In this document: positions 1 to 64,000 of the stretch, piece by piece | How positions within the stretch are numbered: position 1 is the stretch's first letter | How the letters are laid out: each line of letters opens with the position of its first letter | NCBI RefSeq assembly: GCF_000015565.1 | Contig: NC_008786.1 | Location: 2,108,001 to 2,172,000, forward strand | DNA from: Verminephrobacter eiseniae EF01-2 | GTDB taxonomy: Bacteria; Pseudomonadota; Gammaproteobacteria; Burkholderiales; Burkholderiaceae_C | Direction of reading: 5' to 3' | DNA: 64,000 bases | Program-made: the position numbers and the translations under genes | Notes under the pieces: generated by a model | Database searches by the model: none | What the model was told of the DNA's origin: nothing | What the model saw: only the letters and a program-made list of their open reading frames with translations

Positions 1-1
1 C

Positions 2-1087
2 GATTTGGCGATGGTGCTGGCCAGGCCCGATGCGGCGCCGGCCGGCATGCAGGGCCTGTCGCTGTTCCTGCTGCCGCGCCGGCTCGAAGACGGCAGCGCC
101 AACCACTACCGCATCATCCGGCTCAAGGACAAGCTCGGCACGCGCTCGATGGCCAGCGGCGAGATTCGGCTCGAAGGCGCCGTCGCCTACCTGGTGGGCC
201 AGGCGGGCCGGGGCTTTCAGCAAATGGCCGACATGGTGAACAACTCGCGCCTGTCCAACGGGGTGCGCGCCGCCGGCCTGATGCGCCGCGCGCTGGCCGA
301 GGCCGAGTTCATTGCCAGCGAGCGCCTGGCCTTTGGCCAGCGCCTGGCGGACATGCCGCTGATGCAGCGCCAACTCGACAAACTGCGCCTGCCCACCGAG
401 CAGGCGCGCAGCATGGTGTTTCAGACGGCGCAGGCGCTGGCGCGCGCCGACGGCGGTGATGCCGGCGCCTATGCGCTGCTGCGCATCCTGACCCCGCTGA
501 TCAAGTTCCGCGCCTGCCGCGATGCGCGCAAGGTCACCGGCGACGCGATGGAGGTGCGCGGCGGCTGCGGCTACATCGAGGAGTGGAGCGACCCGCGCCT
601 GGTGCGCGATGCCCATCTGGGCTCGATCTGGGAAGGCACCAGCAACATCGTGGCGCTGGACGTGATGCGCGCCATCCGGCGCGAGCAGGCGCTGCCTGCG
701 CTGCAGCGCCACTTTGGCGCCTTGCTGGAGCAAACGGCCGTGGCGCCGGCTTTTTCTGCCGCGTTGGGCGCTGCGCTCACGCGCGCTGCGGCCCTGGCCA
801 GCACGGCCGCGCAGGCTGACGGGGCCGGCATTGCGCGCCAGGCCGCATCGGCGCTGTACCACAGTTGCAGCGCGATTGCGATGGCCTGGGAGGGTGTGCG
901 TTGCGGCTCGGAGCAGCGCATCCGCTGGGCGCAGTCGGTCTTGCTGCACCGCGTGCTGCCGCGCGACCCGCTGGCCGTTGCCGCGCTGCCGGCGAGTTGG
1001 GCATCGGCTGGCGCCACCACGACGGCCGCCACGGCCGCCGCCGCAGTCGCCGCCACGGCCACCGTCACGCAGCCCGTGTCGGCCTGA
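2..1087 (+). CDS. Acyl-CoA dehydrogenase family protein, C-terminal part
   Basis: The 5' end lies outside the window; 361 residues are visible in an open frame. It is the C-terminal part of a flavin-dependent acyl-CoA dehydrogenase, which oxidises an acyl-CoA to the 2-enoyl-CoA and passes electrons to electron-transfer flavoprotein. The helical C-terminal domain is recognisable from the stretch with EVRGGCGYIEEW at about residue 185 and SIWEGTSNIVALD about 25 residues later, a pattern of the AidB-like/large acyl-CoA dehydrogenase branch. The last 40 residues are an Ala/Thr-rich low-complexity tail. A Bug receptor gene follows after 83 bp on the same strand. Substrate cannot be read from the fragment. 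Confidence 0.85.
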   Translation, partial: DLAMVLARPDAAPAGMQGLSLFLLPRRLEDGSANHYRIIRLKDKLGTRSMASGEIRLEGAVAYLVGQAGRGFQQMADMVNNSRLSNGVRAAGLMRRALAEAEFIASERLAFGQRLADMPLMQRQLDKLRLPTEQARSMVFQTAQALARADGGDAGAYALLRILTPLIKFRACRDARKVTGDAMEVRGGCGYIEEWSDPRLVRDAHLGSIWEGTSNIVALDVMRAIRREQALPALQRHFGALLEQTAVAPAFSAALGAALTRAAALASTAAQADGAGIARQAASALYHSCSAIAMAWEGVRCGSEQRIRWAQSVLLHRVLPRDPLAVAALPASWASAGATTTAATAAAAVAATATVTQPVSA

Positions 1088-1170
1088 GCGCAGCGCCATT
1101 CCCGGCGCTGCTGTTCAGCGTCGTTTCCCGGCGCCGCTTTTCATCTGTAAAACACCGGAGACATTCCCCC

Positions 1171-2142
1171 ATGCAACGCCGCACCACCTTGCTCATCGCC
1201 TGCGCGCTGGCCCTGCCCCTGCTGCCCGCGCAGGCGGACAGCCTGGCCGACAGGCCGATCACGCTGGTCGTGCCCTTCCCGCCGGGCGGCCCGACCGACG
1301 CGATGGCGCGCACGCTGGCCGCCTCGATGAAAGACCTGCTCGGCCAGACCATGGTGGTGGAAAACCGCGCCGGCGCCGGCGGCAACATCGGGGCCGAGTA
1401 CGTGGCGCGCGCTGCGGCCGACGGCCAGACGCTGCTGTTTGGCACCTCGGGCCCGCTGGCCATCAACGCCAGCCTGTACCGCAAGATCGGCTACGACCCG
1501 GTCAAGAGCTTTGCGCCCGTGATACAGGTCGGGCACCTGCCCAATATCCTGGTGGTGCATCCGGCGGTGCCGGTGCACAACGTCAAGGAACTGCTGGCCT
1601 ACGCGAAGGCCCACCCGGGCCGGCTCAGCTATGCCTCCTCGGGCAATGGCGCCTCCTCGCACCTGGCCGGCGTGCTGTTCAACGCCAGCGCCGGCGTTCA
1701 GTTGCAGCACATCCCGTACAAGGGCACGGGGCCGGCGCTCAACGACCTGCTCGGCGGCCAGGTCAGCATGAGCTTTACCGACGTGCTGACCGCCGCGCCC
1801 TACGTCAAGGCCGGCAGGTTGCGCGCGCTGGGCATTGCCACCGCGGCACGCTCGCAGGTGCTGCCCGATCTGCCCAGCATTGCCGAGCAGGGCCTGGCCG
1901 GCTACGACGTGAGCGTCTTCTTTGGCATCGTCGCGCCCGCCCAGACACCGCCAGAGCGCGTGCGCCAACTCAACCGCGCTTTCGCCCAGGTGCTGGCCGC
2001 GCCCGAGGTGCGGCAGAAATTCGCCGCCCAGGGGCTGGAGCCGGCGCCGGCCTCGACGCCCGAGCAACTGGGCCAATTCATCCCCGCGCAAATGGCGCTG
2101 TGGTCCGCCGTGGTGCGGCAATCGGGCGCGCAGCTCGATTGA
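1171..2142 (+). CDS. Bug/TctC-family tripartite tricarboxylate transporter receptor
   Basis: Encodes a 323-residue periplasmic solute-binding protein of the Bug (TctC) family. A Sec signal peptide covers about residues 1-22, ending in PAQA. The mature protein has the family landmarks FPPGGPTDAMAR, the NRAGAGGNIGAEYVARAAADG block and the IPYKGTGPALNDLLGGQV region. The ATG at 1171 is chosen because it opens the signal peptide and follows a GGAG at suitable distance; the frame is open far upstream but that part is not protein-like. No TctA/TctB membrane genes are in the window, which is usual for Bug receptors in Burkholderiales. Ligand unknown, probably a carboxylate. Its stop codon is the first base triplet of a hairpin repeat (2140-2250). 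Confidence 0.9.
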   Translation: MQRRTTLLIACALALPLLPAQADSLADRPITLVVPFPPGGPTDAMARTLAASMKDLLGQTMVVENRAGAGGNIGAEYVARAAADGQTLLFGTSGPLAINASLYRKIGYDPVKSFAPVIQVGHLPNILVVHPAVPVHNVKELLAYAKAHPGRLSYASSGNGASSHLAGVLFNASAGVQLQHIPYKGTGPALNDLLGGQVSMSFTDVLTAAPYVKAGRLRALGIATAARSQVLPDLPSIAEQGLAGYDVSVFFGIVAPAQTPPERVRQLNRAFAQVLAAPEVRQKFAAQGLEPAPASTPEQLGQFIPAQMALWSAVVRQSGAQLD

Positions 2143-2250
2143 TTCCATTCCTCGATCATCCGTGCACTTTGCCGGCTTCGCTTGCCGTGCATTCGTGCTG
2201 TCGGCGCTTCGCCTTCGCGTTCACGTTCACGAACGATTCAGAAATGGCAT
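2140..2250 (+). repeat. Stop-codon-abutting hairpin repeat, copy 1
   Basis: A 111-bp element starting with TGATTCCATT, of which the TGA is the stop of the preceding receptor gene. Its ends pair as an imperfect stem of about 16 positions (ATTCCATT near the start against AATGGCAT at 2243-2250). A near-identical copy lies at 63722-63827 on the minus strand and a shorter one at 19931-20000. The interior shares a run starting ATCCGTGCACTT and the palindrome-like TTCACGAACGATT near the end. Confidence 0.75.
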
Positions 2251-2286
2251 GGGGGCCGAGGTCCGTGGGTTCAGCCCGGATGAAAT

Positions 2287-2553
2287 TCAGGCCCGATGCG
2301 CTGCCACCCAGTCTTTCAGTGCATCGTTCATGCGCGTTTGCCAGCCGCTTCCGGTCGCTTTGAAGGCCTCGATCACATCGGCATCGAAGAGAATGGTCAA
2401 CAACTGCTGGGGCCGTGCCAGGCGCGGCCTGCCACGGTGCACGAGCTTGTCACCCGGGTACTCGTCGGCGCGCTCGAAAAACTCGTCGCCGAGTTCTGGC
2501 GCATCGTCCGGCCCAGGCGAGGCGGCGGGTGTATTTTGTGATTTCGCGTTCAT
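2287..2553 (-). CDS. brnA: BrnA-family antitoxin
   Basis: An 88-residue protein resembling BrnA antitoxins, which neutralise the BrnT ribonuclease and autorepress the operon. The N-terminal third is acidic and Pro-rich; the C-terminal part contains RLARPQQLLTILFDADVIEAF followed by GWQTRMNDALKDW, which matches the ribbon-helix-helix DNA-binding end of BrnA proteins (beta strand with a LLTI-type pattern, then a helix starting at DADVIEAFK). It lies downstream of, and overlaps by 104 nt, the brnT-like gene on the same strand, the usual toxin-antitoxin order. Length is normal for the family. Confidence 0.75.
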   Translation of the reverse strand: MNAKSQNTPAASPGPDDAPELGDEFFERADEYPGDKLVHRGRPRLARPQQLLTILFDADVIEAFKATGSGWQTRMNDALKDWVAAHRA

Positions 2554-2785
2554 TGGCTTTCCTCATGCTGATGATGCGGCGAGCTTCGCCGCATGGTGCC
2601 CAGACCATGGCGACCATCCGGCAATCGAGCAGGCCAACCGTGACCAAGCGCGGTTCGCCCCAGGGTTCGCGCAAGTCTTCCGCCGTGCAGTGGCGCCCGG
2701 CGAAAACCTCACTGGCGCGGGCACAGTCCCAACCGCGCTGCCGCAATGTCCCGTCTTGCCTGTCAGAGTCGTATCCGATCTGCAT
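2450..2785 (-). CDS. brnT: BrnT-family ribonuclease toxin, C-terminally extended
   Basis: A 111-residue protein whose first 80 residues follow the BrnT pattern: YDSDRQDGTLRQRGW (helix equivalent to the ANLRKHG stretch), then ASEVFAG, PRLVTVGLLD, and RRIISMRKANERE, the conserved C-terminal block before the usual stop. BrnT is a small RelE-fold ribonuclease that blocks translation until bound by BrnA. Normal BrnT proteins end soon after this block; here the frame continues for about 30 Arg-rich residues inside brnA in another frame, giving an unusual 104-nt overlap. Either the original stop was lost or the toxin tail is real. ATG at 2785 is the only start that keeps the first helix. The ribosome-binding site is weak. 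Confidence 0.65.
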   Translation of the reverse strand: MQIGYDSDRQDGTLRQRGWDCARASEVFAGRHCTAEDLREPWGEPRLVTVGLLDCRMVAMVWAPCGEARRIISMRKANEREITKYTRRLAWAGRCARTRRRVFRARRRVPG

Positions 2786-3000
2786 GGCGCCATCGTAGTG
2801 GCGTTGAGTGGCGTTGCCTCTGGCGCTCCGTGTCGTGGCCTGGCGGATCTACCGGCATGCGCCGCTGGCGCCGGGGGATGAATTCATCGGGCGCCCAGGG
2901 GGGCGCTTGGGGCGCCGCGCCTGCCGCGCCTGCCGCGAATTCCTCGAGCGCCCGTTTTCCCCGATCGCCCGTGGCGTGCCAGAGTGACGATAATGGCGCG

Positions 3001-4680
3001 ATGCCCCGCACCACCCAACAACTGCACCCCCACCGCGAGCCTGTGGCCACCCGGGCGGCAGCCACCGTGCTGCTGCTGCGCGATGCGCCGGATGCAGCGG
3101 GCGCTGGCGGGCTTGAAGTGCTGATGACCCGGCGCTCGGCCCAGGCCAGCTTTGCGCCCGGCGCCTATGTCTTTCCCGGCGGCGGCATCGACGCGCTCGA
3201 CGCCGGCGCGCATGCCGCCGCCGACCGCCGTGCCACGCAAAGCGAACTGCAACTGACGCAGGCCATTGCCGCGATCCGCGAGAGCTTCGAAGAACTCGGC
3301 GTGCTGCTGGCGCGCCATGCCGATGGCCGCATGGCCGATGCGCAGGACATTGCCGCCATGGCCCGCCACCAGCCGTTCGTCGCACAGTGCCAGGCCCGCG
3401 GCCTGCGGCTGGCGGCCGACAGCGTTTACCTGCTGGCCCACTGGACGGCCGACCGCGACCTGCCGCGCCGCTTCGAGGTGCCGTTTCTGGTCGCCCGCAT
3501 GCCCGAGGGGCAAACGCCGGTGGCCGACGAGGCCGAGCAGTTCGAGCCGCTGTGGGTGCGCCCTGCCGACGCGCTGGCACGTCACGAGGCCGGGCAGTTC
3601 TTCATGATCTTTCCGACCATCCGCACGCTGCAACGCCTGTCCCGGTTTGCCGACACCCAGGCCGTGCTCGACGCCGTGGCGCAAGAAAAACCGCTGTGGG
3701 TGAGCTGCCCGCGCGCCGGCATCCTGGCGGGCAAGCAGGCGCGCTACATGGAAGACGATCCACCGTTTGGCGAGCTGGCGCTGGTCTGCCCCGATGGGCA
3801 AATCGTGCATCCGCTCGACTGGCAGAGCGAGCGCGTGGTGCCGCTGCTGAAAAACCTGCAACGCCTGACGGCCCCCAACCCGGGCGTGATGACCGGCCCC
3901 GGCACCAACAGCTACCTGCTCGGCGAGCCGGCCACGGGCTTCATCGCCATCGACCCCGGCCCGGCCGATGCAGAGCACCTCGACCGGCTCTGGCGCGCTG
4001 CCGGCGGCGACATCCGCATGATCGTCTGCACCCACTCGCACCCCGACCACGCGCCCGGCGCCGCCCCGCTGCAAGCGCTGTGCCGGCGGGCCGGGCGCGC
4101 AGCGGTGCCGATCCTGGGGCTGCCATCGGCGCCCACGGCACGCGCGGCCAGCCAGTTCACACCCGACAGGGTGCTGCAAAACGATGAACTGCTGGTGCTG
4201 GAGCACCGAGCGCCCGATGGCCAGACCACGACCCACACCCTGCAGGTGATCCACACCCCCGGCCATGCCGCCAACCACCTGTGCCTGCTGCTGCTGGAAG
4301 ACAGCCTGCTGTTCAGCGGCGACCACATCCTCAATGGCAGCACCACGGTGGTCGATCCGCCCGACGGCAACATGGCCGATTACCTGGACTCCCTGGATCG
4401 GCTCGATGCGTTGTGCGCAGCGCATGGTGTCGAATTCATCCTGCCCGCGCACGGCTATGTGCTGGGCGCGGCGCGCACTGCGATTGCCCGCCTGAAGGCG
4501 CACCGGCTCGCGCGCGAGGCCAAGGTGCTGGCCGCGATGCAGGCGCTGCCCCAGGGCAGCATCGACGACTGGGTGCGCCAAGCCTATGACGATGTGCCGC
4601 CGCGCATGTGGCCCGTGGCCCAGCGCTCGCTGCTGGCCCATGTGGAGCGCATCCGCGCATTGCAGCCCGGCAACGGCTGA
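3001..4680 (+). CDS. Nudix-like / metallo-beta-lactamase-fold hydrolase fusion
   Basis: A 559-residue two-domain protein. Residues about 18-270 are a Nudix-like domain with VFPGGGIDALD at 57-67 and RESFEELGVLL at 93-103; the glycine and RExxEE parts of the Nudix box are separated by an extra stretch, as in NUDT19-type proteins. Residues about 290-540 form a metallo-beta-lactamase fold with the metal-binding THSHPDH (around 345), HTPGHAANH (around 418), SGDH (around 438) and PAHG (around 482), similar to the LACTB2/glyoxalase II group. Likely a cytosolic hydrolase; the substrate (possibly an acyl-CoA or nucleotide derivative) is unknown. ATG at 3001 is chosen because upstream codons are low-complexity and not conserved-looking; a GATAAT lies just 5' (2989-2994). 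The next gene follows after 30 bp. Confidence 0.85.
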   Translation: MPRTTQQLHPHREPVATRAAATVLLLRDAPDAAGAGGLEVLMTRRSAQASFAPGAYVFPGGGIDALDAGAHAAADRRATQSELQLTQAIAAIRESFEELGVLLARHADGRMADAQDIAAMARHQPFVAQCQARGLRLAADSVYLLAHWTADRDLPRRFEVPFLVARMPEGQTPVADEAEQFEPLWVRPADALARHEAGQFFMIFPTIRTLQRLSRFADTQAVLDAVAQEKPLWVSCPRAGILAGKQARYMEDDPPFGELALVCPDGQIVHPLDWQSERVVPLLKNLQRLTAPNPGVMTGPGTNSYLLGEPATGFIAIDPGPADAEHLDRLWRAAGGDIRMIVCTHSHPDHAPGAAPLQALCRRAGRAAVPILGLPSAPTARAASQFTPDRVLQNDELLVLEHRAPDGQTTTHTLQVIHTPGHAANHLCLLLLEDSLLFSGDHILNGSTTVVDPPDGNMADYLDSLDRLDALCAAHGVEFILPAHGYVLGAARTAIARLKAHRLAREAKVLAAMQALPQGSIDDWVRQAYDDVPPRMWPVAQRSLLAHVERIRALQPGNG

Positions 4681-4710
4681 CGCCGCCCCAGCACGGCCTT
4701 GCCCGGCGCC

Positions 4711-5505
4711 ATGACCGAGAACCAGCCCGACCCGGGCCTGCTCCGCCTGACCCGGCGCGTGGCCCGGCAATTGAACTGCTCGCGCAGCACCGCCGAGCAG
4801 CTGATAGAAAACGGCTGCGTCAGCGTGCAAGGCCAGGTGGTGCAAGCCCCCGGCGCGCGCGTGAGCGCGCAGCAGAACGTGACGGTGGCGCAAGACGCCG
4901 CGCTGCCCGACCCCCGCCCCGTCACCTTGCTGCTGCACAAACCCGCAGGCTTTGCCGCCAGCAGCGCCGCGCCACCGGACGGGCCGCAGGCCAGCGCGCT
5001 GCTGCATGCCGCCTCGCACCTGGCTGAAGACGCCTCGGGCATGCGCGTGCTGCCGCGCCACTTCCTGCACCTGGCCTGCCTGACGCCGCTGCCGACCGAG
5101 GCCAGCGGCCTGGTGGTCTACACGCAGGATCGGCGCCTGGCGCGCGTTTTTGCGCAAGATTTCGCGCAAGACATGGCGCTGCGCCAGCCCGCGCAACAGA
5201 CGCACTCGCCGGAGCAGGAATGCATCGTGCAAGTGGCCGGCACGATCGCCCCCGACGGCTTGCAGCGCCTGCGCCAGGGCCTGTTGTTGGACGGCCTGCG
5301 GCTGCCGCCGATCCGCGCGAGCTGGCAAAACGAAACCCGGCTGCGTTTTGCGCTCAAGGGCGTGCGGCCCGGGCAGATCCCGGCCATCTGTGCGGCCGTG
5401 GGCCTGACGGTGGAGGCCATCAAACGCATCCGCATCGGCCGCGTGGCGCTGGCCAGGCAGCCACCGGGGCAGTGGCGCTACCTGCTGCCATGGGAGAGGT
5501 TCTGA
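4711..5505 (+). CDS. S4-domain pseudouridine-synthase homologue lacking the catalytic Asp
   Basis: A 264-residue protein built like RluB/RluF/RsuA small-subunit-type pseudouridine synthases: an N-terminal S4 RNA-binding domain (about residues 5-62, with ARQLNCSRSTAEQLIENG) and a synthase-like domain (LLLHKPAGF near 72). In active enzymes the motif GRLDxxTxGL carries the essential aspartate; here the aligned stretch is TPLPTEASGL at 125-134, so Pro128 replaces Asp. The later NRQIRRM motif is also changed (PGQIPAI). It may bind RNA without modifying it. The start at 4711 (ATG) is preferred over a TTG 12 bp upstream. Same strand as, and 30 bp after, the Nudix fusion gene. Confidence 0.8.
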   Translation: MTENQPDPGLLRLTRRVARQLNCSRSTAEQLIENGCVSVQGQVVQAPGARVSAQQNVTVAQDAALPDPRPVTLLLHKPAGFAASSAAPPDGPQASALLHAASHLAEDASGMRVLPRHFLHLACLTPLPTEASGLVVYTQDRRLARVFAQDFAQDMALRQPAQQTHSPEQECIVQVAGTIAPDGLQRLRQGLLLDGLRLPPIRASWQNETRLRFALKGVRPGQIPAICAAVGLTVEAIKRIRIGRVALARQPPGQWRYLLPWERF

Positions 5506-5524
5506 CCGGCCTGCGGCAGGCAAC

Positions 5525-5533
5525 TGTTACATT
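5525..5533 (+). promoter_or_regulatory. Possible extended -10 element upstream of the DUF898 genes
   Basis: TGTTACATT fits an extended -10 (TGn plus a TACATT hexamer). The same block with four transitions (21 nt, 5524-5544 versus 9901-9921) sits upstream of the paralogous gene at 10097, which is why I mark it. No convincing -35 is visible at normal spacing. Confidence 0.35.
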
Positions 5534-5557
5534 GTGTGCCAGCCCGGAGGCAAGCCA

Positions 5558-8500
5558 ATGTACCCCCACCCAGCCAGCGGCGCAGCCGAATCGATGCCAA
5601 GCCCGCTGCCCCAGGAGATCGAAGCCCACCCGTTGGCGTTCACCGGCAGCGGCGGCGCGTATTTCCAGGTGTGGATCGTCAACCTGCTGCTGTGCTGCGT
5701 GACGCTGGGCCTGTACATACCCTGGGCACGCCGCCGCACGGCCCGGTATTTCTACCGCCACACCCTGGTGGCCGGCAGCCCCCTCGAATTCACCGGACGA
5801 CTGCGCGTGCCGGTGCCCGGCTTGGCGCTGGTGGCCATGCTCGTCCTGGGCTGGGGCATCGCCTGGAGCCTCGGGCTGTTCTGGAAATTGGATATTTGCC
5901 TGGCCTACGACTCTGCCCGGAGCGGCGGGCCGTGCCAGAAGATCACGGCAGGGTTTCTGGCCGGTTTTCTGCTGAGCATCGTGCTGCTGGCGCCCCTGGT
6001 CTGGGGCAGCGCGATGCGCTTTCGCCTCGATGCGACACGCTGGCGCGGCCTGCGTCTGCAATCGGCGGCCAGTTGGCGCGACATCTACCGCGCCAGTTGG
6101 CCTTTGTGGGTGCTGGCACTGTCGTGGCTCGGCCTGTACCTGGCCCGATCCGCCACTGGCGCGATGCCGATCGGCCGCCAGGTGCTGGCGCTGTTGCCGG
6201 CGGGCCTGATGGGCATGTTCTGGCAAGGCGCCGGACTGACCGATACCCTGGCGAAGGTCTTCAAGGCAAAAATCGTCACCTCCGACGGGCTCGCATGGCT
6301 GCTGCTGGGCCTGATGCTGGCGCTGCTGTGCCTCGCGCGGCTGGACTACGACTACAGGCGGCTGCGGGTGTGCAAGGCCCAATCGGGCGCCGGGCAGGGC
6401 CACTGGAGGCAGCCGGAGTACCGGGACTGCGTCAATGTCTGGCTGGCTGCGGTGGCGCTGTTCGTGCTGAGCGCGCCCATGCTGGGCATGCTGGTCGGCG
6501 CGGCACTGAACGCCGTGCTGCCGAAAGACGCCTGGGTCTTCATCCTCTTCGGGGTCATGGCGACCATGGGCAAGTTCTACCAGCTGATCTTCAAGGACCC
6601 CACGGATGTCGTGGTCGTCGGGTCGATTTTGTTCCTGCTGTTGCTGGTGCTGTCGGCACCCGCCCGTGCGTACCGCGAGGCACGGATGTTCCAACTGATG
6701 TGGAACCACATCGGCATCGGCCAGGTGGCGCGCTTCAAATGCCGGTTGTCCAGCGTCGACTTTGTGCTGGCGCGCTTCGGGAACCTGCTGCTGACCCTGC
6801 TCACGCTCGGGCTGTACCGCCCGTTGGCGCGCGTCAGCGAATACCGGATGAAGCTCGAATCGGTGACCCTGTATGTCAAGGGCGGTGCCGGGCAGGTGGC
6901 TGGCGCTCCCGACGATGCGCGCGCCGGCGACGCGGCGGGTCGGGACTCGATCGGGCACGCAGCGCCCCGCGACCCGGCCCATGACGCGGGCCTTGCCGCC
7001 GGGGCGCAGGCCAGCGGCGCGCCCGAATCGGCGCCCATCCTGGTGCCAGGCCCGGTGCCAGGCGCGATGCCACGGAACGGCTATACCCACCCGCTGGCGT
7101 TCACCGGCGGCACGGGCGCGTATTTCCGGGTGTGGATCGTCAACCTGCTGCTGTGCTGCGTGACGCTGGGCCTGTACACGCCCTGGGCGCGCCAGCGCAC
7201 GGCGCAGTATTTCTACCGCCACACCCTGGTGGCCGGCAGCCCCCTCGAATTCACCGGACGACCGCGTGGGCAGGTGCTGGGCTTTGTGCTGCTGCTCCTG
7301 CTGTGGCTGCTGCTCATGCTCGCGCTGGCCTCCGGCATCCTCTGGAGCGCTTGGCTGCACCAGATGCTGCGGTGGATCCCGATTTTCGACCTGCGGATCA
7401 AAGGCGACGAGTTGCCCTGGCTGTTCCGGGCCGCCGAATGGATCCCGACTTTCGGCATCTTCGCAAGCATCGGCCACAAGAGCATGGCCGTGCCTGTGCT
7501 GGCCGGTGCGGCGCTGCTGCCCTGGGTCTGGGGCAGTGCGATGCGCTTTCGCCTCGGCGCCACCCGCTGGCGCGGGCTGCGTCTGCAATTTGCCAGCCAT
7601 TGGCGCGAGATCTACGGCGGCAGCGGACTTTTGTGGGTGCTGGCGCTGCTGTGGGGGGGGCTGTCCTGGAGTCTGTACTTTGGTTTTGGTCCGCAACCTT
7701 TTTCGATGCCCGAACTGCTGGCCGACAAGCCAGCCATCGCCAGGTTCACGGTCATGATCGCCTGGCTGCTGGGCGCGGCGCTGACGCTGCTGTGCCTTTG
7801 CCGCCTCGACTACAACCGCCTCGACCTGCTGTTGCGCAAGACCCGGGTGGGCGCCGAGCCGGTGCGCCACAAGAGGCCGGTGCTCCCGAACGTCATGGAG
7901 ACCTGGCTGGTCACGGTGATGCTGTGCATGCTGGGCCTGTCGCTGGGTTTCGTGGTCTGGAAATGCCTGCCGGGCGGCTACTTCGACAAACCCCCATTTT
8001 TCGGGGTGGGGCGCAGCCGCAACGGCTCGGCGAGCGTCATGTCCGTGCTGTACAGGGTCGTGATCGTTGTGCTGCCGCTGCTGCTGTTGTCGGCCCCCGC
8101 CCGGGCGTACCGCGAGGCGCGCATGTTCCAACTGGTGTGGAACGGCATCGGCGTCAACCAGGCCGCGCACTTCAAATGCCGGTTGTCCAGCGACCGCTTT
8201 GTGCTGCTGCGCATCCAGAACCTGCTGCTGACCCTGCTCACGCTCGGGTTCTACCGCCCGCTGGCGCGCTTGAGCGAATACCGGATGAAGCTCGCATCGG
8301 TGACGCTGCATGTCACCGGCGATCTGGACCAAGTGGCCGGCGCCATGCTGCGCCAGCAGACGGGCCTTGGTGCCGTGCCGGACTTCTCGGGCCGGCGCGC
8401 GCTGCGGCACTACTTGCAGCGCGCGCAATGGCTGGCGCCGCTTCGGCGCCTGGTGCACAAGCTCGGGCCGGAAAGCCCGATACCGGAAGGCGGCAAACTC

Positions 8501-9751
8501 CCCCCTCTGGCGTTCATCGGCAGCGCTGGCGCGTATTTCCCGGTGTGGCTCGTCAATGTGCTGCTGTGCTGCGTGACGCTGGGCCTGTACGCACCCTGGG
8601 CACGCCGCCGCACGGCCCGGTATTTCTACCGCCACACCCTGGTGGCCGGCCGCCCCCTCGAATTCACCGGACGACCGCGCCCGATGCTGCTGATCTTTGT
8701 GCTGCTGCTCCTGCTGGCTTACGGCGCCATGGCCAGTTTGTCCACTTTGATCTATCTGATCTATGAAAGAGGAGAGCTCGCGCTCTATGGCATGGCCGAA
8801 GGAGCAACCTTTTCGGCCTACGACATCACCGGGACATTCGGGCAGAACCTGGCCGTGGCATCGTTTGTGCTGGTCGGTGCGGCGCTGGCGCCCTTCTTTT
8901 GGGGCCATGCGATGCGCTTTCGTCTCGGGGCCACAGTCTGGCGCGGCCTGCATCTGCAATTTGCCGCCGGCTGGCGCGAGGTCTACCGCGCCAGCCGGCC
9001 GCTGAGGGTGATGGCGCTGTTGTGGACGGGCCTGTTCCTGTACATGCGGACGCTGGTGCCCGGGCTGGCCGATTCGTTCCTCACCTGGCGCGCATTGGTG
9101 TTGCCGGCCTTGGTGCTGACGCTGCTGTGCAGCATCCGCCTCGACTACGACAGCAAGAGTCTGCTGGCGCGCAATGTCTGGCTGGGCGCCGGGCAAGTCC
9201 GCTGGACGCCGGTGTACAGGGACTTCGTGAATGTCTGGCTGGCCACGGTGGTGCTGTTCATACTGTGCATGCCGGGCTTCGTGGCACTGAACGCGGTGCT
9301 GACGGGCGGCATCTTCGACCTGCTCGCCCGATTGCCTGTGCGCATGCCCCCCCGCACCGGCCTCACATGGTTCGTGCTTCTCGACTGGTTCCAGGAAACC
9401 CGCAGCCGCGTGTGGTTCGTGCTCACGATGGCGCTCTTTGGCCTGAGCAACTTTCTGCTGCTGATGCTGGTATCGACACCCGCCCGGGCGTACCGCGAGG
9501 CGCGCATGTTCCAACTGCTGTGGAACGGCATCGGCATCGGCCAGGCGGCGCACTGCAAATGCCGGCTGTCCAGCATCGGCTTTGTGCTGGCGCGCATCGG
9601 GAACCTGCTGCTGACCCTGCTCACGCTCGGGCTGTACCGCCCGTTTGCGCGCGTCAGCGAATACCGGATGAAGCTCGAATCGGTGACCCTGCATGTTGCC
9701 GACGGCGGTGTCGAGCAACTGACCGGGGCGCCAGCAGCCGGGCCTCGGTGA
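5558..9751 (+). CDS. Triple-domain DUF898 (YjgN-like) membrane protein
   Basis: A 1397-residue polytopic membrane protein made of three tandem DUF898/YjgN units, starting near residues 20, 508 and 980. Each unit opens with LAFTG(S/G)xGAYFxVW, followed by VNLLLCCVTLGLY and PWARxRTAxYFYRHTLVAG, and ends with ARAYREARMFQLxWN, a FKCRLSS-type stretch and LLLTLLTLGxYRP plus SEYRMKL. A single unit is the normal length of the family (E. coli YjgN is about 400 residues). Linkers, especially the first (about residues 445-507), are Ala/Pro/Gly-rich. ATG at 5558 is chosen for the GGAGG at 5546-5550 and because the paralogue at 10097 starts the same way (HPHPASGAAES). Function of the family is not established; inner-membrane location inferred from the hydrophobic segments. 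Confidence 0.85.
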   Translation: MYPHPASGAAESMPSPLPQEIEAHPLAFTGSGGAYFQVWIVNLLLCCVTLGLYIPWARRRTARYFYRHTLVAGSPLEFTGRLRVPVPGLALVAMLVLGWGIAWSLGLFWKLDICLAYDSARSGGPCQKITAGFLAGFLLSIVLLAPLVWGSAMRFRLDATRWRGLRLQSAASWRDIYRASWPLWVLALSWLGLYLARSATGAMPIGRQVLALLPAGLMGMFWQGAGLTDTLAKVFKAKIVTSDGLAWLLLGLMLALLCLARLDYDYRRLRVCKAQSGAGQGHWRQPEYRDCVNVWLAAVALFVLSAPMLGMLVGAALNAVLPKDAWVFILFGVMATMGKFYQLIFKDPTDVVVVGSILFLLLLVLSAPARAYREARMFQLMWNHIGIGQVARFKCRLSSVDFVLARFGNLLLTLLTLGLYRPLARVSEYRMKLESVTLYVKGGAGQVAGAPDDARAGDAAGRDSIGHAAPRDPAHDAGLAAGAQASGAPESAPILVPGPVPGAMPRNGYTHPLAFTGGTGAYFRVWIVNLLLCCVTLGLYTPWARQRTAQYFYRHTLVAGSPLEFTGRPRGQVLGFVLLLLLWLLLMLALASGILWSAWLHQMLRWIPIFDLRIKGDELPWLFRAAEWIPTFGIFASIGHKSMAVPVLAGAALLPWVWGSAMRFRLGATRWRGLRLQFASHWREIYGGSGLLWVLALLWGGLSWSLYFGFGPQPFSMPELLADKPAIARFTVMIAWLLGAALTLLCLCRLDYNRLDLLLRKTRVGAEPVRHKRPVLPNVMETWLVTVMLCMLGLSLGFVVWKCLPGGYFDKPPFFGVGRSRNGSASVMSVLYRVVIVVLPLLLLSAPARAYREARMFQLVWNGIGVNQAAHFKCRLSSDRFVLLRIQNLLLTLLTLGFYRPLARLSEYRMKLASVTLHVTGDLDQVAGAMLRQQTGLGAVPDFSGRRALRHYLQRAQWLAPLRRLVHKLGPESPIPEGGKLPPLAFIGSAGAYFPVWLVNVLLCCVTLGLYAPWARRRTARYFYRHTLVAGRPLEFTGRPRPMLLIFVLLLLLAYGAMASLSTLIYLIYERGELALYGMAEGATFSAYDITGTFGQNLAVASFVLVGAALAPFFWGHAMRFRLGATVWRGLHLQFAAGWREVYRASRPLRVMALLWTGLFLYMRTLVPGLADSFLTWRALVLPALVLTLLCSIRLDYDSKSLLARNVWLGAGQVRWTPVYRDFVNVWLATVVLFILCMPGFVALNAVLTGGIFDLLARLPVRMPPRTGLTWFVLLDWFQETRSRVWFVLTMALFGLSNFLLLMLVSTPARAYREARMFQLLWNGIGIGQAAHCKCRLSSIGFVLARIGNLLLTLLTLGLYRPFARVSEYRMKLESVTLHVADGGVEQLTGAPAAGPR

Positions 9752-9901
9752 TGCGCGTGCCGACACGGCGGGGCCGGGCCGGATCGGGGTGATGCAGCGC
9801 TGCGCCATCCGATCCCTGGCGGCTGCCTTGCTGCCATGCCGGGGCGTTGCCGGGATGGCTTGGGGCGGCCTCCATGCCCGGCCGCCTGTCCGATAGGCCG
9901 C

Positions 9902-9910
9902 TGTTACACT
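9902..9910 (+). promoter_or_regulatory. Possible extended -10 element, separated from its gene by a palindrome
   Basis: TGTTACACT is the counterpart of the element at 5525-5533. In the paralogous locus the conserved 21-nt block ends 13 nt before the start codon; here it ends 175 nt before it because the 162-bp palindrome lies between. Confidence 0.35.
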
Positions 9911-9921
9911 GCGCGTCAGCC

Positions 9922-10083
9922 TAGTGCCGCGTCACCGATCATCTGTCGGTCTGCGCTGGCCATCGAAGCGCATCGCGGCCTTGCATCGCTTGCCAATACG
10001 CTCGGTATGGGCCGCGCGATGCGCCTTGCGCTGCGCTCCGATGGCTGCGCGCAGCCTACGACATCTGATCCGTGACACGACAC
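9922..10083 (+). repeat. 162-bp palindromic (MITE-like) insertion
   Basis: A long imperfect inverted repeat. The outermost 25 nt (9924-9948 and 10059-10083) match as reverse complements at 20 of 25 positions, and the inner arms continue to pair in blocks around CCATCGAAGCGCA and TGCGCTCCGATGG. Comparison with the paralogous leader at 5524-5557 shows that removing exactly these 162 nt restores the same 13-nt spacing to the start codon. No open reading frame of note and no clear target duplication. It resembles a small non-autonomous transposable element or an RNA hairpin in the leader. The rest of the 9752-10096 gap shows nothing else I recognise. Confidence 0.7.
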
Positions 10084-10096
10084 GAGGGAGAATCCG

Positions 10097-11356
10097 ATGC
10101 ACCCACATCCAGCCAGTGGCGCGGCCGAGTCGGCACCAAGCCCGGCGCCACGAGACACCGAAGCCTACCCGCTGGAGTTCACCGGCAGCGCAGGCGCGTA
10201 TTTCCGGGTGTGGATCGTCAATCTGCTGCTGTGCTGCGTGACGGTCGGCATCTACACGCCCTGGGCCCGCCGCCGCACGGCGCAGTATTTCTACAGCCAC
10301 ACCCTGGTGGCCCATAGTCCCCTCGAATTCACCGGACGACTGCGCTCGATGGTGCTGGGCTTCGTGCTGGTGCTGCTGCTCCTTCTGGCCCGCGACATCG
10401 CCTCGATCACCGGGCAGAAACTGGTCGTGACGCTGCTGCTGCTGGCCGCTGCGGCGCTGGTGCCCTGGGCCTGGGGCAGCGCGATGCGCTTTCGCTTCAG
10501 GGCCACCCGCTGGCGCGGCCTGCGTCTGCAGTTTGCCGCCCGTTGGCGCGAGGTCTACCGCGCCAGTTGGCCCCTGTGGATGCTGGTGCCGCTGTGGTGG
10601 GTCCTGCTCCTGGGCCTGAAGTGGCTGGCGCCGGAAATGCCCAATGCCCCGGAGCCGAACGAGAAAACCACCGGCGTCACGCCCGCCGGGGGCGCGTGGC
10701 TGCTGCTCGGTCTGGTGCTGACGCTGCTGTGCATCATCCGCATCGACTACAACTGCAAGAACCTGCTGGTGTGCAAGGCCCGATGGGGCGCCGAGCAGGG
10801 CCACTGGAAGCTGGTGTACATGGACTTCGTGAAGGTTTGGCTGGCCTCGGTGGCGCTGTTCATGCTGTGCGTGCTGGGCTTTTGGGCACTGAGCGTCGTG
10901 CTGACGGGCCAGCTTTTCGGCGTGCTCGCCTGGTTGTTCGGGCGAGCGGACCCACGCACCGATCCCCTGTCGTTGGTGCTCACCATGCTGATCATTTACA
11001 TCGTTGGCGCCCTGCTGGCGCTGCTGTTGTCGGCGCCCGCCCGGGCGTACCGCGAGGCACGCATGTTCCAACTGGTCTGGAACCACATCGGCATCGGCCA
11101 GGTGGCGCGCTTCAAATGCCGGTTGGCCATCGGCCGCTATGTGCTGCTGCGCATCAGGAACCTGCTGCTGGTCTTGCTCACGCTGGGGTTCTACCGCCCG
11201 TATGCGCGGGTCAGCGAATACCGCATGCGGCTCGAATCGGTGACCCTGTATGTCAACGGCGGCGTCGAGCAGGTGGTCGGCGCGATGGTGCGCCAGCAGC
11301 CTGGCGGCCTCGGTGACGCGCTCGCCGACGCGGTGGGCCTGGACTTGATCGGGTGA
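10097..11356 (+). CDS. DUF898 (YjgN-like) membrane protein, single domain
   Basis: A 419-residue protein with one DUF898 unit, closely related to the three units of the neighbouring large protein: the N-terminus HPHPASGAAES, LEFTGSAGAYFRVWIVN, PWARRRTAQYFYSHTL and ARAYREARMFQLVWNHIGIG are shared. About eight hydrophobic segments suggest an inner-membrane protein. ATG at 10097 follows GAGGGAG. The stop overlaps the start of the M48 protease gene by 4 nt (ATGA), so the two are translationally coupled; DUF898 and M48 genes may act together in envelope maintenance, which is inference from linkage only. Confidence 0.85.
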   Translation: MHPHPASGAAESAPSPAPRDTEAYPLEFTGSAGAYFRVWIVNLLLCCVTVGIYTPWARRRTAQYFYSHTLVAHSPLEFTGRLRSMVLGFVLVLLLLLARDIASITGQKLVVTLLLLAAAALVPWAWGSAMRFRFRATRWRGLRLQFAARWREVYRASWPLWMLVPLWWVLLLGLKWLAPEMPNAPEPNEKTTGVTPAGGAWLLLGLVLTLLCIIRIDYNCKNLLVCKARWGAEQGHWKLVYMDFVKVWLASVALFMLCVLGFWALSVVLTGQLFGVLAWLFGRADPRTDPLSLVLTMLIIYIVGALLALLLSAPARAYREARMFQLVWNHIGIGQVARFKCRLAIGRYVLLRIRNLLLVLLTLGFYRPYARVSEYRMRLESVTLYVNGGVEQVVGAMVRQQPGGLGDALADAVGLDLIG

Positions 11357-12552
11357 TGCAGCGTCCTGCGTCCGCGTCTTTCACGGGCGCCCTGCTGCCG
11401 GGGCGCTGGTTCGACGGCCTGAGCAGCCGTGCCCGGCCGGTGCTGGTGGGCCTGCAAGCCACGCCCGAGGGGCCGGCGCTGATGCTGCATCCGCTGTCAT
11501 GCCCGGACGCTGCGCCGAATGTCTTCGGCCATGCCGAGGTGGACTGGCCCGAAACCTGGGACCTGTCGGCGCAACGCTGCGTGGTGCTCGATCTGCGCGA
11601 GCAGGGCAGCCTGGAGATCGATGCGCCGGGCCAATGGCGCGCCGCCCTTGCGGCCTGCGGCCAGCGCCCCGGCATTGCGCAGCGCATGCAGACCCGCTGG
11701 CCCTGGTTGCTGGGCATGGGCGCCGTGGCGGCCATCGGCCTGGCGCTGGTTTTCCGCTACGGCACGCCCTGGGTGGCCACGCAGCTCACGCGCTGGGTGC
11801 CCTTGGCCTGGGAGCGCAGCGTGGCCGAACGAGCGCTCGAGCAGCTCGAGCGCGGCCCGCTCAGGCCCTCGCAGCTTCCGCAGGAGCGGCAGGCGCAGTT
11901 GCGCGCGCGTTTCGCTGCGCTGGCCCGGCAGCCGCCGCCCGGCCTGCTGCGCTACCCCGGATACCGGCCGCAGTGGGCGCTGGAGTTTCGCTCCGGCATC
12001 GGCGCCAACGCCTTTGCGCTGCCCGGCGGCCAGGTGGTGCTGAGCGACCAGATCGTGCGGGCCGCTGCCGCCAACGGTCTGGATGACAACGCGCTGCTCG
12101 GCGTGCTGGCCCACGAGATCGGCCATGTGATGCAGCGCCACGGCACCCGCAATTTGGTGCAGCAGGGGGTGCTCGGCATGGGGCTGGGCTTGGCGCTGGG
12201 CGATATGTCCGGCATGCTGGCCGCCAGCGCTTACGCGCTCACGAGCCTGGCCTACAGCCGCGACCATGAACGCGAGGCCGACTGCTACGCGCTCGCCCTG
12301 ATGGGCTATCTGGCCTTGCCGACGGCGCCGATGGGCCAGTTGCTGCTGGGCATTGCGCAGGATGAGCAGGCGCAGGCCAAGGACGAGGACCCGTCCGGCA
12401 TCGAGGCGCGCGCCAGCGCCGAAGCCGCAGGCCGGCGCCACCAGGAAACCAGCGGGCCGCACCCGGCCTGGTCGCTGCTGAGCACCCATCCGGACACCGC
12501 GCAGCGCGCCATGCAACTGCAACGGGCAGACATGCCGCATTGCGCGCCGTAG
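11353..12552 (+). CDS. M48-family zinc metalloprotease
   Basis: A 399-residue protein with an N-terminal soluble region of about 110 residues, one transmembrane segment (about 117-137, LLGMGAVAAIGLALVF) and a C-terminal M48 protease domain. The zinc site is HEIGH at 254-258 in VLAHEIGHVMQRHG, with the third ligand region DHEREADCYAL about 40 residues later. This is the Oma1/LoiP-like arrangement with the catalytic part probably in the periplasm. It is coupled by an ATGA overlap to the DUF898 gene. The C-terminus ends near a histidine-containing HPAWSLLSTHPDTAQRA stretch normal for the family. Confidence 0.9.
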   Translation: MMQRPASASFTGALLPGRWFDGLSSRARPVLVGLQATPEGPALMLHPLSCPDAAPNVFGHAEVDWPETWDLSAQRCVVLDLREQGSLEIDAPGQWRAALAACGQRPGIAQRMQTRWPWLLGMGAVAAIGLALVFRYGTPWVATQLTRWVPLAWERSVAERALEQLERGPLRPSQLPQERQAQLRARFAALARQPPPGLLRYPGYRPQWALEFRSGIGANAFALPGGQVVLSDQIVRAAAANGLDDNALLGVLAHEIGHVMQRHGTRNLVQQGVLGMGLGLALGDMSGMLAASAYALTSLAYSRDHEREADCYALALMGYLALPTAPMGQLLLGIAQDEQAQAKDEDPSGIEARASAEAAGRRHQETSGPHPAWSLLSTHPDTAQRAMQLQRADMPHCAP

Positions 12553-12555
12553 GGT

Positions 12556-12604
12556 GGATGGCGGATGGCGGATGGCGGATGGCGGATGGCGGATGGCGGA
12601 TGGC
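12556..12604 (+). repeat. 7 x 7-bp tandem repeat (GGATGGC)
   Basis: Seven perfect consecutive copies of GGATGGC lie between the stop of the M48 gene and the 3' end of rnpB. It is a candidate variable-number locus. It lies immediately downstream of both converging transcripts, so it is transcribed into their 3' tails unless termination occurs earlier. Confidence 0.9.
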
Positions 12605-12616
12605 GCGACCGAGTGT

Positions 12617-12942
12617 GAAGCGCGCCGATAAGCCGGATTCTGTGCGCTGCGGTGACCCGCAGCGTGACCGCCATCGATCTGGGCCGGGTGTCGCCACCAC
12701 GGCTCGGTGCTACCTACCCGCCAGCTCTGCGGAACCACATCGACGCTGGCCTACTTGGTATTGCTGCGCGTAGAGATTGCCCGTTTCACCCGGGGCGCGT
12801 TGCCGCCCCCCGACTCGTCTCTGTTGCTCTGATCCTCACCTCGCGGTGGGCAGCCGTTAGCTGCTACGCTGTCCTGTGCAGTCCGGACGTTCCTCCAGTG
12901 CCTGGTTTCCCAGATTGCACCAGCGGCGGTCTGGCGCGCTTC
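12617..12942 (-). ncRNA. rnpB: RNase P RNA (bacterial type A)
   Basis: RNA component of ribonuclease P, which removes 5' leaders from tRNA precursors. On the minus strand the 5' end GAAGCGCGCC (12942-12933) pairs perfectly with GGCGCGCTTC at the 3' end (12626-12617), forming helix P1. The hallmark sequences are both present: GAGGAACGTCCGGACTGCAC near the 5' end (P4/CR-I) and CAGAATCCGGCTTATCGG at the 3' end (CR-V). The internal block AGCAATACCAAGTAGGCC matches the betaproteobacterial version. About 326 nt, a normal size. The flanks of the 12553-12995 gap hold only a tandem repeat and short spacers. Confidence 0.95.
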
Positions 12943-12995
12943 ACGGCGCGGATTATCGTTCATGCGGCGCGCCGGTGGCGCAGTCCGCCGCCGTT

Positions 12996-13868
12996 TCATG
13001 CGCCCGGCAACCCCAGCATCGCGCGCGCCTCTTGCGCCGTGGCCACTTCGCGGCCGGCGTTGCGGGCGCAGCGGGCCAACTGCTCGATCAGCGGGCCGTT
13101 GGAGTCCACCCGGGTGCCGTCGGGCAGGTAGAACAGGTCTTCCAGTCCGCTGCGCAGATGCCCGCCCAGCTCGGCCACGCGCTGGTGCACGGGCCAGACC
13201 TCGGCGCGGCCGATCACGGTGGCTTGCCAGGGGGCGCCCGCAATGGTGAGCCGCAGCAGGATGGGCAGCAGGTCCGGGTCGGCGGGCATGCCGGATTCGA
13301 CGCCCATCACGAAGTTGTACGCGGGCCGCCCCCGGGTGTAGATGCCGGTCTGAACGTACATCTGCACGCAGCGCACGATGCCCAGGTCGAAGCATTCGAA
13401 TTCGGGCAATGTGCCGGTCTCGGCCATCACGTCGATGAAGTCCTTGACCTTGGCCGGCGGGTTGTCGAACAGCATCGGCGGCCAGGCCCAACTGCCGTTG
13501 CTGCGCACCTTCAGGTAGTTCAGCGAGCCGGCGTTGCAGGCCGCCATTTCGGGCCGCGTCGCGCGCAGGCAGGCGATCGGGCCTTGGCAATGCGGGCCGA
13601 CCACGCCGGTGCTCTGGTTGATGATCAGGCCGGGGCAGGCTGCGCGCATGGCCTGCACGCAGTCGAGCGCCACCTGCGGCTCCCACGATGGCAGGTGGCC
13701 CTTGCCGGGCGCTTGCTGGCGAAAGTGCACATGCACCACGGTGGCGCCCGCATCGCAGGCGCGGCGCGCCTCGCGGGCGAGTTGCCCGGGGCTGACGGGC
13801 ACGGGGTGCTGCCCGGGGTCGGTCAACACGCCGGTGATGGCGCAGGTGATGATGGCCTTGTCGTTCAT
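12996..13868 (-). CDS. BKACE-family beta-keto acid cleavage enzyme (DUF849)
   Basis: A 290-residue TIM-barrel, zinc-dependent enzyme of the DUF849/BKACE family, relatives of 3-keto-5-aminohexanoate cleavage enzyme, which condense a beta-keto acid with acetyl-CoA to give an acyl-CoA and acetoacetate. The N-terminus AIITCAITGVLTDP, the metal-binding HVHFR around residue 45, NQSTG near 100 and the final SNGPLIEQLA region are characteristic. It is the last gene of the carboxylase operon and its start overlaps the stop of the biotin-carboxylase gene by 4 nt. The natural keto acid is unknown; the context suggests a product derived from branched or isoprenoid acyl-CoAs. Confidence 0.88.
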   Translation of the reverse strand: MNDKAIITCAITGVLTDPGQHPVPVSPGQLAREARRACDAGATVVHVHFRQQAPGKGHLPSWEPQVALDCVQAMRAACPGLIINQSTGVVGPHCQGPIACLRATRPEMAACNAGSLNYLKVRSNGSWAWPPMLFDNPPAKVKDFIDVMAETGTLPEFECFDLGIVRCVQMYVQTGIYTRGRPAYNFVMGVESGMPADPDLLPILLRLTIAGAPWQATVIGRAEVWPVHQRVAELGGHLRSGLEDLFYLPDGTRVDSNGPLIEQLARCARNAGREVATAQEARAMLGLPGA

Positions 13869-15928
13869 GGGGCTGTCTCCGGTGGTAATGCCGCTGCCGC
13901 CGCAAAGCGCGCCAGAACCTGGCCGGGCGACACCTGCTGGCCAGGGCCGACCAGCAACTCGGCCAGCGTCGCGGCGTCGGGGCTGGCCAGGCGGTGTTCG
14001 AGCTTCATGGATTCGATGACCACCACGGTCTCGCCCGCCGCCAGCGCCTGCCCCACGCTGGCGGGCAGGGCCAGCACGCGGCCGTTGCAGGGGGCGCGCA
14101 GTTCGCTGGCGTTGCCGGCCGCGCCCAGGCCGGTGCCGGCATCCGCGCCCGTGGCCGGCTCCCAGGATGCGTCTTGCACCCAGCCGTCGACGCTGCCGGC
14201 CTGCCAGTGCCAGCGCAGCGCGCCCACCGGCACGGCGCGCACGTCGTGCACCGTGCGCACGAGGTCATTGCCAGGCCCGCCCGGGTTGCCTGCGCCATCG
14301 GCCGCGCGCGCCAGGGTGCAGCGCATGCTGCCATCGGGCTGCGGTGTGAGCCGTAGCTCGGTGCTGCTGCCGGTCTGCCCGATCTGTAGCCGCCCGGCTC
14401 CGCACTCGCGCACGGTCAGCCGGTGCAACTGCCCCTGGTGGCGCAACTGCAGCGGCCGGGCCAGGCCGCAAGGCAGGGCCGATGCCGCAGCGTTTTCTGC
14501 ATATATGGCCGATAGCGCAGATGGAATGATGACCTGTAGCTCATTTTTCAATAGCGCCTGACGCAAATCATGCAGCGCCCCGTCCGGTTCGCGCAGAAAC
14601 GACACCAGCGCCTGTCCGCTGCGGAACCGGGGGTGATCCAGGCAGGCCGCAAGCAATGCGCGGTTGGTCGGCAGGCCCAGCACGCTGGTGCCATCGAGCG
14701 CGCGCACCAGCGCGGCAATGGCCTGCTCGCGTGTGGGCGCGTGCATGATCAGTTTGCCGAGCATCGCGTCGTAGTGGGGCGGGATGTCGCTGCCTGGCTC
14801 CAGCGCATGGTCGATGCGCAGCGCGCCGGATGCGGCGCGCCCGAACAGCGTGGCCGGCGGTGTGCTCCAGTGCAGCACGCGCCCGGTGTGCGGCTGAAAT
14901 TGCGCGTCTTCGGCGTACAGCCGCACTTCGATCGCATGGCCCTGCAGCGCCACCTGGTGCTGCGCCAGCGCCAGCGGCTCGCCGCGCGCCACGCGCAACT
15001 GCCACTCCACCAGGTCCAGCCCGGCGAGGGCTTCGGTCACCGGGTGCTCCACCTGCAGGCGGGTGTTCATCTCCAGCAGAAAAAACTGCCCCTCCTCGAG
15101 CAAAAACTCCACCGTGCCCGCGCCCACATAGCCCGCAGCGCGCGCCAATGCGACGGCGCAAGCGCCCAGGCGCTCGCGCAGCGCGGCATCGACGGCCGGG
15201 CTGGGCGATTCTTCGATGAGTTTCTGGTGGCGCCGCTGCACCGAGCAGTCGCGCTCGCCCAGGTGGATGCAGGCGCCATGCGCGTCGGCAAAGACCTGCA
15301 CCTCCAGATGGCGCGGGTGCAGCAGCGCGCGCTCGATCAGCAAATCGCCGCAGCCAAAACCGGCCAGCGCCTCCGAGCGCGCACTGGCCAGCGCGGCGGG
15401 CAACTGCGCGGCATCGGTCACCAGCCGCAGGCCCCGCCCGCCGCCGCCGGCGACGGCCTTGACCATCAGCGGATAGCCCGTGCGCCGGGCCTCGGCGGCA
15501 AAGCGCTCCGGGCTTTGGTCTGCGCCCGCATAGCCCGGCAGACAGGGCACGGCGTGCGCCGCCGCCAGCGCCTTGGCCGCCGCCTTGTTGCCCAGTGCGC
15601 GAATGGCCGCCGGCGGCGGGCCGACCCAGAGCAGGCCCGCATCCAGCACGGCCTGGGCAAAGTCGGCGTTCTCGCTCAGAAAGCCGTAGCCGGGGTGCAG
15701 CGCATCGGCGCCGGTGGCGCGCGCTGCGGCCAGCAGTTTGTCGCCGCGCAGGTAGCTGTCGGCGCTGGCCGCGCCGCCCAGCGCGACGGCCTGCGTGGCC
15801 TCGCGCACATGAAGGGCCTGCGCGTCAGGGTCGGAATGAACGGCCACGGTGGCAATGCCCATCGCGTGGGCGGTGTGGATCACCCGGCGGGCGATCTCGC
15901 CGCGATTGGCGACCAGCAGTTTTTTCAT
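13865..15928 (-). CDS. Acyl-CoA carboxylase alpha subunit (biotin carboxylase plus biotin carrier)
   Basis: A 687-residue protein: biotin carboxylase domains at about 1-445 (KKLLVANRGEIARRV at the start, VKAVAGGGGRGLR ATP-grasp loop, EMNTRLQVEHPVTE), a linker/BT region, and a C-terminal biotinyl domain with ESMKLEH, Lys642 being the biotin site (SMKL instead of the usual AMKM). It belongs to the methylcrotonyl/geranyl/propionyl-CoA carboxylase alpha group. The start at 15928 is set by the MKKLLVANRGE opening typical of the family. An AT-richer stretch at about 14495-14560 encodes LLKNELQVIIPSALSAIYAE between the carboxylase and carrier parts. Partner of the carboxyltransferase gene two genes upstream in the operon. 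Confidence 0.9.
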   Translation of the reverse strand: MKKLLVANRGEIARRVIHTAHAMGIATVAVHSDPDAQALHVREATQAVALGGAASADSYLRGDKLLAAARATGADALHPGYGFLSENADFAQAVLDAGLLWVGPPPAAIRALGNKAAAKALAAAHAVPCLPGYAGADQSPERFAAEARRTGYPLMVKAVAGGGGRGLRLVTDAAQLPAALASARSEALAGFGCGDLLIERALLHPRHLEVQVFADAHGACIHLGERDCSVQRRHQKLIEESPSPAVDAALRERLGACAVALARAAGYVGAGTVEFLLEEGQFFLLEMNTRLQVEHPVTEALAGLDLVEWQLRVARGEPLALAQHQVALQGHAIEVRLYAEDAQFQPHTGRVLHWSTPPATLFGRAASGALRIDHALEPGSDIPPHYDAMLGKLIMHAPTREQAIAALVRALDGTSVLGLPTNRALLAACLDHPRFRSGQALVSFLREPDGALHDLRQALLKNELQVIIPSALSAIYAENAAASALPCGLARPLQLRHQGQLHRLTVRECGAGRLQIGQTGSSTELRLTPQPDGSMRCTLARAADGAGNPGGPGNDLVRTVHDVRAVPVGALRWHWQAGSVDGWVQDASWEPATGADAGTGLGAAGNASELRAPCNGRVLALPASVGQALAAGETVVVIESMKLEHRLASPDAATLAELLVGPGQQVSPGQVLARFAAAAALPPETAP

Positions 15929-16020
15929 GGGCCGTGCCCGCGCGCCAAGACCCCCGGCGCATCCGTCGGTGTCAGCCGCTGCGCAAGTTGCACGGATGCG
16001 GGATTCAGCCATGGCGGCTC

Positions 16021-16080
16021 ACGGGAGTGGCTTGGCCTTCGGCGGCGGTGCGAGCGCCTTCGGGCGGCCGTGCGGCGCTG
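16021..16080 (-). repeat. Peptide-coding repeat, copy A
   Basis: On the minus strand this 60-bp stretch reads AGCGCCGCACGGCCGCCCGA and on, and its translation contains SAARPPEGARTAAEG then ATPVS. The same peptide pattern is encoded at 24090-24149, 28963-29024 and 36259-36322. Here it lies in the 260-bp gap between the biotin-carboxylase and acyl-CoA dehydrogenase genes and is not joined to either in frame. Confidence 0.7.
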
Positions 16081-16188
16081 ATTGGACCCCTGCCCACGGT
16101 GTGACGGATGGAAGGTGGCATGACCGGCGATGGGTTCGTTTTCCGATGCGGCGGCGGCCATCGGCATGGTTTGGCCCGCGCCCCATGT

Positions 16189-17373
16189 TCAATGCCCGGG
16201 CCGCTTGGCAATCCCCATGGTCTTGGCGATGATGCCCAGCATCACCTCGTCCGCGCCGCCGCCGATCGAGGCCAGCCGGCCGTCGCGGTACATGCGCGCG
16301 ACCTTGTTCTCCAGCGTGTAGCCCATGCCGCCCCAGAACTGCAGGCAGGTGTCGGGCACGGTGCGGTTGAGCCGGCCGGCCTTGAGTTTGGCCATGCTGG
16401 CCAGTTCCAGCACATCCTGCCCGGCCACATACAGGTCGCAGGCGCGGTAAGTGAGCGCGCGCAGGGCCTCGACCTCGGTTTTCAGCTCGGCCAGCTTGAA
16501 CTGCACCCACTGCTGGTCGGCCAGCGCACCGCCAAAGAGTTGGCGCTGCCGGGCCCATTCGATGGTCCAGTCGATGCAGTGGGTCAGCGTTTCGAGCGTG
16601 CTGGCCGCGCACCACAGGCGCTCTTGCTGAAACTGCTGCATCTGGTAGACGAAGCCCTGGCCTTCGGCGCCGATGCGGTAGCGCTGCGGCACGCGCACTT
16701 CATCGAAATGGAGCAGCCCGGTGTCGCTGCTGTGCATGCCGATCTTGCGGATCTTCTGCGCGATCTGCACGCCCGGGGTCAGCTTGCCGCCGGGGCCGGC
16801 GCGCAGCGGCACGATCACCAGGCTTTTGTTCTTGTGCGCGCTGCCGCTGCCGCTGTCGGTGTTGACCAGCATGCACATCCAGTCGGCCTGCAGGCTGTTG
16901 GTGATCCACATCTTCTGGCCGCTGATCAGGTAGTCGGCGCCATCCTTGCGCGCCACGCTGCGGATGCCCGCGACATCGCTGCCGGCGTCCGGCTCGCTCA
17001 CGCCGATGCAGCCGACCATGTCGCCGGCTATCGCCGGGGCCAGGAATTGCTGCTTGAGCTCCTCGCTGCCGTGGCGGGCCAGCGCCGGGGTGCACATGTC
17101 GGTCTGCACGCCAATGGCCATCGGCACGCCGCCGCAGTGGATATGGCCCAGGGTCTCGGCCATCGCCAGGCTGTACGAGTAGTCCAGCCCCGCGCCGCCA
17201 TAGGCTTCGGGCTGGCACAGGCCGAGAAACCCGAGCCGGCCCAGTTTTTTGAAGATCTCGTGCGCGGGGAAGATCTCGGCCGCCTCCCAGTCGTCGACAT
17301 GGGGGTTGATCTCCTCGTCGATGAAGCGCTTGAGGCTGTCCTGGATTTCGCGGTGCTGGTGTGTGAACTGCAT
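16189..17373 (-). CDS. Acyl-CoA dehydrogenase (citronellyl/isovaleryl type)
   Basis: A 394-residue full-length FAD acyl-CoA dehydrogenase, in the size range of short-chain and branched-chain family members. Visible landmarks are the N-terminal helix with EIFPAHEIFKKLGRLGF, the FAD/substrate loop GVSEPDAGSDVAG, ISGQKMWITNSLQADW, and the C-terminal RDGRLASIGGGADEVMLGI, a pattern close to AtuD citronellyl-CoA dehydrogenases. It would introduce the 2,3 double bond before carboxylation by the neighbouring carboxylase. ATG at 17373 gives the standard N-terminus MQFTHQHREI; the frame continues upstream into non-protein-like sequence. It is separated by 41 bp from the carboxyltransferase gene. Confidence 0.9.
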   Translation of the reverse strand: MQFTHQHREIQDSLKRFIDEEINPHVDDWEAAEIFPAHEIFKKLGRLGFLGLCQPEAYGGAGLDYSYSLAMAETLGHIHCGGVPMAIGVQTDMCTPALARHGSEELKQQFLAPAIAGDMVGCIGVSEPDAGSDVAGIRSVARKDGADYLISGQKMWITNSLQADWMCMLVNTDSGSGSAHKNKSLVIVPLRAGPGGKLTPGVQIAQKIRKIGMHSSDTGLLHFDEVRVPQRYRIGAEGQGFVYQMQQFQQERLWCAASTLETLTHCIDWTIEWARQRQLFGGALADQQWVQFKLAELKTEVEALRALTYRACDLYVAGQDVLELASMAKLKAGRLNRTVPDTCLQFWGGMGYTLENKVARMYRDGRLASIGGGADEVMLGIIAKTMGIAKRPGH

Positions 17374-17414
17374 GGTGCTTGTCTCCGTGGGGTGCGCGGG
17401 CAGGCGGCGCGCAT

Positions 17415-19031
17415 TCACATGCGCGCCACCCCGAACTGCAGGGGCCGCAGCGTGCGCGCTGCGCCTTCGGCGATGGTGGTCAGGCACAGGGCCAGCACGG
17501 CGCGCGTGTCGCGCGGGTCGATCACGCCGTCGTCGAGCAGCAGGCCGCTGGTGTAGAGCGCGTCGGCCTGGGTCTCGAACCGGGCCACGATCTGCTCGAA
17601 CCGGGCTTGCGACTGGGCCGCATCGGGCACGCGGCCTTTGCGTGCCAGCGCCGCATCGGTCACGATCTGCATCGTGCGCGCGGCCTGCTCGCCGCCCATC
17701 ACGGCGGTTTTGGCGCCCGGCCAACTGAACAAAAAGCGCGGCGCAAAGCCGCGCCCGCACATGCCGTAGTTGCCGGCGCCGAAGCTGGCGCCGCACTGTA
17801 TGGTGAGCTGTGGCACCGTGGCCTGGGTCACGGCCTGGAGCATCTTGCTGCCATGCTTGATCATGCCGCCTTGCTCGCTGTCCTTGCCGACCATGTAGCC
17901 GGTGGTGTTTTGCAGGTAGATCAGGGGCTGGCCCAACTGGCACATCCACTGGATGAAATGCGTGGCCTTGTTGGCGCCGGCCACGTCGATGGGGCCGTTG
18001 TTGCTGACCAGGCCCACCGGGTGGCCGGCAATGCGCGCCTGTGCGCAGACGGTGGCCGCGCCATGGCGCGCCTTGAATTCCAGCAGTTCGGAGCCGTCCA
18101 CCAGGCGCGCGATGACTGCGCGCATGTCCACGGGCTGGCGCAGATCCTCGGGCATCAGGGCCAGCAGGTCATCGGCGGGCAGCAGGGGTTCGGCGCCGTG
18201 GCCGGGCGCCTGGCGTTGCCGTCCCCAGCCGGTGGCCGCGAGCAGTTCGCGCGCCAGACCTATGGCGTGGCGGTCGTCCTGCGCCAGGTATTCACCCAGG
18301 CCCGACAGGGTGGTGTGCATGTCGGCGCCGCCGAGCTCTTCCTCGGTGGCGCGCTCGCCGGTGGCGGCGGCCAGCAGCGGCGGGCCGGCCAGAAAAGCCC
18401 GCGAGCGGCCCCGCACCATGATCACCACGTCCGACAGGCCCGGCATGTAGGCGCCGCCCGCCGTGCCCGAGCCATGCAGCACCGTGATCACCGGAATGCC
18501 CGCCGCCGACAGCCGCGCCAGATTGCGAAACAGGCGGCCGCCATGCACGAAGCCTTCGACGCGGTAGCGCATCAGGTTGGCGCCCGCGCTCTCGACCAGG
18601 TGCACAAAGGGCAGGCGGTTTTGCAGCGCGATTTGTTGCACGCGCAGGATTTTCTCCAGCCCCATCGGCTGCATCGCACCGGCCTCGATGCCCGAGTCGC
18701 TGGCCAGCACCATGCAGCGCACGCCCGCCACCACACCGATGCCCGCGATCTGACCGCCGCCGGGCACGGATTGCTGCGGGTCCGGAATGTCTTGCAAATA
18801 GCCCGCCAGCGCGGCCAGCGGCAGCCAGGGCGCGCCCGCGTCGAGCAGCAGCGCAACGCGCTGGCGCGGCAGCAACTGCCCGCGCTGGTCAAACTGCGCT
18901 TGCGCGCGCGCCGATGCGGCTGCGGCGCGCTCGTGCAGCGCGTGCAGCGTCGCCAGGCGCGCCAGCAGCGCGGCGCGGCGCGCCTGCGCCTGTGCCGTGG
19001 CGGCGTTGAAGCGGCAGGCAAAGGCGGCCAT
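17415..19031 (-). CDS. Acyl-CoA carboxylase carboxyltransferase (beta) subunit
   Basis: A 538-residue biotin-dependent carboxyltransferase, of the size of methylcrotonyl-CoA and geranyl-CoA carboxylase beta subunits. It carries two crotonase-like halves; recognisable stretches are SDSGIEAGAMQPMGLEKI, VESAGANLMRYR, LHGSGTAGGAYMPGLSD, NNGPIDVAGANKATHFIQW and GASFGAGNYGMCGRGF. With the alpha subunit it transfers carboxyl from biotin to the gamma carbon of an enoyl-CoA. Whether the substrate is 3-methylcrotonyl-CoA, geranyl-CoA or another is not decided by what I can see. Only 2 nt separate it from the upstream tetR gene. Confidence 0.9.
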   Translation of the reverse strand: MAAFACRFNAATAQAQARRAALLARLATLHALHERAAAASARAQAQFDQRGQLLPRQRVALLLDAGAPWLPLAALAGYLQDIPDPQQSVPGGGQIAGIGVVAGVRCMVLASDSGIEAGAMQPMGLEKILRVQQIALQNRLPFVHLVESAGANLMRYRVEGFVHGGRLFRNLARLSAAGIPVITVLHGSGTAGGAYMPGLSDVVIMVRGRSRAFLAGPPLLAAATGERATEEELGGADMHTTLSGLGEYLAQDDRHAIGLARELLAATGWGRQRQAPGHGAEPLLPADDLLALMPEDLRQPVDMRAVIARLVDGSELLEFKARHGAATVCAQARIAGHPVGLVSNNGPIDVAGANKATHFIQWMCQLGQPLIYLQNTTGYMVGKDSEQGGMIKHGSKMLQAVTQATVPQLTIQCGASFGAGNYGMCGRGFAPRFLFSWPGAKTAVMGGEQAARTMQIVTDAALARKGRVPDAAQSQARFEQIVARFETQADALYTSGLLLDDGVIDPRDTRAVLALCLTTIAEGAARTLRPLQFGVARM

Positions 19032-19033
19032 CG

Positions 19034-19801
19034 TCAGCCTGCGTGGATGAACAGCGCCAGGGCCTGCTCGGTCAGCTCATCGAGCGACTTGCCCTTGTCG
19101 GGCGCAAACCACTGCACGGCCCAGTTGAGCGCGCCAAAGATGAACAGCCGCGCCACGCCCGGCTCGGCCTGCAGCAGGCCCTGCTGGCCCAGCGCCGTCA
19201 GCGCGGGCATCCAGGCCGCCTCGTAGCTGTCTTTGACCAGCGCAATGCGCCGGCGCTGCACCGGCGTGAGCGAGCGCCACTCGTACAGCATCACCGCAAT
19301 GAAGCTGCTGCGCGGCCCGAGCAGCACCTCGAAGTGGTGGCGGATCAGCACGCGCAGGCACTCGCGCGCCGGCGCCTGCGGGGCCAGCACGGCCAGCGCC
19401 TGCTGCTGGCTCTGCACGGCGCTGGCCATGCCTTCGTTCATCACGGCAAACAGCAGCGCGCTCTTGCTGGCAAAGTGGTAGAAGGGCGAGCCGCTGTGCA
19501 TGCCCGCGGCGGCGGCGATGTCGCGCGTGCCGGTGGCCGCAAAGCCCTTGCTGCGAAAGAGTTGGGCCGCGCCGTCCATCAGTTGGCGGCGGCGATTGCC
19601 GTCGCTGCGCTCTTGCGCCGTCTTGCGCGGGCGGCCACGGGGGCGACGCGGCGGCGGTGCGGTGACGACGGCGGCGGGCGTGCCGGGCGCGAGGTCGGCC
19701 GTCTTGTGCGGGCGCGCTGGCAGGCTGGCCAGCGAAAGGGCAGTGGCGCGCATGCGCCGGGCGGGGGCTTGCATGGGCGCCACGATAGCAAACCGGCCCA
19801 T
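19034..19801 (-). CDS. TetR-family transcriptional regulator
   Basis: A 255-residue regulator, first gene of the carboxylase operon. The first 65 residues are a basic, Pro-rich extension (RRPRGRPRKTAQERSDG) that may be partly untranslated or may contact DNA; the TetR helix-turn-helix follows at about 68-115 (LMDGAAQLFRSKGFAATGTRDIA, HSGSPFYHFASKSAL). The C-terminal half is a helical ligand domain. Being co-transcribed with the enzymes it probably represses its own operon and responds to an acyl-CoA or its acid, as related regulators do. A later start at the internal Met 11 codons downstream is possible. Confidence 0.85.
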   Translation of the reverse strand: MGRFAIVAPMQAPARRMRATALSLASLPARPHKTADLAPGTPAAVVTAPPPRRPRGRPRKTAQERSDGNRRRQLMDGAAQLFRSKGFAATGTRDIAAAAGMHSGSPFYHFASKSALLFAVMNEGMASAVQSQQQALAVLAPQAPARECLRVLIRHHFEVLLGPRSSFIAVMLYEWRSLTPVQRRRIALVKDSYEAAWMPALTALGQQGLLQAEPGVARLFIFGALNWAVQWFAPDKGKSLDELTEQALALFIHAG

Positions 19802-19930
19802 TTTCAGCAAGCAAGTGCTTGGTGAAAATGACCGCTGGCGCCCGGACTGTCGATCGCTCGGGCCGGCTGCGCGCGGCTCCCATGCCCGGTGGCGATCGAT
19901 GAAATGGCACGAAAGCGGTTGGCTGCGCCG

Positions 19931-20000
19931 TCATTCCATTCCTGCATCATCGGCGCACTTTGCCGCCATCGCGCCCACGAACGATGGGGAAATGGAATCA
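19931..20000 (+). repeat. Stop-codon-abutting hairpin repeat, copy 3 (short)
   Basis: A 70-bp shortened copy of the element at 2140-2250. It keeps the outer stem (CATTCCATTCC at the left, GGGAAATGGAATCA at the right) and CATCATCGGCGCACTTTGCC but lacks about 40 bp of the interior. TGA, read on the minus strand at 20000-19998, is the stop of the crotonase gene. Confidence 0.6.
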
Positions 20001-20774
20001 AAGAGCGCTGAAATCGGGCTGGCGCTTTTGCATGAACGCCGCAAACGCCTCCCGCGCCGCCGGCTCGCGCAGCATGCGGCCAAAGCTGGCGGCCTCTTGC
20101 GCCATGGCCGCGAGCACCTGCGCGCTCTGGCCGCATTTCATCAAGCGCTTGGTCTCGATCAACGCCGACAGCGGCTTGCGCGCCAGTTTGCCGGCCTGCG
20201 CCTGCGCCAGGCCATTGCACTCGGCGGGCGGCACCACGCGGTTGACCAGGCCCAGCGCCAGCGCCGTATCGGCCGTGAAAGGCTCGCCGAGCAGCAGCGC
20301 CTCGGCCGCGCGCTGGTAGCCCAGCAGTTGTGGCAGCAGCAGGCTCGATGCCGCCTCGGGGCACAGGCCCAGGTTCACGAACGGCATCGAGAACAGCGCG
20401 TTGTCGCCGGCATAGACCAGATCGCAGTGCAGCAGCATGGTGGTGCCGATGCCCACCGCCGGGCCGCAGACCGAGGCGACCACCGGTTTGGCAAAGGTCG
20501 CGATGCCGTGCAGAAAGCGCAGCACCGGTGAATCCTGCGTCGGCGGGGGCTGCTGCAGAAAATCGGCAATGTCATTGCCCGCGCTGAAGATGCCCGCATC
20601 GCCCTGGAACACGAGCACGCGCACGCCGGCATCGGCCTGTGCCGCAGCCAGCGCATCGGCCAGCGCCGCGTACATGGCGCTGGTGATGGCGTTCTTCTTG
20701 GCCACACGCTGGAAAGTAATGCTGCTCACGCCGGCTGCGGTGTGAACCAGGATGTCTTGGTTGGCTTCGGTCAT
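19998..20774 (-). CDS. Enoyl-CoA hydratase/isomerase (crotonase) family protein
   Basis: A 258-residue crotonase-fold protein. It has the CoA-binding RVAKKNAITSAMY start, the oxyanion-hole stretch IFSAGNDIADF and GPAVGIGTTMLLHCDLVYA, and the second motif LGLCPEAASSLLLP. The first of the two glutamates of true hydratases (in the GGGxELA region) is absent while the second (PEA) is present, a pattern seen in delta3-delta2 enoyl-CoA isomerases, so isomerisation is as likely as hydration. It lies 196 bp upstream of the tetR-led operon on the same strand and 45 bp after the thioesterase gene. Confidence 0.85.
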   Translation of the reverse strand: MTEANQDILVHTAAGVSSITFQRVAKKNAITSAMYAALADALAAAQADAGVRVLVFQGDAGIFSAGNDIADFLQQPPPTQDSPVLRFLHGIATFAKPVVASVCGPAVGIGTTMLLHCDLVYAGDNALFSMPFVNLGLCPEAASSLLLPQLLGYQRAAEALLLGEPFTADTALALGLVNRVVPPAECNGLAQAQAGKLARKPLSALIETKRLMKCGQSAQVLAAMAQEAASFGRMLREPAAREAFAAFMQKRQPDFSAL

Positions 20775-20819
20775 GGTGCTTCGGGGTCTGCGTGGACAGG
20801 TGCTGCGCTGCGCGCGGCC

Positions 20820-21662
20820 TCATTCCTTGTAGTAGACGATCTGGTGGCTGGTGGCCAGCATGGTGCCGGCCTGGTTCCACAGTTGCGCGGTCTGGTCAAA
20901 AAAACCGTTGCGAAATTCCCGCCCCTGCGCCTGGCCCAGCAGGTAGCCCGTGCCGGTTTGCTGCAATTGCGCGCTGCCGGCATGAAAGTACACGGTGATC
21001 GACACGGTGCCGGCCGGCACCCGGCGCGCGCGGCGCAGCCATACGCGCGGAAAGAACACATCGGCCAGCGCGGCCAGCGCGCAAAAATCGAGCGCGCGGG
21101 GCGGCGCGTCGCGCACCCACAGTTGCGTCAGGCTGTGCTCGCCGGTGCCATCCCAGGTGCCGGGAATGGCGCCGGTGATCAGGCGTATTTCATAGCGGTT
21201 GAGCCATTCGACGCCAAAGCCCGGGGGGATCGCCGGCTGGCCTGCGGGCGCCGGCACCTGCGGCATCGGCACATCGCCGACGCTCCAGGTTTCGCGGCGC
21301 AGCGCCGTCACGGCCGTGGCGCTGGTCGTGACCTGCTGCACGCCATCGGCGCCCGCTTGCACGATGGCCAGCGTCCAGTGCTGCGTCGAGCGGTTGGTGC
21401 GCACGGGCTGGGCCTGCACCGTGAACGGCCCGGCGACCAGGGCGCCGGCGAAGTTCACCGTCAGGGACAGCGGATCGCCGAGCCGCTGCGGGTGCTGCGC
21501 GATGGCTTGCAGCATGGTGGCGGCAGTGACGCCGCCGAACGGCCCCACCATGTTCCAGTAGCCGGCATGGGTGGCGCCTTGGTACTGGCCGGCGCTGGCG
21601 CCGGGCGGCGATGCGGCGTGCAACTGCAACGCCTCGTCCAGAGGGTGGTGCGGTGAAGTCAT
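20820..21662 (-). CDS. TesB-like acyl-CoA thioesterase family protein
   Basis: A 280-residue protein with two hot-dog-like halves of the thioesterase-like superfamily (TesB/4HBT_3 type). Landmarks are YWNMVGPFGGVTAATMLQAI near residue 35 (the HGGVxA-type substrate helix), PLSLTVNFAGALVAGPF, and in the second half LTQLWVRDAPP and SITVYFHAGS. It probably hydrolyses acyl-CoA esters formed by the neighbouring pathway. ATG at 21662 is chosen because it starts a protein-like N-terminus (TSPHHPLDEAL); the open frame continues 48 codons upstream into the divergent argD promoter region. Confidence 0.8.
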   Translation of the reverse strand: MTSPHHPLDEALQLHAASPPGASAGQYQGATHAGYWNMVGPFGGVTAATMLQAIAQHPQRLGDPLSLTVNFAGALVAGPFTVQAQPVRTNRSTQHWTLAIVQAGADGVQQVTTSATAVTALRRETWSVGDVPMPQVPAPAGQPAIPPGFGVEWLNRYEIRLITGAIPGTWDGTGEHSLTQLWVRDAPPRALDFCALAALADVFFPRVWLRRARRVPAGTVSITVYFHAGSAQLQQTGTGYLLGQAQGREFRNGFFDQTAQLWNQAGTMLATSHQIVYYKE

Positions 21663-21790
21663 GCCGCCAGTGTGCCGCGAAATGACGGCGCAGGGGAAGG
21701 AGCGGGCCGGCAAAGGAATAGGGAAAACGCGGGGCCATGGCCGGCATTGCAGCGATGCGCAATCGTCAACGGTCCGGCCGCAGGCACCCC

Positions 21791-21796
21791 TAGAAT
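21791..21796 (+). promoter_or_regulatory. Possible -10 hexamer of argD
   Basis: TAGAAT lies 57 bp before the argD start in the divergent gap 21663-21853. A matching -35 at normal spacing is not obvious, so this is a weak call based on one hexamer. Confidence 0.3.
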
Positions 21797-21853
21797 CAGC
21801 CTTCACTTTGTCGGGCTTCGAGGCCCATCACCGCACCGTCTGGAGATTTGTGC

Positions 21854-23056
21854 ATGACCGCTTTCATCGAGGCCGCGTCGCCCCATTTGATGAACACCTA
21901 TGGCCGCGTGCCGATTGCGCTGGCGCGCGGGCAAGGCTGCCGAATCTGGGACGTGAACGGCAAGGAATACCTCGATGGCCTGAGCGGCATTGCCGTGAAC
22001 ACGCTGGGCCACAACCATCCCCGGCTGGTGCCGGCGTTGCAGCAGCAACTCACGCAGTTGATCCACGGCTCCAACTACTACCACGCGCCGCTGCAAGAGG
22101 CGCTGGCCGCGAAACTGGTGCAACTGTCGGGCATGAGCAATGTGTACTTTTGCAATTCGGGCCTGGAGGCGAACGAGGCGGCGATCAAGATCGCGCGCAA
22201 ATACGGCGTCGACCGGGGCCACGCCAAACCCGAGATCGTGGTCTGCGAAAAAGCCTTCCATGGCCGCTCCATCGCCACCATGTCGGCCACCGGCAACCCC
22301 AGGATTTCCAGCGGCTTCGGCCCGCTGCTCGAAGGCTTCGTGCGCGTGCCGCCCAATGACATCCAGGCCCTCGAGCGGGCCGGCGCAGACCGGCCCGACG
22401 TGGTGGCCGTGTTCTTCGAGACCATACAGGGCGAGGGCGGCATCCACCCGATGCGCATCGAGTACCTGCAGCAGGTGCGCCGGCTCTGCGACGAGCGCGG
22501 CTGGCTGATGATGATCGACGAAGTGCAATGCGGCATGGGCCGCACCGGCCAATGGTTTGCCCACCAATGGGCCGGCATCCGGCCCGATGTGATGCCCCTG
22601 GCCAAGGGCCTGGGCTCGGGCGTGCCGATCGGCGCCGTCGTGGCCGGCCCCCGGGCCGCCCAGGTGCTGCAGCCGGGCCAGCATGGCAGCACCTTCGGCG
22701 GCAACCTGCTGGCCATGCGCGCCGGGCTGGAGACCATCCGCATCATGGAAGAAGACGGCCTGCTGCAGCATGTCGCCACGGTGGGCGGGCAACTCAAAGC
22801 CGCCCTCGAGCGCGCATTGGGCCCGCTGCCCGGCGTCAAGGAAATCCGGGGCCAGGGCCTGATGCTGGGCATCGAACTGGGCCGGCCCTGCACCGTCCTG
22901 GTCGGCCGCGCGGCCGAAGCCGGGCTGCTGCTGAGCGTGACGGCCGACAGCGTGATCCGCCTGGTGCCCCCGCTGATCCTGAGCAGCGCCGAGGCCGACG
23001 AGATCGTCGCCAAACTGGTGCCCCTGGTCAAAACCCTGCTGGCCGAGTCCGAGTGA
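21854..23056 (+). CDS. argD: Acetylornithine transaminase
   Basis: A 400-residue class-III PLP aminotransferase that converts N-acetylglutamate semialdehyde to N-acetylornithine in arginine synthesis. Visible: the N-terminal NTYGRVPIALARGQGCRIWD, LDGLSGIAVNTLGHNHP, VYFCNSGLEANEAAIKIAR (PLP phosphate site), MIDEVQCGMGRTG, and the lysine of PLAKGLGSGVPIGA. Length and N-terminus are typical of bacterial ArgD. The ATG at 21854 matches the family start; a TTG two codons earlier is less likely. argF follows after 27 bp, an arginine-synthesis pair. Confidence 0.93.
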   Translation: MTAFIEAASPHLMNTYGRVPIALARGQGCRIWDVNGKEYLDGLSGIAVNTLGHNHPRLVPALQQQLTQLIHGSNYYHAPLQEALAAKLVQLSGMSNVYFCNSGLEANEAAIKIARKYGVDRGHAKPEIVVCEKAFHGRSIATMSATGNPRISSGFGPLLEGFVRVPPNDIQALERAGADRPDVVAVFFETIQGEGGIHPMRIEYLQQVRRLCDERGWLMMIDEVQCGMGRTGQWFAHQWAGIRPDVMPLAKGLGSGVPIGAVVAGPRAAQVLQPGQHGSTFGGNLLAMRAGLETIRIMEEDGLLQHVATVGGQLKAALERALGPLPGVKEIRGQGLMLGIELGRPCTVLVGRAAEAGLLLSVTADSVIRLVPPLILSSAEADEIVAKLVPLVKTLLAESE

Positions 23057-23083
23057 GCCGCAGCGCAAGAACTGAAACCTGCC

Positions 23084-24004
23084 ATGACACATTACCTGCA
23101 ATTTGGCGACCTCGATGCCGACACCTACGCCTACCTGTTCGAGCGCGCAGCGTTGCTCAAACACAAGTTCAAGGCCTACGAAAAACACCACCCGCTGGCC
23201 GACCGCACGCTGGCCATGATCTTCGAGAAGGCCAGCACCCGCACCCGCGTGAGCTTCGAGGCCGGCATGTACCAACTCGGCGGCAGCGTGGTGCATCTGA
23301 CCACGGGCGACAGCCAATGGGGGCGCGCCGAGCCGATCGAAGACAGCGCCCGGGTCATCAGCCGCATGGTCGATTTGGTGATGATCCGCACCTACGAGCA
23401 GGCCAAGCTGGAGCGCTTTGCCGCGCACTCGCGCGTGCCCGTCATCAACGGCCTGACCAACGAGTTCCACCCCTGCCAGATCCTGGCCGACATCTTCACC
23501 TTCATCGAACGCCGTGGCAGCATCCGGGGCAAGACCGTGGCCTGGGTGGGCGACGGCAACAACATGGCCAACACCTGGCTGCAGGCTGCGGCGCTACTGG
23601 GCTTCACGGTCCATGTGAGCACGCCCCGCGGCTATGAGATAGATGCCAAACTGGTCGCCGGTGCAGGCAAAACATGCGCCGAAAGCTATAAGTTTCATAG
23701 CGACCCACGGGCCGCCTGCGAAGGCGCAGACCTGGTCACCACCGATGTGTGGACCAGCATGGGCTACGAGGCCGAGAACGAGGCGCGCGAAAAAGCCTTT
23801 GCCCACTGGTGCGTGGACGCCGAGATGATGGCCGCCGCCAAGCCCGACGCGCTGTTCATGCACTGCCTGCCCGCGCACCGGGGCCAGGAGGTGCACGCCG
23901 ACGTGATCGACGGCCCGCAATCGGTCGTCTGGGACGAGGCGGAAAACCGGATGCATGTGCAAAAGGCGCTGATGGAGTACCTGTTGCTGGGCCGCATGGC
24001 TTGA
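23084..24004 (+). CDS. argF: Ornithine carbamoyltransferase
   Basis: A 306-residue cytosolic transferase that makes citrulline from ornithine and carbamoyl phosphate. Signature motifs: ASTRTRVSFEAG (carbamoyl-phosphate site), NGLTNEFHPCQILAD (HPxQ motif), VTTDVWTSMG (ornithine site) and HCLPAHRGQEV near the C-terminus. The start follows the argD stop by 27 bp and opens with MTHYLQFGDLD, typical of betaproteobacterial ArgF. A small AT-rich inverted stretch (GCTATAAGTTTCATAGC, 23685-23701) lies inside the gene without breaking the frame. Confidence 0.95.
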   Translation: MTHYLQFGDLDADTYAYLFERAALLKHKFKAYEKHHPLADRTLAMIFEKASTRTRVSFEAGMYQLGGSVVHLTTGDSQWGRAEPIEDSARVISRMVDLVMIRTYEQAKLERFAAHSRVPVINGLTNEFHPCQILADIFTFIERRGSIRGKTVAWVGDGNNMANTWLQAAALLGFTVHVSTPRGYEIDAKLVAGAGKTCAESYKFHSDPRAACEGADLVTTDVWTSMGYEAENEAREKAFAHWCVDAEMMAAAKPDALFMHCLPAHRGQEVHADVIDGPQSVVWDEAENRMHVQKALMEYLLLGRMA

Positions 24005-24314
24005 GGTGCAACACCCCGTGTCGCCAGCGGTGGCCTGCCCTTGAAGGCGGCGCCCCCGGGCGTGTGGGCCGTGGGTGATGCACAGTGACCGGCATCGGCG
24101 CCGTCCGGAGACGCCCACACCGTAGCTGAAGGCACTCCGGTGAGCGCGTGCATCCCGAACTGCGGTCGCGCAACTTCACGCACCAGGGCCACATGGCGCG
24201 CTTCTTCGCGCCCCACCCGTGCTGGTGCTTGACATCCGGGGGGCAGCGCGGTCTCCGCCATCGGGTTCAAATGTCCCATTGACAGAACATTGAAACGGCA
24301 AAAACATCAACGGC
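24005..24314 (+). other. Intergenic region between argF and the catabolic operon
   Basis: 310 bp without a credible gene. It contains copy B of the peptide-coding repeat (24090-24149). TTGACA occurs at 24229-24234 and again at 24279-24284; the second would place a weak -10 (AAACAT) just before the GntR start, so the operon promoter may lie here. No terminator with a T-run is visible after argF. Confidence 0.5.
24090..24149 (+). repeat. Peptide-coding repeat, copy B
   Basis: Non-genic copy of the repeat. One frame reads SGDAHTVAEGTPVSACI, matching the HTVAEGEGTPVSA stretch of the isochorismatase-like protein at 36259. The upstream part is shorter than in the other copies. Confidence 0.6.
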
Positions 24315-25115
24315 ATGTCGCTAATGCACTTGCCGAAATACCACCAGATTTACTTGGTGTTGCGCGAGCAACTGCACGAAGGGCATTTTGCGCAGGGGCT
24401 GCCCGGTGAACTGGCGCTGATGGCGCAGTTCGACGTGGCGCGCGTCACGGTGCGGCGTGCGCTCGAACAATTGGCCCGCGAAGGGCTGATTGCGCGCAAC
24501 CCGGGCCGCCGCACGCGCGCGCTGGCGCCCCCGGCCAGCAGCGATGGCCCCAACGGCCACGGCATGGAAAGCGCCCATCTGCACGGCCTGCTTGAAAACC
24601 TGGTCACCATGGGCCTGCACACCTCGGTCAACGTGATCGAGGTGGCCACCATCACCGCCTCGACCCCGGTGGCCCAGGCGCTGCAACTGCAGCTTGGCGA
24701 CCCGGTGCAGAAGGCCGTGCGCGTGCGTTCTACCAGGGAAGGCCCCCTCTCGCACATCACCACCTACGTGCCCGACTCGATTGCGCGCCGCTTCGGCCGC
24801 CGGGAACTGTCGAAGAAGCCCATCCTTGTGCTGCTGGAGGAATCGGGTGTCAAGGTGGGCCGGGCGCACCAGACCATCTCTGCGCGGCTGGCCGACAACA
24901 CGCTCGCGCAGCACCTCGACATGTCGGTCGGCGCGGCCCTGCTCGCAGTGCGCCGCCTGATCTACGACGCAGACGGGCAGCCTGTGCAGTGGCTGCATGG
25001 CCTGTACCGCCCCGACCGCTACACCTACGAAATGCAGCTCTCCCGCATGGGCAGCATCGATGCGAAGGTGTGGACCAGCCAGGACATGTCGGCCCGGCCA
25101 GTCCAGTTCAACTGA
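24315..25115 (+). CDS. GntR-family transcriptional regulator (HutC/UTRA type)
   Basis: A 266-residue regulator. The winged helix-turn-helix occupies about residues 8-72 (YHQIYLVLREQLHEG, LMAQFDVARVTVRRALEQLAREGLI), followed by a UTRA effector-binding domain at about 95-245 (LHTSVNVIEVA, LSHITTYVPDSIA, LLAVRRLIYDADGQPVQW). HutC-type regulators are usually local repressors relieved by a pathway intermediate. It is the first gene of the co-directional cluster ending at 39199 and lies 16 bp before the solute-binding protein gene, so it probably controls that operon including itself. Confidence 0.9.
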   Translation: MSLMHLPKYHQIYLVLREQLHEGHFAQGLPGELALMAQFDVARVTVRRALEQLAREGLIARNPGRRTRALAPPASSDGPNGHGMESAHLHGLLENLVTMGLHTSVNVIEVATITASTPVAQALQLQLGDPVQKAVRVRSTREGPLSHITTYVPDSIARRFGRRELSKKPILVLLEESGVKVGRAHQTISARLADNTLAQHLDMSVGAALLAVRRLIYDADGQPVQWLHGLYRPDRYTYEMQLSRMGSIDAKVWTSQDMSARPVQFN

Positions 25116-25131
25116 AAAAAAGGAAAGCCCG

Positions 25132-26334
25132 ATGCAGAGCCGCCGCCGTTTCGTGTCGCAGTCCGCCGCCGTGGCCAGCGCCGTCGCCTTTCCACTCGTG
25201 GCCGGAGCGCAGCCCAAGACTGTCAAGGTCGGCGTGCTGCATCCGGTCACCGGGGCGCTGGCCTACTCGGGGCAGCAGTGCCGCCTCGGCGCGCTGATGG
25301 CCATCGGGGACATCAATGCCGCAGCCGGCATCGAGTCGCTCGGCGGCGCCAAGCTCCAGGCACTGCTCGGCGACGCTCAGTCGCAGCCGCAGGCCGGTGC
25401 GGCCGAGGTCGAGAAAATGAACGAAGCGGGCGTCTCGGCCATCGTCGGCGCCTACGCCTCGGCGATCTGCCTGGCGACCACGCAGGCAGCGGCCAAGTAC
25501 GGCCTGCCGCATGTGGTCGATGTCGGCGTGGCCGACCAGATCGTCGAGCGCGGCCTGAAGAACAGCTTTCGCTTCGGCTGCGGCTACAAGAAGTCCACCG
25601 GGGTGGCCATGGCCAACCTGATGCTGCTCAACAAGGCCGCAGGCAGCCCGGCCAAGACGGTGATGATCATTCACGAGGAATCGCTCTTCGGCGTCGGCAC
25701 CGCACAGTTGCTCGCGCGCGAGTTGCCGGGCTACGGCTTCGATGTGAAAGAGGTGGCAAAGCATGCCAACCCCACGCGCGACTTCAACAACATCGTGCTG
25801 CGCATGAAATCGGTCAACCCCGACATCGTCATTCCCGCCAATTACTACAACGAGTACGCGCTGCTGGTGCGCACCATGCAGCAGCAAAAGGTGGTGCCCC
25901 AAGCCATCTTCTCGGTGCTGGGCGGCGCCGCATCGAGCTACAAGTTCGTGAAGGAATTCCCGGACGCGGCCAACGGCATCATCGACTGCAACCATTGGTT
26001 CAACCCGAAGGACCAGCGCGCACAGCAACTGCGCGAGCGCGTGCAAGCCAAGGGCCAGTTCTTCAGCTACGAGGTCTTCATGACCTACACCGCCATGTGG
26101 CTGCTGGCCGATGCCATCGGGCGCGCCAAGTCCATGGAACGCGCCGCGATCATCGACGCGCTGGACAAGAGCAACTTCTCGAACCACATCATGCCGTATG
26201 GCCCGACGAAGTTCGTCAACGGCCAGAACGAGGGCGCGCAACCGCTGATGACGCAGGTCGTGAAGAACGACATCAAGGTCATCATCCCGCGCGAGTACCG
26301 CGAGGTCGACCCGATCTTTCCGCTCAAAGCCTGA
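25132..26334 (+). CDS. Branched-chain-amino-acid-type ABC transporter substrate-binding protein
   Basis: A 400-residue periplasmic binding protein of the LivJ/LivK (HAAT) type. An RR-containing signal peptide covers about 1-26 (QSRRRFVSQSAAVASAVAF), possibly Tat-dependent. The mature protein starts KTVKVGVLHPVTGALAYSGQ, a standard opening of this family, with the two-lobed periplasmic fold continuing to VIIPREYREVDPIFP. The ATG at 25132 follows AAGGAAAG. Together with the four downstream liv-like genes it forms a complete importer; related systems carry amides, urea, aromatic acids or amino acids, so the ligand is open. Confidence 0.9.
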   Translation: MQSRRRFVSQSAAVASAVAFPLVAGAQPKTVKVGVLHPVTGALAYSGQQCRLGALMAIGDINAAAGIESLGGAKLQALLGDAQSQPQAGAAEVEKMNEAGVSAIVGAYASAICLATTQAAAKYGLPHVVDVGVADQIVERGLKNSFRFGCGYKKSTGVAMANLMLLNKAAGSPAKTVMIIHEESLFGVGTAQLLARELPGYGFDVKEVAKHANPTRDFNNIVLRMKSVNPDIVIPANYYNEYALLVRTMQQQKVVPQAIFSVLGGAASSYKFVKEFPDAANGIIDCNHWFNPKDQRAQQLRERVQAKGQFFSYEVFMTYTAMWLLADAIGRAKSMERAAIIDALDKSNFSNHIMPYGPTKFVNGQNEGAQPLMTQVVKNDIKVIIPREYREVDPIFPLKA

Positions 26335-26362
26335 CAAGAAGCGCCAAGCAAACGCCAGCCAC

Positions 26363-27235
26363 ATGCCAGACTTCGACATCTTTTTGCCCTCGCTGCTCAA
26401 CGGACTGGCGACAGGCGCCGTGTACGCTTTGATCGCGGTCGGCCTGACACTGGTCTATGGCGTGTTGCACATCATCAACTTTGCCCACGGTGCCAGCCTG
26501 ATGCTGGCCCTTTATGCCGTGTACTTCCTCAAGGAGTGCTGGGGCATCGATCCTTACATGGCGCTGCCCATTGCCATCCCCGGCATGTTCGCGCTCGGCT
26601 ACGCGCTGCAGCGCGCCATCATCAACCGCGCCAGCCACGGCAAGGACGAGAACAGCCTGCTGGCCACGCTGGGCATCGCCATCGTCATGGAAAACCTCGC
26701 ACTGCTGTTCTTCCAATCAGACACCCGCAGCATCGACACCGCCTACTCGCTGCGCACCGTCGCCATTGGCCCGGCGATGATCGCCGTGCCCAAACTGCTC
26801 GCTTGCGCCGGAGCGCTCGCCGTTTCCGGTCTGCTGTACTGGATCATGGGCCGCACCGACCTCGGTCGTGCCATCCGCGCCGTCGCCAAGGAAAAAGAGG
26901 GCGCCAAGCTGATGGGCATCGATGTCGACCATGTCTACGCGATGAGCTTCGGCATCGGCCTGGCCTGCCTCGGCGCGGCGGCCTGCTTCCTGCTGCCGGC
27001 CTACTACGTCAACCCGCAGGTGGGCGGCGGCTTCGTGCTCGTGGCCTTCACCATCGTCGTGCTCGGCGGCATGGGCAGCTTCGCGGGGGCGCTGGCCGGC
27101 GGCTTGCTGGTGGGCGTTGCCGAATCGCTCGGTGGCCTCTGCCTGGGAGAGTCGCTCGGCCAGATCGGCATCTTCGCCATCTTCATCGGCGTCGTGCTGT
27201 TGCGCCCACAGGGCCTGTTCGGAGCCAAGGCATGA
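26363..27235 (+). CDS. ABC transporter permease, LivH family
   Basis: A 290-residue inner-membrane permease with about eight hydrophobic segments. The start FLPSLLNGLATGAVYALIAVG and VYGVLHIINFAHGASLML are signatures of LivH-type subunits, as is VLGGMGSFAGALAGGLLVG towards the end. It follows the binding-protein gene by 28 bp and its stop overlaps the start of the LivM gene by 4 nt. It forms the membrane channel with LivM. Confidence 0.92.
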   Translation: MPDFDIFLPSLLNGLATGAVYALIAVGLTLVYGVLHIINFAHGASLMLALYAVYFLKECWGIDPYMALPIAIPGMFALGYALQRAIINRASHGKDENSLLATLGIAIVMENLALLFFQSDTRSIDTAYSLRTVAIGPAMIAVPKLLACAGALAVSGLLYWIMGRTDLGRAIRAVAKEKEGAKLMGIDVDHVYAMSFGIGLACLGAAACFLLPAYYVNPQVGGGFVLVAFTIVVLGGMGSFAGALAGGLLVGVAESLGGLCLGESLGQIGIFAIFIGVVLLRPQGLFGAKA

Positions 27236-28212
27236 ATGCGGGAAGCAGGCAACTCGCGGGCATCGCGCTCTTTGCCGTGCTGGTCGGCTGCGTGCCGCTG
27301 CTCACCCGGTCCGGCGCCATGCTCCACTTCGTGATGATGGCGCTCTACGCCACGCTCATCGCGCAGGCCTGGAACATCCTCGGCGGCTTCGGCGGGCAAT
27401 TCTCATTCGGCCACGCGCTGTTCTTCGGCACCGGCGCCTACATCCAGGCCATTGCGCAACTGCAAGGCGGCATCAACCCGTGGGCAGCGTTGCCGATGGC
27501 CATGGCCGGTAGCGCGCTCGTCGGCCTGCTCGTCGGTGCGCCCACCTTCCGCTGCGGTCTCAAAGGCTCGTACTTCGCGCTCGTCACGCTGGCCTTCGCC
27601 GAGGTGTCGCGCATCGTCGCGCTCTCGGTTTCCTTCACCGGCGGTGGCGTCGGCCTGATGCTGCCGCTGCGCGAATCGGCCGGCAACCTGCAATTCGCTT
27701 CGCGCGCCGGCTACCTGTGGGTGGCGCTGGCCATGGTCGTCGGCGCGCTGCTCGTCACCTGGTGGCTGCGCAACGGCCGCTTCGGCGCCTGCCTGCAGGC
27801 CGTGCGCGACGACGAGGACGCCGCGCGCGCCGTCGGCGTGAACCCGTTGCGCGTCAAGCTCGCGGCCATCAGCCTCTCGGCGGCCTTCATGGGCGCGGCC
27901 GGTGCGTTCTACCTGCAGGTGTTCCAGTACATCGACCCCGGCATCGCCTACGGCCCGGCCACCTCGGTCGAGGCGCTGGTCGGCGCCATCGTCGGCGGCA
28001 TGGGCACATTGTGGGGCCCGGTGCTCGGCGCGGCCGTGCTGCATCTGTTGTCGGATTTGACGCGCAACCTGTTTGGTGCGCTGCCGGGCATCAACATGGT
28101 CATCTACGGTAGCGCACTGGTGCTCATCGTGATCTTTTTGCCGCGCGGCGTCGCCGGCCTGGGGCTTTCGGTGCGGCAGCGGTGGAACGCGAAGGCAGGC
28201 CACAATGACTGA
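27232..28212 (+). CDS. ABC transporter permease, LivM family
   Basis: A 326-residue permease. GGFGGQFSFGHALFFGTGAYIQA is the LivM signature near residue 50, and the coupling region FGACLQAVRDDEDAARAVGVN followed by VKLAAISLSAAFMGAAGAFY is present. ATG at 27232 is set by the ATGA overlap with livH; the frame is open far upstream but that is livH read in another frame. Its end overlaps the next gene by 8 nt. Confidence 0.92.
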   Translation: MNAGSRQLAGIALFAVLVGCVPLLTRSGAMLHFVMMALYATLIAQAWNILGGFGGQFSFGHALFFGTGAYIQAIAQLQGGINPWAALPMAMAGSALVGLLVGAPTFRCGLKGSYFALVTLAFAEVSRIVALSVSFTGGGVGLMLPLRESAGNLQFASRAGYLWVALAMVVGALLVTWWLRNGRFGACLQAVRDDEDAARAVGVNPLRVKLAAISLSAAFMGAAGAFYLQVFQYIDPGIAYGPATSVEALVGAIVGGMGTLWGPVLGAAVLHLLSDLTRNLFGALPGINMVIYGSALVLIVIFLPRGVAGLGLSVRQRWNAKAGHND

Positions 28213-28966
28213 GCCTGTTTTGCAACTCGATGGCGTCTCGCGCGCATTCGGCGGCCTCAAGGCCGTGCAGAACGTGAGTCTGGCCGTGCAGGAAGGCAGT
28301 CTCACGGCGCTGATCGGCCCGAACGGCGCCGGCAAGACCACGCTGTTCGCGCTCATGTCCGGCTTCCTGAAGCCCGACACCGGCAGCGTGCGCCTGGCCG
28401 GGCAGGACATCACCGGCCGCGCGCCGCATCGCAATGCCGCGCTTGGCATGACGCGCACGTTCCAGATCGTCAAGCCCTTTGCCGCGCAGACCGTGCGCGA
28501 GAACATCGCGGTGGGCGCACACCTGCATCTGCGCCACCGCGCCGAGGCGCTGGCCTGTGCCGAGACCGTCGCACGGCGCGTGGGGCTTGGCGCCCAACTC
28601 GACAAGCCCGCTTGCGATCTGACGGTGGCCGGCTGCAAGCGCCTGGAACTGGCCCGCGCGCTCGCCACACGGCCGCGCCTGCTGCTGCTCGACGAAGTGC
28701 TCGCAGGGCTGAACCCGCAGGAGATCTCCGGGATGATGCCGGTGGTGCGCGGCATCGCCGACAGCGGCGTGACCGTGCTGATGATCGAGCATGTGATGCA
28801 GGCCGTAATGAACCTGGCCGAGCATGTGTGGGTGTTGGCGCAGGGCCGGCTCATTGCCGAAGGTAGCCCGGCGCAGGTTGTCTGCGACGACCGGGTCATC
28901 CAAGCCTACCTGGGCCATGGCACCGCTGCGCGGCTGCGCAAGGTCGCTGCGGGAACTGCGGCATGA
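28205..28966 (+). CDS. ABC transporter ATP-binding protein, LivG family
   Basis: A 253-residue ATPase with Walker A GPNGAGKTT at about residues 37-45, the LivG-specific MTRTFQIVKPF segment, a modified signature region (TVAGCKRLELARALA) and Walker B LLLLDEVLAGLNP. It energises the importer with the LivF-type subunit. The gene overlaps LivM by 8 nt and the following LivF gene by 4 nt. Confidence 0.92.
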   Translation: MTEPVLQLDGVSRAFGGLKAVQNVSLAVQEGSLTALIGPNGAGKTTLFALMSGFLKPDTGSVRLAGQDITGRAPHRNAALGMTRTFQIVKPFAAQTVRENIAVGAHLHLRHRAEALACAETVARRVGLGAQLDKPACDLTVAGCKRLELARALATRPRLLLLDEVLAGLNPQEISGMMPVVRGIADSGVTVLMIEHVMQAVMNLAEHVWVLAQGRLIAEGSPAQVVCDDRVIQAYLGHGTAARLRKVAAGTAA

Positions 28967-29024
28967 GCGCCGCGCGGTCGCCCGAAGGCGCCCATGCCGC
29001 AGCCGAAGGCGCGCCAGTGGGCGC
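28963..29024 (+). repeat. Peptide-coding repeat, copy C (N-terminus of LivF-like protein)
   Basis: The first 62 bp of the livF-like gene are a copy of the repeat, encoding MSAARSPEGAHAAAEGAPVG. The canonical LivF sequence begins only after it (LLDIRGLCGGYG). Confidence 0.7.
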
Positions 29025-29727
29025 ACTGCTCGACATTCGCGGCCTGTGCGGCGGCTACGGCCGCGTCCAAGTGCTGCGCGGCGTGGACCTGCAGGTCCAC
29101 GCCGGCGAAATGGTCGCGCTGCTCGGCAGCAATGGCGCGGGCAAGACGACCCTGAACAAGACGGTCTGCGGCCTGTGCCGCGCATGGAGCGGAACCATTC
29201 GCTTCGATGGCAAGGACCTGAGCGGCGCGCATTACCGCGCGGTGGTCAAGGCCGGCCTGATCCAGGTGCCCGAGGGGCGCAAGGTATTTCCCGACCTCAG
29301 CGTGCGGGAGAACTTGGAACTGGGCTCCTTCACCCGCGCCCACGAACGCCGCGCGGCCAATATCGAGAAGATGTTCCACCTCTTTCCGCGGCTGCGCGAA
29401 TGCATGGCGCAGCGCGCCGGCACCATGAGCGGCGGCGAGCAGCAAATGCTGGCCATCGCGCGCGGACTGATGGCCGAGCCCGTGCTGCTGATCCTCGACG
29501 AACCCTCGCTCGGCCTCGCGCCACGGCTGGTGCAAGAGATGTTCGCGCTGATCCGCACGTTGCGCGACGGCGGCCTGGCGGTGCTGCTCGTCGAGCAGAA
29601 CGTCGGCCAGTCGCTGGAGATCGCCGACCGCGCCTGCGTGCTGGAGAACGGCAGCATGCGCTTTTCCGGCACGCCCGAGGCGCTGCTCGGCAGCGACATG
29701 CTGCGGCGTGCATACCTGGGGCTATGA
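28963..29727 (+). CDS. ABC transporter ATP-binding protein, LivF family, with repeat-derived N-terminus
   Basis: A 254-residue ATPase: Walker A GSNGAGKTT, the LivF block LIQVPEGRKVFPDLSVRENL, signature MSGGEQQMLAIARGL and Walker B LLILDEPSLGLAP. The first 20 residues (SAARSPEGAHAAAEGAPVGA) have no counterpart in normal LivF proteins and come from the dispersed repeat also found at the start of the isochorismatase-like gene. The start overlaps LivG by 4 nt, and no later start codon sits close to the conserved region, so the extension is probably translated. Confidence 0.9.
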   Translation: MSAARSPEGAHAAAEGAPVGALLDIRGLCGGYGRVQVLRGVDLQVHAGEMVALLGSNGAGKTTLNKTVCGLCRAWSGTIRFDGKDLSGAHYRAVVKAGLIQVPEGRKVFPDLSVRENLELGSFTRAHERRAANIEKMFHLFPRLRECMAQRAGTMSGGEQQMLAIARGLMAEPVLLILDEPSLGLAPRLVQEMFALIRTLRDGGLAVLLVEQNVGQSLEIADRACVLENGSMRFSGTPEALLGSDMLRRAYLGL

Positions 29728-29754
29728 CCCGTTGGACAACCAGGACCGTTGCTG

Positions 29755-30711
29755 ATGAACCGCCGTGACCTCCTCATCGCACCCGCCGCACTGGCGTTCG
29801 CCGCCGGCGCCGACGCGCAGATCGACAGCGCGCCCGTGCGCATCCTCGTCGGCGCACCCGCCGGTGGCTCGACCGACACGCTGGCCCGCGCGTTGGCCGC
29901 CAGCATGGGCACCGCGCTGGGCCGCGCCGTGATCGTCGAAAACAAGCCTGGCGCGGGCGGCAACATCGCCGCCGAGGCCATCGCCCGGGCCGCACCCGAC
30001 GGCCGCATGCTGCTGATGAGCTTCACCAGCCACGCCATCAACGCCACGCTGTATCCAACGCTACCGTTCGATCCGGTCAAGGACTTCACCGCGCTCACCT
30101 GCGTGGCCACCTCGCCGTCGATCCTGGTGGCCCACCCTTCGGTGCCGGCCAAGGACATGCGCGAATTGATCGCGCTCGCCAAGGCCAGGCCGGGCCAGCT
30201 CAACATCGCCATCGGCGCGCTGGGCTCGTCGTTGCACATGGCGGGCGAGGCGTTCAAGATGCAGTCGGGCGTGGACATCGTGAACATTCCGTACCAGGGC
30301 ACGTCGCCGGCCGTGCAGGATCTGCTCGCCGGCCAAGTGCAGCTGATGTTCGCGGCGGTCGGCAACGTCAAGGCGCATATCCAGGCCGGCAAGCTCAAGG
30401 CGCTGGGCGTGAGCAGCGCGCAGCGCCTGCCCGCATTCCCCTATGTGCCGGCCATTGCCGAGGCTTTGCCCGGCTACGAGTCGAGCGCGTGGTTCGGCCT
30501 GTTCGGCCCGGCCCGGATGCCGGCCGCACTGGCGCGCAAGATCAGCGACGCGGCGCGCGATGCATTGCAGCAACCCGGCATGCGCAAGCGCCTGGATGCC
30601 GCAGATGCGATGGCGGTCGGCAATTCTCCGGAGCAGTTTTCTGCTTTCGTGCAAAGCGAGATTCTGCGCTGGGCCAAGGTCGTGAAATTTTCCGGAGCCC
30701 GGCCGCAATGA
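29755..30711 (+). CDS. Bug/TctC-family solute receptor
   Basis: A 318-residue periplasmic receptor with a signal peptide at about 1-21 (NRRDLLIAPAALAFAAGADA) and the Bug landmarks VGAPAGGSTDTLARALA, ENKPGAGGNIAAEAIARAAPDG and NIPYQGTSPAVQDLLAGQV. It sits inside the ABC-transporter operon, 27 bp after the ATPase gene, and overlaps the next gene by 4 nt, so it is made together with a second, unrelated receptor for what is probably the same pathway. ATG at 29755 gives the signal peptide; a TTG two codons upstream is possible. Confidence 0.88.
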   Translation: MNRRDLLIAPAALAFAAGADAQIDSAPVRILVGAPAGGSTDTLARALAASMGTALGRAVIVENKPGAGGNIAAEAIARAAPDGRMLLMSFTSHAINATLYPTLPFDPVKDFTALTCVATSPSILVAHPSVPAKDMRELIALAKARPGQLNIAIGALGSSLHMAGEAFKMQSGVDIVNIPYQGTSPAVQDLLAGQVQLMFAAVGNVKAHIQAGKLKALGVSSAQRLPAFPYVPAIAEALPGYESSAWFGLFGPARMPAALARKISDAARDALQQPGMRKRLDAADAMAVGNSPEQFSAFVQSEILRWAKVVKFSGARPQ

Positions 30712-31994
30712 ACAGCGCGCTGCCCCGGCGCGCGCCGGCCCGGACGCTGGCGCAAAAGCTGCTCGCGCGCGCCAGCGGTCGCGCGCATGTCGCGGTGGGC
30801 GAGATCGTCACTTGCAGTGTCGATCTGGCCATGTTCCACGACTCGTCAGGCCCGCGCCGCCTCCAGCCGATGCTCCAGGCGCTGGGCGCGCAGGTCTGGG
30901 ACCGCTCGCGCATCGTGCTCGTGATCGATCACTACGTTCCCGAACGCGACGAAGACTCGCACCGCATCGTGCGCATCGCCCGCGACTGGGCGCGCGACCA
31001 GCAACTGCCGCATGTGTACGACAGCCAGGGCATCTGCCATGTGGTGTTGCCGCAGAACGGCCATATCCGCCCCGGCATGTTGTGCGTCGGCGGCGACTCG
31101 CATGCGCCGACCGGTGGCGCGTTCGGCGCCTACATGTTCGGCGTCGGCAGCACCGAGATGCTCGGCGTGCTCGTCACCGGCGAGATCTGGCTGCGCGTGC
31201 CCGAAACTGTCCAAATGTGGTGGGACGGCGCGCTGCTCGCCGGCGTGAGCGCCAAGGACATGATGCTGCACATGATCGGCCGCTTCGGCATGAACGGCGG
31301 GCGCTACCAAGCGGTGGAGTTCGCCGGGCCTGCCGTGGCCGCGTTGTCGATGCAAGAGCGCATGACGCTGTCGAACATGAGCGCCGAGTTGGGTGCGCAG
31401 GCGGGCTTGATCGCGCCGGACGAGACCACCGCCGCCTTTCTCGCTGCGGCGGCCGCGCCGCCTGTCGATATAGCGCCATGGTTTACCGACGAGGACGCCG
31501 AGCGCACGCGCCACCGCTTCGACGCCAGCACGCTGGAGCCGCATATCGCCGCGCCGCACAGCCCGGCCAATTCCCACAGTGTGCGCCGTTATGCGGGCAT
31601 GCCCGTGGACGTTGCCTACATCGGCGCCTGCACCGGCGCCAAGCTCGACGACCTGCGTGCCGCAGCCCGGGTGCTGCGCGGACACAAGGCGGCGGCGGGC
31701 ACGCGCCTGATCGTCGCGCCCGCCAGCCTCCGGGACCAGGAGCAGGCGCGCGCGGAAGGCGTATTGCAGGTGCTGATCGACGCCGGCGCCGAACTGCTCC
31801 CGACCGCATGCGGCGCCTGCTCGGGCTATGGCGCGCCGATGGGCGACGGCATCACCGTCATCTCGACCACGGCGCGCAACTTCAAGGGGCGCATGGGCGC
31901 GCCGAGCGCGCAGGTCTACCTGGGCTCGCCGTACACGGTGGCCGCCGCCGCGCTGCGTGGCCATGTCACCGATCCGCGTGAGGTGCTTGCATGA
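30708..31994 (+). CDS. Aconitase/LeuC-family hydro-lyase large subunit
   Basis: A 428-residue protein of the isopropylmalate-isomerase/dimethylmaleate-hydratase branch of the aconitase family. The three cysteines that bind the [4Fe-4S] cluster are in YIGACTGAKLDD and CGACSGYG (two cysteines), and VIDHYVPERDE and GGDSHAPTGGAFGAYMFGVGSTE are family active-site motifs. It should isomerise or hydrate a hydroxy-di- or tricarboxylate. It is paired with a small subunit (4-nt overlap), and the operon has no leucine-synthesis genes, so a catabolic hydratase is more likely than LeuC. Comparable catabolic pair: DmdAB of nicotinate fermentation. Confidence 0.85.
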   Translation: MNSALPRRAPARTLAQKLLARASGRAHVAVGEIVTCSVDLAMFHDSSGPRRLQPMLQALGAQVWDRSRIVLVIDHYVPERDEDSHRIVRIARDWARDQQLPHVYDSQGICHVVLPQNGHIRPGMLCVGGDSHAPTGGAFGAYMFGVGSTEMLGVLVTGEIWLRVPETVQMWWDGALLAGVSAKDMMLHMIGRFGMNGGRYQAVEFAGPAVAALSMQERMTLSNMSAELGAQAGLIAPDETTAAFLAAAAAPPVDIAPWFTDEDAERTRHRFDASTLEPHIAAPHSPANSHSVRRYAGMPVDVAYIGACTGAKLDDLRAAARVLRGHKAAAGTRLIVAPASLRDQEQARAEGVLQVLIDAGAELLPTACGACSGYGAPMGDGITVISTTARNFKGRMGAPSAQVYLGSPYTVAAAALRGHVTDPREVLA

Positions 31995-32509
31995 ATGCCG
32001 CCAGCAGCCACCGCGTCTGGCGCCTGGGCGTCAACATCGACACCGACGCGCTCGCGCCCGGCCACGCGATGAAGCACGGCACCGACACCATCGCCCGGCA
32101 CTGCCTGGAGAGCATCCGCCCCGAATTCGCGCGCCAAGTGCGCCCGGGCGACGTGATCGTAGCCGGCGCCAACTTCGGCATCGGCTCGTCACGCGAGCAG
32201 GCCGCAGCCGTGCTCGTGCAGTTGGGCGTGGCGGCGGTGATCGCGCCGTCGTACAGCGGTCTGTATTTCCGCAACGCCTTCAATCTGGGTCTGCTGCTTC
32301 TAACCTGCGCCGAAGCCACAGTCTTGCGCGAAGGCGATCGCATCGCCATCGACATTGTGCGCCCCGCGCTCGTGGCACCCGACGGCAGGCTGCTGGCCTG
32401 CGAACCGGTGCCCGGGTTCCTGATGGACATGGTGCGCGCCGGCGGACTGCTGAACCAGCTACGCCAGCGCGCTGGCCGACCCGCCTTCACGAAAGCCCCC
32501 GATGTCTGA
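31991..32509 (+). CDS. Aconitase/LeuD-family hydro-lyase small subunit
   Basis: A 172-residue swivelling domain. GANFGIGSSREQAAAVLVQLG is the substrate-binding motif of LeuD-type small subunits, preceded by NIDTDALAPGHAMKHG. It completes the enzyme encoded by the preceding gene, with which it overlaps by 4 nt, and overlaps the HyuB gene by 8 nt. Length fits the LeuD/DmdB group. Confidence 0.87.
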   Translation: MNAASSHRVWRLGVNIDTDALAPGHAMKHGTDTIARHCLESIRPEFARQVRPGDVIVAGANFGIGSSREQAAAVLVQLGVAAVIAPSYSGLYFRNAFNLGLLLLTCAEATVLREGDRIAIDIVRPALVAPDGRLLACEPVPGFLMDMVRAGGLLNQLRQRAGRPAFTKAPDV

Positions 32510-34211
32510 CCCAGCCAGCGCCATCGACCCCGTCACGCTCGCCGTGCTGCGCGGCCGCCTCGAACAGGTGGCCGACGAGATGGACGCCACGCTCTACCGC
32601 AGCGCATTCAACCCCATCATTGCCGAGGCGCATGACGCCTGCCACGGCCTGTACGACGCCAGCACCGGCGACACGCTGGTGCAGGGCAAGTCGGGCCTGC
32701 CGGTGTTCGTCGGCGCGATGGCCTTCGCGGTGCGCGCCACGGCCCGGGTGGCCGCCTCGCGCGGCGGCATGAAAGACGGCGATATCTGGATCAGCAACGA
32801 CGCCTACGACGGCGGCACACATGCCAACGACTTCAAGCTCGTCAAGCCCTTTTTCCGTGGCGCCAAGCTCTACTGCCACATGGCCTCGGCCGCGCACTGG
32901 CACGACGTGGGCGGTGCGGTGCCGGGCAACTACAACCCGGCAGCCACCGAGTGCTGGCAGGAGGCGGTGCAGATTCCGCCGGTGCGCATCGTGCGCAACG
33001 GCGTGCTCGACCCCGACATGCTCGCCATCTTGCAGGCCAACACACGCCTGCCCGACAGCCTGTGGGGCGACCTGAACGGCCAACTCGCCGCGCTGGCGCT
33101 TGGCGCCAGGCGGCTCGATGCCCTGCTCGACGAGTACGGCGATGGCCTGGTGCTGGACGCGCTGGGCGCGTTGCGCGGCCGCGCGCTGCGCCTGATGCGC
33201 TCGCATATCGCCGCGCTGCCCGACGGCCGCTACAGCTTCGAGGATGTGCTGGACAACGACGGCATCGTCAACGCGCCGCTGACCATCGCGCTCGACATGA
33301 CGGTGGCCGGCGACCGCTTGTCGCTCGATTTCTCACGCACCTGCGCGCAGTGCGCGGGGCCGGTCAACATCTCGCGCGCGACGGCCGTGGCCGCCTGCTA
33401 CGTTGCGCTCAAGCATCTGTTTCCCGACGTGCCTGCCAATGCCGGCGTGCTCGACGCGGTGGACTTCATCATCCCCGACCGGCTGCTGATCAGCGCCGAG
33501 CGCCCGCGCCCGGTCGGGGGTTACACCGAGACCATCCTGCGCATGATCGACGTGATCTTCAGCGCGGCCGCGCAGGCCGACCCCGCGCGCGCCGTGGCGC
33601 AGGCCTACGGCACCATCAACGCGCTGTCGATCGCGGGCCACCGCAGCGACAAGGCGCGTGCAGGCCAGCGTTGGGTGATGTTCAGTTTTTTCGGCGGCGG
33701 TCATGGCGGGCACTCGGACGGCGACGGCCTGGCGCATGGCAATGCGCCGATCTCGACCGCGACGATTCCACCGCTGGAGATTCTTGAAGCGGCCTACCCG
33801 GTGCGCTTTACCCAATGGTCGCTGCGCGCAGACTCGGGCGGCGACGGCCAGCACCGTGGCGGCCTGGGCGCGGTCTATGAAATCGAGTTGCTCGAAAAAG
33901 AGGCTGAGGTGTTCGTCTTCGGCGAACGCGGCACCTCGCCGCCCAAGGGCATCGCAGGCGGCGGCGCTGGCGCGGTCAATGTGTTGCGCTACGAGAACGC
34001 AGGCCAATGGCATACGCCGCCGATGGTCTCGAAGATGCGCGCCATCCGGCTGGCGCGCGGCGAGCGCGTGCGCCTGGAAACCCCGGGCGGTGGCGGCTGG
34101 GGCAGCGCCGCCGGGCGCAGCCCCGGGCAGCGCCAGGCCGATGTGGCCATGGGCTACGTCACGATCGACGCCAGCACCGGCGCGGACCGGACGCAGAAGG
34201 CACCCGAATGA
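32502..34211 (+). CDS. hyuB: Hydantoinase B/oxoprolinase family protein
   Basis: A 569-residue HyuB-type subunit. It opens with IDPVTLAVLRGRLEQVADEMDATLYRSAFN and has NDAYDGGTHANDF, FSGG-like histidine segments (AHWHDVGGAVPG) and the C-terminal GGGGWG, all typical. With HyuA it forms ATP-dependent enzymes that open cyclic amides such as 5-oxoproline or N-methylhydantoin; the same family also contains acetophenone and acetone carboxylases, but those have an extra gamma subunit not seen here. Overlaps hyuA by 4 nt. Confidence 0.9.
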   Translation: MSDPASAIDPVTLAVLRGRLEQVADEMDATLYRSAFNPIIAEAHDACHGLYDASTGDTLVQGKSGLPVFVGAMAFAVRATARVAASRGGMKDGDIWISNDAYDGGTHANDFKLVKPFFRGAKLYCHMASAAHWHDVGGAVPGNYNPAATECWQEAVQIPPVRIVRNGVLDPDMLAILQANTRLPDSLWGDLNGQLAALALGARRLDALLDEYGDGLVLDALGALRGRALRLMRSHIAALPDGRYSFEDVLDNDGIVNAPLTIALDMTVAGDRLSLDFSRTCAQCAGPVNISRATAVAACYVALKHLFPDVPANAGVLDAVDFIIPDRLLISAERPRPVGGYTETILRMIDVIFSAAAQADPARAVAQAYGTINALSIAGHRSDKARAGQRWVMFSFFGGGHGGHSDGDGLAHGNAPISTATIPPLEILEAAYPVRFTQWSLRADSGGDGQHRGGLGAVYEIELLEKEAEVFVFGERGTSPPKGIAGGGAGAVNVLRYENAGQWHTPPMVSKMRAIRLARGERVRLETPGGGGWGSAAGRSPGQRQADVAMGYVTIDASTGADRTQKAPE

Positions 34212-36262
34212 GCTGCGCTGGCAAATCCCTGGTCGTCGGCGTCGATGTCGGCGGCACCTTCACCGATCTTTTCGTGCTCGACGAGGCCCTCGGCACGGTG
34301 CGCATCATCAAAGTGCCTTCCACGCGCGGCGAGGAAGCGCGCGGCTTCCTGCACGGCCTGGCGCGCGTGGCCGATTCGGCGGCGGCCATCGCCACCATCG
34401 TGCACGGCACCACGGTCGGCACCAACGCGCTGCTGGAGCGCAAAGTGGCGCGCACCGGCATCATCACCACGCGCGGTTTCCGCGACGTGCTGGAGATGCG
34501 CCGCCGGGACCGTCCGCAGACCTGGGGCCTGCGCGGCAGTTTCCTGCCGGTTGTGCCGCGCGACCTGCGCCGCGAGGTCGACGAGCGCGTGCTGGCCGAC
34601 GGCACGCTGCACACACCAGTCGATTTGGAACAGGTGCGCACCGAAACACGTTCGTTGCTCGCCGCCGGTTGCGAGGCGGTGTGCGTTTTCTTCATCAACA
34701 CCTACGCCAACCCCGAGAACGAGCGCCTGGCCGTGACGGCAGTGCGCGCACTCTGGCCCAACCCGCATGTCACGTCGGCCCACGAGGTGCTGCCCGAGAT
34801 CCGCGAGTTCGAGCGTTGCTCGACCGCCGCACTCAACGCGGCGTTGCAGCCGGTGCTGGGCCGCTACCTCGGCCGGCTCGACAGCGACCTGCGCGCGCAG
34901 GGCTTTGGCGGCGAACTGCTGGTGGTGCAAAGCAACGGCGGCCTGATGTCGCGCCAGACCGCGATCGACCTGCCGGTGCGCACCGCGCTGTCAGGCCCGG
35001 CGGCGGGCGTGATCGCCTGCGCGAGCATTGCACGCGCGGCGGGTTTTCCGGATGCGATCACGGGCGACATGGGCGGTACGTCGTTCGATGTGTCGCTGGT
35101 GGCCGACGGCCAAGCCGCGCTGGCGCCGCAGAGCGCCATCGAGTTCGGCATGGTGATCCGCTCGCCGATGATCCAGATCGAGACCATCGGCGCCGGTGGC
35201 GGCTCCATCGCATCGGTGGACGCGAGCGGCATGTTGCAGGTCGGCCCGGAGTCGGTCGGCAGCGTGCCGGGGCCGGCCTGCTACGGGCGCGGCGGCATGT
35301 ATGCGACCGTGACCGACGCGAACCTGCTGTTGGGACGCATCGCGGCCGAGCGCCCGCTCGGCCGCGGGTTCCTCGCGGCGCTGGACGCGCAAAAGTCGCG
35401 CCAAGCCATCGAGGAACATGTCGCGCGCCCGCTGGCCCTGGACGTGCACGCGGCGGCCGAGGCGATCCTCACGGTGGCCAATGCGCGCATGGCCGGCGCG
35501 ATCCGCCTCGTGTCCATCGAGCGCGGGCACGACCCGCGCCGCTTCGCCTACATGCCATTCGGCGGCGGCGGCGCGCTGCATGTCTGCGCCATGATGCGCG
35601 AGGTCGGCGTCGCCATGGGCATCGTGCCGCGCTACCCGGGCGTCACCTCGGCCCTGGGCTGCGTGATCGCCGACATGCGCCACGACGCGGTGCAGACCAT
35701 CAACCAGCCGCTGAGCGACCTCGACGCGACCGACTTGCGCCGCCGCATCGATGAACTGGCCGCCCACTGCCAGCAGCGCCTGGATTCGTCGGGCATGCGC
35801 TTTGACGATTTGCGTGCGCTGATCGCGCTCGACATGCTCTACGCCGGCCAGACGCACACCTTGTCCGTGCTGCTGGCCGATCCGGGCCAGACGCCGCTGA
35901 CGGCCGAATCGGTGCGCGCTGCTTTCGATGCCGCTTACACCGCAGCCTTCGGCCGCGTGCTCGACGGCATCGCCATCCGCGTGCTGAACCTGCGCTATGC
36001 GCGCATCGGCGTGCGGCCCAAGTTCGATCTGGCCGTGCTGGCGCCCAAAGGCAAAGGCAGCAGCGCGCCGCTGGGCGTGCAGCAGGTGTTCCATCGAGGC
36101 CGGTGGCACGACGCGGTGCGCTACGCGCGGCTCGCACTGCCCGTGGCCGCGCGCATCGACGGCCCCGCGATCCTCGAACAGGCCGACACCACCGTGTGGC
36201 TCGAACCGGGCTTTCATGCCGAAGTCGATGCGCATGGCAACCTGCTGGTGAGGGCATCATGA
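34208..36262 (+). CDS. hyuA: Hydantoinase A/oxoprolinase family protein (ATP-binding subunit)
   Basis: A 684-residue HyuA-type subunit of the ASKHA fold. The phosphate-binding VVGVDVGGTFTDLFVLD is at residues 9-25, followed by IVHGTTVGTNALLERK and, in the second half, GDMGGTSFDVSLV and FGGGGALHVCAMM. It phosphorylates the cyclic amide to allow ring opening by HyuB. ATG at 34208 overlaps hyuB by 4 nt; upstream codons in frame belong to hyuB in another frame. Its stop overlaps the isochorismatase-like gene. Confidence 0.9.
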   Translation: MSCAGKSLVVGVDVGGTFTDLFVLDEALGTVRIIKVPSTRGEEARGFLHGLARVADSAAAIATIVHGTTVGTNALLERKVARTGIITTRGFRDVLEMRRRDRPQTWGLRGSFLPVVPRDLRREVDERVLADGTLHTPVDLEQVRTETRSLLAAGCEAVCVFFINTYANPENERLAVTAVRALWPNPHVTSAHEVLPEIREFERCSTAALNAALQPVLGRYLGRLDSDLRAQGFGGELLVVQSNGGLMSRQTAIDLPVRTALSGPAAGVIACASIARAAGFPDAITGDMGGTSFDVSLVADGQAALAPQSAIEFGMVIRSPMIQIETIGAGGGSIASVDASGMLQVGPESVGSVPGPACYGRGGMYATVTDANLLLGRIAAERPLGRGFLAALDAQKSRQAIEEHVARPLALDVHAAAEAILTVANARMAGAIRLVSIERGHDPRRFAYMPFGGGGALHVCAMMREVGVAMGIVPRYPGVTSALGCVIADMRHDAVQTINQPLSDLDATDLRRRIDELAAHCQQRLDSSGMRFDDLRALIALDMLYAGQTHTLSVLLADPGQTPLTAESVRAAFDAAYTAAFGRVLDGIAIRVLNLRYARIGVRPKFDLAVLAPKGKGSSAPLGVQQVFHRGRWHDAVRYARLALPVAARIDGPAILEQADTTVWLEPGFHAEVDAHGNLLVRAS

Positions 36263-36322
36263 GCGCAGCGCGGCCGCCCGAAGGCGCTCATACCGTAGCC
36301 GAGGGCGAAGGTACTCCAGTGA
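36259..36322 (+). repeat. Peptide-coding repeat, copy D (N-terminus of isochorismatase-like protein)
   Basis: The first 64 bp of the gene are the best-conserved copy of the repeat, encoding MSAARPPEGAHTVAEGEGTP and then VSA. The conserved enzyme domain begins only at about residue 27 (PKTALLIIDLQND). Confidence 0.75.
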
Positions 36323-36927
36323 GCGCGAAGATCGTCGCGCCCAAGACGGCGCTGCTCATCATCGACCTGCAAAACGACTTTCTCGACGCGAACGGCGCCT
36401 ACGCTCGCGGCGGCGACACCAACCCGCCGGCGTTGCTGTTGCCCGGGCGCGTGGCCGCCGTGGCGCGCGCGCTCAAGGCGGCCGGCGGACTGGTCGTCGC
36501 GAGCCAGTTCACGCTCTGGCCCGACGCCGCCGGCGCGCCGATGGTGCCGCCGCATCTGAAGGCATTGCGCCCGTACCTGGCCAAAGGCGACTTCGCGCCC
36601 GGCAGTTGGGGCCAGGCCAATGTCGACGCGCTCGCGGGCCTGGTCGATGTGACGATCAGCAAGGTCATGTACTCGGCCTTCTTCAATACCCAGCTCGACT
36701 GGGTGCTGCGCCGCGCGGGCATCGACACCGTGGCGGTCTGCGGCATCGTCACCAACGGCGGCGTGGCCAGCACGGTGCGCGATGCGCAGATGCGCGACTA
36801 CCGCACGCTGGTGCTGGCCGACGGTTGCGCTGCCTTCGGCGCAAAGCGCCACCAGACCGCGCTGGCCGATATGCGCAATGTGGCCGAGGTCACCGCGTGC
36901 GCGCCTTTCATCGATTCGCTGGCATGA
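36259..36927 (+). CDS. Isochorismatase-like hydrolase, catalytic Cys position occupied by Gly
   Basis: A 222-residue alpha/beta protein of the isochorismatase-like (cysteine amidase) superfamily. The aspartate of LIIDLQNDF and the lysine of TISKVMYSAFFNT are present. In amidases of this family the nucleophile is the cysteine of a TNxC motif; here the stretch is GIVTNGGVAST, so Gly takes that place. That argues against a standard carbamoylsarcosine- or maleamate-amidase mechanism and recalls true isochorismatases such as PhzD. The N-terminal 24 residues derive from a dispersed repeat. The gene overlaps hyuA and the FAD oxidoreductase gene by 4 nt each. Confidence 0.82.
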   Translation: MSAARPPEGAHTVAEGEGTPVSAKIVAPKTALLIIDLQNDFLDANGAYARGGDTNPPALLLPGRVAAVARALKAAGGLVVASQFTLWPDAAGAPMVPPHLKALRPYLAKGDFAPGSWGQANVDALAGLVDVTISKVMYSAFFNTQLDWVLRRAGIDTVAVCGIVTNGGVASTVRDAQMRDYRTLVLADGCAAFGAKRHQTALADMRNVAEVTACAPFIDSLA

Positions 36928-38339
36928 ACGGACCGCTGCGAACCATGCGCCGGGCGGCGCGCGTCGAGGCCGATGTGCATGTCGCGGTGGCCATCGTCGG
37001 CGGCGGCGCCTGCGGGCTTACGGCCGCGTTGATGCTCCACGATGCCGGCGTCGATTGTGTCGTGCTGGAACGCGATGCGCTGCCGAGCGGATCGACGGCG
37101 TTGTCCTCGGGCTTCATCCCCGCGCCTGGCACGCGCGCGCAGCGCGCGCACGGTGTGACCGGCGACAGCGCCGCACGCTTTGCCGCCGACATCCAGGCCA
37201 AGGCGCGCGGCCGCGCGGCGCCGGCGCTGGTCGATGCGTATGCAACGGCCATCGGCCCTGCGCTCGATGCGCTCCAGCAGCGCCACGGCCTCGAATGGCT
37301 GCTGCTCGACGGCTTTCTCTATCCCGGCCACAGCGTGCGCCGCATGCACGCGCTGCCGCAGAAGACGGGCCGGGCGTTGATGGCGGTGCTGCACGCGGCC
37401 GCCGGGGCGGCAGGCATCCCGATATTGACGCAGGCCGTGGTCGATACGCTGGTGCTCGACAGCGCGCAGCGCGTGCTCGGCATCGACTATCTGCGCCCCG
37501 ACGGCCGGCGCGAGACGCTCGGTTGCGCCGCGCTGCTGCTTGCCTGCAACGGCTTCGGCGGCAATGCGCAGATGGTGCGCACGCTGCTGCCCGAGATGGC
37601 CGAGGCCAGGTTCTGCGGCCATGTCGGCAACGACGGCAGCGCCATTGCCTGGGGCCGGTCGCTGGGCGCGCGGCTGCGCGACCTCGGCGGCTACCAGGGG
37701 CACGGCTCGTGGGTCACGCCGCATGGCGCGCTGATGTCGTGGGCCGTGATGATGGCCGGCGCGGTGCAGGTCAACGGCGCGGGGCAGCGCTTTCACGATG
37801 AGACGCAGGGCTACTCCGAGGCTGCGCTGCATGTGCTGGCGCAGCCGCAGGGCATTGCGTGGAACCTGTTCGATGCGCCGCTGCTGGCGTTGGCGCGCAG
37901 CTTTCCCGACTTTTGCGAGGCCGAGGCGGCGGGCGCGCTGCGCCGCTGCCCGTCGGTGGCCGCGCTGGCGGACTGCATCGGCTGCAAGCCCTCGGTGCTG
38001 CAACGCACGCTCGACACAGTGCGCGCTGCGTCGGCTGCACCCGATGGCCGCGTGTTCGCGCGCGGACTCGATGCGCCGTACTTCGCCGTCAAGGTGACCG
38101 GCGCGCTCTTTCACACCCAGGGCGGCCTCGACACCGCGCCCGACATGCGTGTGCTGCGCCGGGACGGCACGCCCCTGGCCAACCTGCTGGCAGCAGGCGG
38201 CGCGGCGGGCGGCGTCTCGGGCGATGCGGCATCGGGCTATCTCTCCGGCAATGGTCTGCTGAGCGCGGTCGCCGGGGGCTACATCGCGGCGCGCACCGCC
38301 ACCACGATCGTTCAATCCAGGGAGGCGCCCACATCATGA
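36924..38339 (+). CDS. FAD-dependent oxidoreductase (fumarate reductase flavoprotein / ketosteroid dehydrogenase family)
   Basis: A 471-residue flavoprotein of the FAD_binding_2 family. The dinucleotide-binding VAIVGGGACGLTAALMLHDAG is at about residues 23-43, LSSGFIPAPGTRAQ follows, and the C-terminal FAD motif is GGVSGDAASGYLSGNGLLSA. Relatives introduce or reduce a C=C bond next to a carbonyl. No signal peptide, so cytosolic. It overlaps the isochorismatase-like gene and the lyase gene by 4 nt each, so it belongs to the same pathway, where a desaturation or reduction of a dicarboxylate-like intermediate is the natural guess. Confidence 0.85.
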   Translation: MNGPLRTMRRAARVEADVHVAVAIVGGGACGLTAALMLHDAGVDCVVLERDALPSGSTALSSGFIPAPGTRAQRAHGVTGDSAARFAADIQAKARGRAAPALVDAYATAIGPALDALQQRHGLEWLLLDGFLYPGHSVRRMHALPQKTGRALMAVLHAAAGAAGIPILTQAVVDTLVLDSAQRVLGIDYLRPDGRRETLGCAALLLACNGFGGNAQMVRTLLPEMAEARFCGHVGNDGSAIAWGRSLGARLRDLGGYQGHGSWVTPHGALMSWAVMMAGAVQVNGAGQRFHDETQGYSEAALHVLAQPQGIAWNLFDAPLLALARSFPDFCEAEAAGALRRCPSVAALADCIGCKPSVLQRTLDTVRAASAAPDGRVFARGLDAPYFAVKVTGALFHTQGGLDTAPDMRVLRRDGTPLANLLAAGGAAGGVSGDAASGYLSGNGLLSAVAGGYIAARTATTIVQSREAPTS

Positions 38340-39199
38340 CGACCCGCGACTTCAAGACCCGGCTGGCGGCGCCCGATGTGCTGCTGGCCCCGGGCGTGTA
38401 CGACGCGCTGAGCGCGCTGGTGGCCGAGCAGGCCGGCTTCGAGGCGCTCTACCTTTCGAGCGCGTCGATCGCCTACACCCGGCTCGGCCGCTCCGACATC
38501 GGCCTGGCCACCTTCACCGAGGTGGCCGACACGCTCGCGCACATCACCGAGCGCGTGCGCCTGCCGGTGATCGTCGATGCCGACACCGGCTTTGGCAACG
38601 CGCTGAACACGCAGCGCACCGTGCGCGGCTTCGAACGCGCGGGCGCGGCCATGGTGCAGATCGAGGACCAGACCTTCCCGAAGCGCTGCGGGCACCTCGA
38701 CGGCAAGGCCCTGGTGCCGCAACGCGAGATGGCGGGCAAGCTCAAGGCCGCGCTCGATGCGCGCTCGTCGAACGACACGCTGATCCTGGCGCGCACCGAC
38801 GCGGTAGCGGTCGAGGGACTGCAAGCGGCGCTCGACCGCGCCGAGGCGTACCTTGAATGTGGCGTGGACGCGCTCTTCATCGAGGCGTTGCGCTCGCCCG
38901 GGCAGATGGATGCGGCCTGCCGCCGCTTCGCGCACCGCGTGCCGCTGCTCGCCAACATGGTCGAAGGCGGCAAGACGCCGCTGCAGGATGCAGACACGCT
39001 GCAAAGGCGCGGTTTTCGCATCGCCATCTTCCCGGGCGGCACGGCGCGCGCCGTGGTGCACACGCTGCAGGGCTACTACGCGAGTTTGCACCGGCACCGC
39101 ACCACGCAGCCGTGGCGCGGGCAGATGCTGGACTTCGATGCGCTCAATGCAGTGATCGGCACACCCGAGCTGATGCGCATCGGGCAACGGTACGACTGA
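38336..39199 (+). CDS. Isocitrate lyase/PEP mutase-family C-C lyase
   Basis: A 287-residue TIM-barrel lyase similar to methylisocitrate and 2,3-dimethylmalate lyases. The magnesium-site stretch VDADTGFGN, QIEDQTFPKRCGH with the catalytic cysteine, and LARTDAVAVEGLQAALDRAEAY are present. It probably cleaves a 2-hydroxy acid (alkylmalate type) into pyruvate or another oxo acid plus a carboxylate. It is the last gene of the cluster. Propionate metabolism is unlikely because no methylcitrate synthase or dehydratase is nearby. A 9-bp tandem repeat includes its stop codon. Confidence 0.87.
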   Translation: MTTRDFKTRLAAPDVLLAPGVYDALSALVAEQAGFEALYLSSASIAYTRLGRSDIGLATFTEVADTLAHITERVRLPVIVDADTGFGNALNTQRTVRGFERAGAAMVQIEDQTFPKRCGHLDGKALVPQREMAGKLKAALDARSSNDTLILARTDAVAVEGLQAALDRAEAYLECGVDALFIEALRSPGQMDAACRRFAHRVPLLANMVEGGKTPLQDADTLQRRGFRIAIFPGGTARAVVHTLQGYYASLHRHRTTQPWRGQMLDFDALNAVIGTPELMRIGQRYD

Positions 39200-39223
39200 T
39201 CCGGCTGATCCGGCTGATCCGAC
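39197..39223 (+). repeat. 3 x 9-bp tandem repeat (TGATCCGGC)
   Basis: Three consecutive units of TGATCCGGC, the last with one change, starting exactly with the TGA stop of the lyase gene. It gives in-line stop codons every 9 bp in that frame. Confidence 0.7.
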
Positions 39224-39524
39224 ACGGCCGCTGTTGCAGCGCAGCACGCGGCACCGTTCGTCGCACACCTACCGGCGCGCTGCGAGCGGTGCGTGCAGAT
39301 CGGCCACGGCGACGGCGCAGCGGCTTCGAGCACCGGCGCCAGCCAGCGTGCTCGTGCTATCGGCCATCAGCCATCGGCGTAGCGAAGCCCGTCCCTGCAA
39401 GCACGGCGGCGCACCCGGCATGGAAGTCGCTGGTGACACAGACCGGTGACAAAGGCCGGCGATGCCAGCGCCAGCGGCCGGCCCTTGCCGAAGATCAACG
39501 ACCAGGGGCGGCCCGCCAACGGAA
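39200..39524 (+). other. Intergenic region between the catabolic operon and lpdA (convergent)
   Basis: 325 bp between two converging operons with no credible gene. Apart from the 9-bp tandem repeat at its start I see no terminator with a T-run, no tRNA and no repeat shared with other loci. Confidence 0.5.
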
Positions 39525-41354
39525 TTACTTTTTCACCGGCGGCACATCCGTGCAACTGCCATGCGCAATCTCCGCCGCCATGCCTATGCTTTCGCCCAGC
39601 GTGGGGTGGGGGTGGATGGTTTTGGCGATGTCCACTGCGTCGGCGCCCATTTCGATGGCCAGGGCGATTTCGCCGATCATGTCGCCGGCGTGGCTGCCGA
39701 CCATGCCGCCGCCCAGGATTTTGCCGTGGCCACGGGCTTCGGGGGCGTCGTCGAACAGCAGCTTGGTGTAGCCCTCGTCGCGGCCGTTGGCAATGGCGCG
39801 GCCCGAGGCGGTCCAGGGGAACAGGCCCTTTTTGACCCGGATGCCCTGGGCCTTGGCCTGGTCTTCGGTCAGGCCCACCCAGGCCACTTCGGGGTCGGTG
39901 TAGGCCACGCTCGGGATCACGCGGGCGTCGAATGCGGCGCCGGCCAATGCCTTGTCGCCCTGCAGTTCACCGGCGATGACTTCGGCCGCCACATGCGCCT
40001 CGTGCACGGCCTTGTGCGCCAGCATCGGCTGGCCCACGATGTCGCCGATGGCGAAGATATGCGGCACATTGGTGCGCATTTGTCTGTCGACATCGATGAA
40101 GCCCCGGTCGGTGACGGTCACCCCGGCTTTTTCGGCTCCGATCTGCTTGCCATTGGGTCTGCGGCCGACGGCCTGCAGCACCAGGTCGTAGGTCTGCAGG
40201 TCGGTCTGCGGGGCGGACGGGTGCTCTTTTGCGACGCGGGCAAAGCTGACTTCGATGCCTTCGGGCCTGGCCTGGGCGCCTATGGTTTGGGTGCCGAGCA
40301 TGATGCGGTCGAAGCGGTGGGCGTTCATTTTTTGCCAGACTTTGACCAGATCGCGATCGGCGCCCTGCATCAGGCCGTCCAGCATTTCCACCACATCCAG
40401 GCGCGCGCCCAGGGTGCTGTACACCGTGCCCATTTCCAGGCCGATGATGCCGCCGCCCAGGATCAGCATGCGTTTGGGGATTTCCTTGAGCGCCAGCGCG
40501 CCGGTGGCGTCGATCACGCGCGGGTCTTCGGGCATGAATGGCAGGCGCAGGGCCTGGCTGCCGGCGGCGATGATGGCTTTTTTGAAGGCGATGATTTTCT
40601 TGCTGCCGGTCTGCTCCTGGCCGGCGCCGGTGGTCTCTTGCACTTGAAGATGGTGGGCGCCGACAAAGGCGCCGTAGCCGCGCACGGTGGTTACTTTGCG
40701 CATTCTGGCCATCGCGGCCAGGCCGCCGGTGAGCTTGCCGATGACTTTTTCCTTGTGGCCGCGCAAGCGCTCGAGGTTGACCTCTGGCGCGCCAAAGTCG
40801 ATGCCTGCCGTCGACAGGTGGCGCACTTCGTCGATCACGGCCGCCACATGCAGCAGCGCCTTGGAGGGGATGCAGCCCACGTTCAGGCATACGCCGCCCA
40901 GTGTCGCGTAGCGCTCGACGATGACTGCTTTCAGGCCCAGGTCGGCGGCGCGAAAGGCCGCCGAGTAGCCGCCGGGGCCGCCGCCGAGCACCAGCAGGTC
41001 GCATTCCAGATCGGCCGTTCCCGCCCAGTTCGATGCTTGCACATCGATGGCAGATGGCGTTTGTCGATCATGCGCTGCCACCGGCTGGCGTTCAGATGCC
41101 GCGCTGCGGGCGTGCTGCGGCTCTTGCAGTGTCAGCAGCACCGAGCCTTCGGCCACCTTGTCGCCCAATTGCACGCGCAGTTCCTGGACCACGCCGGCGT
41201 GGCTGCTGGGGATTTCCATCGAAGCCTTGTCGGACTCGACGGTGACCAGGCTTTGCTCGGCCCGGATGGTGTCGCCGGGTTTGACCAGCACTTCGATGAT
41301 GGCCACTTCGCTGAAGTCGCCGATGTCGGGCACCTTGATGTCGATGATTGCCAT
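39525..41354 (-). CDS. lpdA: Dihydrolipoyl dehydrogenase (E3) with N-terminal lipoyl domain
   Basis: A 609-residue E3 subunit of pyruvate dehydrogenase. A lipoyl domain occupies about residues 1-80 with the lipoylated Lys43 in VESDKASME; after a linker the flavoprotein starts at about 128 (DLLVLGGGPGGYSAAFRAADLG), with the redox disulphide in GGVCLNVGCIPSK and the dimer-interface HPHPTLGE near the C-terminus. E3 with its own lipoyl domain is known in betaproteobacteria. Last gene of aceE-aceF-lpdA on the minus strand, 15 bp after aceF. Confidence 0.95.
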   Translation of the reverse strand: MAIIDIKVPDIGDFSEVAIIEVLVKPGDTIRAEQSLVTVESDKASMEIPSSHAGVVQELRVQLGDKVAEGSVLLTLQEPQHARSAASERQPVAAHDRQTPSAIDVQASNWAGTADLECDLLVLGGGPGGYSAAFRAADLGLKAVIVERYATLGGVCLNVGCIPSKALLHVAAVIDEVRHLSTAGIDFGAPEVNLERLRGHKEKVIGKLTGGLAAMARMRKVTTVRGYGAFVGAHHLQVQETTGAGQEQTGSKKIIAFKKAIIAAGSQALRLPFMPEDPRVIDATGALALKEIPKRMLILGGGIIGLEMGTVYSTLGARLDVVEMLDGLMQGADRDLVKVWQKMNAHRFDRIMLGTQTIGAQARPEGIEVSFARVAKEHPSAPQTDLQTYDLVLQAVGRRPNGKQIGAEKAGVTVTDRGFIDVDRQMRTNVPHIFAIGDIVGQPMLAHKAVHEAHVAAEVIAGELQGDKALAGAAFDARVIPSVAYTDPEVAWVGLTEDQAKAQGIRVKKGLFPWTASGRAIANGRDEGYTKLLFDDAPEARGHGKILGGGMVGSHAGDMIGEIALAIEMGADAVDIAKTIHPHPTLGESIGMAAEIAHGSCTDVPPVKK

Positions 41355-41369
41355 GGCGTTGCCCTTTCG

Positions 41370-42701
41370 TTACATCATGATGCGGCGCATGTCCGCCAGC
41401 AGCGAGGCGAAGTACAGGTTGAAGCGCGCGGCGGCTGCGCCGTCGATCACGCGGTGGTCCCAGCTCAGGCTCAGCGGCAGCATCAGGCGCGGGACGAACT
41501 GCTTGCCGTCCCACTGGGGCTCCAGACGGCTTTTGCACACGCCCATGATGGCGACCTCGGGGGCGTTGATGATGGGCGTGAAGTAGCGCCCGCCAATGCC
41601 GCCGAGTGAGGAGATGCTAAAGCCCGCGCCGCTCATCTCGGCCGGGGCCAGCTTGCCGTCGCGGGCCTTTTTGGCCAGTTCGGCCATCTCTTGCGAGATT
41701 TGCACGATGCCCTTTTGGTCGGCGTCGCGGATCACCGGCACCATCAGGCCGTTGGGCGTGTCGGCCGCAAAACCGATGTGGAAGTAGTTTTTCAGCACCA
41801 GTTGTTCGCCGTCGATCGAGGCGTTGAATTCCGGGAATTTTCTGAGCGCGGCCACGGCGGCCCGGATCATGAAGGCCAGCATCGTGACCTTGATGCCGCT
41901 CTTGTCGTTTTCCTTGTTGAACTGCACGCGGAAGGCTTCCAACTCGGTGATGTCCGCGTCGTCATGGTTGGTGACATGCGGGATCAGCACCCAGTTGCGG
42001 TGCAGGTTGGCGCCGCTGATTTTCTTGATGCGGCCTAGTTCCTTGCGCTCGACGGGGCCGAACTTGGCAAAGTCGATCTTCGGCCAGGGCAACAGGTCCA
42101 AGCCCACAGCGGAGCCGGCGGCGGGCGCCCGGGCCGCCTGTGCCTGGGTCTGCATGGCGCCGCTCATCACCTGCCGGGTGAAGGCTTGCACGTCGTCCAG
42201 CGTGATGCGACCCTTGGGGCCCGTGCCCTTGACTTGCGCGATGGGCACGCCCAGTTCGCGGGCGAACTTGCGCACCGACGGCGAGGCATGCGGCAGGCTG
42301 GCCATGGCCGGGCTTGGCTGCTGGGCGGGAATGGCTGGTGGCGTTGCGCCGGCCGGTGCCGCAGCCGTGGACGGCGATGCCGGTGCCGCAACGGGTGCAG
42401 CCGCGGCAGCGGTCGGGGTGGCCGGCTCAGTCGCACCTGCTGCATTTGCTGCACCTGCTGCACCTGCCACTTCGAGCGTCAGCAGCACCGAGCCTTCCTT
42501 GACTTTGTCGCCGACCTGCACGCGCAGTTCCTTGACCTGGCCTGCGTGGCTGGATGGAATCTCCATCGATGCCTTGTCGGACTCGACGGTGATCAGCGAT
42601 TGCTCGACTTTGATGGTGTCGCCCGGCTTGACCAGCAATTCGATCACGCCGACCTCGTCGAAATCCCCGATGTCCGGGACCTGGATGTCTACCAATGCCA
42701 T
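41370..42701 (-). CDS. aceF: Pyruvate dehydrogenase dihydrolipoyl acetyltransferase (E2)
   Basis: A 443-residue E2 with one lipoyl domain (about 1-80, Lys43 in VESDKASME), an Ala/Pro-rich flexible linker (about 85-135), a peripheral-subunit-binding domain (SPSVRKFARELGVPIAQVKGTGPKGRI near 140-165) and the catalytic acyltransferase domain with the WDHRVIDGAAAARF active-site histidine. It forms the core of the pyruvate dehydrogenase complex. The gene is 12 bp after aceE with GGAGACAAGC before its start. Only one lipoyl domain is present, against three in E. coli; the E3 subunit carries another. Confidence 0.95.
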   Translation of the reverse strand: MALVDIQVPDIGDFDEVGVIELLVKPGDTIKVEQSLITVESDKASMEIPSSHAGQVKELRVQVGDKVKEGSVLLTLEVAGAAGAANAAGATEPATPTAAAAAPVAAPASPSTAAAPAGATPPAIPAQQPSPAMASLPHASPSVRKFARELGVPIAQVKGTGPKGRITLDDVQAFTRQVMSGAMQTQAQAARAPAAGSAVGLDLLPWPKIDFAKFGPVERKELGRIKKISGANLHRNWVLIPHVTNHDDADITELEAFRVQFNKENDKSGIKVTMLAFMIRAAVAALRKFPEFNASIDGEQLVLKNYFHIGFAADTPNGLMVPVIRDADQKGIVQISQEMAELAKKARDGKLAPAEMSGAGFSISSLGGIGGRYFTPIINAPEVAIMGVCKSRLEPQWDGKQFVPRLMLPLSLSWDHRVIDGAAAARFNLYFASLLADMRRIMM

Positions 42702-42713
42702 GCTTGTCTCCGG

Positions 42714-45422
42714 TTATGCGTACAGCGGGTTGGTCTTGTCGGCCTGTATGCCGTATTTGGCCAGCGCCTGTGCCACTTTGTCGGCGGGCAGCAGGCCGTC
42801 TTCGCTCAGCGCCTTGAGCGCGGCCAGGACGATGTAGTGGCGATCGATCTCGAAATGCTCGCGCAGCTTGCTGCGAAAGTCGCTGCGGCCAAAGCCGTCG
42901 GTTCCCAGCACTTTGTAGTTGCGGCCCTTGGGTATGAACGGGCGGATCTGCTCGGCATAGGCTTTCATGTAGTCGGTGGACGCGACCACCGGGCCGGTGC
43001 TGCGGCCCAGTTGCCGGGCCACGAACGGCTGGCGCGGCGCCGCCAACGGGTGCAGCAGGTTCCAGCGCTCGGCGTCCTGGCCTTCGCGGGTGAGTTCGTT
43101 GAAACTGGGGCAGCTCCACACATCGGCCTGCACCCCCCAGTCGGCGGCCAGCAGGGTTTGCGCGGCCAGCGCTTCGCGCAAGATGCTGCCCGAGCCCAGC
43201 AGTTGCACGCGCTGCTCGCCTGCGGCGCCGGGCTGGCACAGGTACATGCCCTGGATGATTTGCTCTTGCGTGCCATCCGTCAGGCCCGGCATCGCGTAGT
43301 TCTCATTGAGCAGCGTGATGTAGTAAAAGACATTCTCCTGCTGCTCGACCATGCGCTGCAGGCCGCGGTGCATGATCACGGCCACTTCGTGCGCGAAGCT
43401 GGGGTCGTAGCTCACGCAGTTGGGAATGGTGTTGGCCAGGATATGGCTGTGGCCGTCTTCGTGCTGCAAGCCTTCGCCATTGAGCGTGGTGCGGCCCGAG
43501 GTGCCGCCCAGCAGGAAGCCGCGCGCCTGCATGTCGCCGGCGGCCCAGGCCAGGTCGCCGATGCGCTGGAAACCGAACATCGAGTAGTACACGTAGAACG
43601 GCACCATGATGCGGTTGTTCGTGCTGTAGCTGGTGGCCGCAGCGATCCAACTGGCCATGCCGCCGGCTTCGTTGATGCCCTCTTGCAGGATCTGGCCGGC
43701 CTTGTCTTCCCTGTAGTACATGACCTGATCGCGATCGACCGGGGTATACAACTGGCCCTTGGGGTTGTAGATGCCGATCTGGCGAAACAGCCCTTCCATG
43801 CCGAAGGTGCGGGCCTCGTCGACCAGGATGGGCACCACGCGCGGGCCCAGGGCCGGGTCGCGCAGCAACTGTGTGATGACGCGCACATAGGCCTGGGTGG
43901 TGGAGATTTCGCGGCCTGCGGTTGTCGGGTCGAGCACGGCCTTGAAGGTCTCCAGTGCCGGCACGGTGAAGTGCTCGTCGGCCTTGGGCCGGCGCTTGGG
44001 CAGGTAGCCGCCCAGCGCCTGGCGGCGCTCGTGCAGGTACTTGATTTCGGGCGTGTCGTCGGCGGGCTTGTAGTACGGGATCTTGTGCAGTTCGCTGTCC
44101 GGGATCGGGATGTTGAACCGGTCGCGGATGTAGCGTATGTCTTCGTCGCTGAGCTTTTTCGTCTGGTGCACGGTGTTCTTGCCCTCGCCGGCCTTGCCCA
44201 TGCCGTAGCCCTTGATGGTCTTGACCAGCAGCACCGTGGGCTGGCCCTGGTGCGCGTTGGCGGCGTGAAAAGCGGCGTACACCTTGGTCGGCTCGTGGCC
44301 GCCACGGCGCAACTCGAACACCTCCTCGTCGCTCATGTGCTCGACCAGTTTGAGCGTTTCGGGATACCGGCCGAAGAAGTTCTTGCGCACGAACGCGCCG
44401 TCGTTGGCCTTCATCGCCTGGTAGTCGCCGTCCAGGGTTTCCATCATCAACTGGCGCAGCCTGCCGCTCCTGTCGCGGGCCAGCAGCGCGTCCCAGCCCG
44501 CGCCCCACAGCAGTTTGATCACGTTCCAGCCGCTGCCGCGAAATTCGCTCTCCAACTCCTGCACGATCTTGCCGTTGCCGCGCACCGGACCGTCGAGCCG
44601 CTGCAAGTTGCAGTTGACCACGAAGACCAGGTTGTCGAGGTTCTCGCGCGCCGCCAGGCCGATGGCGCCCAGCGATTCGGGCTCGTCCATCTCGCCGTCG
44701 CCGCAGAACACCCAGACCTTGCGCTTGTCGGTGTCGGCAATGCCGCGCGCGTGCAGGTACTTCAGGAACCGCGCCTGGTAGATGGCCATCAGCGGGCCCA
44801 GCCCCATCGACACCGTGGGGAACTGCCAGAACTCGGGCATCAGCTTCGGGTGCGGGTAGCTCGACAGGCCCTTGCCATCGACTTCCTGGCGGAAACTGTC
44901 GAGCTGCGCTTCATCGAGCCGCCCTTCGAGGTAGGCGCGGGCATAGATGCCGGGCGCGCTATGGCCCTGGATATAGAGCAGATCCCCGCCGTGGTGCTCG
45001 CTCTCGGCATGCCAGAAATGATTGAAACCGGCGCCAAACATGCTGGCCACCGAGGCGAACGAGCCGATGTGGCCGCCCAGGTCGCCGCCATCGGCCGGGT
45101 CCAGGCGGTTGGCGCGCACCACCATGGCCATCGCGTTCCAGCGCATGTAGGCGCGCAGGCGCTTTTCGATCTGTATGTTGCCGGGGCAATGCGCTTCCTT
45201 GTTCGGCTCGATGGTGTTCACGTAGCCGGTGTTGGCTGAAAACGGCATGTCGATGCTGCTTTGGCGCGCCTGCTCGATGAGTTGCTCGAGCAGGAAATGG
45301 GCGCGCTCGGCACCCGCTTGGTCGATGACGGCGGACAGCGCATCCACCCACTCGCGGGTTTCTTGCGGATCGGTGTCGGATGCGGCGCCGTTTCCGGCCG
45401 GGGGGACGGGCTGAGCTGACAT
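42714..45422 (-). CDS. aceE: Pyruvate dehydrogenase E1 (homodimeric type)
   Basis: A 902-residue thiamine-diphosphate enzyme that decarboxylates pyruvate and acetylates the lipoyl group of AceF. Recognisable are GHIGSFASVASMFGAGFNHFW, the ThDP-binding WVFCGDGEMDEPESLG, QEGINEAGGMASW and the C-terminal LGTDGFGRSD. Length is normal for the homodimeric E1. It is the first gene of the operon; the 162-bp AT-rich gap to the divergent sensor kinase gene must contain its promoter, and AAGGAGACAAAGC precedes the start. Confidence 0.96.
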   Translation of the reverse strand: MSAQPVPPAGNGAASDTDPQETREWVDALSAVIDQAGAERAHFLLEQLIEQARQSSIDMPFSANTGYVNTIEPNKEAHCPGNIQIEKRLRAYMRWNAMAMVVRANRLDPADGGDLGGHIGSFASVASMFGAGFNHFWHAESEHHGGDLLYIQGHSAPGIYARAYLEGRLDEAQLDSFRQEVDGKGLSSYPHPKLMPEFWQFPTVSMGLGPLMAIYQARFLKYLHARGIADTDKRKVWVFCGDGEMDEPESLGAIGLAARENLDNLVFVVNCNLQRLDGPVRGNGKIVQELESEFRGSGWNVIKLLWGAGWDALLARDRSGRLRQLMMETLDGDYQAMKANDGAFVRKNFFGRYPETLKLVEHMSDEEVFELRRGGHEPTKVYAAFHAANAHQGQPTVLLVKTIKGYGMGKAGEGKNTVHQTKKLSDEDIRYIRDRFNIPIPDSELHKIPYYKPADDTPEIKYLHERRQALGGYLPKRRPKADEHFTVPALETFKAVLDPTTAGREISTTQAYVRVITQLLRDPALGPRVVPILVDEARTFGMEGLFRQIGIYNPKGQLYTPVDRDQVMYYREDKAGQILQEGINEAGGMASWIAAATSYSTNNRIMVPFYVYYSMFGFQRIGDLAWAAGDMQARGFLLGGTSGRTTLNGEGLQHEDGHSHILANTIPNCVSYDPSFAHEVAVIMHRGLQRMVEQQENVFYYITLLNENYAMPGLTDGTQEQIIQGMYLCQPGAAGEQRVQLLGSGSILREALAAQTLLAADWGVQADVWSCPSFNELTREGQDAERWNLLHPLAAPRQPFVARQLGRSTGPVVASTDYMKAYAEQIRPFIPKGRNYKVLGTDGFGRSDFRSKLREHFEIDRHYIVLAALKALSEDGLLPADKVAQALAKYGIQADKTNPLYA

Positions 45423-45584
45423 GCTTTGTCTCCTTGAATGTGGCAGCCATTATCAGGCGGCAAGTTTCGCATATCTTTTCCTGATTTCAAATAGTGCTTG
45501 ATAATTTCATATTGCAACAATATATGAACGGCCTGCATCGGCGGCTGCGGCAAAGCAGCGCGCTGCGCACCCTACACTTGCGGG

Positions 45585-48140
45585 ATGGACACCATGCCCC
45601 CTTCCCCCACGGCGCCGTCCGTGGCTGCGCCGATACGCTGGTGGCGCAACTGGTGGCGCGGACTGTCGCCCACCCGGCAAGACCGGTTCGCCGCCCTCGC
45701 CCCGCTGGCCGCAGTGCTGATGTTTCTGGCCGCCATCGTTGCAGCGTTCTGGTATCTGCGCGCCGAAGAGGTCGAGCGCGAACAGGAAGCCCTGCGGCGC
45801 GACGTGGAATATGCGCACCAGCGTGTGCGCTTGCGCTTGCTCGAGCGCCAGGAGCAAATCATGCGCATTGCCCGCGACCTGTCCAACCAAGACTTGGCGC
45901 GCGTGGACTTCGTCAGCCGCGCCGAGATCCTGATCAGCCAATACCCCGAACTGCAAGCCATCACCTGGATCGACGAGCGCCGGCGCATCCGCGCCAGCCA
46001 GGCCGCCCCCACGCTGGGCAGCGGGCAACTGCGCATGGCCGGCGAGGTGCTCAAGCCCGGCGATACCGCCGACGCCTTTGGTCTGGCGCGCGACCTGCAA
46101 CAGCCGGTGTACGTGCAGCCGAGCGTCATTGCGGGCGACGCCGCGCCGCTGCTGCAACTGCAAGTGCCGCTGAACAACCAGGGCCGGTTCGGCGGCGTGG
46201 TGCTGAGCGAGTACTCCATCGACAGCCTGCTGCGCTATGGCACGCCCACCGAAGTGCTGGCGCGCTATGCCGTGACGCTGCTCGACGACAAGGGCCATTT
46301 GCTGGCCGGCACGCCGCTGGGCCCGCGCAACAAGGCCAGCCAGTTGCTGCCCTGGAAGCCGCGCGCCAATGAATACGAAGTGCCCGTCTCCCCGGTGGGC
46401 AACGGCCTGACGCTGCGTGCCCAGGCCTACCGCACCTCCTTGGGCATGGTCGGCAGCGGCCTGTTCTGGCTGGTGGGAACCCTGAGCGGGATGACCGCCT
46501 GGATGCTGATCGCCACCTGGCGCCACACCCGCCGCCGCATGCGCACGCAAGAAGCGCTGGTGGCCGAAACCAACTTCCGCCGGGCGATGGAGAACTCCAT
46601 CCTCACCGGCATGCGCGCGCTGGATCTGGAAGGCCGCATCAGCTATGTGAACGCCGCCTTTTGCCAGATGACGGGCTGGAGCGCGCAGGAACTGGTGGGC
46701 CTGAAAGCGCCATTCCCCTACTGGCCGGAATCCGACCTGGAGACCTTGCAGGCCAAACTGCGCGACGAGCTCAGCGGCAACACCACCGCCGGCGGCTTTC
46801 AGGTGCGCGTCAAACGCAAGAGCGGCACGCTGTTCGATGCGCGGCTGTATGTGTCGCCGCTGATCGATGCCCATGGCCAGCAGACCGGCTGGATGACATC
46901 AATGACCGACATCACCGAGCCCAACCGGATCCGGGCGCAGTTGTCGGCCTCGCACGAGCGCTTCACCATCGTGCTGGAGTCGTTGGACGCATCGGTGTCG
47001 GTGGCCCCGCTGGGCAGCGAAGAACTGCTGTTTGCCAACAAGCTGTACCGCCAATGGTTTGGCTCGCACACCGGCGGGCATCTGCAATTGGTGGCACAGG
47101 CTGGCATGGTGCCCATCTCGGGCAAAGAGCACAGCGGCATGGACGACGAGGATGGCCTGATGGGCTTGCCGACCGACCCGCTGACCAGCGCGCGCAGCGA
47201 AAACACCGAAATCTACCTGACCGAACTGGGCAAATGGCTGGAAGTGCGCTCGCGCTACCTGAACTGGGTCGACGGGCGCCTGGCCCAGATGGTGATTGCC
47301 ACCGACATCACCCCCCGGCGCCTGGCCGAAGAACAGGCCGGACGACAGGCCGAGCGCGCCCAATCGGTCAGCCGCCTGATCACGATGGGCGAGATGGCAT
47401 CGAGCCTGGCGCATGAACTGAACCAGCCCCTGACGGCGATCAACAACTACTGCAGCGGGCTGCTGCTTCGCATCCAGAACGGGCAACTCGGCGAAGAAGC
47501 CCTGCTGGAGACCCTGCAAAAAACCGCCCACCAGGCCCAGCGCGCCGGCCAAATCATCCAGCACATCCGCTCCTTCGTGCAAAAAAGCGAGCCCAACCGC
47601 ACACTGGCCGATGTGCACTCGATGGTCACCGAGGCCGTGGAACTGGCCGACATCGAACTGCGCCGGCGCAACGTGCGCCTGACACACCACGTTGCGGCCC
47701 GCCTGCCGCCGGTGATGGCCGACACCATCCTGATCGAACAGGTGCTGGTGAACCTGATGAAGAACGGGGCCGAAGCCATCGAGCATGCCAAGCGCCCGCC
47801 GCCCAACCGCAGCGTGGAACTGCGCGTAGTCCCCCGGCAGGTCGACGAGCACGATGGGGTGGAGTTTTCGGTGTGCGACACCGGCCGGGGCCTGGCACCC
47901 GAAGTACGCAAACGCCTGTTCGAGGCGTTCTTCTCCACCAAGGAAGAAGGCATGGGCATGGGCCTGAACTTATGCCGCAGCATCGTCGAATCGCACCAGG
48001 GAAGAATGGATGTGGAGAACCTCTACAATGGCCTGGAGCTTGCCGGTTGCAGATTCACCTTCTGGCTGCCGCTTGCCAAGCCAGCTGATGCCGCTGCAAC
48101 TACGGTAGCAAACGAACAGACCCCAAGGATGGTTGCATGA
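45585..48140 (+). CDS. PAS-domain sensor histidine kinase (FixL/DctB-like)
   Basis: An 851-residue membrane kinase. Hydrophobic segments near 38-58 and 287-306 bracket an extracytoplasmic sensor region of about 225 residues. Two PAS regions follow (about 320-440, FRRAMENSILTGMRALDLEGRISY; and 450-575), then the kinase core with the phosphorylated His610 in SSLAHELNQPLTAINNY, the N box VNLMKNGAEAIEH, and G boxes CDTGRGLAPE and GMGMGLNLC. The gene overlaps its response regulator by 4 nt. A TACACT sits just before the start (45573-45578). It is divergent from the pyruvate dehydrogenase operon. Confidence 0.9.
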   Translation: MDTMPPSPTAPSVAAPIRWWRNWWRGLSPTRQDRFAALAPLAAVLMFLAAIVAAFWYLRAEEVEREQEALRRDVEYAHQRVRLRLLERQEQIMRIARDLSNQDLARVDFVSRAEILISQYPELQAITWIDERRRIRASQAAPTLGSGQLRMAGEVLKPGDTADAFGLARDLQQPVYVQPSVIAGDAAPLLQLQVPLNNQGRFGGVVLSEYSIDSLLRYGTPTEVLARYAVTLLDDKGHLLAGTPLGPRNKASQLLPWKPRANEYEVPVSPVGNGLTLRAQAYRTSLGMVGSGLFWLVGTLSGMTAWMLIATWRHTRRRMRTQEALVAETNFRRAMENSILTGMRALDLEGRISYVNAAFCQMTGWSAQELVGLKAPFPYWPESDLETLQAKLRDELSGNTTAGGFQVRVKRKSGTLFDARLYVSPLIDAHGQQTGWMTSMTDITEPNRIRAQLSASHERFTIVLESLDASVSVAPLGSEELLFANKLYRQWFGSHTGGHLQLVAQAGMVPISGKEHSGMDDEDGLMGLPTDPLTSARSENTEIYLTELGKWLEVRSRYLNWVDGRLAQMVIATDITPRRLAEEQAGRQAERAQSVSRLITMGEMASSLAHELNQPLTAINNYCSGLLLRIQNGQLGEEALLETLQKTAHQAQRAGQIIQHIRSFVQKSEPNRTLADVHSMVTEAVELADIELRRRNVRLTHHVAARLPPVMADTILIEQVLVNLMKNGAEAIEHAKRPPPNRSVELRVVPRQVDEHDGVEFSVCDTGRGLAPEVRKRLFEAFFSTKEEGMGMGLNLCRSIVESHQGRMDVENLYNGLELAGCRFTFWLPLAKPADAAATTVANEQTPRMVA

Positions 48141-48763
48141 GCTTGATTCCGAAAAAAGGCACGGTTTACGTGGTTGACGACGACGAAGCCGTGCGCGACT
48201 CGCTGCAATGGCTGCTCGAAGGCAAGGACTACCGGGTGCGTTGTTTCGATTCGGCCGAAACCTTTCTGTCACGCTACGACCCGCGCGAAGTGGCCTGCCT
48301 GATCGTGGACATCCGCATGGGCGGCATGACCGGGCTGGAACTGCAAGACCGCCTGGTCGAGCGCAAATCGCCGCTGCCCATCGTCTTCATCACCGGCCAT
48401 GGCGACGTGCCCATGGCCGTGAACACGATGAAGAAAGGCGCGCTGGACTTCATCCAGAAACCCTTTGACGAGCCCGAACTGGTAGGGCTGGTCGAACGCA
48501 TGCTCGACCATGCGCGCGAAGCCTTCGCCGACTACCAGCAGGCCGTCTGCCGCGAAGCGCTGCTGTCCAAGCTCACCAGCCGCGAAGCGCAGGTGCTCGA
48601 ACGCATCGTCGCCGGCCGTCTGAACAAGCAAATCGCCGACGACCTGGGCATCAGCATCAAAACGGTGGAAGCGCACCGCGCCAACATCATGGAAAAACTC
48701 AACGCCAACACCGTGGCCGACCTGCTCAAGATCGCCCTGGGACAGAACGCCCCCAAGGGTTGA
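48137..48763 (+). CDS. FixJ/NarL-family response regulator
   Basis: A 208-residue two-domain regulator: receiver domain 1-125 with the acidic pocket VVDDDEA, the phospho-acceptor Asp58 in LIVDIRMGG, and KPFDEPEL near 110; then a LuxR-type helix-turn-helix (LTSREAQVLERIVAGRLNKQ, ISIKTVEAHRANIMEK). It is translationally coupled to the histidine kinase gene. Targets are unknown; the divergently placed pyruvate dehydrogenase operon is a candidate from position alone. Confidence 0.92.
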   Translation: MSLIPKKGTVYVVDDDEAVRDSLQWLLEGKDYRVRCFDSAETFLSRYDPREVACLIVDIRMGGMTGLELQDRLVERKSPLPIVFITGHGDVPMAVNTMKKGALDFIQKPFDEPELVGLVERMLDHAREAFADYQQAVCREALLSKLTSREAQVLERIVAGRLNKQIADDLGISIKTVEAHRANIMEKLNANTVADLLKIALGQNAPKG

Positions 48764-48841
48764 TCGACTCCGCTACATTTTCAATAGCCAACGGTACGGA
48801 TGAATCAAGCACCCAAAGCAGACTCCATCGATATTTGCGCC

Positions 48842-49699
48842 ATGACAGCCCACACCATCGACGGCCTGGCCCTGTCGCGCCAGTTGCGCAGCGCGCTGGC
48901 GCAGCGCGCTGCGGCCCTGACGGCCCGTGGCCACCAGCCTGGTCTGGCCGTGATCCTGGTCGGCGAAGACCCGGCCTCCGCCATCTACGTGCGCAACAAA
49001 ATCCGCGCCTGCCAAGACAACGGCCTGCGCTCCGTCCTGGAAAAATACACCGCCAACCTGAGCCAGGCCGCGCTGCTCGAACGCATCGCCGCCTTGAATG
49101 CCGACCCCGGCGTGCATGGCATCCTGGTGCAAATGCCGCTGCCCAAACACATCGACCCGCACCGGGTCACCGAGGCGATTGCCAGCACCAAGGATGTGGA
49201 CGGCTACTCGGTGCTGTCTGCCGGGGCGCTGCTGGCCGGCCTGGACGGCTTTCGCCCCTGCACGCCATACGGCTGCATGAAACTGATCGAATCCACCGGC
49301 CAGGCCATCGCAGGCCGGCACGCAGTGATCGTGGGGCGCAGCCAGACCGTCGGCAAACCCATGGCCCTGCTGCTGCTGCAAGCCAATGCCACGGTGACGC
49401 TGTGCCACAGCGCCACCCCCGACCTGGGCTACCACACCCGCCAGGCCGACATCGTGGTCGCCGCCGTCGGCCGGGCCCGGATGCTGACCGCCGAGATGGT
49501 CAAACCGGGCGCCATCGTCATCGATGTGGGCATCAACCGCCAAGCCGACGGCAAGCTCTGCGGCGACGTGGACTTCGACCGCGTCAAACAGGTGGCAGGC
49601 TGGATCACCCCGGTGCCTGGCGGAGTGGGCCCGATGACCATTACCATGCTACTGGTCAACACCATGCAAGCGACCGAGCGCAGCGCCGCAAACCCCTGA
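48842..49699 (+). CDS. folD: Methylenetetrahydrofolate dehydrogenase/cyclohydrolase
   Basis: A 285-residue bifunctional FolD that interconverts 5,10-methylene-, methenyl- and 10-formyl-tetrahydrofolate with NADP. Motifs: [19 protein letters not shown] with the catalytic lysine, QMPLPKHID, the NADP-binding [17 protein letters not shown], and [13 protein letters not shown] near the end. ATG at 48842 ([14 protein letters not shown]) matches usual FolD starts; an in-frame ATG 14 codons earlier at 48800 cannot be excluded. The next gene starts 9 bp after its stop. Confidence 0.95.
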
Positions 49700-49708
49700 C
49701 ACCCGGAC

Positions 49709-51748
49709 ATGGACAACCCCCTTCTGACCCCCTCGGACCTGCCCCCCTTCGACCGCATCGGCGCGCAGGATGTCGCGCCCGCCATCGATGTGCTGCTGGA
49801 GCGCGCCAGCCAGGCACTGGAGACCGTCACCGCCCCCGGCTTCCCGGCCCGCTGGCAAGCCATCATGGAGCAGTTGGAAGTGCCCAACGAGCAACTGCTC
49901 CGGGCCTGGGGCGCCATCAGCCATTTGAACAGCGTGGCCGACACCCCGCCACTGCGGGCCGCCTACAACGCCGCCCTGCCGCGCATCACCGAATTCTGGA
50001 CCCGCCTGGGCACCAACGAGCGGCTGTACGCCAAGTACAAGGCCATCGACCCCGCGTCACTGACGCCCGTGCAAAGCCAGGCCCACCGCAACGCCATGCG
50101 CAACTTCGTGCTCGCCGGCGCAGAACTGACCGGGGCCGCCAAAGAACGCTTCGCCTGCATCCAGCAGCGCCAGGCCGAACTGGACCAGAAATTCAGCGAA
50201 AACGTCCTCGACGCCACCGAAGCCTTTGCCTATTACGCCAGCGCCGAAGAACTCGACGGCCTGCCGGCCGACATACGGCAAGCAGCCCTGTCCGCCGCGC
50301 AGGCCGAGGGGCGGGCGGGCTACAAACTGACACTCAAATGGCCCTGCTACCTGCCGGTAATGCAATTTGCCAGCCGCAGCGAACTGCGCGAAAAACTCTA
50401 CCGCGCCTATGTCACCCGCGCCTCCGACCAGGCCGAGAACCGACAGTTCGACAACAGCGCATCGATCGCCGAGATTCTCGCGCTGCGCCGCGAAGAAGCC
50501 CGACTGCTTGGCTACCCCCATTTCGGCGCGCTGTCGATCGCGCCCAAAATGGCGCAGTCGCCCGCCGAAGTGATCGGCTTTTTGCGCGACCTGGCGCGCC
50601 GGGCGCGCCCCCATGCAGAAAAAGACCTGGCCGACCTGCGCGCCTTTGCGGCCAGGCACAAGGGCCTGGACGACCCCCAGGCCTGGGACTGGTACTACCT
50701 GTCCGAGCAGCTCAAACAGGCCCGCTACGCCTTCAGCGAGCAAGAGGTCAAGCAATACTTCACCGCCCCCAAGGTGCTGGCCGGACTGTTCAAAATCGTC
50801 GAGACATTGTTTGAAGTCTCGATTCGCCCGGACTCGGCCGCCGTATGGGATGCCGCAGTCGAGTTTTACCGCATCGAACGCGGCGGCCGACTGATCGGCC
50901 AGTTCTACCTCGACCAACCCGCCCGCACCGGCAAACGGGGCGGCGCCTGGATGGACAATGTGCGCAACCGCTGGCTACGCCCCGACACCGGCGCGCTGCA
51001 AACGCCGGTGGCGCACCTGGTCTGCAACTTCGCGCCCGGCGTGGATGGCCGGCCGCCACTGCTGACCCACTACGATGTCATCACCCTGTTCCACGAATTT
51101 GGCCATGGGCTGCAGCACCTGCTGACCCAGGTCGATGAATTCTATGTCTCGGGCATCAGCGGCGTGGAATGGGACGCCGTGGAACTACCCAGCCAGTTCA
51201 TGGAAAACTTCTGCTGGGAATGGGATGTGCTCGGGCACATGACAGCCCATGTGGACACAGGCGCGCCGCTGCCCCGGGAGCTGTTCGACAAAATGCTCGC
51301 GGCGCGCAACTTCCAAAGCGGCATGCAGACCCTGCGCCAAATCGAATTCGCGTTGTTCGACATGCTGCTGCACACCGAGCATGACCCGGCCGAGGACTTC
51401 ATGCCGCTGCTGGAGCGGGTGCGCAACGAAGTGTCGGTGCTGGCCTCGCCCCCATTCAACCGCCCCGCGCACAGCTTTAGCCACATCTTTGCCGGCGGCT
51501 ATGCGGCGGGCTACTACAGCTACCACTGGGCCGAAGTGCTCAGCGCCGATGCCTATGCCGCCTTTGAAGAAACCGCAGGCCAAAATGGCCAGCCCAGCAT
51601 CGAAACCGGCCGACGCTATCGCCAAACCATTCTGGAAACGGGCGGCAGCCGCCCGGCAATGGAATCGTTCAAAGCCTTCCGCGGCCGTGCGCCCAGCCTG
51701 GATGCCCTGCTGCGCCACCGCGGCATGATCGAAGAATCGACCGCCTGA
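49709..51748 (+). CDS. prlC: M3-family oligopeptidase (oligopeptidase A)
   Basis: A 679-residue zinc endopeptidase of the thimet oligopeptidase family that degrades short peptides in the cytosol. The zinc motif is HEFGH at 462-466 (LFHEFGHGLQH), with the third ligand region VELPSQFMENFCWE about 25 residues later and the hinge FAGGYAAGYYSYHWAEVLSADAY typical of PrlC. Length is that of E. coli oligopeptidase A. It follows folD by 9 bp, so the two are probably co-transcribed. Confidence 0.92.
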   Translation: MDNPLLTPSDLPPFDRIGAQDVAPAIDVLLERASQALETVTAPGFPARWQAIMEQLEVPNEQLLRAWGAISHLNSVADTPPLRAAYNAALPRITEFWTRLGTNERLYAKYKAIDPASLTPVQSQAHRNAMRNFVLAGAELTGAAKERFACIQQRQAELDQKFSENVLDATEAFAYYASAEELDGLPADIRQAALSAAQAEGRAGYKLTLKWPCYLPVMQFASRSELREKLYRAYVTRASDQAENRQFDNSASIAEILALRREEARLLGYPHFGALSIAPKMAQSPAEVIGFLRDLARRARPHAEKDLADLRAFAARHKGLDDPQAWDWYYLSEQLKQARYAFSEQEVKQYFTAPKVLAGLFKIVETLFEVSIRPDSAAVWDAAVEFYRIERGGRLIGQFYLDQPARTGKRGGAWMDNVRNRWLRPDTGALQTPVAHLVCNFAPGVDGRPPLLTHYDVITLFHEFGHGLQHLLTQVDEFYVSGISGVEWDAVELPSQFMENFCWEWDVLGHMTAHVDTGAPLPRELFDKMLAARNFQSGMQTLRQIEFALFDMLLHTEHDPAEDFMPLLERVRNEVSVLASPPFNRPAHSFSHIFAGGYAAGYYSYHWAEVLSADAYAAFEETAGQNGQPSIETGRRYRQTILETGGSRPAMESFKAFRGRAPSLDALLRHRGMIEESTA

Positions 51749-51815
51749 GCCTGCTGCTGCAACATGGGCCCGCTGCAACCGATCACGACCGATCGAAACC
51801 CAAGGAGCAACGATC

Positions 51816-52451
51816 ATGCACCAACCCCTGTTTGCCCCCCTGCTGGCATCCTTGCTGCTGACGCTGGCCTGCGCCAGTGCCCAAGCCCAAACGGTTTATC
51901 GCATCGTCGGCCCGGACGGCAAGGTCAGCTTCTCGGACCGCCCGCCGCCCGACGCCAAAGCCCAGCCGGTACGCGCTCCGGCGCCCGCCGCCGCCAACGG
52001 TGCTGCGCTGCCATACGATCTGCGCCAGATCGTCAACCGCTTTCCGGTCACGATCTACACCGGCGACGACTGCGCCCCCTGCGCCAGCGTGCGCATCATG
52101 CTGACGGCGCGGGGCGTGCCATTTACCGAGCGCACCGTATCGAGCAACGAGGACATCGCCGCGCTCCAGCGCCTGAGCGGCAGTTCCAGCCTGCCTTTTG
52201 GCACCATTGGCGGCCAGCAATTGACCGGCTACTCGGACACGGAATGGACACAGTACCTGGACGCAGCCGGCTACCCCAAGCAGTCCCAGCTCCCCGGCAA
52301 CTATCGCCGGCCCGCCCCCAGCCCGCTGGTCGCCATCAAAGCCGTTGAGCCTGCCGCGCCCCAAAACCGCACCCCCGCGCCCGCAGAACGGGTAGCCGCC
52401 CCGGTCAACGACGGCCCCACGCCCAGCAATCCGGCCGGCATCCGGTTCTGA
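51816..52451 (+). CDS. DUF4124/glutaredoxin-like secreted protein
   Basis: A 211-residue exported protein. Signal peptide about 1-24 (LLASLLLTLACASAQA); then a DUF4124-like opening (VYRIVGPDGKVSFSDRPP); then a thioredoxin/glutaredoxin-like domain at about 75-150 with the CAPC redox pair in TGDDCAPCASVRIML and a TIGGQQLTGYS stretch that resembles the glutaredoxin GSH-binding region. The C-terminal 50 residues are Pro/Ala-rich. Likely a periplasmic thiol-disulphide protein; family exact function unknown. Confidence 0.82.
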   Translation: MHQPLFAPLLASLLLTLACASAQAQTVYRIVGPDGKVSFSDRPPPDAKAQPVRAPAPAAANGAALPYDLRQIVNRFPVTIYTGDDCAPCASVRIMLTARGVPFTERTVSSNEDIAALQRLSGSSSLPFGTIGGQQLTGYSDTEWTQYLDAAGYPKQSQLPGNYRRPAPSPLVAIKAVEPAAPQNRTPAPAERVAAPVNDGPTPSNPAGIRF

Positions 52452-52553
52452 CAAACCAGTTCTGATGAACAAGGCGGTGAAATTTCAGATCCGTTGGTGT
52501 CACCACTGAAAAAATGAGTGCTTGCCCAATCAGGCGAGAAAAGAGAGATTCTC

Positions 52554-53147
52554 TTGATCAAACTCAGACCAGCAACGCCAGCGGATGCGGCAGGTGTCGC
52601 CGCATTGCATGCCGAAAGCTGGCGTCAAACATATCGGGGCGTTCTCACGGATGAGTATCTGGACCAGAGGCTCGATGCCGATCGTTTGAACGACTGGCAA
52701 CGGCGTTTGAATGAACCGCCCGCAGGTCAATACGTGGTGGTGCTGGAAACGGACGATGCCGGCCGCCCGGATGATCTGATGGGATTTGCCTGTGCCTATG
52801 GCGCTTACGACGTTCAGGCCGGCACTTTATTGGAAAACCTTCACACGCACCCGGAAAAAAAGCAAAGGGGAACCGGTCGCCTGCTGCTGGGGCAAATTGC
52901 GCGCTGGTCGCTGCAGCATTACCCGGACAATGCTTTGCACCTGTGGGTCGTGGCGCCCAACCAATCAGCCATCAGTTTCTATCGCCACATGCGCGCCGTC
53001 GAAGATGCCCAGGCTGTCTGGCATGCCCCGGATGGCTCCCGAATTCCTGAACTGCGCTATATATGGCGTGACCCGTCGCTACTTTTGACGGAACCACTTT
53101 CACGCTGTCGTTGCCCATGGCGCCAAGGCATGCACCATGCTGATTGA
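52554..53147 (+). CDS. GNAT-family N-acetyltransferase
   Basis: A 197-residue acetyltransferase with the GNAT pattern: IKLRPATPADAAGVAALHAESW at the start, LENLHTHPEKKQRGTGRLLL (acetyl-CoA-binding motif A, RGTGRLLLG) and LHLWVVAPNQSAISFYRHM (motif B). The TTG start at 52554, after AGAGAG, is my choice because the conserved N-terminus begins right there; another TTG 12 codons upstream is an alternative. Its end overlaps the amino-acid permease gene by 11 nt, so it is the first gene of the following operon. Acceptor substrate unknown. Confidence 0.8.
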   Translation: MIKLRPATPADAAGVAALHAESWRQTYRGVLTDEYLDQRLDADRLNDWQRRLNEPPAGQYVVVLETDDAGRPDDLMGFACAYGAYDVQAGTLLENLHTHPEKKQRGTGRLLLGQIARWSLQHYPDNALHLWVVAPNQSAISFYRHMRAVEDAQAVWHAPDGSRIPELRYIWRDPSLLLTEPLSRCRCPWRQGMHHAD

Positions 53148-53823
53148 ACATGTTCCCCATATTGCCGCAGGCGTTACGGTGACAATGACGGTGGCCCTGG
53201 GATCACTGGCGGTGGCAGTGGCTTTGGGCCTCGTGGGTGCAGCCTGCAAACTGTCAGGATCGCGGCTGCTGACCTTGCTGGCTGCCACCTATTCGACGCT
53301 GGTACGGGGTGTGCCGGAACTGGTGTGGCTGCTTTTCTTGTTCTACGGTGCCCAAATCCTGATTAACCAGACCAGCGCGACCATGGGCTGGCAAGCGGTG
53401 GAAATCGACCCCATGCTGGCCGGAATCACCACCATCGGCTTCATCTTCGGCGCGTACATGACGGAGACTTTTCGTGCTGCCATCATGGCAGTGCCAAGCG
53501 GCCAGGCCGAGGCGGGTCTCTCATTCGGAATGTCGCCGCTGCGTGTGTTCTGGCGCATCACGCTGCCGCAGATGGTTCGATTTGCACTGCCCAGTTTTTC
53601 CAACAACTGGATGGTGCTGATCAAAAGCACGGCGCTGGTCTCGGTGATTGGCCTGAACGATTTGATGCACCGGGCGGCGATGGCCAAATCCGCAACGCGC
53701 GACTCTTTCGGCGCATACCTGGTGGTCTGTGTCGTCTACCTGGCCATCACCGGTGTTTCCATTGGTGTATTCCGGCTGCTGGAGCTACGCTTTTCGCGTG
53801 GTGTGCGGGGGGCAGACCTGTGA
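53137..53823 (+). CDS. Polar amino acid ABC transporter permease (HisQ type)
   Basis: A 228-residue inner-membrane permease of the histidine/arginine/octopine family. It has the opening HIAAGVTVTMTVALGSL, YSTLVRGVPELVWLLFLFYG (family signature), and the ATPase-coupling EAA loop QAEAGLSFGMSPLRVFWRITLPQM. About five transmembrane segments are expected. It overlaps the GNAT gene and the second permease gene. Confidence 0.9.
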   Translation: MLIEHVPHIAAGVTVTMTVALGSLAVAVALGLVGAACKLSGSRLLTLLAATYSTLVRGVPELVWLLFLFYGAQILINQTSATMGWQAVEIDPMLAGITTIGFIFGAYMTETFRAAIMAVPSGQAEAGLSFGMSPLRVFWRITLPQMVRFALPSFSNNWMVLIKSTALVSVIGLNDLMHRAAMAKSATRDSFGAYLVVCVVYLAITGVSIGVFRLLELRFSRGVRGADL

Positions 53824-54554
53824 TGGAACTCAAGAATCTGGTGGAGCAATTTCCCATGTTTTTGGGCGGCAGCCCTGACGCTCCGGTATTCAGCACTGGT
53901 CAGGGACTGGTATTGACACTGGAACTTCTGAGCATCTCCTCGGCCATTGGTTTTGCACTGGCCGTGCCATTGGCGCTGGCACGCAATTCATCGAACTGGC
54001 TGTTGTCCCGCAGTGTCTGGTTGTACACCGGCCTGTTTCGTGGCACGCCATTGCTGGTCCAGTTGTTCATGCTGTACTACGGACTGGCGCAGTGGCCGTG
54101 GATTCGGGAGAGCTGGGCCTGGCCCTACCTGCGGGAGGCCTATGGCTGTGCCATTTTGGCGTTCACCCTCAACACCGCCGCTTATATTGCAGAAATTTTG
54201 GCCGGTCAAATTCGCAACACGCCCCATGGCGAGGTGGAAGCAGCGCGCAGCTTGGGCATGAACCACTGGTTGTTACTGCGCCGCATCGTGCTTCCATCCG
54301 CCCTGCGCCGCGCCCTGCCAGCCTACAGCAACGAAGTCATCATGCTGATGCATGCCACCTCGGTGGCCAGTCTGGTGACCTTGGCCGACCTGACCGGCAT
54401 CGCACGACAGATATACGCCGAGACTTACAACCCCTTCGAGCCTTTTCTGATTGCCGGCATCTTCTATTTGGTGTTGACCAACGCATTGGCCTGGATTTTC
54501 CGCCGCATGGAAAAACACTGGCTCGCCTATTTGCGTCCGCGCGAGGCACATTGA
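53823..54554 (+). CDS. Polar amino acid ABC transporter permease (HisM type)
   Basis: A 243-residue permease paired with the preceding one. Landmarks: LVLTLELLSISSAIGFALAVPLAL, YTGLFRGTPLLVQLFMLYYG and the EAA loop EVEAARSLGMNHWLLLRRIVLPSALR. The ATG at 53823 shares one base with the stop of the upstream permease; a GTG one codon before is possible. Confidence 0.9.
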   Translation: MELKNLVEQFPMFLGGSPDAPVFSTGQGLVLTLELLSISSAIGFALAVPLALARNSSNWLLSRSVWLYTGLFRGTPLLVQLFMLYYGLAQWPWIRESWAWPYLREAYGCAILAFTLNTAAYIAEILAGQIRNTPHGEVEAARSLGMNHWLLLRRIVLPSALRRALPAYSNEVIMLMHATSVASLVTLADLTGIARQIYAETYNPFEPFLIAGIFYLVLTNALAWIFRRMEKHWLAYLRPREAH

Positions 54555-54654
54555 ATGGATACGCTGCCTTCACGGATTCCGGGCGGGAAAATCTGCGCGG
54601 CCATGCCTGCCCACCATCAAGCACAACGGACAACTGACAACGGATGAAACGACC

Positions 54655-55452
54655 ATGAAAAAGCAAATGACAGCCCTCCTGGGCGCGTTGTTGGTACTGA
54701 CCCTGGGTCTGGGCGCCAGCGCATCACACGCACAGCAGTCCATCCGGATTGGCGTGGAGGGTGAATACGCACCTTTCAACGAAGTCGACAAGGATGGCAA
54801 GGTCAAAGGCTTTGACGTAGATATTGCAAACGCATTGTGCGATGAAATGAGGGTCAAATGCAGCTTCGTCATTCAGACATGGGACGGCATCATTCCGGCA
54901 CTGATATCCAGCAAGTACGACATGATCGTCTCCAGCGTGTTGATCACTGAAAAGCGCAAGAAGGCAGTCGCATTCAGCAAACCCTACTATACAGACCAGG
55001 CAGTGATCGTCGGCCCCAAAGGCAAGGCCATGACGATCCGTAGCGATGGATTCGAGGGCAAGACCATCGGTGTTCAAACAGCTTCCGTCTACGAAAAAAT
55101 ACTGAAAGAGAAATTCCCGACGGCGACAGCCAAGTCCTACGCCGCCGTGCCGGACCACAATCTGGACCTGGGTAATGGTCGTCTGGACGCCGTGTTGGCC
55201 GCACAGTTGCCCATGCTGGAATGGCTCAAGACCAACGAAGGCAAGAACTTCGAAGTCAAAGGCCAGCCCTTCATGGATGCCAAATTCATGGGTGCAGGTG
55301 CCGGCGTCGCGTTGCGCAAGGGCGACACCGGGTTGCTGAATAAAGTCAATGCCGCGCTCGACACCATCTTCAAAAATGGCAAATACGACGCCATCAACAA
55401 GAAGTATTTCCCCATCAGCATTCGTCCGCAAGCCAATGACATGCAACCATGA
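54655..55452 (+). CDS. Polar amino acid ABC transporter substrate-binding protein (ArgT/HisJ type)
   Basis: A 265-residue periplasmic binding protein with a signal peptide at about 1-24 (ALLGALLVLTLGLGASASHA). The mature part follows the lysine/arginine/ornithine-histidine pattern: IRIGVEGEYAPFNEVDKDGKVKGFDVDIANALC, IVSSVLITEKRKKAVAFSKPYY, and KYDAINKKYFPISI at the end. A basic amino acid or an opine is the likely ligand. No ATPase gene adjoins it; a remnant of one lies at 57222. The 225 bp after it (55453-55677) hold no recognisable gene. Confidence 0.9.
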   Translation: MKKQMTALLGALLVLTLGLGASASHAQQSIRIGVEGEYAPFNEVDKDGKVKGFDVDIANALCDEMRVKCSFVIQTWDGIIPALISSKYDMIVSSVLITEKRKKAVAFSKPYYTDQAVIVGPKGKAMTIRSDGFEGKTIGVQTASVYEKILKEKFPTATAKSYAAVPDHNLDLGNGRLDAVLAAQLPMLEWLKTNEGKNFEVKGQPFMDAKFMGAGAGVALRKGDTGLLNKVNAALDTIFKNGKYDAINKKYFPISIRPQANDMQP

Positions 55453-55677
55453 AGCCGGCGCTGGAAAACCAGGCGCTCATTGGCGACCGTTTATCGACGC
55501 CGCCAGAGGCCCCCGTTGCGACTGCATCAGCCCTGCGCGCACTGCCATGCCGTGCTGCTTTTTCGGCAAGCCCGTCCAGGACATGGATGAGGTCATCGTT
55601 TTGCCCAAGACCTGGCGACCGGAAATGCCGCGCATCTGCCGCAAGCACGACCTCCTGCCGGTGTTAGCCGAACGAAT

Positions 55678-57201
55678 ATGAACAAACGCCATATCGCGGT
55701 AGCGCGGCTCTGGTTTGAAGGCAACTCCTTTTGCCCACGCCGCACCACGCTGAAAGATTTCCAGACCCGCGAATGGCATGATGCGGCCAGCATGGTCGCC
55801 GGTTACGAAAATACCCGCACCGAAATGGGCGCGGTAGTGGACTGGATGCATGCGCATGCAGCCGATTACCAGACCCATGTGCTGCGTTGCGCTGCTGCGC
55901 CACCGGGTGGCCCGTTGGATACCGGGGTCTATGACACCATCGTCAATGACATCGTGCATGGATTGCAGCAATTGCAGGTGCGGCATCCGTTGGATGGTGT
56001 CTACCTGTCGCTGCATGGCGCAATGGTTGCGCAGGACCACGATAACGCCGATTACGCTCTGGTCAAAAGGATACGCGACTGCATTGGCTGGAAAACTCCA
56101 CTGGCGCTGAGCTTCGATTTGCACGCCAACCATGACCCATACCTGAGCGATCTGGCCGACATCATGGTCGGCTACAAAACCTATCCGCATGTGGATATGT
56201 ACGAGACCGCAGAGCGGGCGTTGGATCTGCTGCACCGCTCTTTGCTCGGAGAAATTCGCCCGCTCAGCCATGTGGCAATTACCGGGGTGGTTTTGCCCAG
56301 CCATGCAATGGCTACGACAGCAGTCCCGATGCACGCGCTCGAAACCATGGCCAACAGCATGGTGAAGCGACGGCAGGCATTGGATGTGACGCCTTTTGGC
56401 GGTTTTGGCTATGCCGATACCGCCCAGACATCCTCCAGCATGACCGTCTGTGTCGATGCACTGCAGCACCCCGGCTTCAACGCTGCCAGGCAATACGCCG
56501 CGATGCTGGCGCAGAAAATGGTGGATGCATTGCTCGCGCGACGAACTGATTTCATTCCGACATTGCCAAATTCATCAGAAGGATTGCGCCAGGCATACGA
56601 TTACCTGGAGCGGCACCAAGGTTGCGTTGCCGTCGTCGATCCTGCTGATAATCCGCTGTCGGGAGGCACCGGTGATACCACCGGGTTGCTGGCCGCGTTG
56701 CTGGCGCAACCGATTCGACAAGACACTGTTTTCGCCTTTTTTCATGACCCGGCGCTGGTCGGGCAATGCCATGCTCTGGGTGTCGGCGCCCATTTGCAAG
56801 TCCAACTCGGGGGGCGTGTCGTGCCGGAGTACGGCGGCTCTATCGCCTTTGACGCTGTGGTGGAGCGTCTGACGAGCGGCGATTTCATTAACGACGGTCC
56901 TATGGAGCAGGGTTTGTCATGCCATATCGGACGCACTGTGGTGCTGCGGGGGGTGCAACTGCCGTTGCTGCGGGTCGTGGTGACAGAAACCTGCCAATCC
57001 CCCAACGACATGGCTTGGTGCCGCCTGCACGGTATTGACTTGCAGCAAGTTCGGCTGCTGTGCATCAAGGCGAAGAACCATTTCCGGGCCGCTTTTGCCA
57101 AGCATTTGGCCTGCATCATCGACGTTGACGCCCCAGGCCCGGCGATGCTGGACTTCAGCCGACTACCCTACCGGTTTCTTCCACGCAACCGGCTTTCCTG
57201 A
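55678..57201 (+). CDS. M81-family metallopeptidase (MlrC/microcystinase C-like)
   Basis: A 507-residue protein of the M81/DUF1485 family, whose founder MlrC hydrolyses linearised microcystin peptides in sphingomonads; most bacterial members have unknown substrates. Recognisable are the start HIAVARLWFEGNSFCPRRTT, YLSLHGAMVAQDHDNAD (metal-binding His/Asp), LSFDLHANHDPYLSD and GYKTYPHVDMYETAERA, then VDPADNPLSGGTGDTTGLL in the C-terminal half. No signal peptide, so cytosolic. Its context with an amino-acid importer and a gamma-glutamyltransferase-like protein suggests breakdown of a small peptide or amide after uptake. Confidence 0.85.
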   Translation: MNKRHIAVARLWFEGNSFCPRRTTLKDFQTREWHDAASMVAGYENTRTEMGAVVDWMHAHAADYQTHVLRCAAAPPGGPLDTGVYDTIVNDIVHGLQQLQVRHPLDGVYLSLHGAMVAQDHDNADYALVKRIRDCIGWKTPLALSFDLHANHDPYLSDLADIMVGYKTYPHVDMYETAERALDLLHRSLLGEIRPLSHVAITGVVLPSHAMATTAVPMHALETMANSMVKRRQALDVTPFGGFGYADTAQTSSSMTVCVDALQHPGFNAARQYAAMLAQKMVDALLARRTDFIPTLPNSSEGLRQAYDYLERHQGCVAVVDPADNPLSGGTGDTTGLLAALLAQPIRQDTVFAFFHDPALVGQCHALGVGAHLQVQLGGRVVPEYGGSIAFDAVVERLTSGDFINDGPMEQGLSCHIGRTVVLRGVQLPLLRVVVTETCQSPNDMAWCRLHGIDLQQVRLLCIKAKNHFRAAFAKHLACIIDVDAPGPAMLDFSRLPYRFLPRNRLS

Positions 57202-57221
57202 AATCACCTCACGACGCTTTC

Positions 57222-57530
57222 ATGGCCACATTGTTTGTCGAGAACTTGCATGAATCCTGCGGTAGCCATGGGGTGCGCGGCATGGTGTTTCAGAGCTTCG
57301 ATCCGTGGTCGCAGATGTCGGTATCGGAAAACGCGATCGAAGCACCTGTCCATATACCGGGTTTGTCATGTCAGCAAGCCACCGGGCGTGCCCACCATCA
57401 CCTCGATAAAGTCGGCATCACCGACAGCGGTATTGGCCAGTGCGCAAAGCGTTCGCATGCAACGGTGCTTGTCGGGCGCGCTGCGGTGACACACTCCCGG
57501 GTCACCTTCGGCGCCAAAGAGACTGGGTAA
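57222..57530 (+). pseudogene. Remnant of an amino-acid ABC transporter ATPase gene (HisP type)
   Basis: A 102-codon frame that starts like a HisP-type ATPase (FVENLHESCGSHGV) and then jumps directly to GMVFQSFDPWSQMSVSENAI, EAPVHIPGLSCQQATGRAHH and LDKVGITD. In functional HisP proteins these are the Q-loop region (GMVFQHFNLWSHMTVLEN, EAPIQVLGLSK, LAKVGID). The Walker A segment between the two pieces, and the signature motif and Walker B that should follow, are missing, and the last 40 codons are unrelated. So about 60 codons of two ATPase blocks survive. Its position in the transporter operon shows it is the decayed partner of the permeases at 53137-54554. The rest of the 57202-57548 gap shows nothing. 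Confidence 0.75.
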
Positions 57531-57548
57531 CTACCTTGCAGGTAAATC

Positions 57549-58538
57549 ATGAAACGCAAATTCCTCAAGCAGATACTGGCGACAGCCGCAGGTCTTGTTC
57601 CTGCAATGCAGGCGGTACCCGGCCTCGCCCAACCCGCAACGGGCTGGCCTGACCGTCCGATACGCCTGATCGTTCCATTTCCTGCCGGCGGGGCCACTGA
57701 CAGTTTGGCGCGCGCCATTGGTGAAAGCATGGCAACGGAGCTCGGGCAATCGATGATCATCGACAATCGCCCCGGTGCAGGGGGGATTATCGGGGCGGAG
57801 GCAGCAGCACGGGCGGCAGGCGATGGATATACGTTGCTGATAGGAACCAATAACACTTTGGTGACGGGCAAGTATCTCTACCAGAAACTGCCCTACGACC
57901 CGTCGCAGTTCGAGTTGATCGGACTGATTGGCATCACACCGCTCATCCTCCTGGCAAACTCCACCGTGCCCGCGAAAACACTCCACGAACTCGTTGCCCA
58001 TGCCAAGGAAAATCCGGGAAAGCTGTCCTACGGGTCATTCGGCAATGGCACGACTTCACATTTGGCCGGGGAGTTGTTCAAGCAGATGACGGGCACCGAG
58101 ATGCTCCATGTGCCATACAAAGGTGCATTCGAGGGAATTCCTGCCATCTTGAGCGGCCAGATTCCGTTGTACTTCGACACCATCGTGACAGGACTGCCTC
58201 ATGTGAAGAGCGGAAAGCTGCATGCGCTGGGTATCACGACGGCCCACCGGTCTCCCATGATTCCGGCAACGCCGACCATCGCCGAGCAGGGATACCCGGG
58301 CTATGACATTTATCCCTGGTACGGTTTGGTCGCACCCAAAGGCATACCCGGGGATGTCGTCGAAAAGCTGTGGCGCACACTGAATCGCAGTCTGCACGAC
58401 AAGCAATTGGTGGCGAAAATCGAGATGACAGGTGCCGAGGTCACTGCCGCTTCCCCGGCGCAGTTCGCGCAGATGGTGCGTCAGGATGCTCTCAAAACCG
58501 AGAAATTGGTACGCTTGGCAGGCATCGATCTGCGTTAG
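57549..58538 (+). CDS. Bug/TctC-family solute receptor
   Basis: A 329-residue periplasmic receptor with a signal peptide at about 1-27 (RKFLKQILATAAGLVPAMQA) and the Bug motifs VPFPAGGATDSLARAIG, DNRPGAGGIIGAEAAARAAGDG, HVPYKGAFEGIPAILSGQ. It lies just after the ATPase remnant, on the same strand as the peptidase and the gamma-glutamyltransferase-like gene. Base composition resembles the transporter genes upstream rather than the rest of the window. A hairpin with arms TGTGCCG and CGGCACA follows its stop (58539-58564). Confidence 0.88.
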   Translation: MKRKFLKQILATAAGLVPAMQAVPGLAQPATGWPDRPIRLIVPFPAGGATDSLARAIGESMATELGQSMIIDNRPGAGGIIGAEAAARAAGDGYTLLIGTNNTLVTGKYLYQKLPYDPSQFELIGLIGITPLILLANSTVPAKTLHELVAHAKENPGKLSYGSFGNGTTSHLAGELFKQMTGTEMLHVPYKGAFEGIPAILSGQIPLYFDTIVTGLPHVKSGKLHALGITTAHRSPMIPATPTIAEQGYPGYDIYPWYGLVAPKGIPGDVVEKLWRTLNRSLHDKQLVAKIEMTGAEVTAASPAQFAQMVRQDALKTEKLVRLAGIDLR

Positions 58539-58564
58539 TGTGCCGGCCCGCAAATGACGGCACA
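58539..58564 (+). terminator. Possible hairpin after the Bug receptor gene
   Basis: A 7-bp perfect stem (TGTGCCG / CGGCACA) with a 12-nt loop starts immediately after the TAG stop. No T-run follows, so it is at most a weak or Rho-assisted terminator or a 3' stabilising hairpin. Confidence 0.35.
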
Positions 58565-58690
58565 TGAAAATGGCGCCTGGCGCTGGCCTTGGCACGAAAC
58601 GCGGCGATTTCATTTCGTGCAGCCATTGACGGGGCGGCATACCCGCCGCGATGCAGTCGCTATGGTTCATCCCCCCATGACGAGGTACAT

Positions 58691-60271
58691 ATGAGTTCCT
58701 GTTTCGATGCCTTTCCGTACCGCTCCCAGCGGATGCCGGTGTTCGCACGCAATGTGGTGTCGACCAGCCAGCCTTTGGCCGCGCAGGCGGGTCTGCGCGC
58801 ATTGCTCGCGGGTGGCAACGCTGTCGATGCCGCACTGGCAACCGCCATCACGTTGACCGTGGTTGAGCCCGTGATGAACGGGATCGGCGGCGACATGTTC
58901 GCCATGGTGTGGGACGGTAGCGCACTGCATGGATTGAACTCCAGCGGCTGTGCGCCTGCCGCGTGGACGCGCAAGCACTTTGCCGGACGCAGCCAGATGC
59001 CTCGGACCGGATGGGATACGGTGACGGTTCCAGGCCAGGTCGCCGGCTGGAAGGCCCTTGCCGATCGTTTTGGCAAACTTGCATTCGCGCAGCTTTTCGA
59101 GCCGGCCATCGACTACGCGCAGCAAGGGTTCCAGGTGTCGCCGCGCATCGCACGCCAATGGGCGATGCAAGCGCCCGCGCTCATGCATGAGCCGGGCTTT
59201 GCCTCTGCCTTCGCGAAGGATGGAGCGGTGCCGCGTGCGGGCCAGTCGTGGCGCTTTCCAGAGCAGGCGCGCACGCTGCAACAGATTGCCGAGACCGGTG
59301 GAGAAGCGTTTTATCGCGGCCCCCTGGCCGAGGCCATTGCCGCACATGCGCAGCGTACCGGAGGCTCGATCAGCCTGGCCGATCTCGCGGCGCACCGCGC
59401 GCAATGGGTGACGCCGATCGCGCAAAACTACCGGGGATTGACGCTGCATGAGATTCCGCCGAACGGGCAGGGCATTGCTGCGTTGATCGCACTGGGATTG
59501 CTGGAGCACTTCGATCTCGGCCCCGTCGATAGCGCCCGGTTCTATCACCTGCAGATAGAAGCGATGAAACTGGCTTTCGCCGACTTGCATGCGCATGTCG
59601 CCGATCCGGCCGCAATGACCGTGCGCCCCGAAGCGCTGCTGGATCCGGCCTATCTGGCCGAGCGTGCCCGGTTGATTGATCCGCACCGCGCCAACATGCC
59701 GACGGCGGGGCTGCCAAAGAGCGGGGGAACGGTCTATCTGACCGCCGCCGATGCGTCGGGCATGATGGTGTCGTTCATTCAATCGAACTATCGCGGCTTT
59801 GGCTCTGGTGTCGTCGTGCCCGGAACCGGAATTGCGCTGCACAGTCGCGGCGAGAATTTTTCGCTTCAAGCGGGGCATCCGAATGAAGTGGCACCGGGCA
59901 AGCGGCCTTTTCACACGATCATTCCCGGCTTCGTGACCCGGCAGGGGGTGCCGGTGATGGCCTTTGGCGTCATGGGTGGCGCGATGCAGGCTCAGGGCCA
60001 TCTGCAGATGATGACGAGGCTGGCCGATTTCGGCCAAAACCCTCAGACCATGAGCGACGCCCCGCGCTTTCGCGTGGACCCGGACTGCGTGGGCCTCGAA
60101 AGCGATGTCGATCCGCAGGTTGCCGCGACATTGGGCCGATGGGGCCACAATGTGGCGATTGCAGCACGGGACAGCCTTGAGTTCGGCGCAGCGCAACTGA
60201 TCCAGCGCTCTGATGCGGGCTACGTGGCGGCGTCCGATGCGCGGCGTGATGGCCAGGCCGTGGGCTACTGA
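58691..60271 (+). CDS. Gamma-glutamyltransferase-family protein
   Basis: A 526-residue N-terminal-nucleophile protein of the gamma-glutamyltranspeptidase family. The large-subunit part has LAGGNAVDAALATAITLTVVEP and GIGGDMFAMVW; the self-cleavage site should be at Thr347 in SGGTVYLTAADASG, followed by the small-subunit RPFHTIIPGFV and GVMGGAMQAQGHLQ. No signal peptide is seen, so it may work in the cytosol, as the YwrD/acylase-like members do. The start at 58691 has GAGGT in front and removes 34 upstream codons that are not protein-like. Probably acts on gamma-glutamyl or similar amide substrates. Confidence 0.88.
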   Translation: MSSCFDAFPYRSQRMPVFARNVVSTSQPLAAQAGLRALLAGGNAVDAALATAITLTVVEPVMNGIGGDMFAMVWDGSALHGLNSSGCAPAAWTRKHFAGRSQMPRTGWDTVTVPGQVAGWKALADRFGKLAFAQLFEPAIDYAQQGFQVSPRIARQWAMQAPALMHEPGFASAFAKDGAVPRAGQSWRFPEQARTLQQIAETGGEAFYRGPLAEAIAAHAQRTGGSISLADLAAHRAQWVTPIAQNYRGLTLHEIPPNGQGIAALIALGLLEHFDLGPVDSARFYHLQIEAMKLAFADLHAHVADPAAMTVRPEALLDPAYLAERARLIDPHRANMPTAGLPKSGGTVYLTAADASGMMVSFIQSNYRGFGSGVVVPGTGIALHSRGENFSLQAGHPNEVAPGKRPFHTIIPGFVTRQGVPVMAFGVMGGAMQAQGHLQMMTRLADFGQNPQTMSDAPRFRVDPDCVGLESDVDPQVAATLGRWGHNVAIAARDSLEFGAAQLIQRSDAGYVAASDARRDGQAVGY

Positions 60272-60348
60272 TGGCCGGACCGCCGCATGGCCTCTGCATC
60301 TGCTGACAATGCAATGGACAGCGTTCTCAAACCAATGGAGTATCGACA

Positions 60349-61890
60349 ATGAACGGAGCGAAAAGTCTCGTCCTCACCCTGCTGGACTCGGGGGTAGACA
60401 CCTGCTTTGCCAATCCCGGAACCAGCGAAATGCATTTCGTTGCGGCCTTGGACCAGACCCCTGGAATGCATTGCGTGCTGGGGCTGCAGGAAAACGTCGT
60501 CACCGGCATGGCAGATGGCTACTACCGGATCGCGCGCAAGCCTGCCTGCACGCTGCTCCACTGCGGGCCGGGACTGGCCAATGGCCTGGCGAATTTGCAC
60601 AACGCGCGCCGTGCGCACAGCGGCATCGTCAACCTCGTCGGGGACCAGGCCACCTACCATCGCCCGTTCGATGCGCCGCTGACTGCCGACACCGATGGCC
60701 TGGCGCGCACTGTCTCGGCCTGGGTGCGCACCAGCACCCATGCCTGCGATGTCGGGCGCGACGCTGCTGCCGCAGTGCAAGCGGCGAGCAGCTATCCCGG
60801 TCGGGTGGCCACGCTGATTTTGCCGTCCGACACCTGTTGGAACGAGGGTGGAACGGTCGCGCAACCGCTGCCTGTGCCCGCACCTGCGCCGATGGACCCG
60901 GCGGCGGTAGAGAACGCGGCCCGCGTGCTGCGCAGCGGCAAGAACGTGCTCATCCTGCTTTCCGGCCATGGCGTGCTCGGAAACTCCCAGGCGCTGGCGT
61001 GGCGCATCGGTCGAGCGACCGGTGCCGCCATCGAGGCTGATTTCATGGCTTCACACTTGGCGCGCGGACGCGGCCATATGCAGCTTCAACGTGTGCCGTA
61101 CAACACCGATCAGGCCATCAAGGCATTGAGCCGCTTCGAGCACATCATCCTGGTGAATGCAAAAGCCCCGGTTGGTTTTTTTGCTTATCCGGGCAAGCCA
61201 TCGACGCAATATCCTCCGACGGCGCAACTGCACGTTTTGTCGCGGCCCGACCAGGATGCGCAATTGGCCCTCGGCGCCTTGGTCGACGCACTGGGAGCGC
61301 CCGAATCCGCCATCCCGGACCCTGGCCCGCGCCCCATCGCAGCCAAAGGCGCTCCGACCCCTGAGGGGCTGGCACAGACACTCGCAGCGTTGATGCCGGA
61401 GCATTCGATCGTGTCCGACGAGAGCATCTCCTATGGGCGCGGCTTTTACCCCCAAACGCATGCAGCGCCTGACCACGACTGGCTGCATTTGGCCGGCGGA
61501 GCCATCGGCGGCGGCCTGCCGGTTGCCACTGGCGCAGCCATCGCCGCCGGGGGAAAGCGTCGGGTGATCAGTTTGCAGGCAGACGGCTCGGCCATGTATT
61601 CGGTTCAGTCGCTATGGACCCAAGCGCGCGAAAAACTGCCCTGCACCACGATCATTCTGAACAACGGCAAATACAACATCCTCATTGGCGAATATGCCAA
61701 CGTCGGCGCCAAGCCTGGCGCGACCGCGATGAAAATGCTCGACTTGGGCGACCCGGATTTGAACTGGGTGAAGATCGCCAATGGCATGGGAGTGGAAGCC
61801 GCGCGCGCCTCGACCATGGAGGAGCTTGCCACTTTGATGGCGCACAGCTTCCGGCAAGACGGGCCATTCCTGATCGAGCTAATGGTTTGA
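60349..61890 (+). CDS. ThDP-dependent enzyme, acetolactate-synthase large-subunit family
   Basis: A 513-residue thiamine-diphosphate enzyme of the IlvB/benzoylformate-decarboxylase family. The ThDP-activating glutamate is in [17 protein letters not shown], the Mg/ThDP motif is [12 protein letters not shown] with [17 protein letters not shown], and [17 protein letters not shown] is the usual N-terminal motif. No regulatory small subunit is adjacent, so a catabolic decarboxylase or lyase on 2-oxo acids is more likely than acetolactate synthase. It is 77 bp after the gamma-glutamyltransferase-like gene; its end overlaps the convergent rpiA by 12 nt. Confidence 0.85.
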
Positions 61891-62646
61891 TGCGGAGCAT
61901 CGGCGGGTCGCCGGCTCCGGCCTGTCCGGCCCCGGGTAAACCAGGGTCTTGACCCCCTGGGCCGTGCCCAACAGGCAGACCGATGCCTTCTGGTGCGCAA
62001 ACACCCCCACGGTCACCACGCCCGGCCATTGGTTGACTTGCGACTCGAACGCCAGCGGGTCGGTGATCGACAGTCCCTTGACATCGAGGATATGCTGGCC
62101 GTTGTCGGTCACCAGCGCCTGCCCGTTCCTGAGCCGCAGACTGGCCTGCCCGCCCATGGCTGCAAAACGGCGGGCGATGTGCCTGGCCGCCATCGGGATC
62201 ACCTCGACGGGCAGGGGAAATTGCCCCAGTGTGCGCACCAGTTTCGACTCGTCGGCAATACAGACGAAGCGCTCGGCCAGCGCTGCCACGATCTTCTCGC
62301 GCGTCAACGCGGCGCCGCCGCCCTTGAGCATATGGCCCTGGCCATCGATTTCGTCGGCCCCGTCGATGCAGACCGATAGCGACGGCACGGCATTGGCATC
62401 GAACACCGCGATGCCCAGGGCCTGCAGGCGTTCGGTGCTTGCCACCGAACTGGACACGGCGCCCTTGATCTGCTCTTTCATGCCCGCCAGAGCATCGATG
62501 AACTTGTTCACGGTAGAGCCCGTGCCCACCCCCACGATATCGCCCGGCAGCACATAGCGCAAAGCGGCCTGGCCGACGCGGGTCTTGAGTTCGTCTTGGG
62601 TCAGGCCCCGGGGCAATTGCCGAGGCAAAGGGGGCGTGGTCGTCAT
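61879..62646 (-). CDS. rpiA: Ribose-5-phosphate isomerase A
   Basis: A 255-residue RpiA that interconverts ribose 5-phosphate and ribulose 5-phosphate. Substrate-binding and catalytic motifs [26 protein letters not shown] and [14 protein letters not shown] are intact. The protein is slightly longer at its C-terminus ([19 protein letters not shown]), where it runs 12 nt into the convergent ThDP gene. It is divergent from pyrD with only 17 bp between the two start codons. Confidence 0.95.
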
Positions 62647-62666
62647 GGGAGAATTATCCTCCCATG
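62644..62666. promoter_or_regulatory. Shared palindromic ribosome-binding region of rpiA and pyrD
   Basis: CATGGGAGAATTATCCTCCC followed by ATG is a palindrome-like block holding both start codons and both Shine-Dalgarno sequences: GGGAG before pyrD on the plus strand and GGGAGGA before rpiA on the minus strand. There is no space for promoters here, so each gene must be transcribed from inside the other or from farther upstream. Confidence 0.6.
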
Positions 62667-63746
62667 CCCCTGCTCCCCTACGCCCTCACCCGCCCCTTTC
62701 TCTTTGGCCTGGACGCCGAAGCCGCCCACGAGCTCATCATCGACCTGCTGGCACGCGGGCAGCGCACGCCGCTGCAATGGGCCTGGTGCAACCAGACCGT
62801 GGATGACCCGATCGAACTGGCCGGGCTGCGCTTTCCCAACCGCGTCGGCCTGGCTGCGGGCCTGGACAAAAACGCCCGGTGCATCGATGCGCTGGGCGCG
62901 ATGGGCTTCGGCTTTGTGGAAGCGGGTACGGTCACGCCCCAAGCGCAGCCGGGCAACCCCCGGCCACGCATGTTCCGCCTGCCCGAAGCCCGGGCGCTGA
63001 TCAACCGCCTGGGGTTCAACAATGCCGGACTGCAAGCCTTTGTGCACAACCTGCAGCAGTCCCGCCTGCGCGCTGCAGGCTCTGCGCTGCGGCTGGGTTT
63101 GAACATCGGCAAAAACGCCAGCACCCCGATGGCGCAGGCCAGCAGCGACTACCTGGCCTGTCTGGAAGGCGTCTACCCGCATGCGGACTATGTGGCGCTG
63201 AACATCAGTTCACCGAATACACAGAACCTGCGCACCCTGCAGGGCGACGCGGCGCTCGACCACTTGCTCGGCGCAATCGCCGAGCGCCGCGCAACGCTGG
63301 CCGCGCGGCATGGGCGGCGCGTGCCGGTGTTCGTCAAGATCGCCCCCGATCTGGATGAAGCGCAACTGTCGCTGATGGCCGCCACATTGCAGCGGCATGG
63401 CATCGACGGCGTGATTGCCACCAACACCACCATCGATCGTGCCGTCGTGCAAGGCCAGCGCCACGCGCAGGAAAGCGGCGGGCTCAGCGGCGCCCCCGTG
63501 CTGCAAGCGAGCAACCAAGTCATCGGGCAGCTACGCGCCGCCTTGGGCAAGGGCTTTCCGATCATCGGCGTGGGCGGCATCATGAGCGCCGAAGATGCGG
63601 TGAGCAAGATCCGCGCAGGCGCAGACTTGGTTCAAATCTACACCGGCCTGATCTATGAAGGCCCGGCGCTGGTCGTGCAGGCGGCCCGGGCGATCAAGGC
63701 CATGGGCGGCTGCGGGCCTGTCATTGCGTTGCCAAATCGTTCGTGA
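62664..63746 (+). CDS. pyrD: Dihydroorotate dehydrogenase (quinone), class 2
   Basis: A 360-residue membrane-associated FMN enzyme that oxidises dihydroorotate with ubiquinone in pyrimidine synthesis. Visible motifs: [46 protein letters not shown] with the serine base of class 2 enzymes, and [35 protein letters not shown]. The last nine residues (IALPNRS and neighbours) and the stop codon are supplied by the hairpin repeat at 63722-63827, so the native C-terminus has probably been replaced. Confidence 0.95.
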
Positions 63747-63827
63747 ACGCGAAGACGGGGCGCAGACGGTGCGAATGCCCGGCCAGCGGCGCCGACGAAG
63801 TGCACGGATGATTGAGCAACGGAATCA
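63722..63827 (-). repeat. Stop-codon-abutting hairpin repeat, copy 2
   Basis: A 106-bp copy of the element at 2140-2250, here on the minus strand. Its left stem reads TGATTCCGTTGC (minus strand, 63827 downward), whose TGA is the stop of the partial gene beyond it; the other end GCAACGCAATGA lies within the end of pyrD. The stem differs from copy 1 at one pair (G-C instead of A-T), keeping the pairing. The interior ATCATCCGTGCACTTCGTCG and TTCGCGTTCACGAACGATT matches copy 1 closely. Confidence 0.75.
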
Positions 63828-64000
63828 GCGTTTGAGGCGCACCAGCACCGGCAGCAGCACCCCCGCCCAGCGAACGAGCCTGCGCGGCCCGGCCACGGCG
63901 GCCAGCAGCACCATCGCGGCCACGGCCCAAGGGTGCTCGCGCACGAACCAGGCGGTGCGCAGCACGAGGGATTCATCGGCGCCAGCGCCGGCATGGCTTT
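63825..64000 (-). CDS. Small membrane protein, C-terminal part (YqjK-like)
   Basis: The last 58 codons of a gene that continues beyond the window. The sequence SLVLRTAWFVREHPWAVAAM is followed by VLLAAVAGPRRLVRWAGVLL and ends VRLKR. A single hydrophobic stretch flanked by arginines and the pattern REHPWAV...AGPRR resemble YqjK-like small inner-membrane proteins. The stop TGA is the first triplet of the hairpin repeat. Too little is visible for a firm name. Confidence 0.55.
   Translation of the reverse strand, partial: SHAGAGADESLVLRTAWFVREHPWAVAAMVLLAAVAGPRRLVRWAGVLLPVLVRLKR

Follow-up and report, generated by a model that had tools for sequence, protein, structure and literature searches.

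Short elements of 60 or 62 bp, located mostly where the stop codon of one gene and the start codon of the next overlap as NTGA, form a family that is probably a mobile translation relay, with the 60-bp form mostly read as an extension of the downstream protein. In Verminephrobacter eiseniae EF01-2, probably a symbiont of earthworms, the element usually takes the form of an N-terminal extension, and elsewhere a predicted relay is the commonest design. We infer movement, coupling and the order of events from sequence, and it is the distribution of copies together with empty sites in relatives that points to mobility. The chances seem about even for a fuller account, in which a lineage-wide relay that hides the next Shine-Dalgarno sequence in a hairpin lost a base pair and the resulting extension cassette spread through the symbiont proteome.

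Repeat units in V. eiseniae EF01-2

A sequence-only reading of a 64-kb window (the whole stretch of DNA analyzed) had claimed four copies of a repeat of about 60 bp, two at gene starts and two intergenic. We located all four (Table 1). Their similarity is far beyond chance: a 35-base core had 173 matches with at most three mismatches in the whole genome, against 0 for the reversed pattern. The degenerate intergenic copy is flanked by an ornithine-carbamoyltransferase-like ORF (named by eye), which ends at 24004, and by an ORF that starts at 24315.

Table 1. Repeat copies in the window, their parts and the adjoining genes
Feature	Position	Strand	Description
Focal repeat copy	36259..36318	+	One full 60-bp unit; reads MSAARPPEGAHTVAEGEGTP and continues as VSAK... 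in the isochorismatase-like protein; bases directly 3' are GTGAGC
ATGA overlap	36259..36262	+	Hydantoinase-like ORF 34007-36262 ends in this TGA; fused ORF 36259-36927 begins with the ATG
Hairpin 1, 5' arm, ATGAGCGCA	36259..36267	+	Start codon inside the arm
Hairpin 1, 3' arm, GGCGCTCAT	36283..36291	+	8/9 positions paired with the 5' arm in the focal copy
Hairpin 2, ACC-GTA-GCC-GAG-GGC-GAA-GGT	36292..36312	+	From RNA fold and pair counts
Shine-Dalgarno-like AAGG	36308-36311	+	Inside hairpin 2 of the focal copy
In-frame GTG, 3' border of focal unit	36319..36321	+	Probably matches the start region of relatives
Upstream gene, hydantoinase/oxoprolinase-like	34007..36262	+	Pfam PF01968, PF05378, PF19278
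Downstream gene, isochorismatase-like	36259..36927	+	222 aa with 20-codon N-terminal extension; PF00857 at residues 30-213
Second coding copy	28963..29016	+	54-bp unit (6-bp deletion) at the ATGA overlap of two branched-chain amino acid type ABC ATPase genes
LivG-like ATPase	28205..28966	+	Upstream of the 28963 copy; PF00005, PF12399
LivF-like ATPase	28963..29727	+	Fused downstream gene, 254 aa; PF00005 from residue 38; name rests on position and the sequence-only reading
Full unit, intergenic	about 16023..16082	-	ATC instead of a start codon; directly upstream of the biotin-carboxylase-like ORF
Biotin-carboxylase-like ORF	13865-16012	-	Name from translation by eye
Degenerate intergenic copy	24090..24149	+	Recognizable mainly in its second half

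We analyzed arrays in 69 fetched stretches plus the window, which together contain 150 of the 173 core matches. Our script delimited 75 arrays with 154 units, one to eight units per array, and as split by the script (which counted array L010 as two) 36 of the 75 hold at least two units. Of 79 spacings between neighboring units, 73 were 60 bp, five (L010) 59 bp and one 51 bp. Array L010 (about 2036-2440, minus strand) has six units whose 59-bp spacing puts each successive unit in another frame; no other fetched array is built this way. At internal unit borders we saw shared types (TCCTTC, TCGATC, GTGCGC and GCGAGC) at unlinked loci, which look as if whole arrays or subfamilies had spread. Array sizes of up to eight units and the 173 core matches suggest amplification in V. 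eiseniae EF01-2; a strict near-identical pattern was present in just four of 148 relatives, this genome included.

The element had also been proposed to enter at start codons, and its position agrees with this. RTGA opens 58 of the 75 arrays (42 ATGA, 16 GTGA), preceded by C at base -1 in 54. Four further arrays (L030, L031, L048 and L052) start with RTGA by eye at a shifted border and stand outside the 58, as do some with RTGG or an altered start. In 39 of the 58 RTGA arrays this TGA ends an upstream frame that is open for 100 codons or more; in the other 19 the upstream frame is shorter than 100 codons, which counts against coupling, since a coupled gene should depend on one upstream of it. 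Upstream and downstream frames both reach at least 100 codons in 32 of the 58, compared with 7.1% of the 2175 further RTGA sites that these loci contain, and both reach at least 60 codons in 36 of the 58, compared with 15.4% of these control sites. Empty sites in relatives, described below, point the same way.

If most copies were intergenic and frameshifted, the preserved reading frame could be put down to chance, as the earlier reading itself allowed. What we found is that 47 of the 58 arrays run on in frame for more than 60 codons beyond the array, though 11 fail. This is a modest excess only, because 61% of control RTGA sites are also open for 60 codons. Among the 11, three reach a long ORF through another overlap and seven stop without one. 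The last, L027 (about 2065-2130), carries two extra 3' bases, and its 21-codon ORF stops on a GTGA at which a 407-codon ORF starts. L027 is a 62-bp relay within this genome, as in the 62-bp relatives described below. The 3' border placed by the script, wrong for at least L025 and L027, was GTG in 34 of the 58 arrays, GCG in 14, ATG in one and another triplet in nine; the Shine-Dalgarno match ahead of it is mostly 4 nt (50 of 58). Pfam domains were detected in 19 of the 20 fused proteins scanned (of 41 eligible). Among the scanned proteins, that at L036 has its hydantoinase domain from residue 19, apparently an insertion inside a gene body.

The wider family, with filled and empty sites

We trained a covariance model on the first units of the 58 RTGA arrays in V. 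eiseniae EF01-2; training on RTGA-starting units favors the recovery of RTGA copies. Of 250 genomes searched in the taxonomic family of the window, 138 matched, among them V. eiseniae EF01-2 itself; the matches span 91 of 141 genera. About 20 candidates were scored per genome, and copies per genome are lower bounds. A class-wide draw gave three matches in 229 genomes: V. eiseniae EF01-2 again, a second member of its family, and a third genome at E 2e-4, this last being one of at most 226 genomes of the class outside the family. Since the strict pattern is found in so few relatives, the evidence for a wide distribution comes from the covariance model. An exact-pattern scan, from which 12 stretches were read, named Variovorax, Xenophilus, Xylophilus and Acidovorax as carriers.

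Scanning 100 of 109 fetched family loci gave 114 matches in 103 locus groups, 97 of them with a 5' NTGA, or 95 after removal of two duplicates. These 95 loci are best or listed matches from 30 genomes, two of which supply about a third. In 65 of the 95, one to three mini-ORFs lead to a long ORF; another 25 show an in-frame fusion, and five are broken. The upstream frame has at least 100 codons in 85. At 753 control RTGA sites, an upstream frame of 100 codons combined with a relay occurs in 2.8%, and combined with a fusion in 10%. Relay links in genomes other than V. eiseniae EF01-2 are at -4 in 68 of 74 cases. The proposal of an N-terminal tag element is partly supported: an extension is usual in the window's own genome and a special case in the family, where a separate mini-ORF prevails.

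The commonest form, with exactly 62 bases from TGA to TGA, accounts for 54 of the 95 loci. It consists of a 21-codon mini-ORF between two NTGA overlaps, with its stop overlapping the next start. GGAGG or GGAGGT stands 5-8 nt ahead of the downstream start in 46 of these 54 loci, compared with a Shine-Dalgarno sequence (at least 5 nt) ahead of the 5' start in 10, which bears out the suggestion that the element brings translation signals with it. On an annotated Variovorax plasmid the element lies between two ABC permease genes, with a stop at 2004 and the next start at 2066. Two Variovorax plasmid copies lie ahead of a gene whose upstream neighbor is divergent, which counts against coupling.

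The extension of the isochorismatase-like protein had been said to be lacking in its family. Eighteen residues, following the first two, are indeed absent in eight of 10 aligned relatives; 24 are absent in one and six in the last, P0001. Among those listed, relatives are mostly 204 aa long, versus 222 aa for the fused protein. The element comprises 20 codons versus this 18-residue gap, and the native N-termini differ by about two. P0001 is an isochorismatase of 216 aa, 98% identical, that starts MIGDATLAEGEGTPVSA; it has a partly replaced element and comes perhaps from another strain.

Relatives' DNA contains the NTGA overlap without the repeat at the focal locus (in genome G003), at L072 (in G001, G003 and G062) and at L021 (in G001 and G003). 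These are loci with a clear alignment at the junction, a set that does not include L013 and L077. The L021 junction in G062 has a family-like unit, seen by eye in the alignment and left out of the counts. Empty and filled states are found at one junction within a genus: at the ftsW-murG junction (named by eye), G200 has ATGA alone, and G300 and G355 have a 60-bp unit at the same spot. Two other inserts occupy this same ATGA in G353 (L235) and G354 (L233). One of them, of about 60 bp, has its own GGAGG before ATGA; there may be further families of the same habit. In G001 and G045 two ABC ATPase genes, identified by eye, flank a repeat copy, an arrangement shared by an Acidovorax sp. sif1233 record (L115).

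Structural constraint and a proposed relay

The sequence-only reading had taken the peptide to be the preserved feature; our substitution counts do not favor this. Among array-unique substitutions within units (leaving out the first 9 bases and 12 of the 154 units, which have indels), 133 of 327 were synonymous versus 146.5 expected from position shuffling, and 0 nonsense changes were seen versus 0.57 expected. There is no sign of purifying selection on the repeat peptide in this synonymous test of own-genome units. RNA folding predicts two hairpins per unit, with 3.1 changes per site at paired positions versus 7.6 at unpaired positions (permutation p 0.035). Folding energy is mostly unremarkable (z > -1 in eight of 13 folds; range +0.80 to -2.65). 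The 9-bp stem that includes the start codon is perfect in 32 of the 58 first units (permuted mean 14.5, maximum 25 in 20,000) and in only two of 79 internal units. In the first units ATG faces CAT in 40 and GTG faces CAC in 13, with five exceptions. Doubly changed pair cells numbered 21 versus 4.9 after shuffling, nearly all in hairpin 1, a count that relatedness of copies may inflate, with several double changes mutually different. Changes that compensate each other in the stems alter peptide residues.

The same holds across the family. Of the 95 loci, 80 share the common loop form and were counted; in 53 of these the 7-bp first stem is perfect, compared with a permuted mean of 21 and maximum of 33, and it is built from 10 different paired arm sequences. 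Over all 114 matches, double changes occur in 14 of 18 pairs, with 136 cells versus 30.9 when shuffled and at most nine with slid partners; the alignment was fitted to the model, and this count leans towards structure. The Shine-Dalgarno hexamer has a mean predicted pairing probability of 0.65 (46 copies). Outside V. eiseniae EF01-2 the start codon mostly faces CGC and is incompletely paired (A-C in 66 of 80); a fully paired start codon is typical of that genome only. Constraint is better supported on nucleotide structure than on the peptide, because paired positions vary less and the stems covary.

We propose that a ribosome finishing the upstream gene would restart on the mini-ORF at the first NTGA overlap. 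While translating the mini-ORF it would open both hairpins, including the predicted pairing of part of the Shine-Dalgarno sequence in the second; it would then end on the second overlap and start the next gene. Insertion would be cheap for the host, since the ribosome is handed on. Counting against such a relay, structure just after an upstream stop lowers coupling according to work cited in the passages of PMC12548453 that bear on this. The inner stem of hairpin 2 has 4 bp in five of seven folded 62-bp units (the other two fold differently) and 3 bp in the folded 60-bp units of V. eiseniae EF01-2. A hairpin 2 shorter by one base pair would remove two bases, giving 60 bp and placing both NTGA overlaps in one frame. 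Because the overlaps then share a frame, each unit would mostly add 20 residues to the N-terminus of the downstream protein. We infer the loss of one hairpin base pair as the historical step in this model; the 62-bp relay at L027 is what the reverse of the 62-to-60 change would give.

A second reading, unlikely in our view, is that the hairpins are a substrate for DNA movement, REP- or MITE-like, and that the overlap is a tolerated insertion site with no translational role. Stem covariation and the 4-bp NTGA direct repeat would fit such an element, as would the copies at starts that have no co-oriented upstream neighbor. However, movement needs neither a canonical Shine-Dalgarno sequence at the right spacing, present in 46 of 54 loci, nor a stop/start register at both ends. 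We found no enzyme for moving the element; a RAYT/Y1 transposase was considered and rejected, as the sole PF01797 match in the own genome (G000:C2:2708122) is about 97 kb away from the closest of the listed copies.

It is considerably less probable that the extensions are neutral debris left by old copies, which flexible N-termini tolerate and which neither move nor serve any role today. The lack of selection on the peptide agrees with this, as do the decay or missing start codon of two of the four window copies and the 11 of 58 arrays that do not run on in frame; yet near-identical units, presence and absence at one junction within a genus, and kept stem pairing argue for recent activity or constraint. 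Least probable of all is a functional N-terminal tag selected at the protein level: the frame continues in 47 of 58 arrays, and with a GCG border (14 of 58) any expression from the 5' start would entail translating the extension, but synonymous changes show no excess (133 of 327 versus 146.5), compensating stem changes alter residues, and elsewhere the peptide is more often detached from the downstream protein (65 of 95 versus 25).

If the mobile translation relay is correct, its visible sequence signals make the mechanism testable. Two bases of length can make the difference between a free mini-ORF and N-terminal extensions that recur on dozens of predicted proteins. The extension cassette would be a route to new protein ends and a likely cause of mis-annotated starts in many genomes.

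Comparison with known repeats

MIRUs appear to be mobile, to insert at start codons and to have their ORF coupled to the gene at -4 nt, in the account that a 2025 review gives of them (PMC12548453); their unit is put at 40-100 bp in the relevant passage of PMC2734929. Our repeat, at 60 or 62 bp, is likewise short, dispersed and often tandem, and resembles MIRUs by position only, in start-codon entry and -4 links; in V. eiseniae EF01-2 its 3' side is mostly fused instead. It differs from MIRUs, which we compared by description, in belonging to another lineage and in having covarying hairpins, a built-in Shine-Dalgarno sequence and an in-frame 60-bp form. By position it may work like a MIRU, and we do not class it as one. 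If the relay reading holds, the MIRU strategy of entering at stop/start overlaps and leaving expression unbroken is present in a second lineage.

REP/RAYT elements are also short, dispersed, hairpin-forming repeats, and in this our repeat is like them. To our knowledge they are not defined by stop/start overlaps.

The Bordetella repeat BRE is a tandem, dispersed betaproteobacterial repeat, mostly intergenic, with some copies overlapping ORF ends by a few bases; in the parts of PMC3110155 that describe it, its full length in Bordetella is 75-91 bp and one copy is counted in V. eiseniae EF01-2. Judged by that description, units of 60-62 bp with 173 core matches are not BRE. The V. eiseniae palindromic repeat VeiPR1, likewise of high copy number, makes up about 2.3% of the genome, by the figure given in PMC3975124. 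Against this figure, 173 units of 60 bp amount to about 0.2%, and we rejected identity with VeiPR1 on copy number. Rfam families gave 0 matches at gathering score in 10 loci (54,008 bases), and the repeat had no match in phage records. We found no earlier description of it in the literature searched, whose reach mostly excluded subscription journals.

Other repeats were seen along the way. Loci L009-L077 contain further, partly palindromic repeats, for example with the k-mers GATCGGTGACGCGACACTA and CGATGGCTGCGCGCAGCC, at about 20 copies each in 356 kb of own-genome DNA; these are better candidates for VeiPR1. In the window, positions 5552-11305 hold a segment of about 1.4 kb in four tandem copies with 60-84% similarity in blocks, apparently repeated membrane-protein-like genes, and positions 12548-12603 hold a short tandem GGATGGC run.
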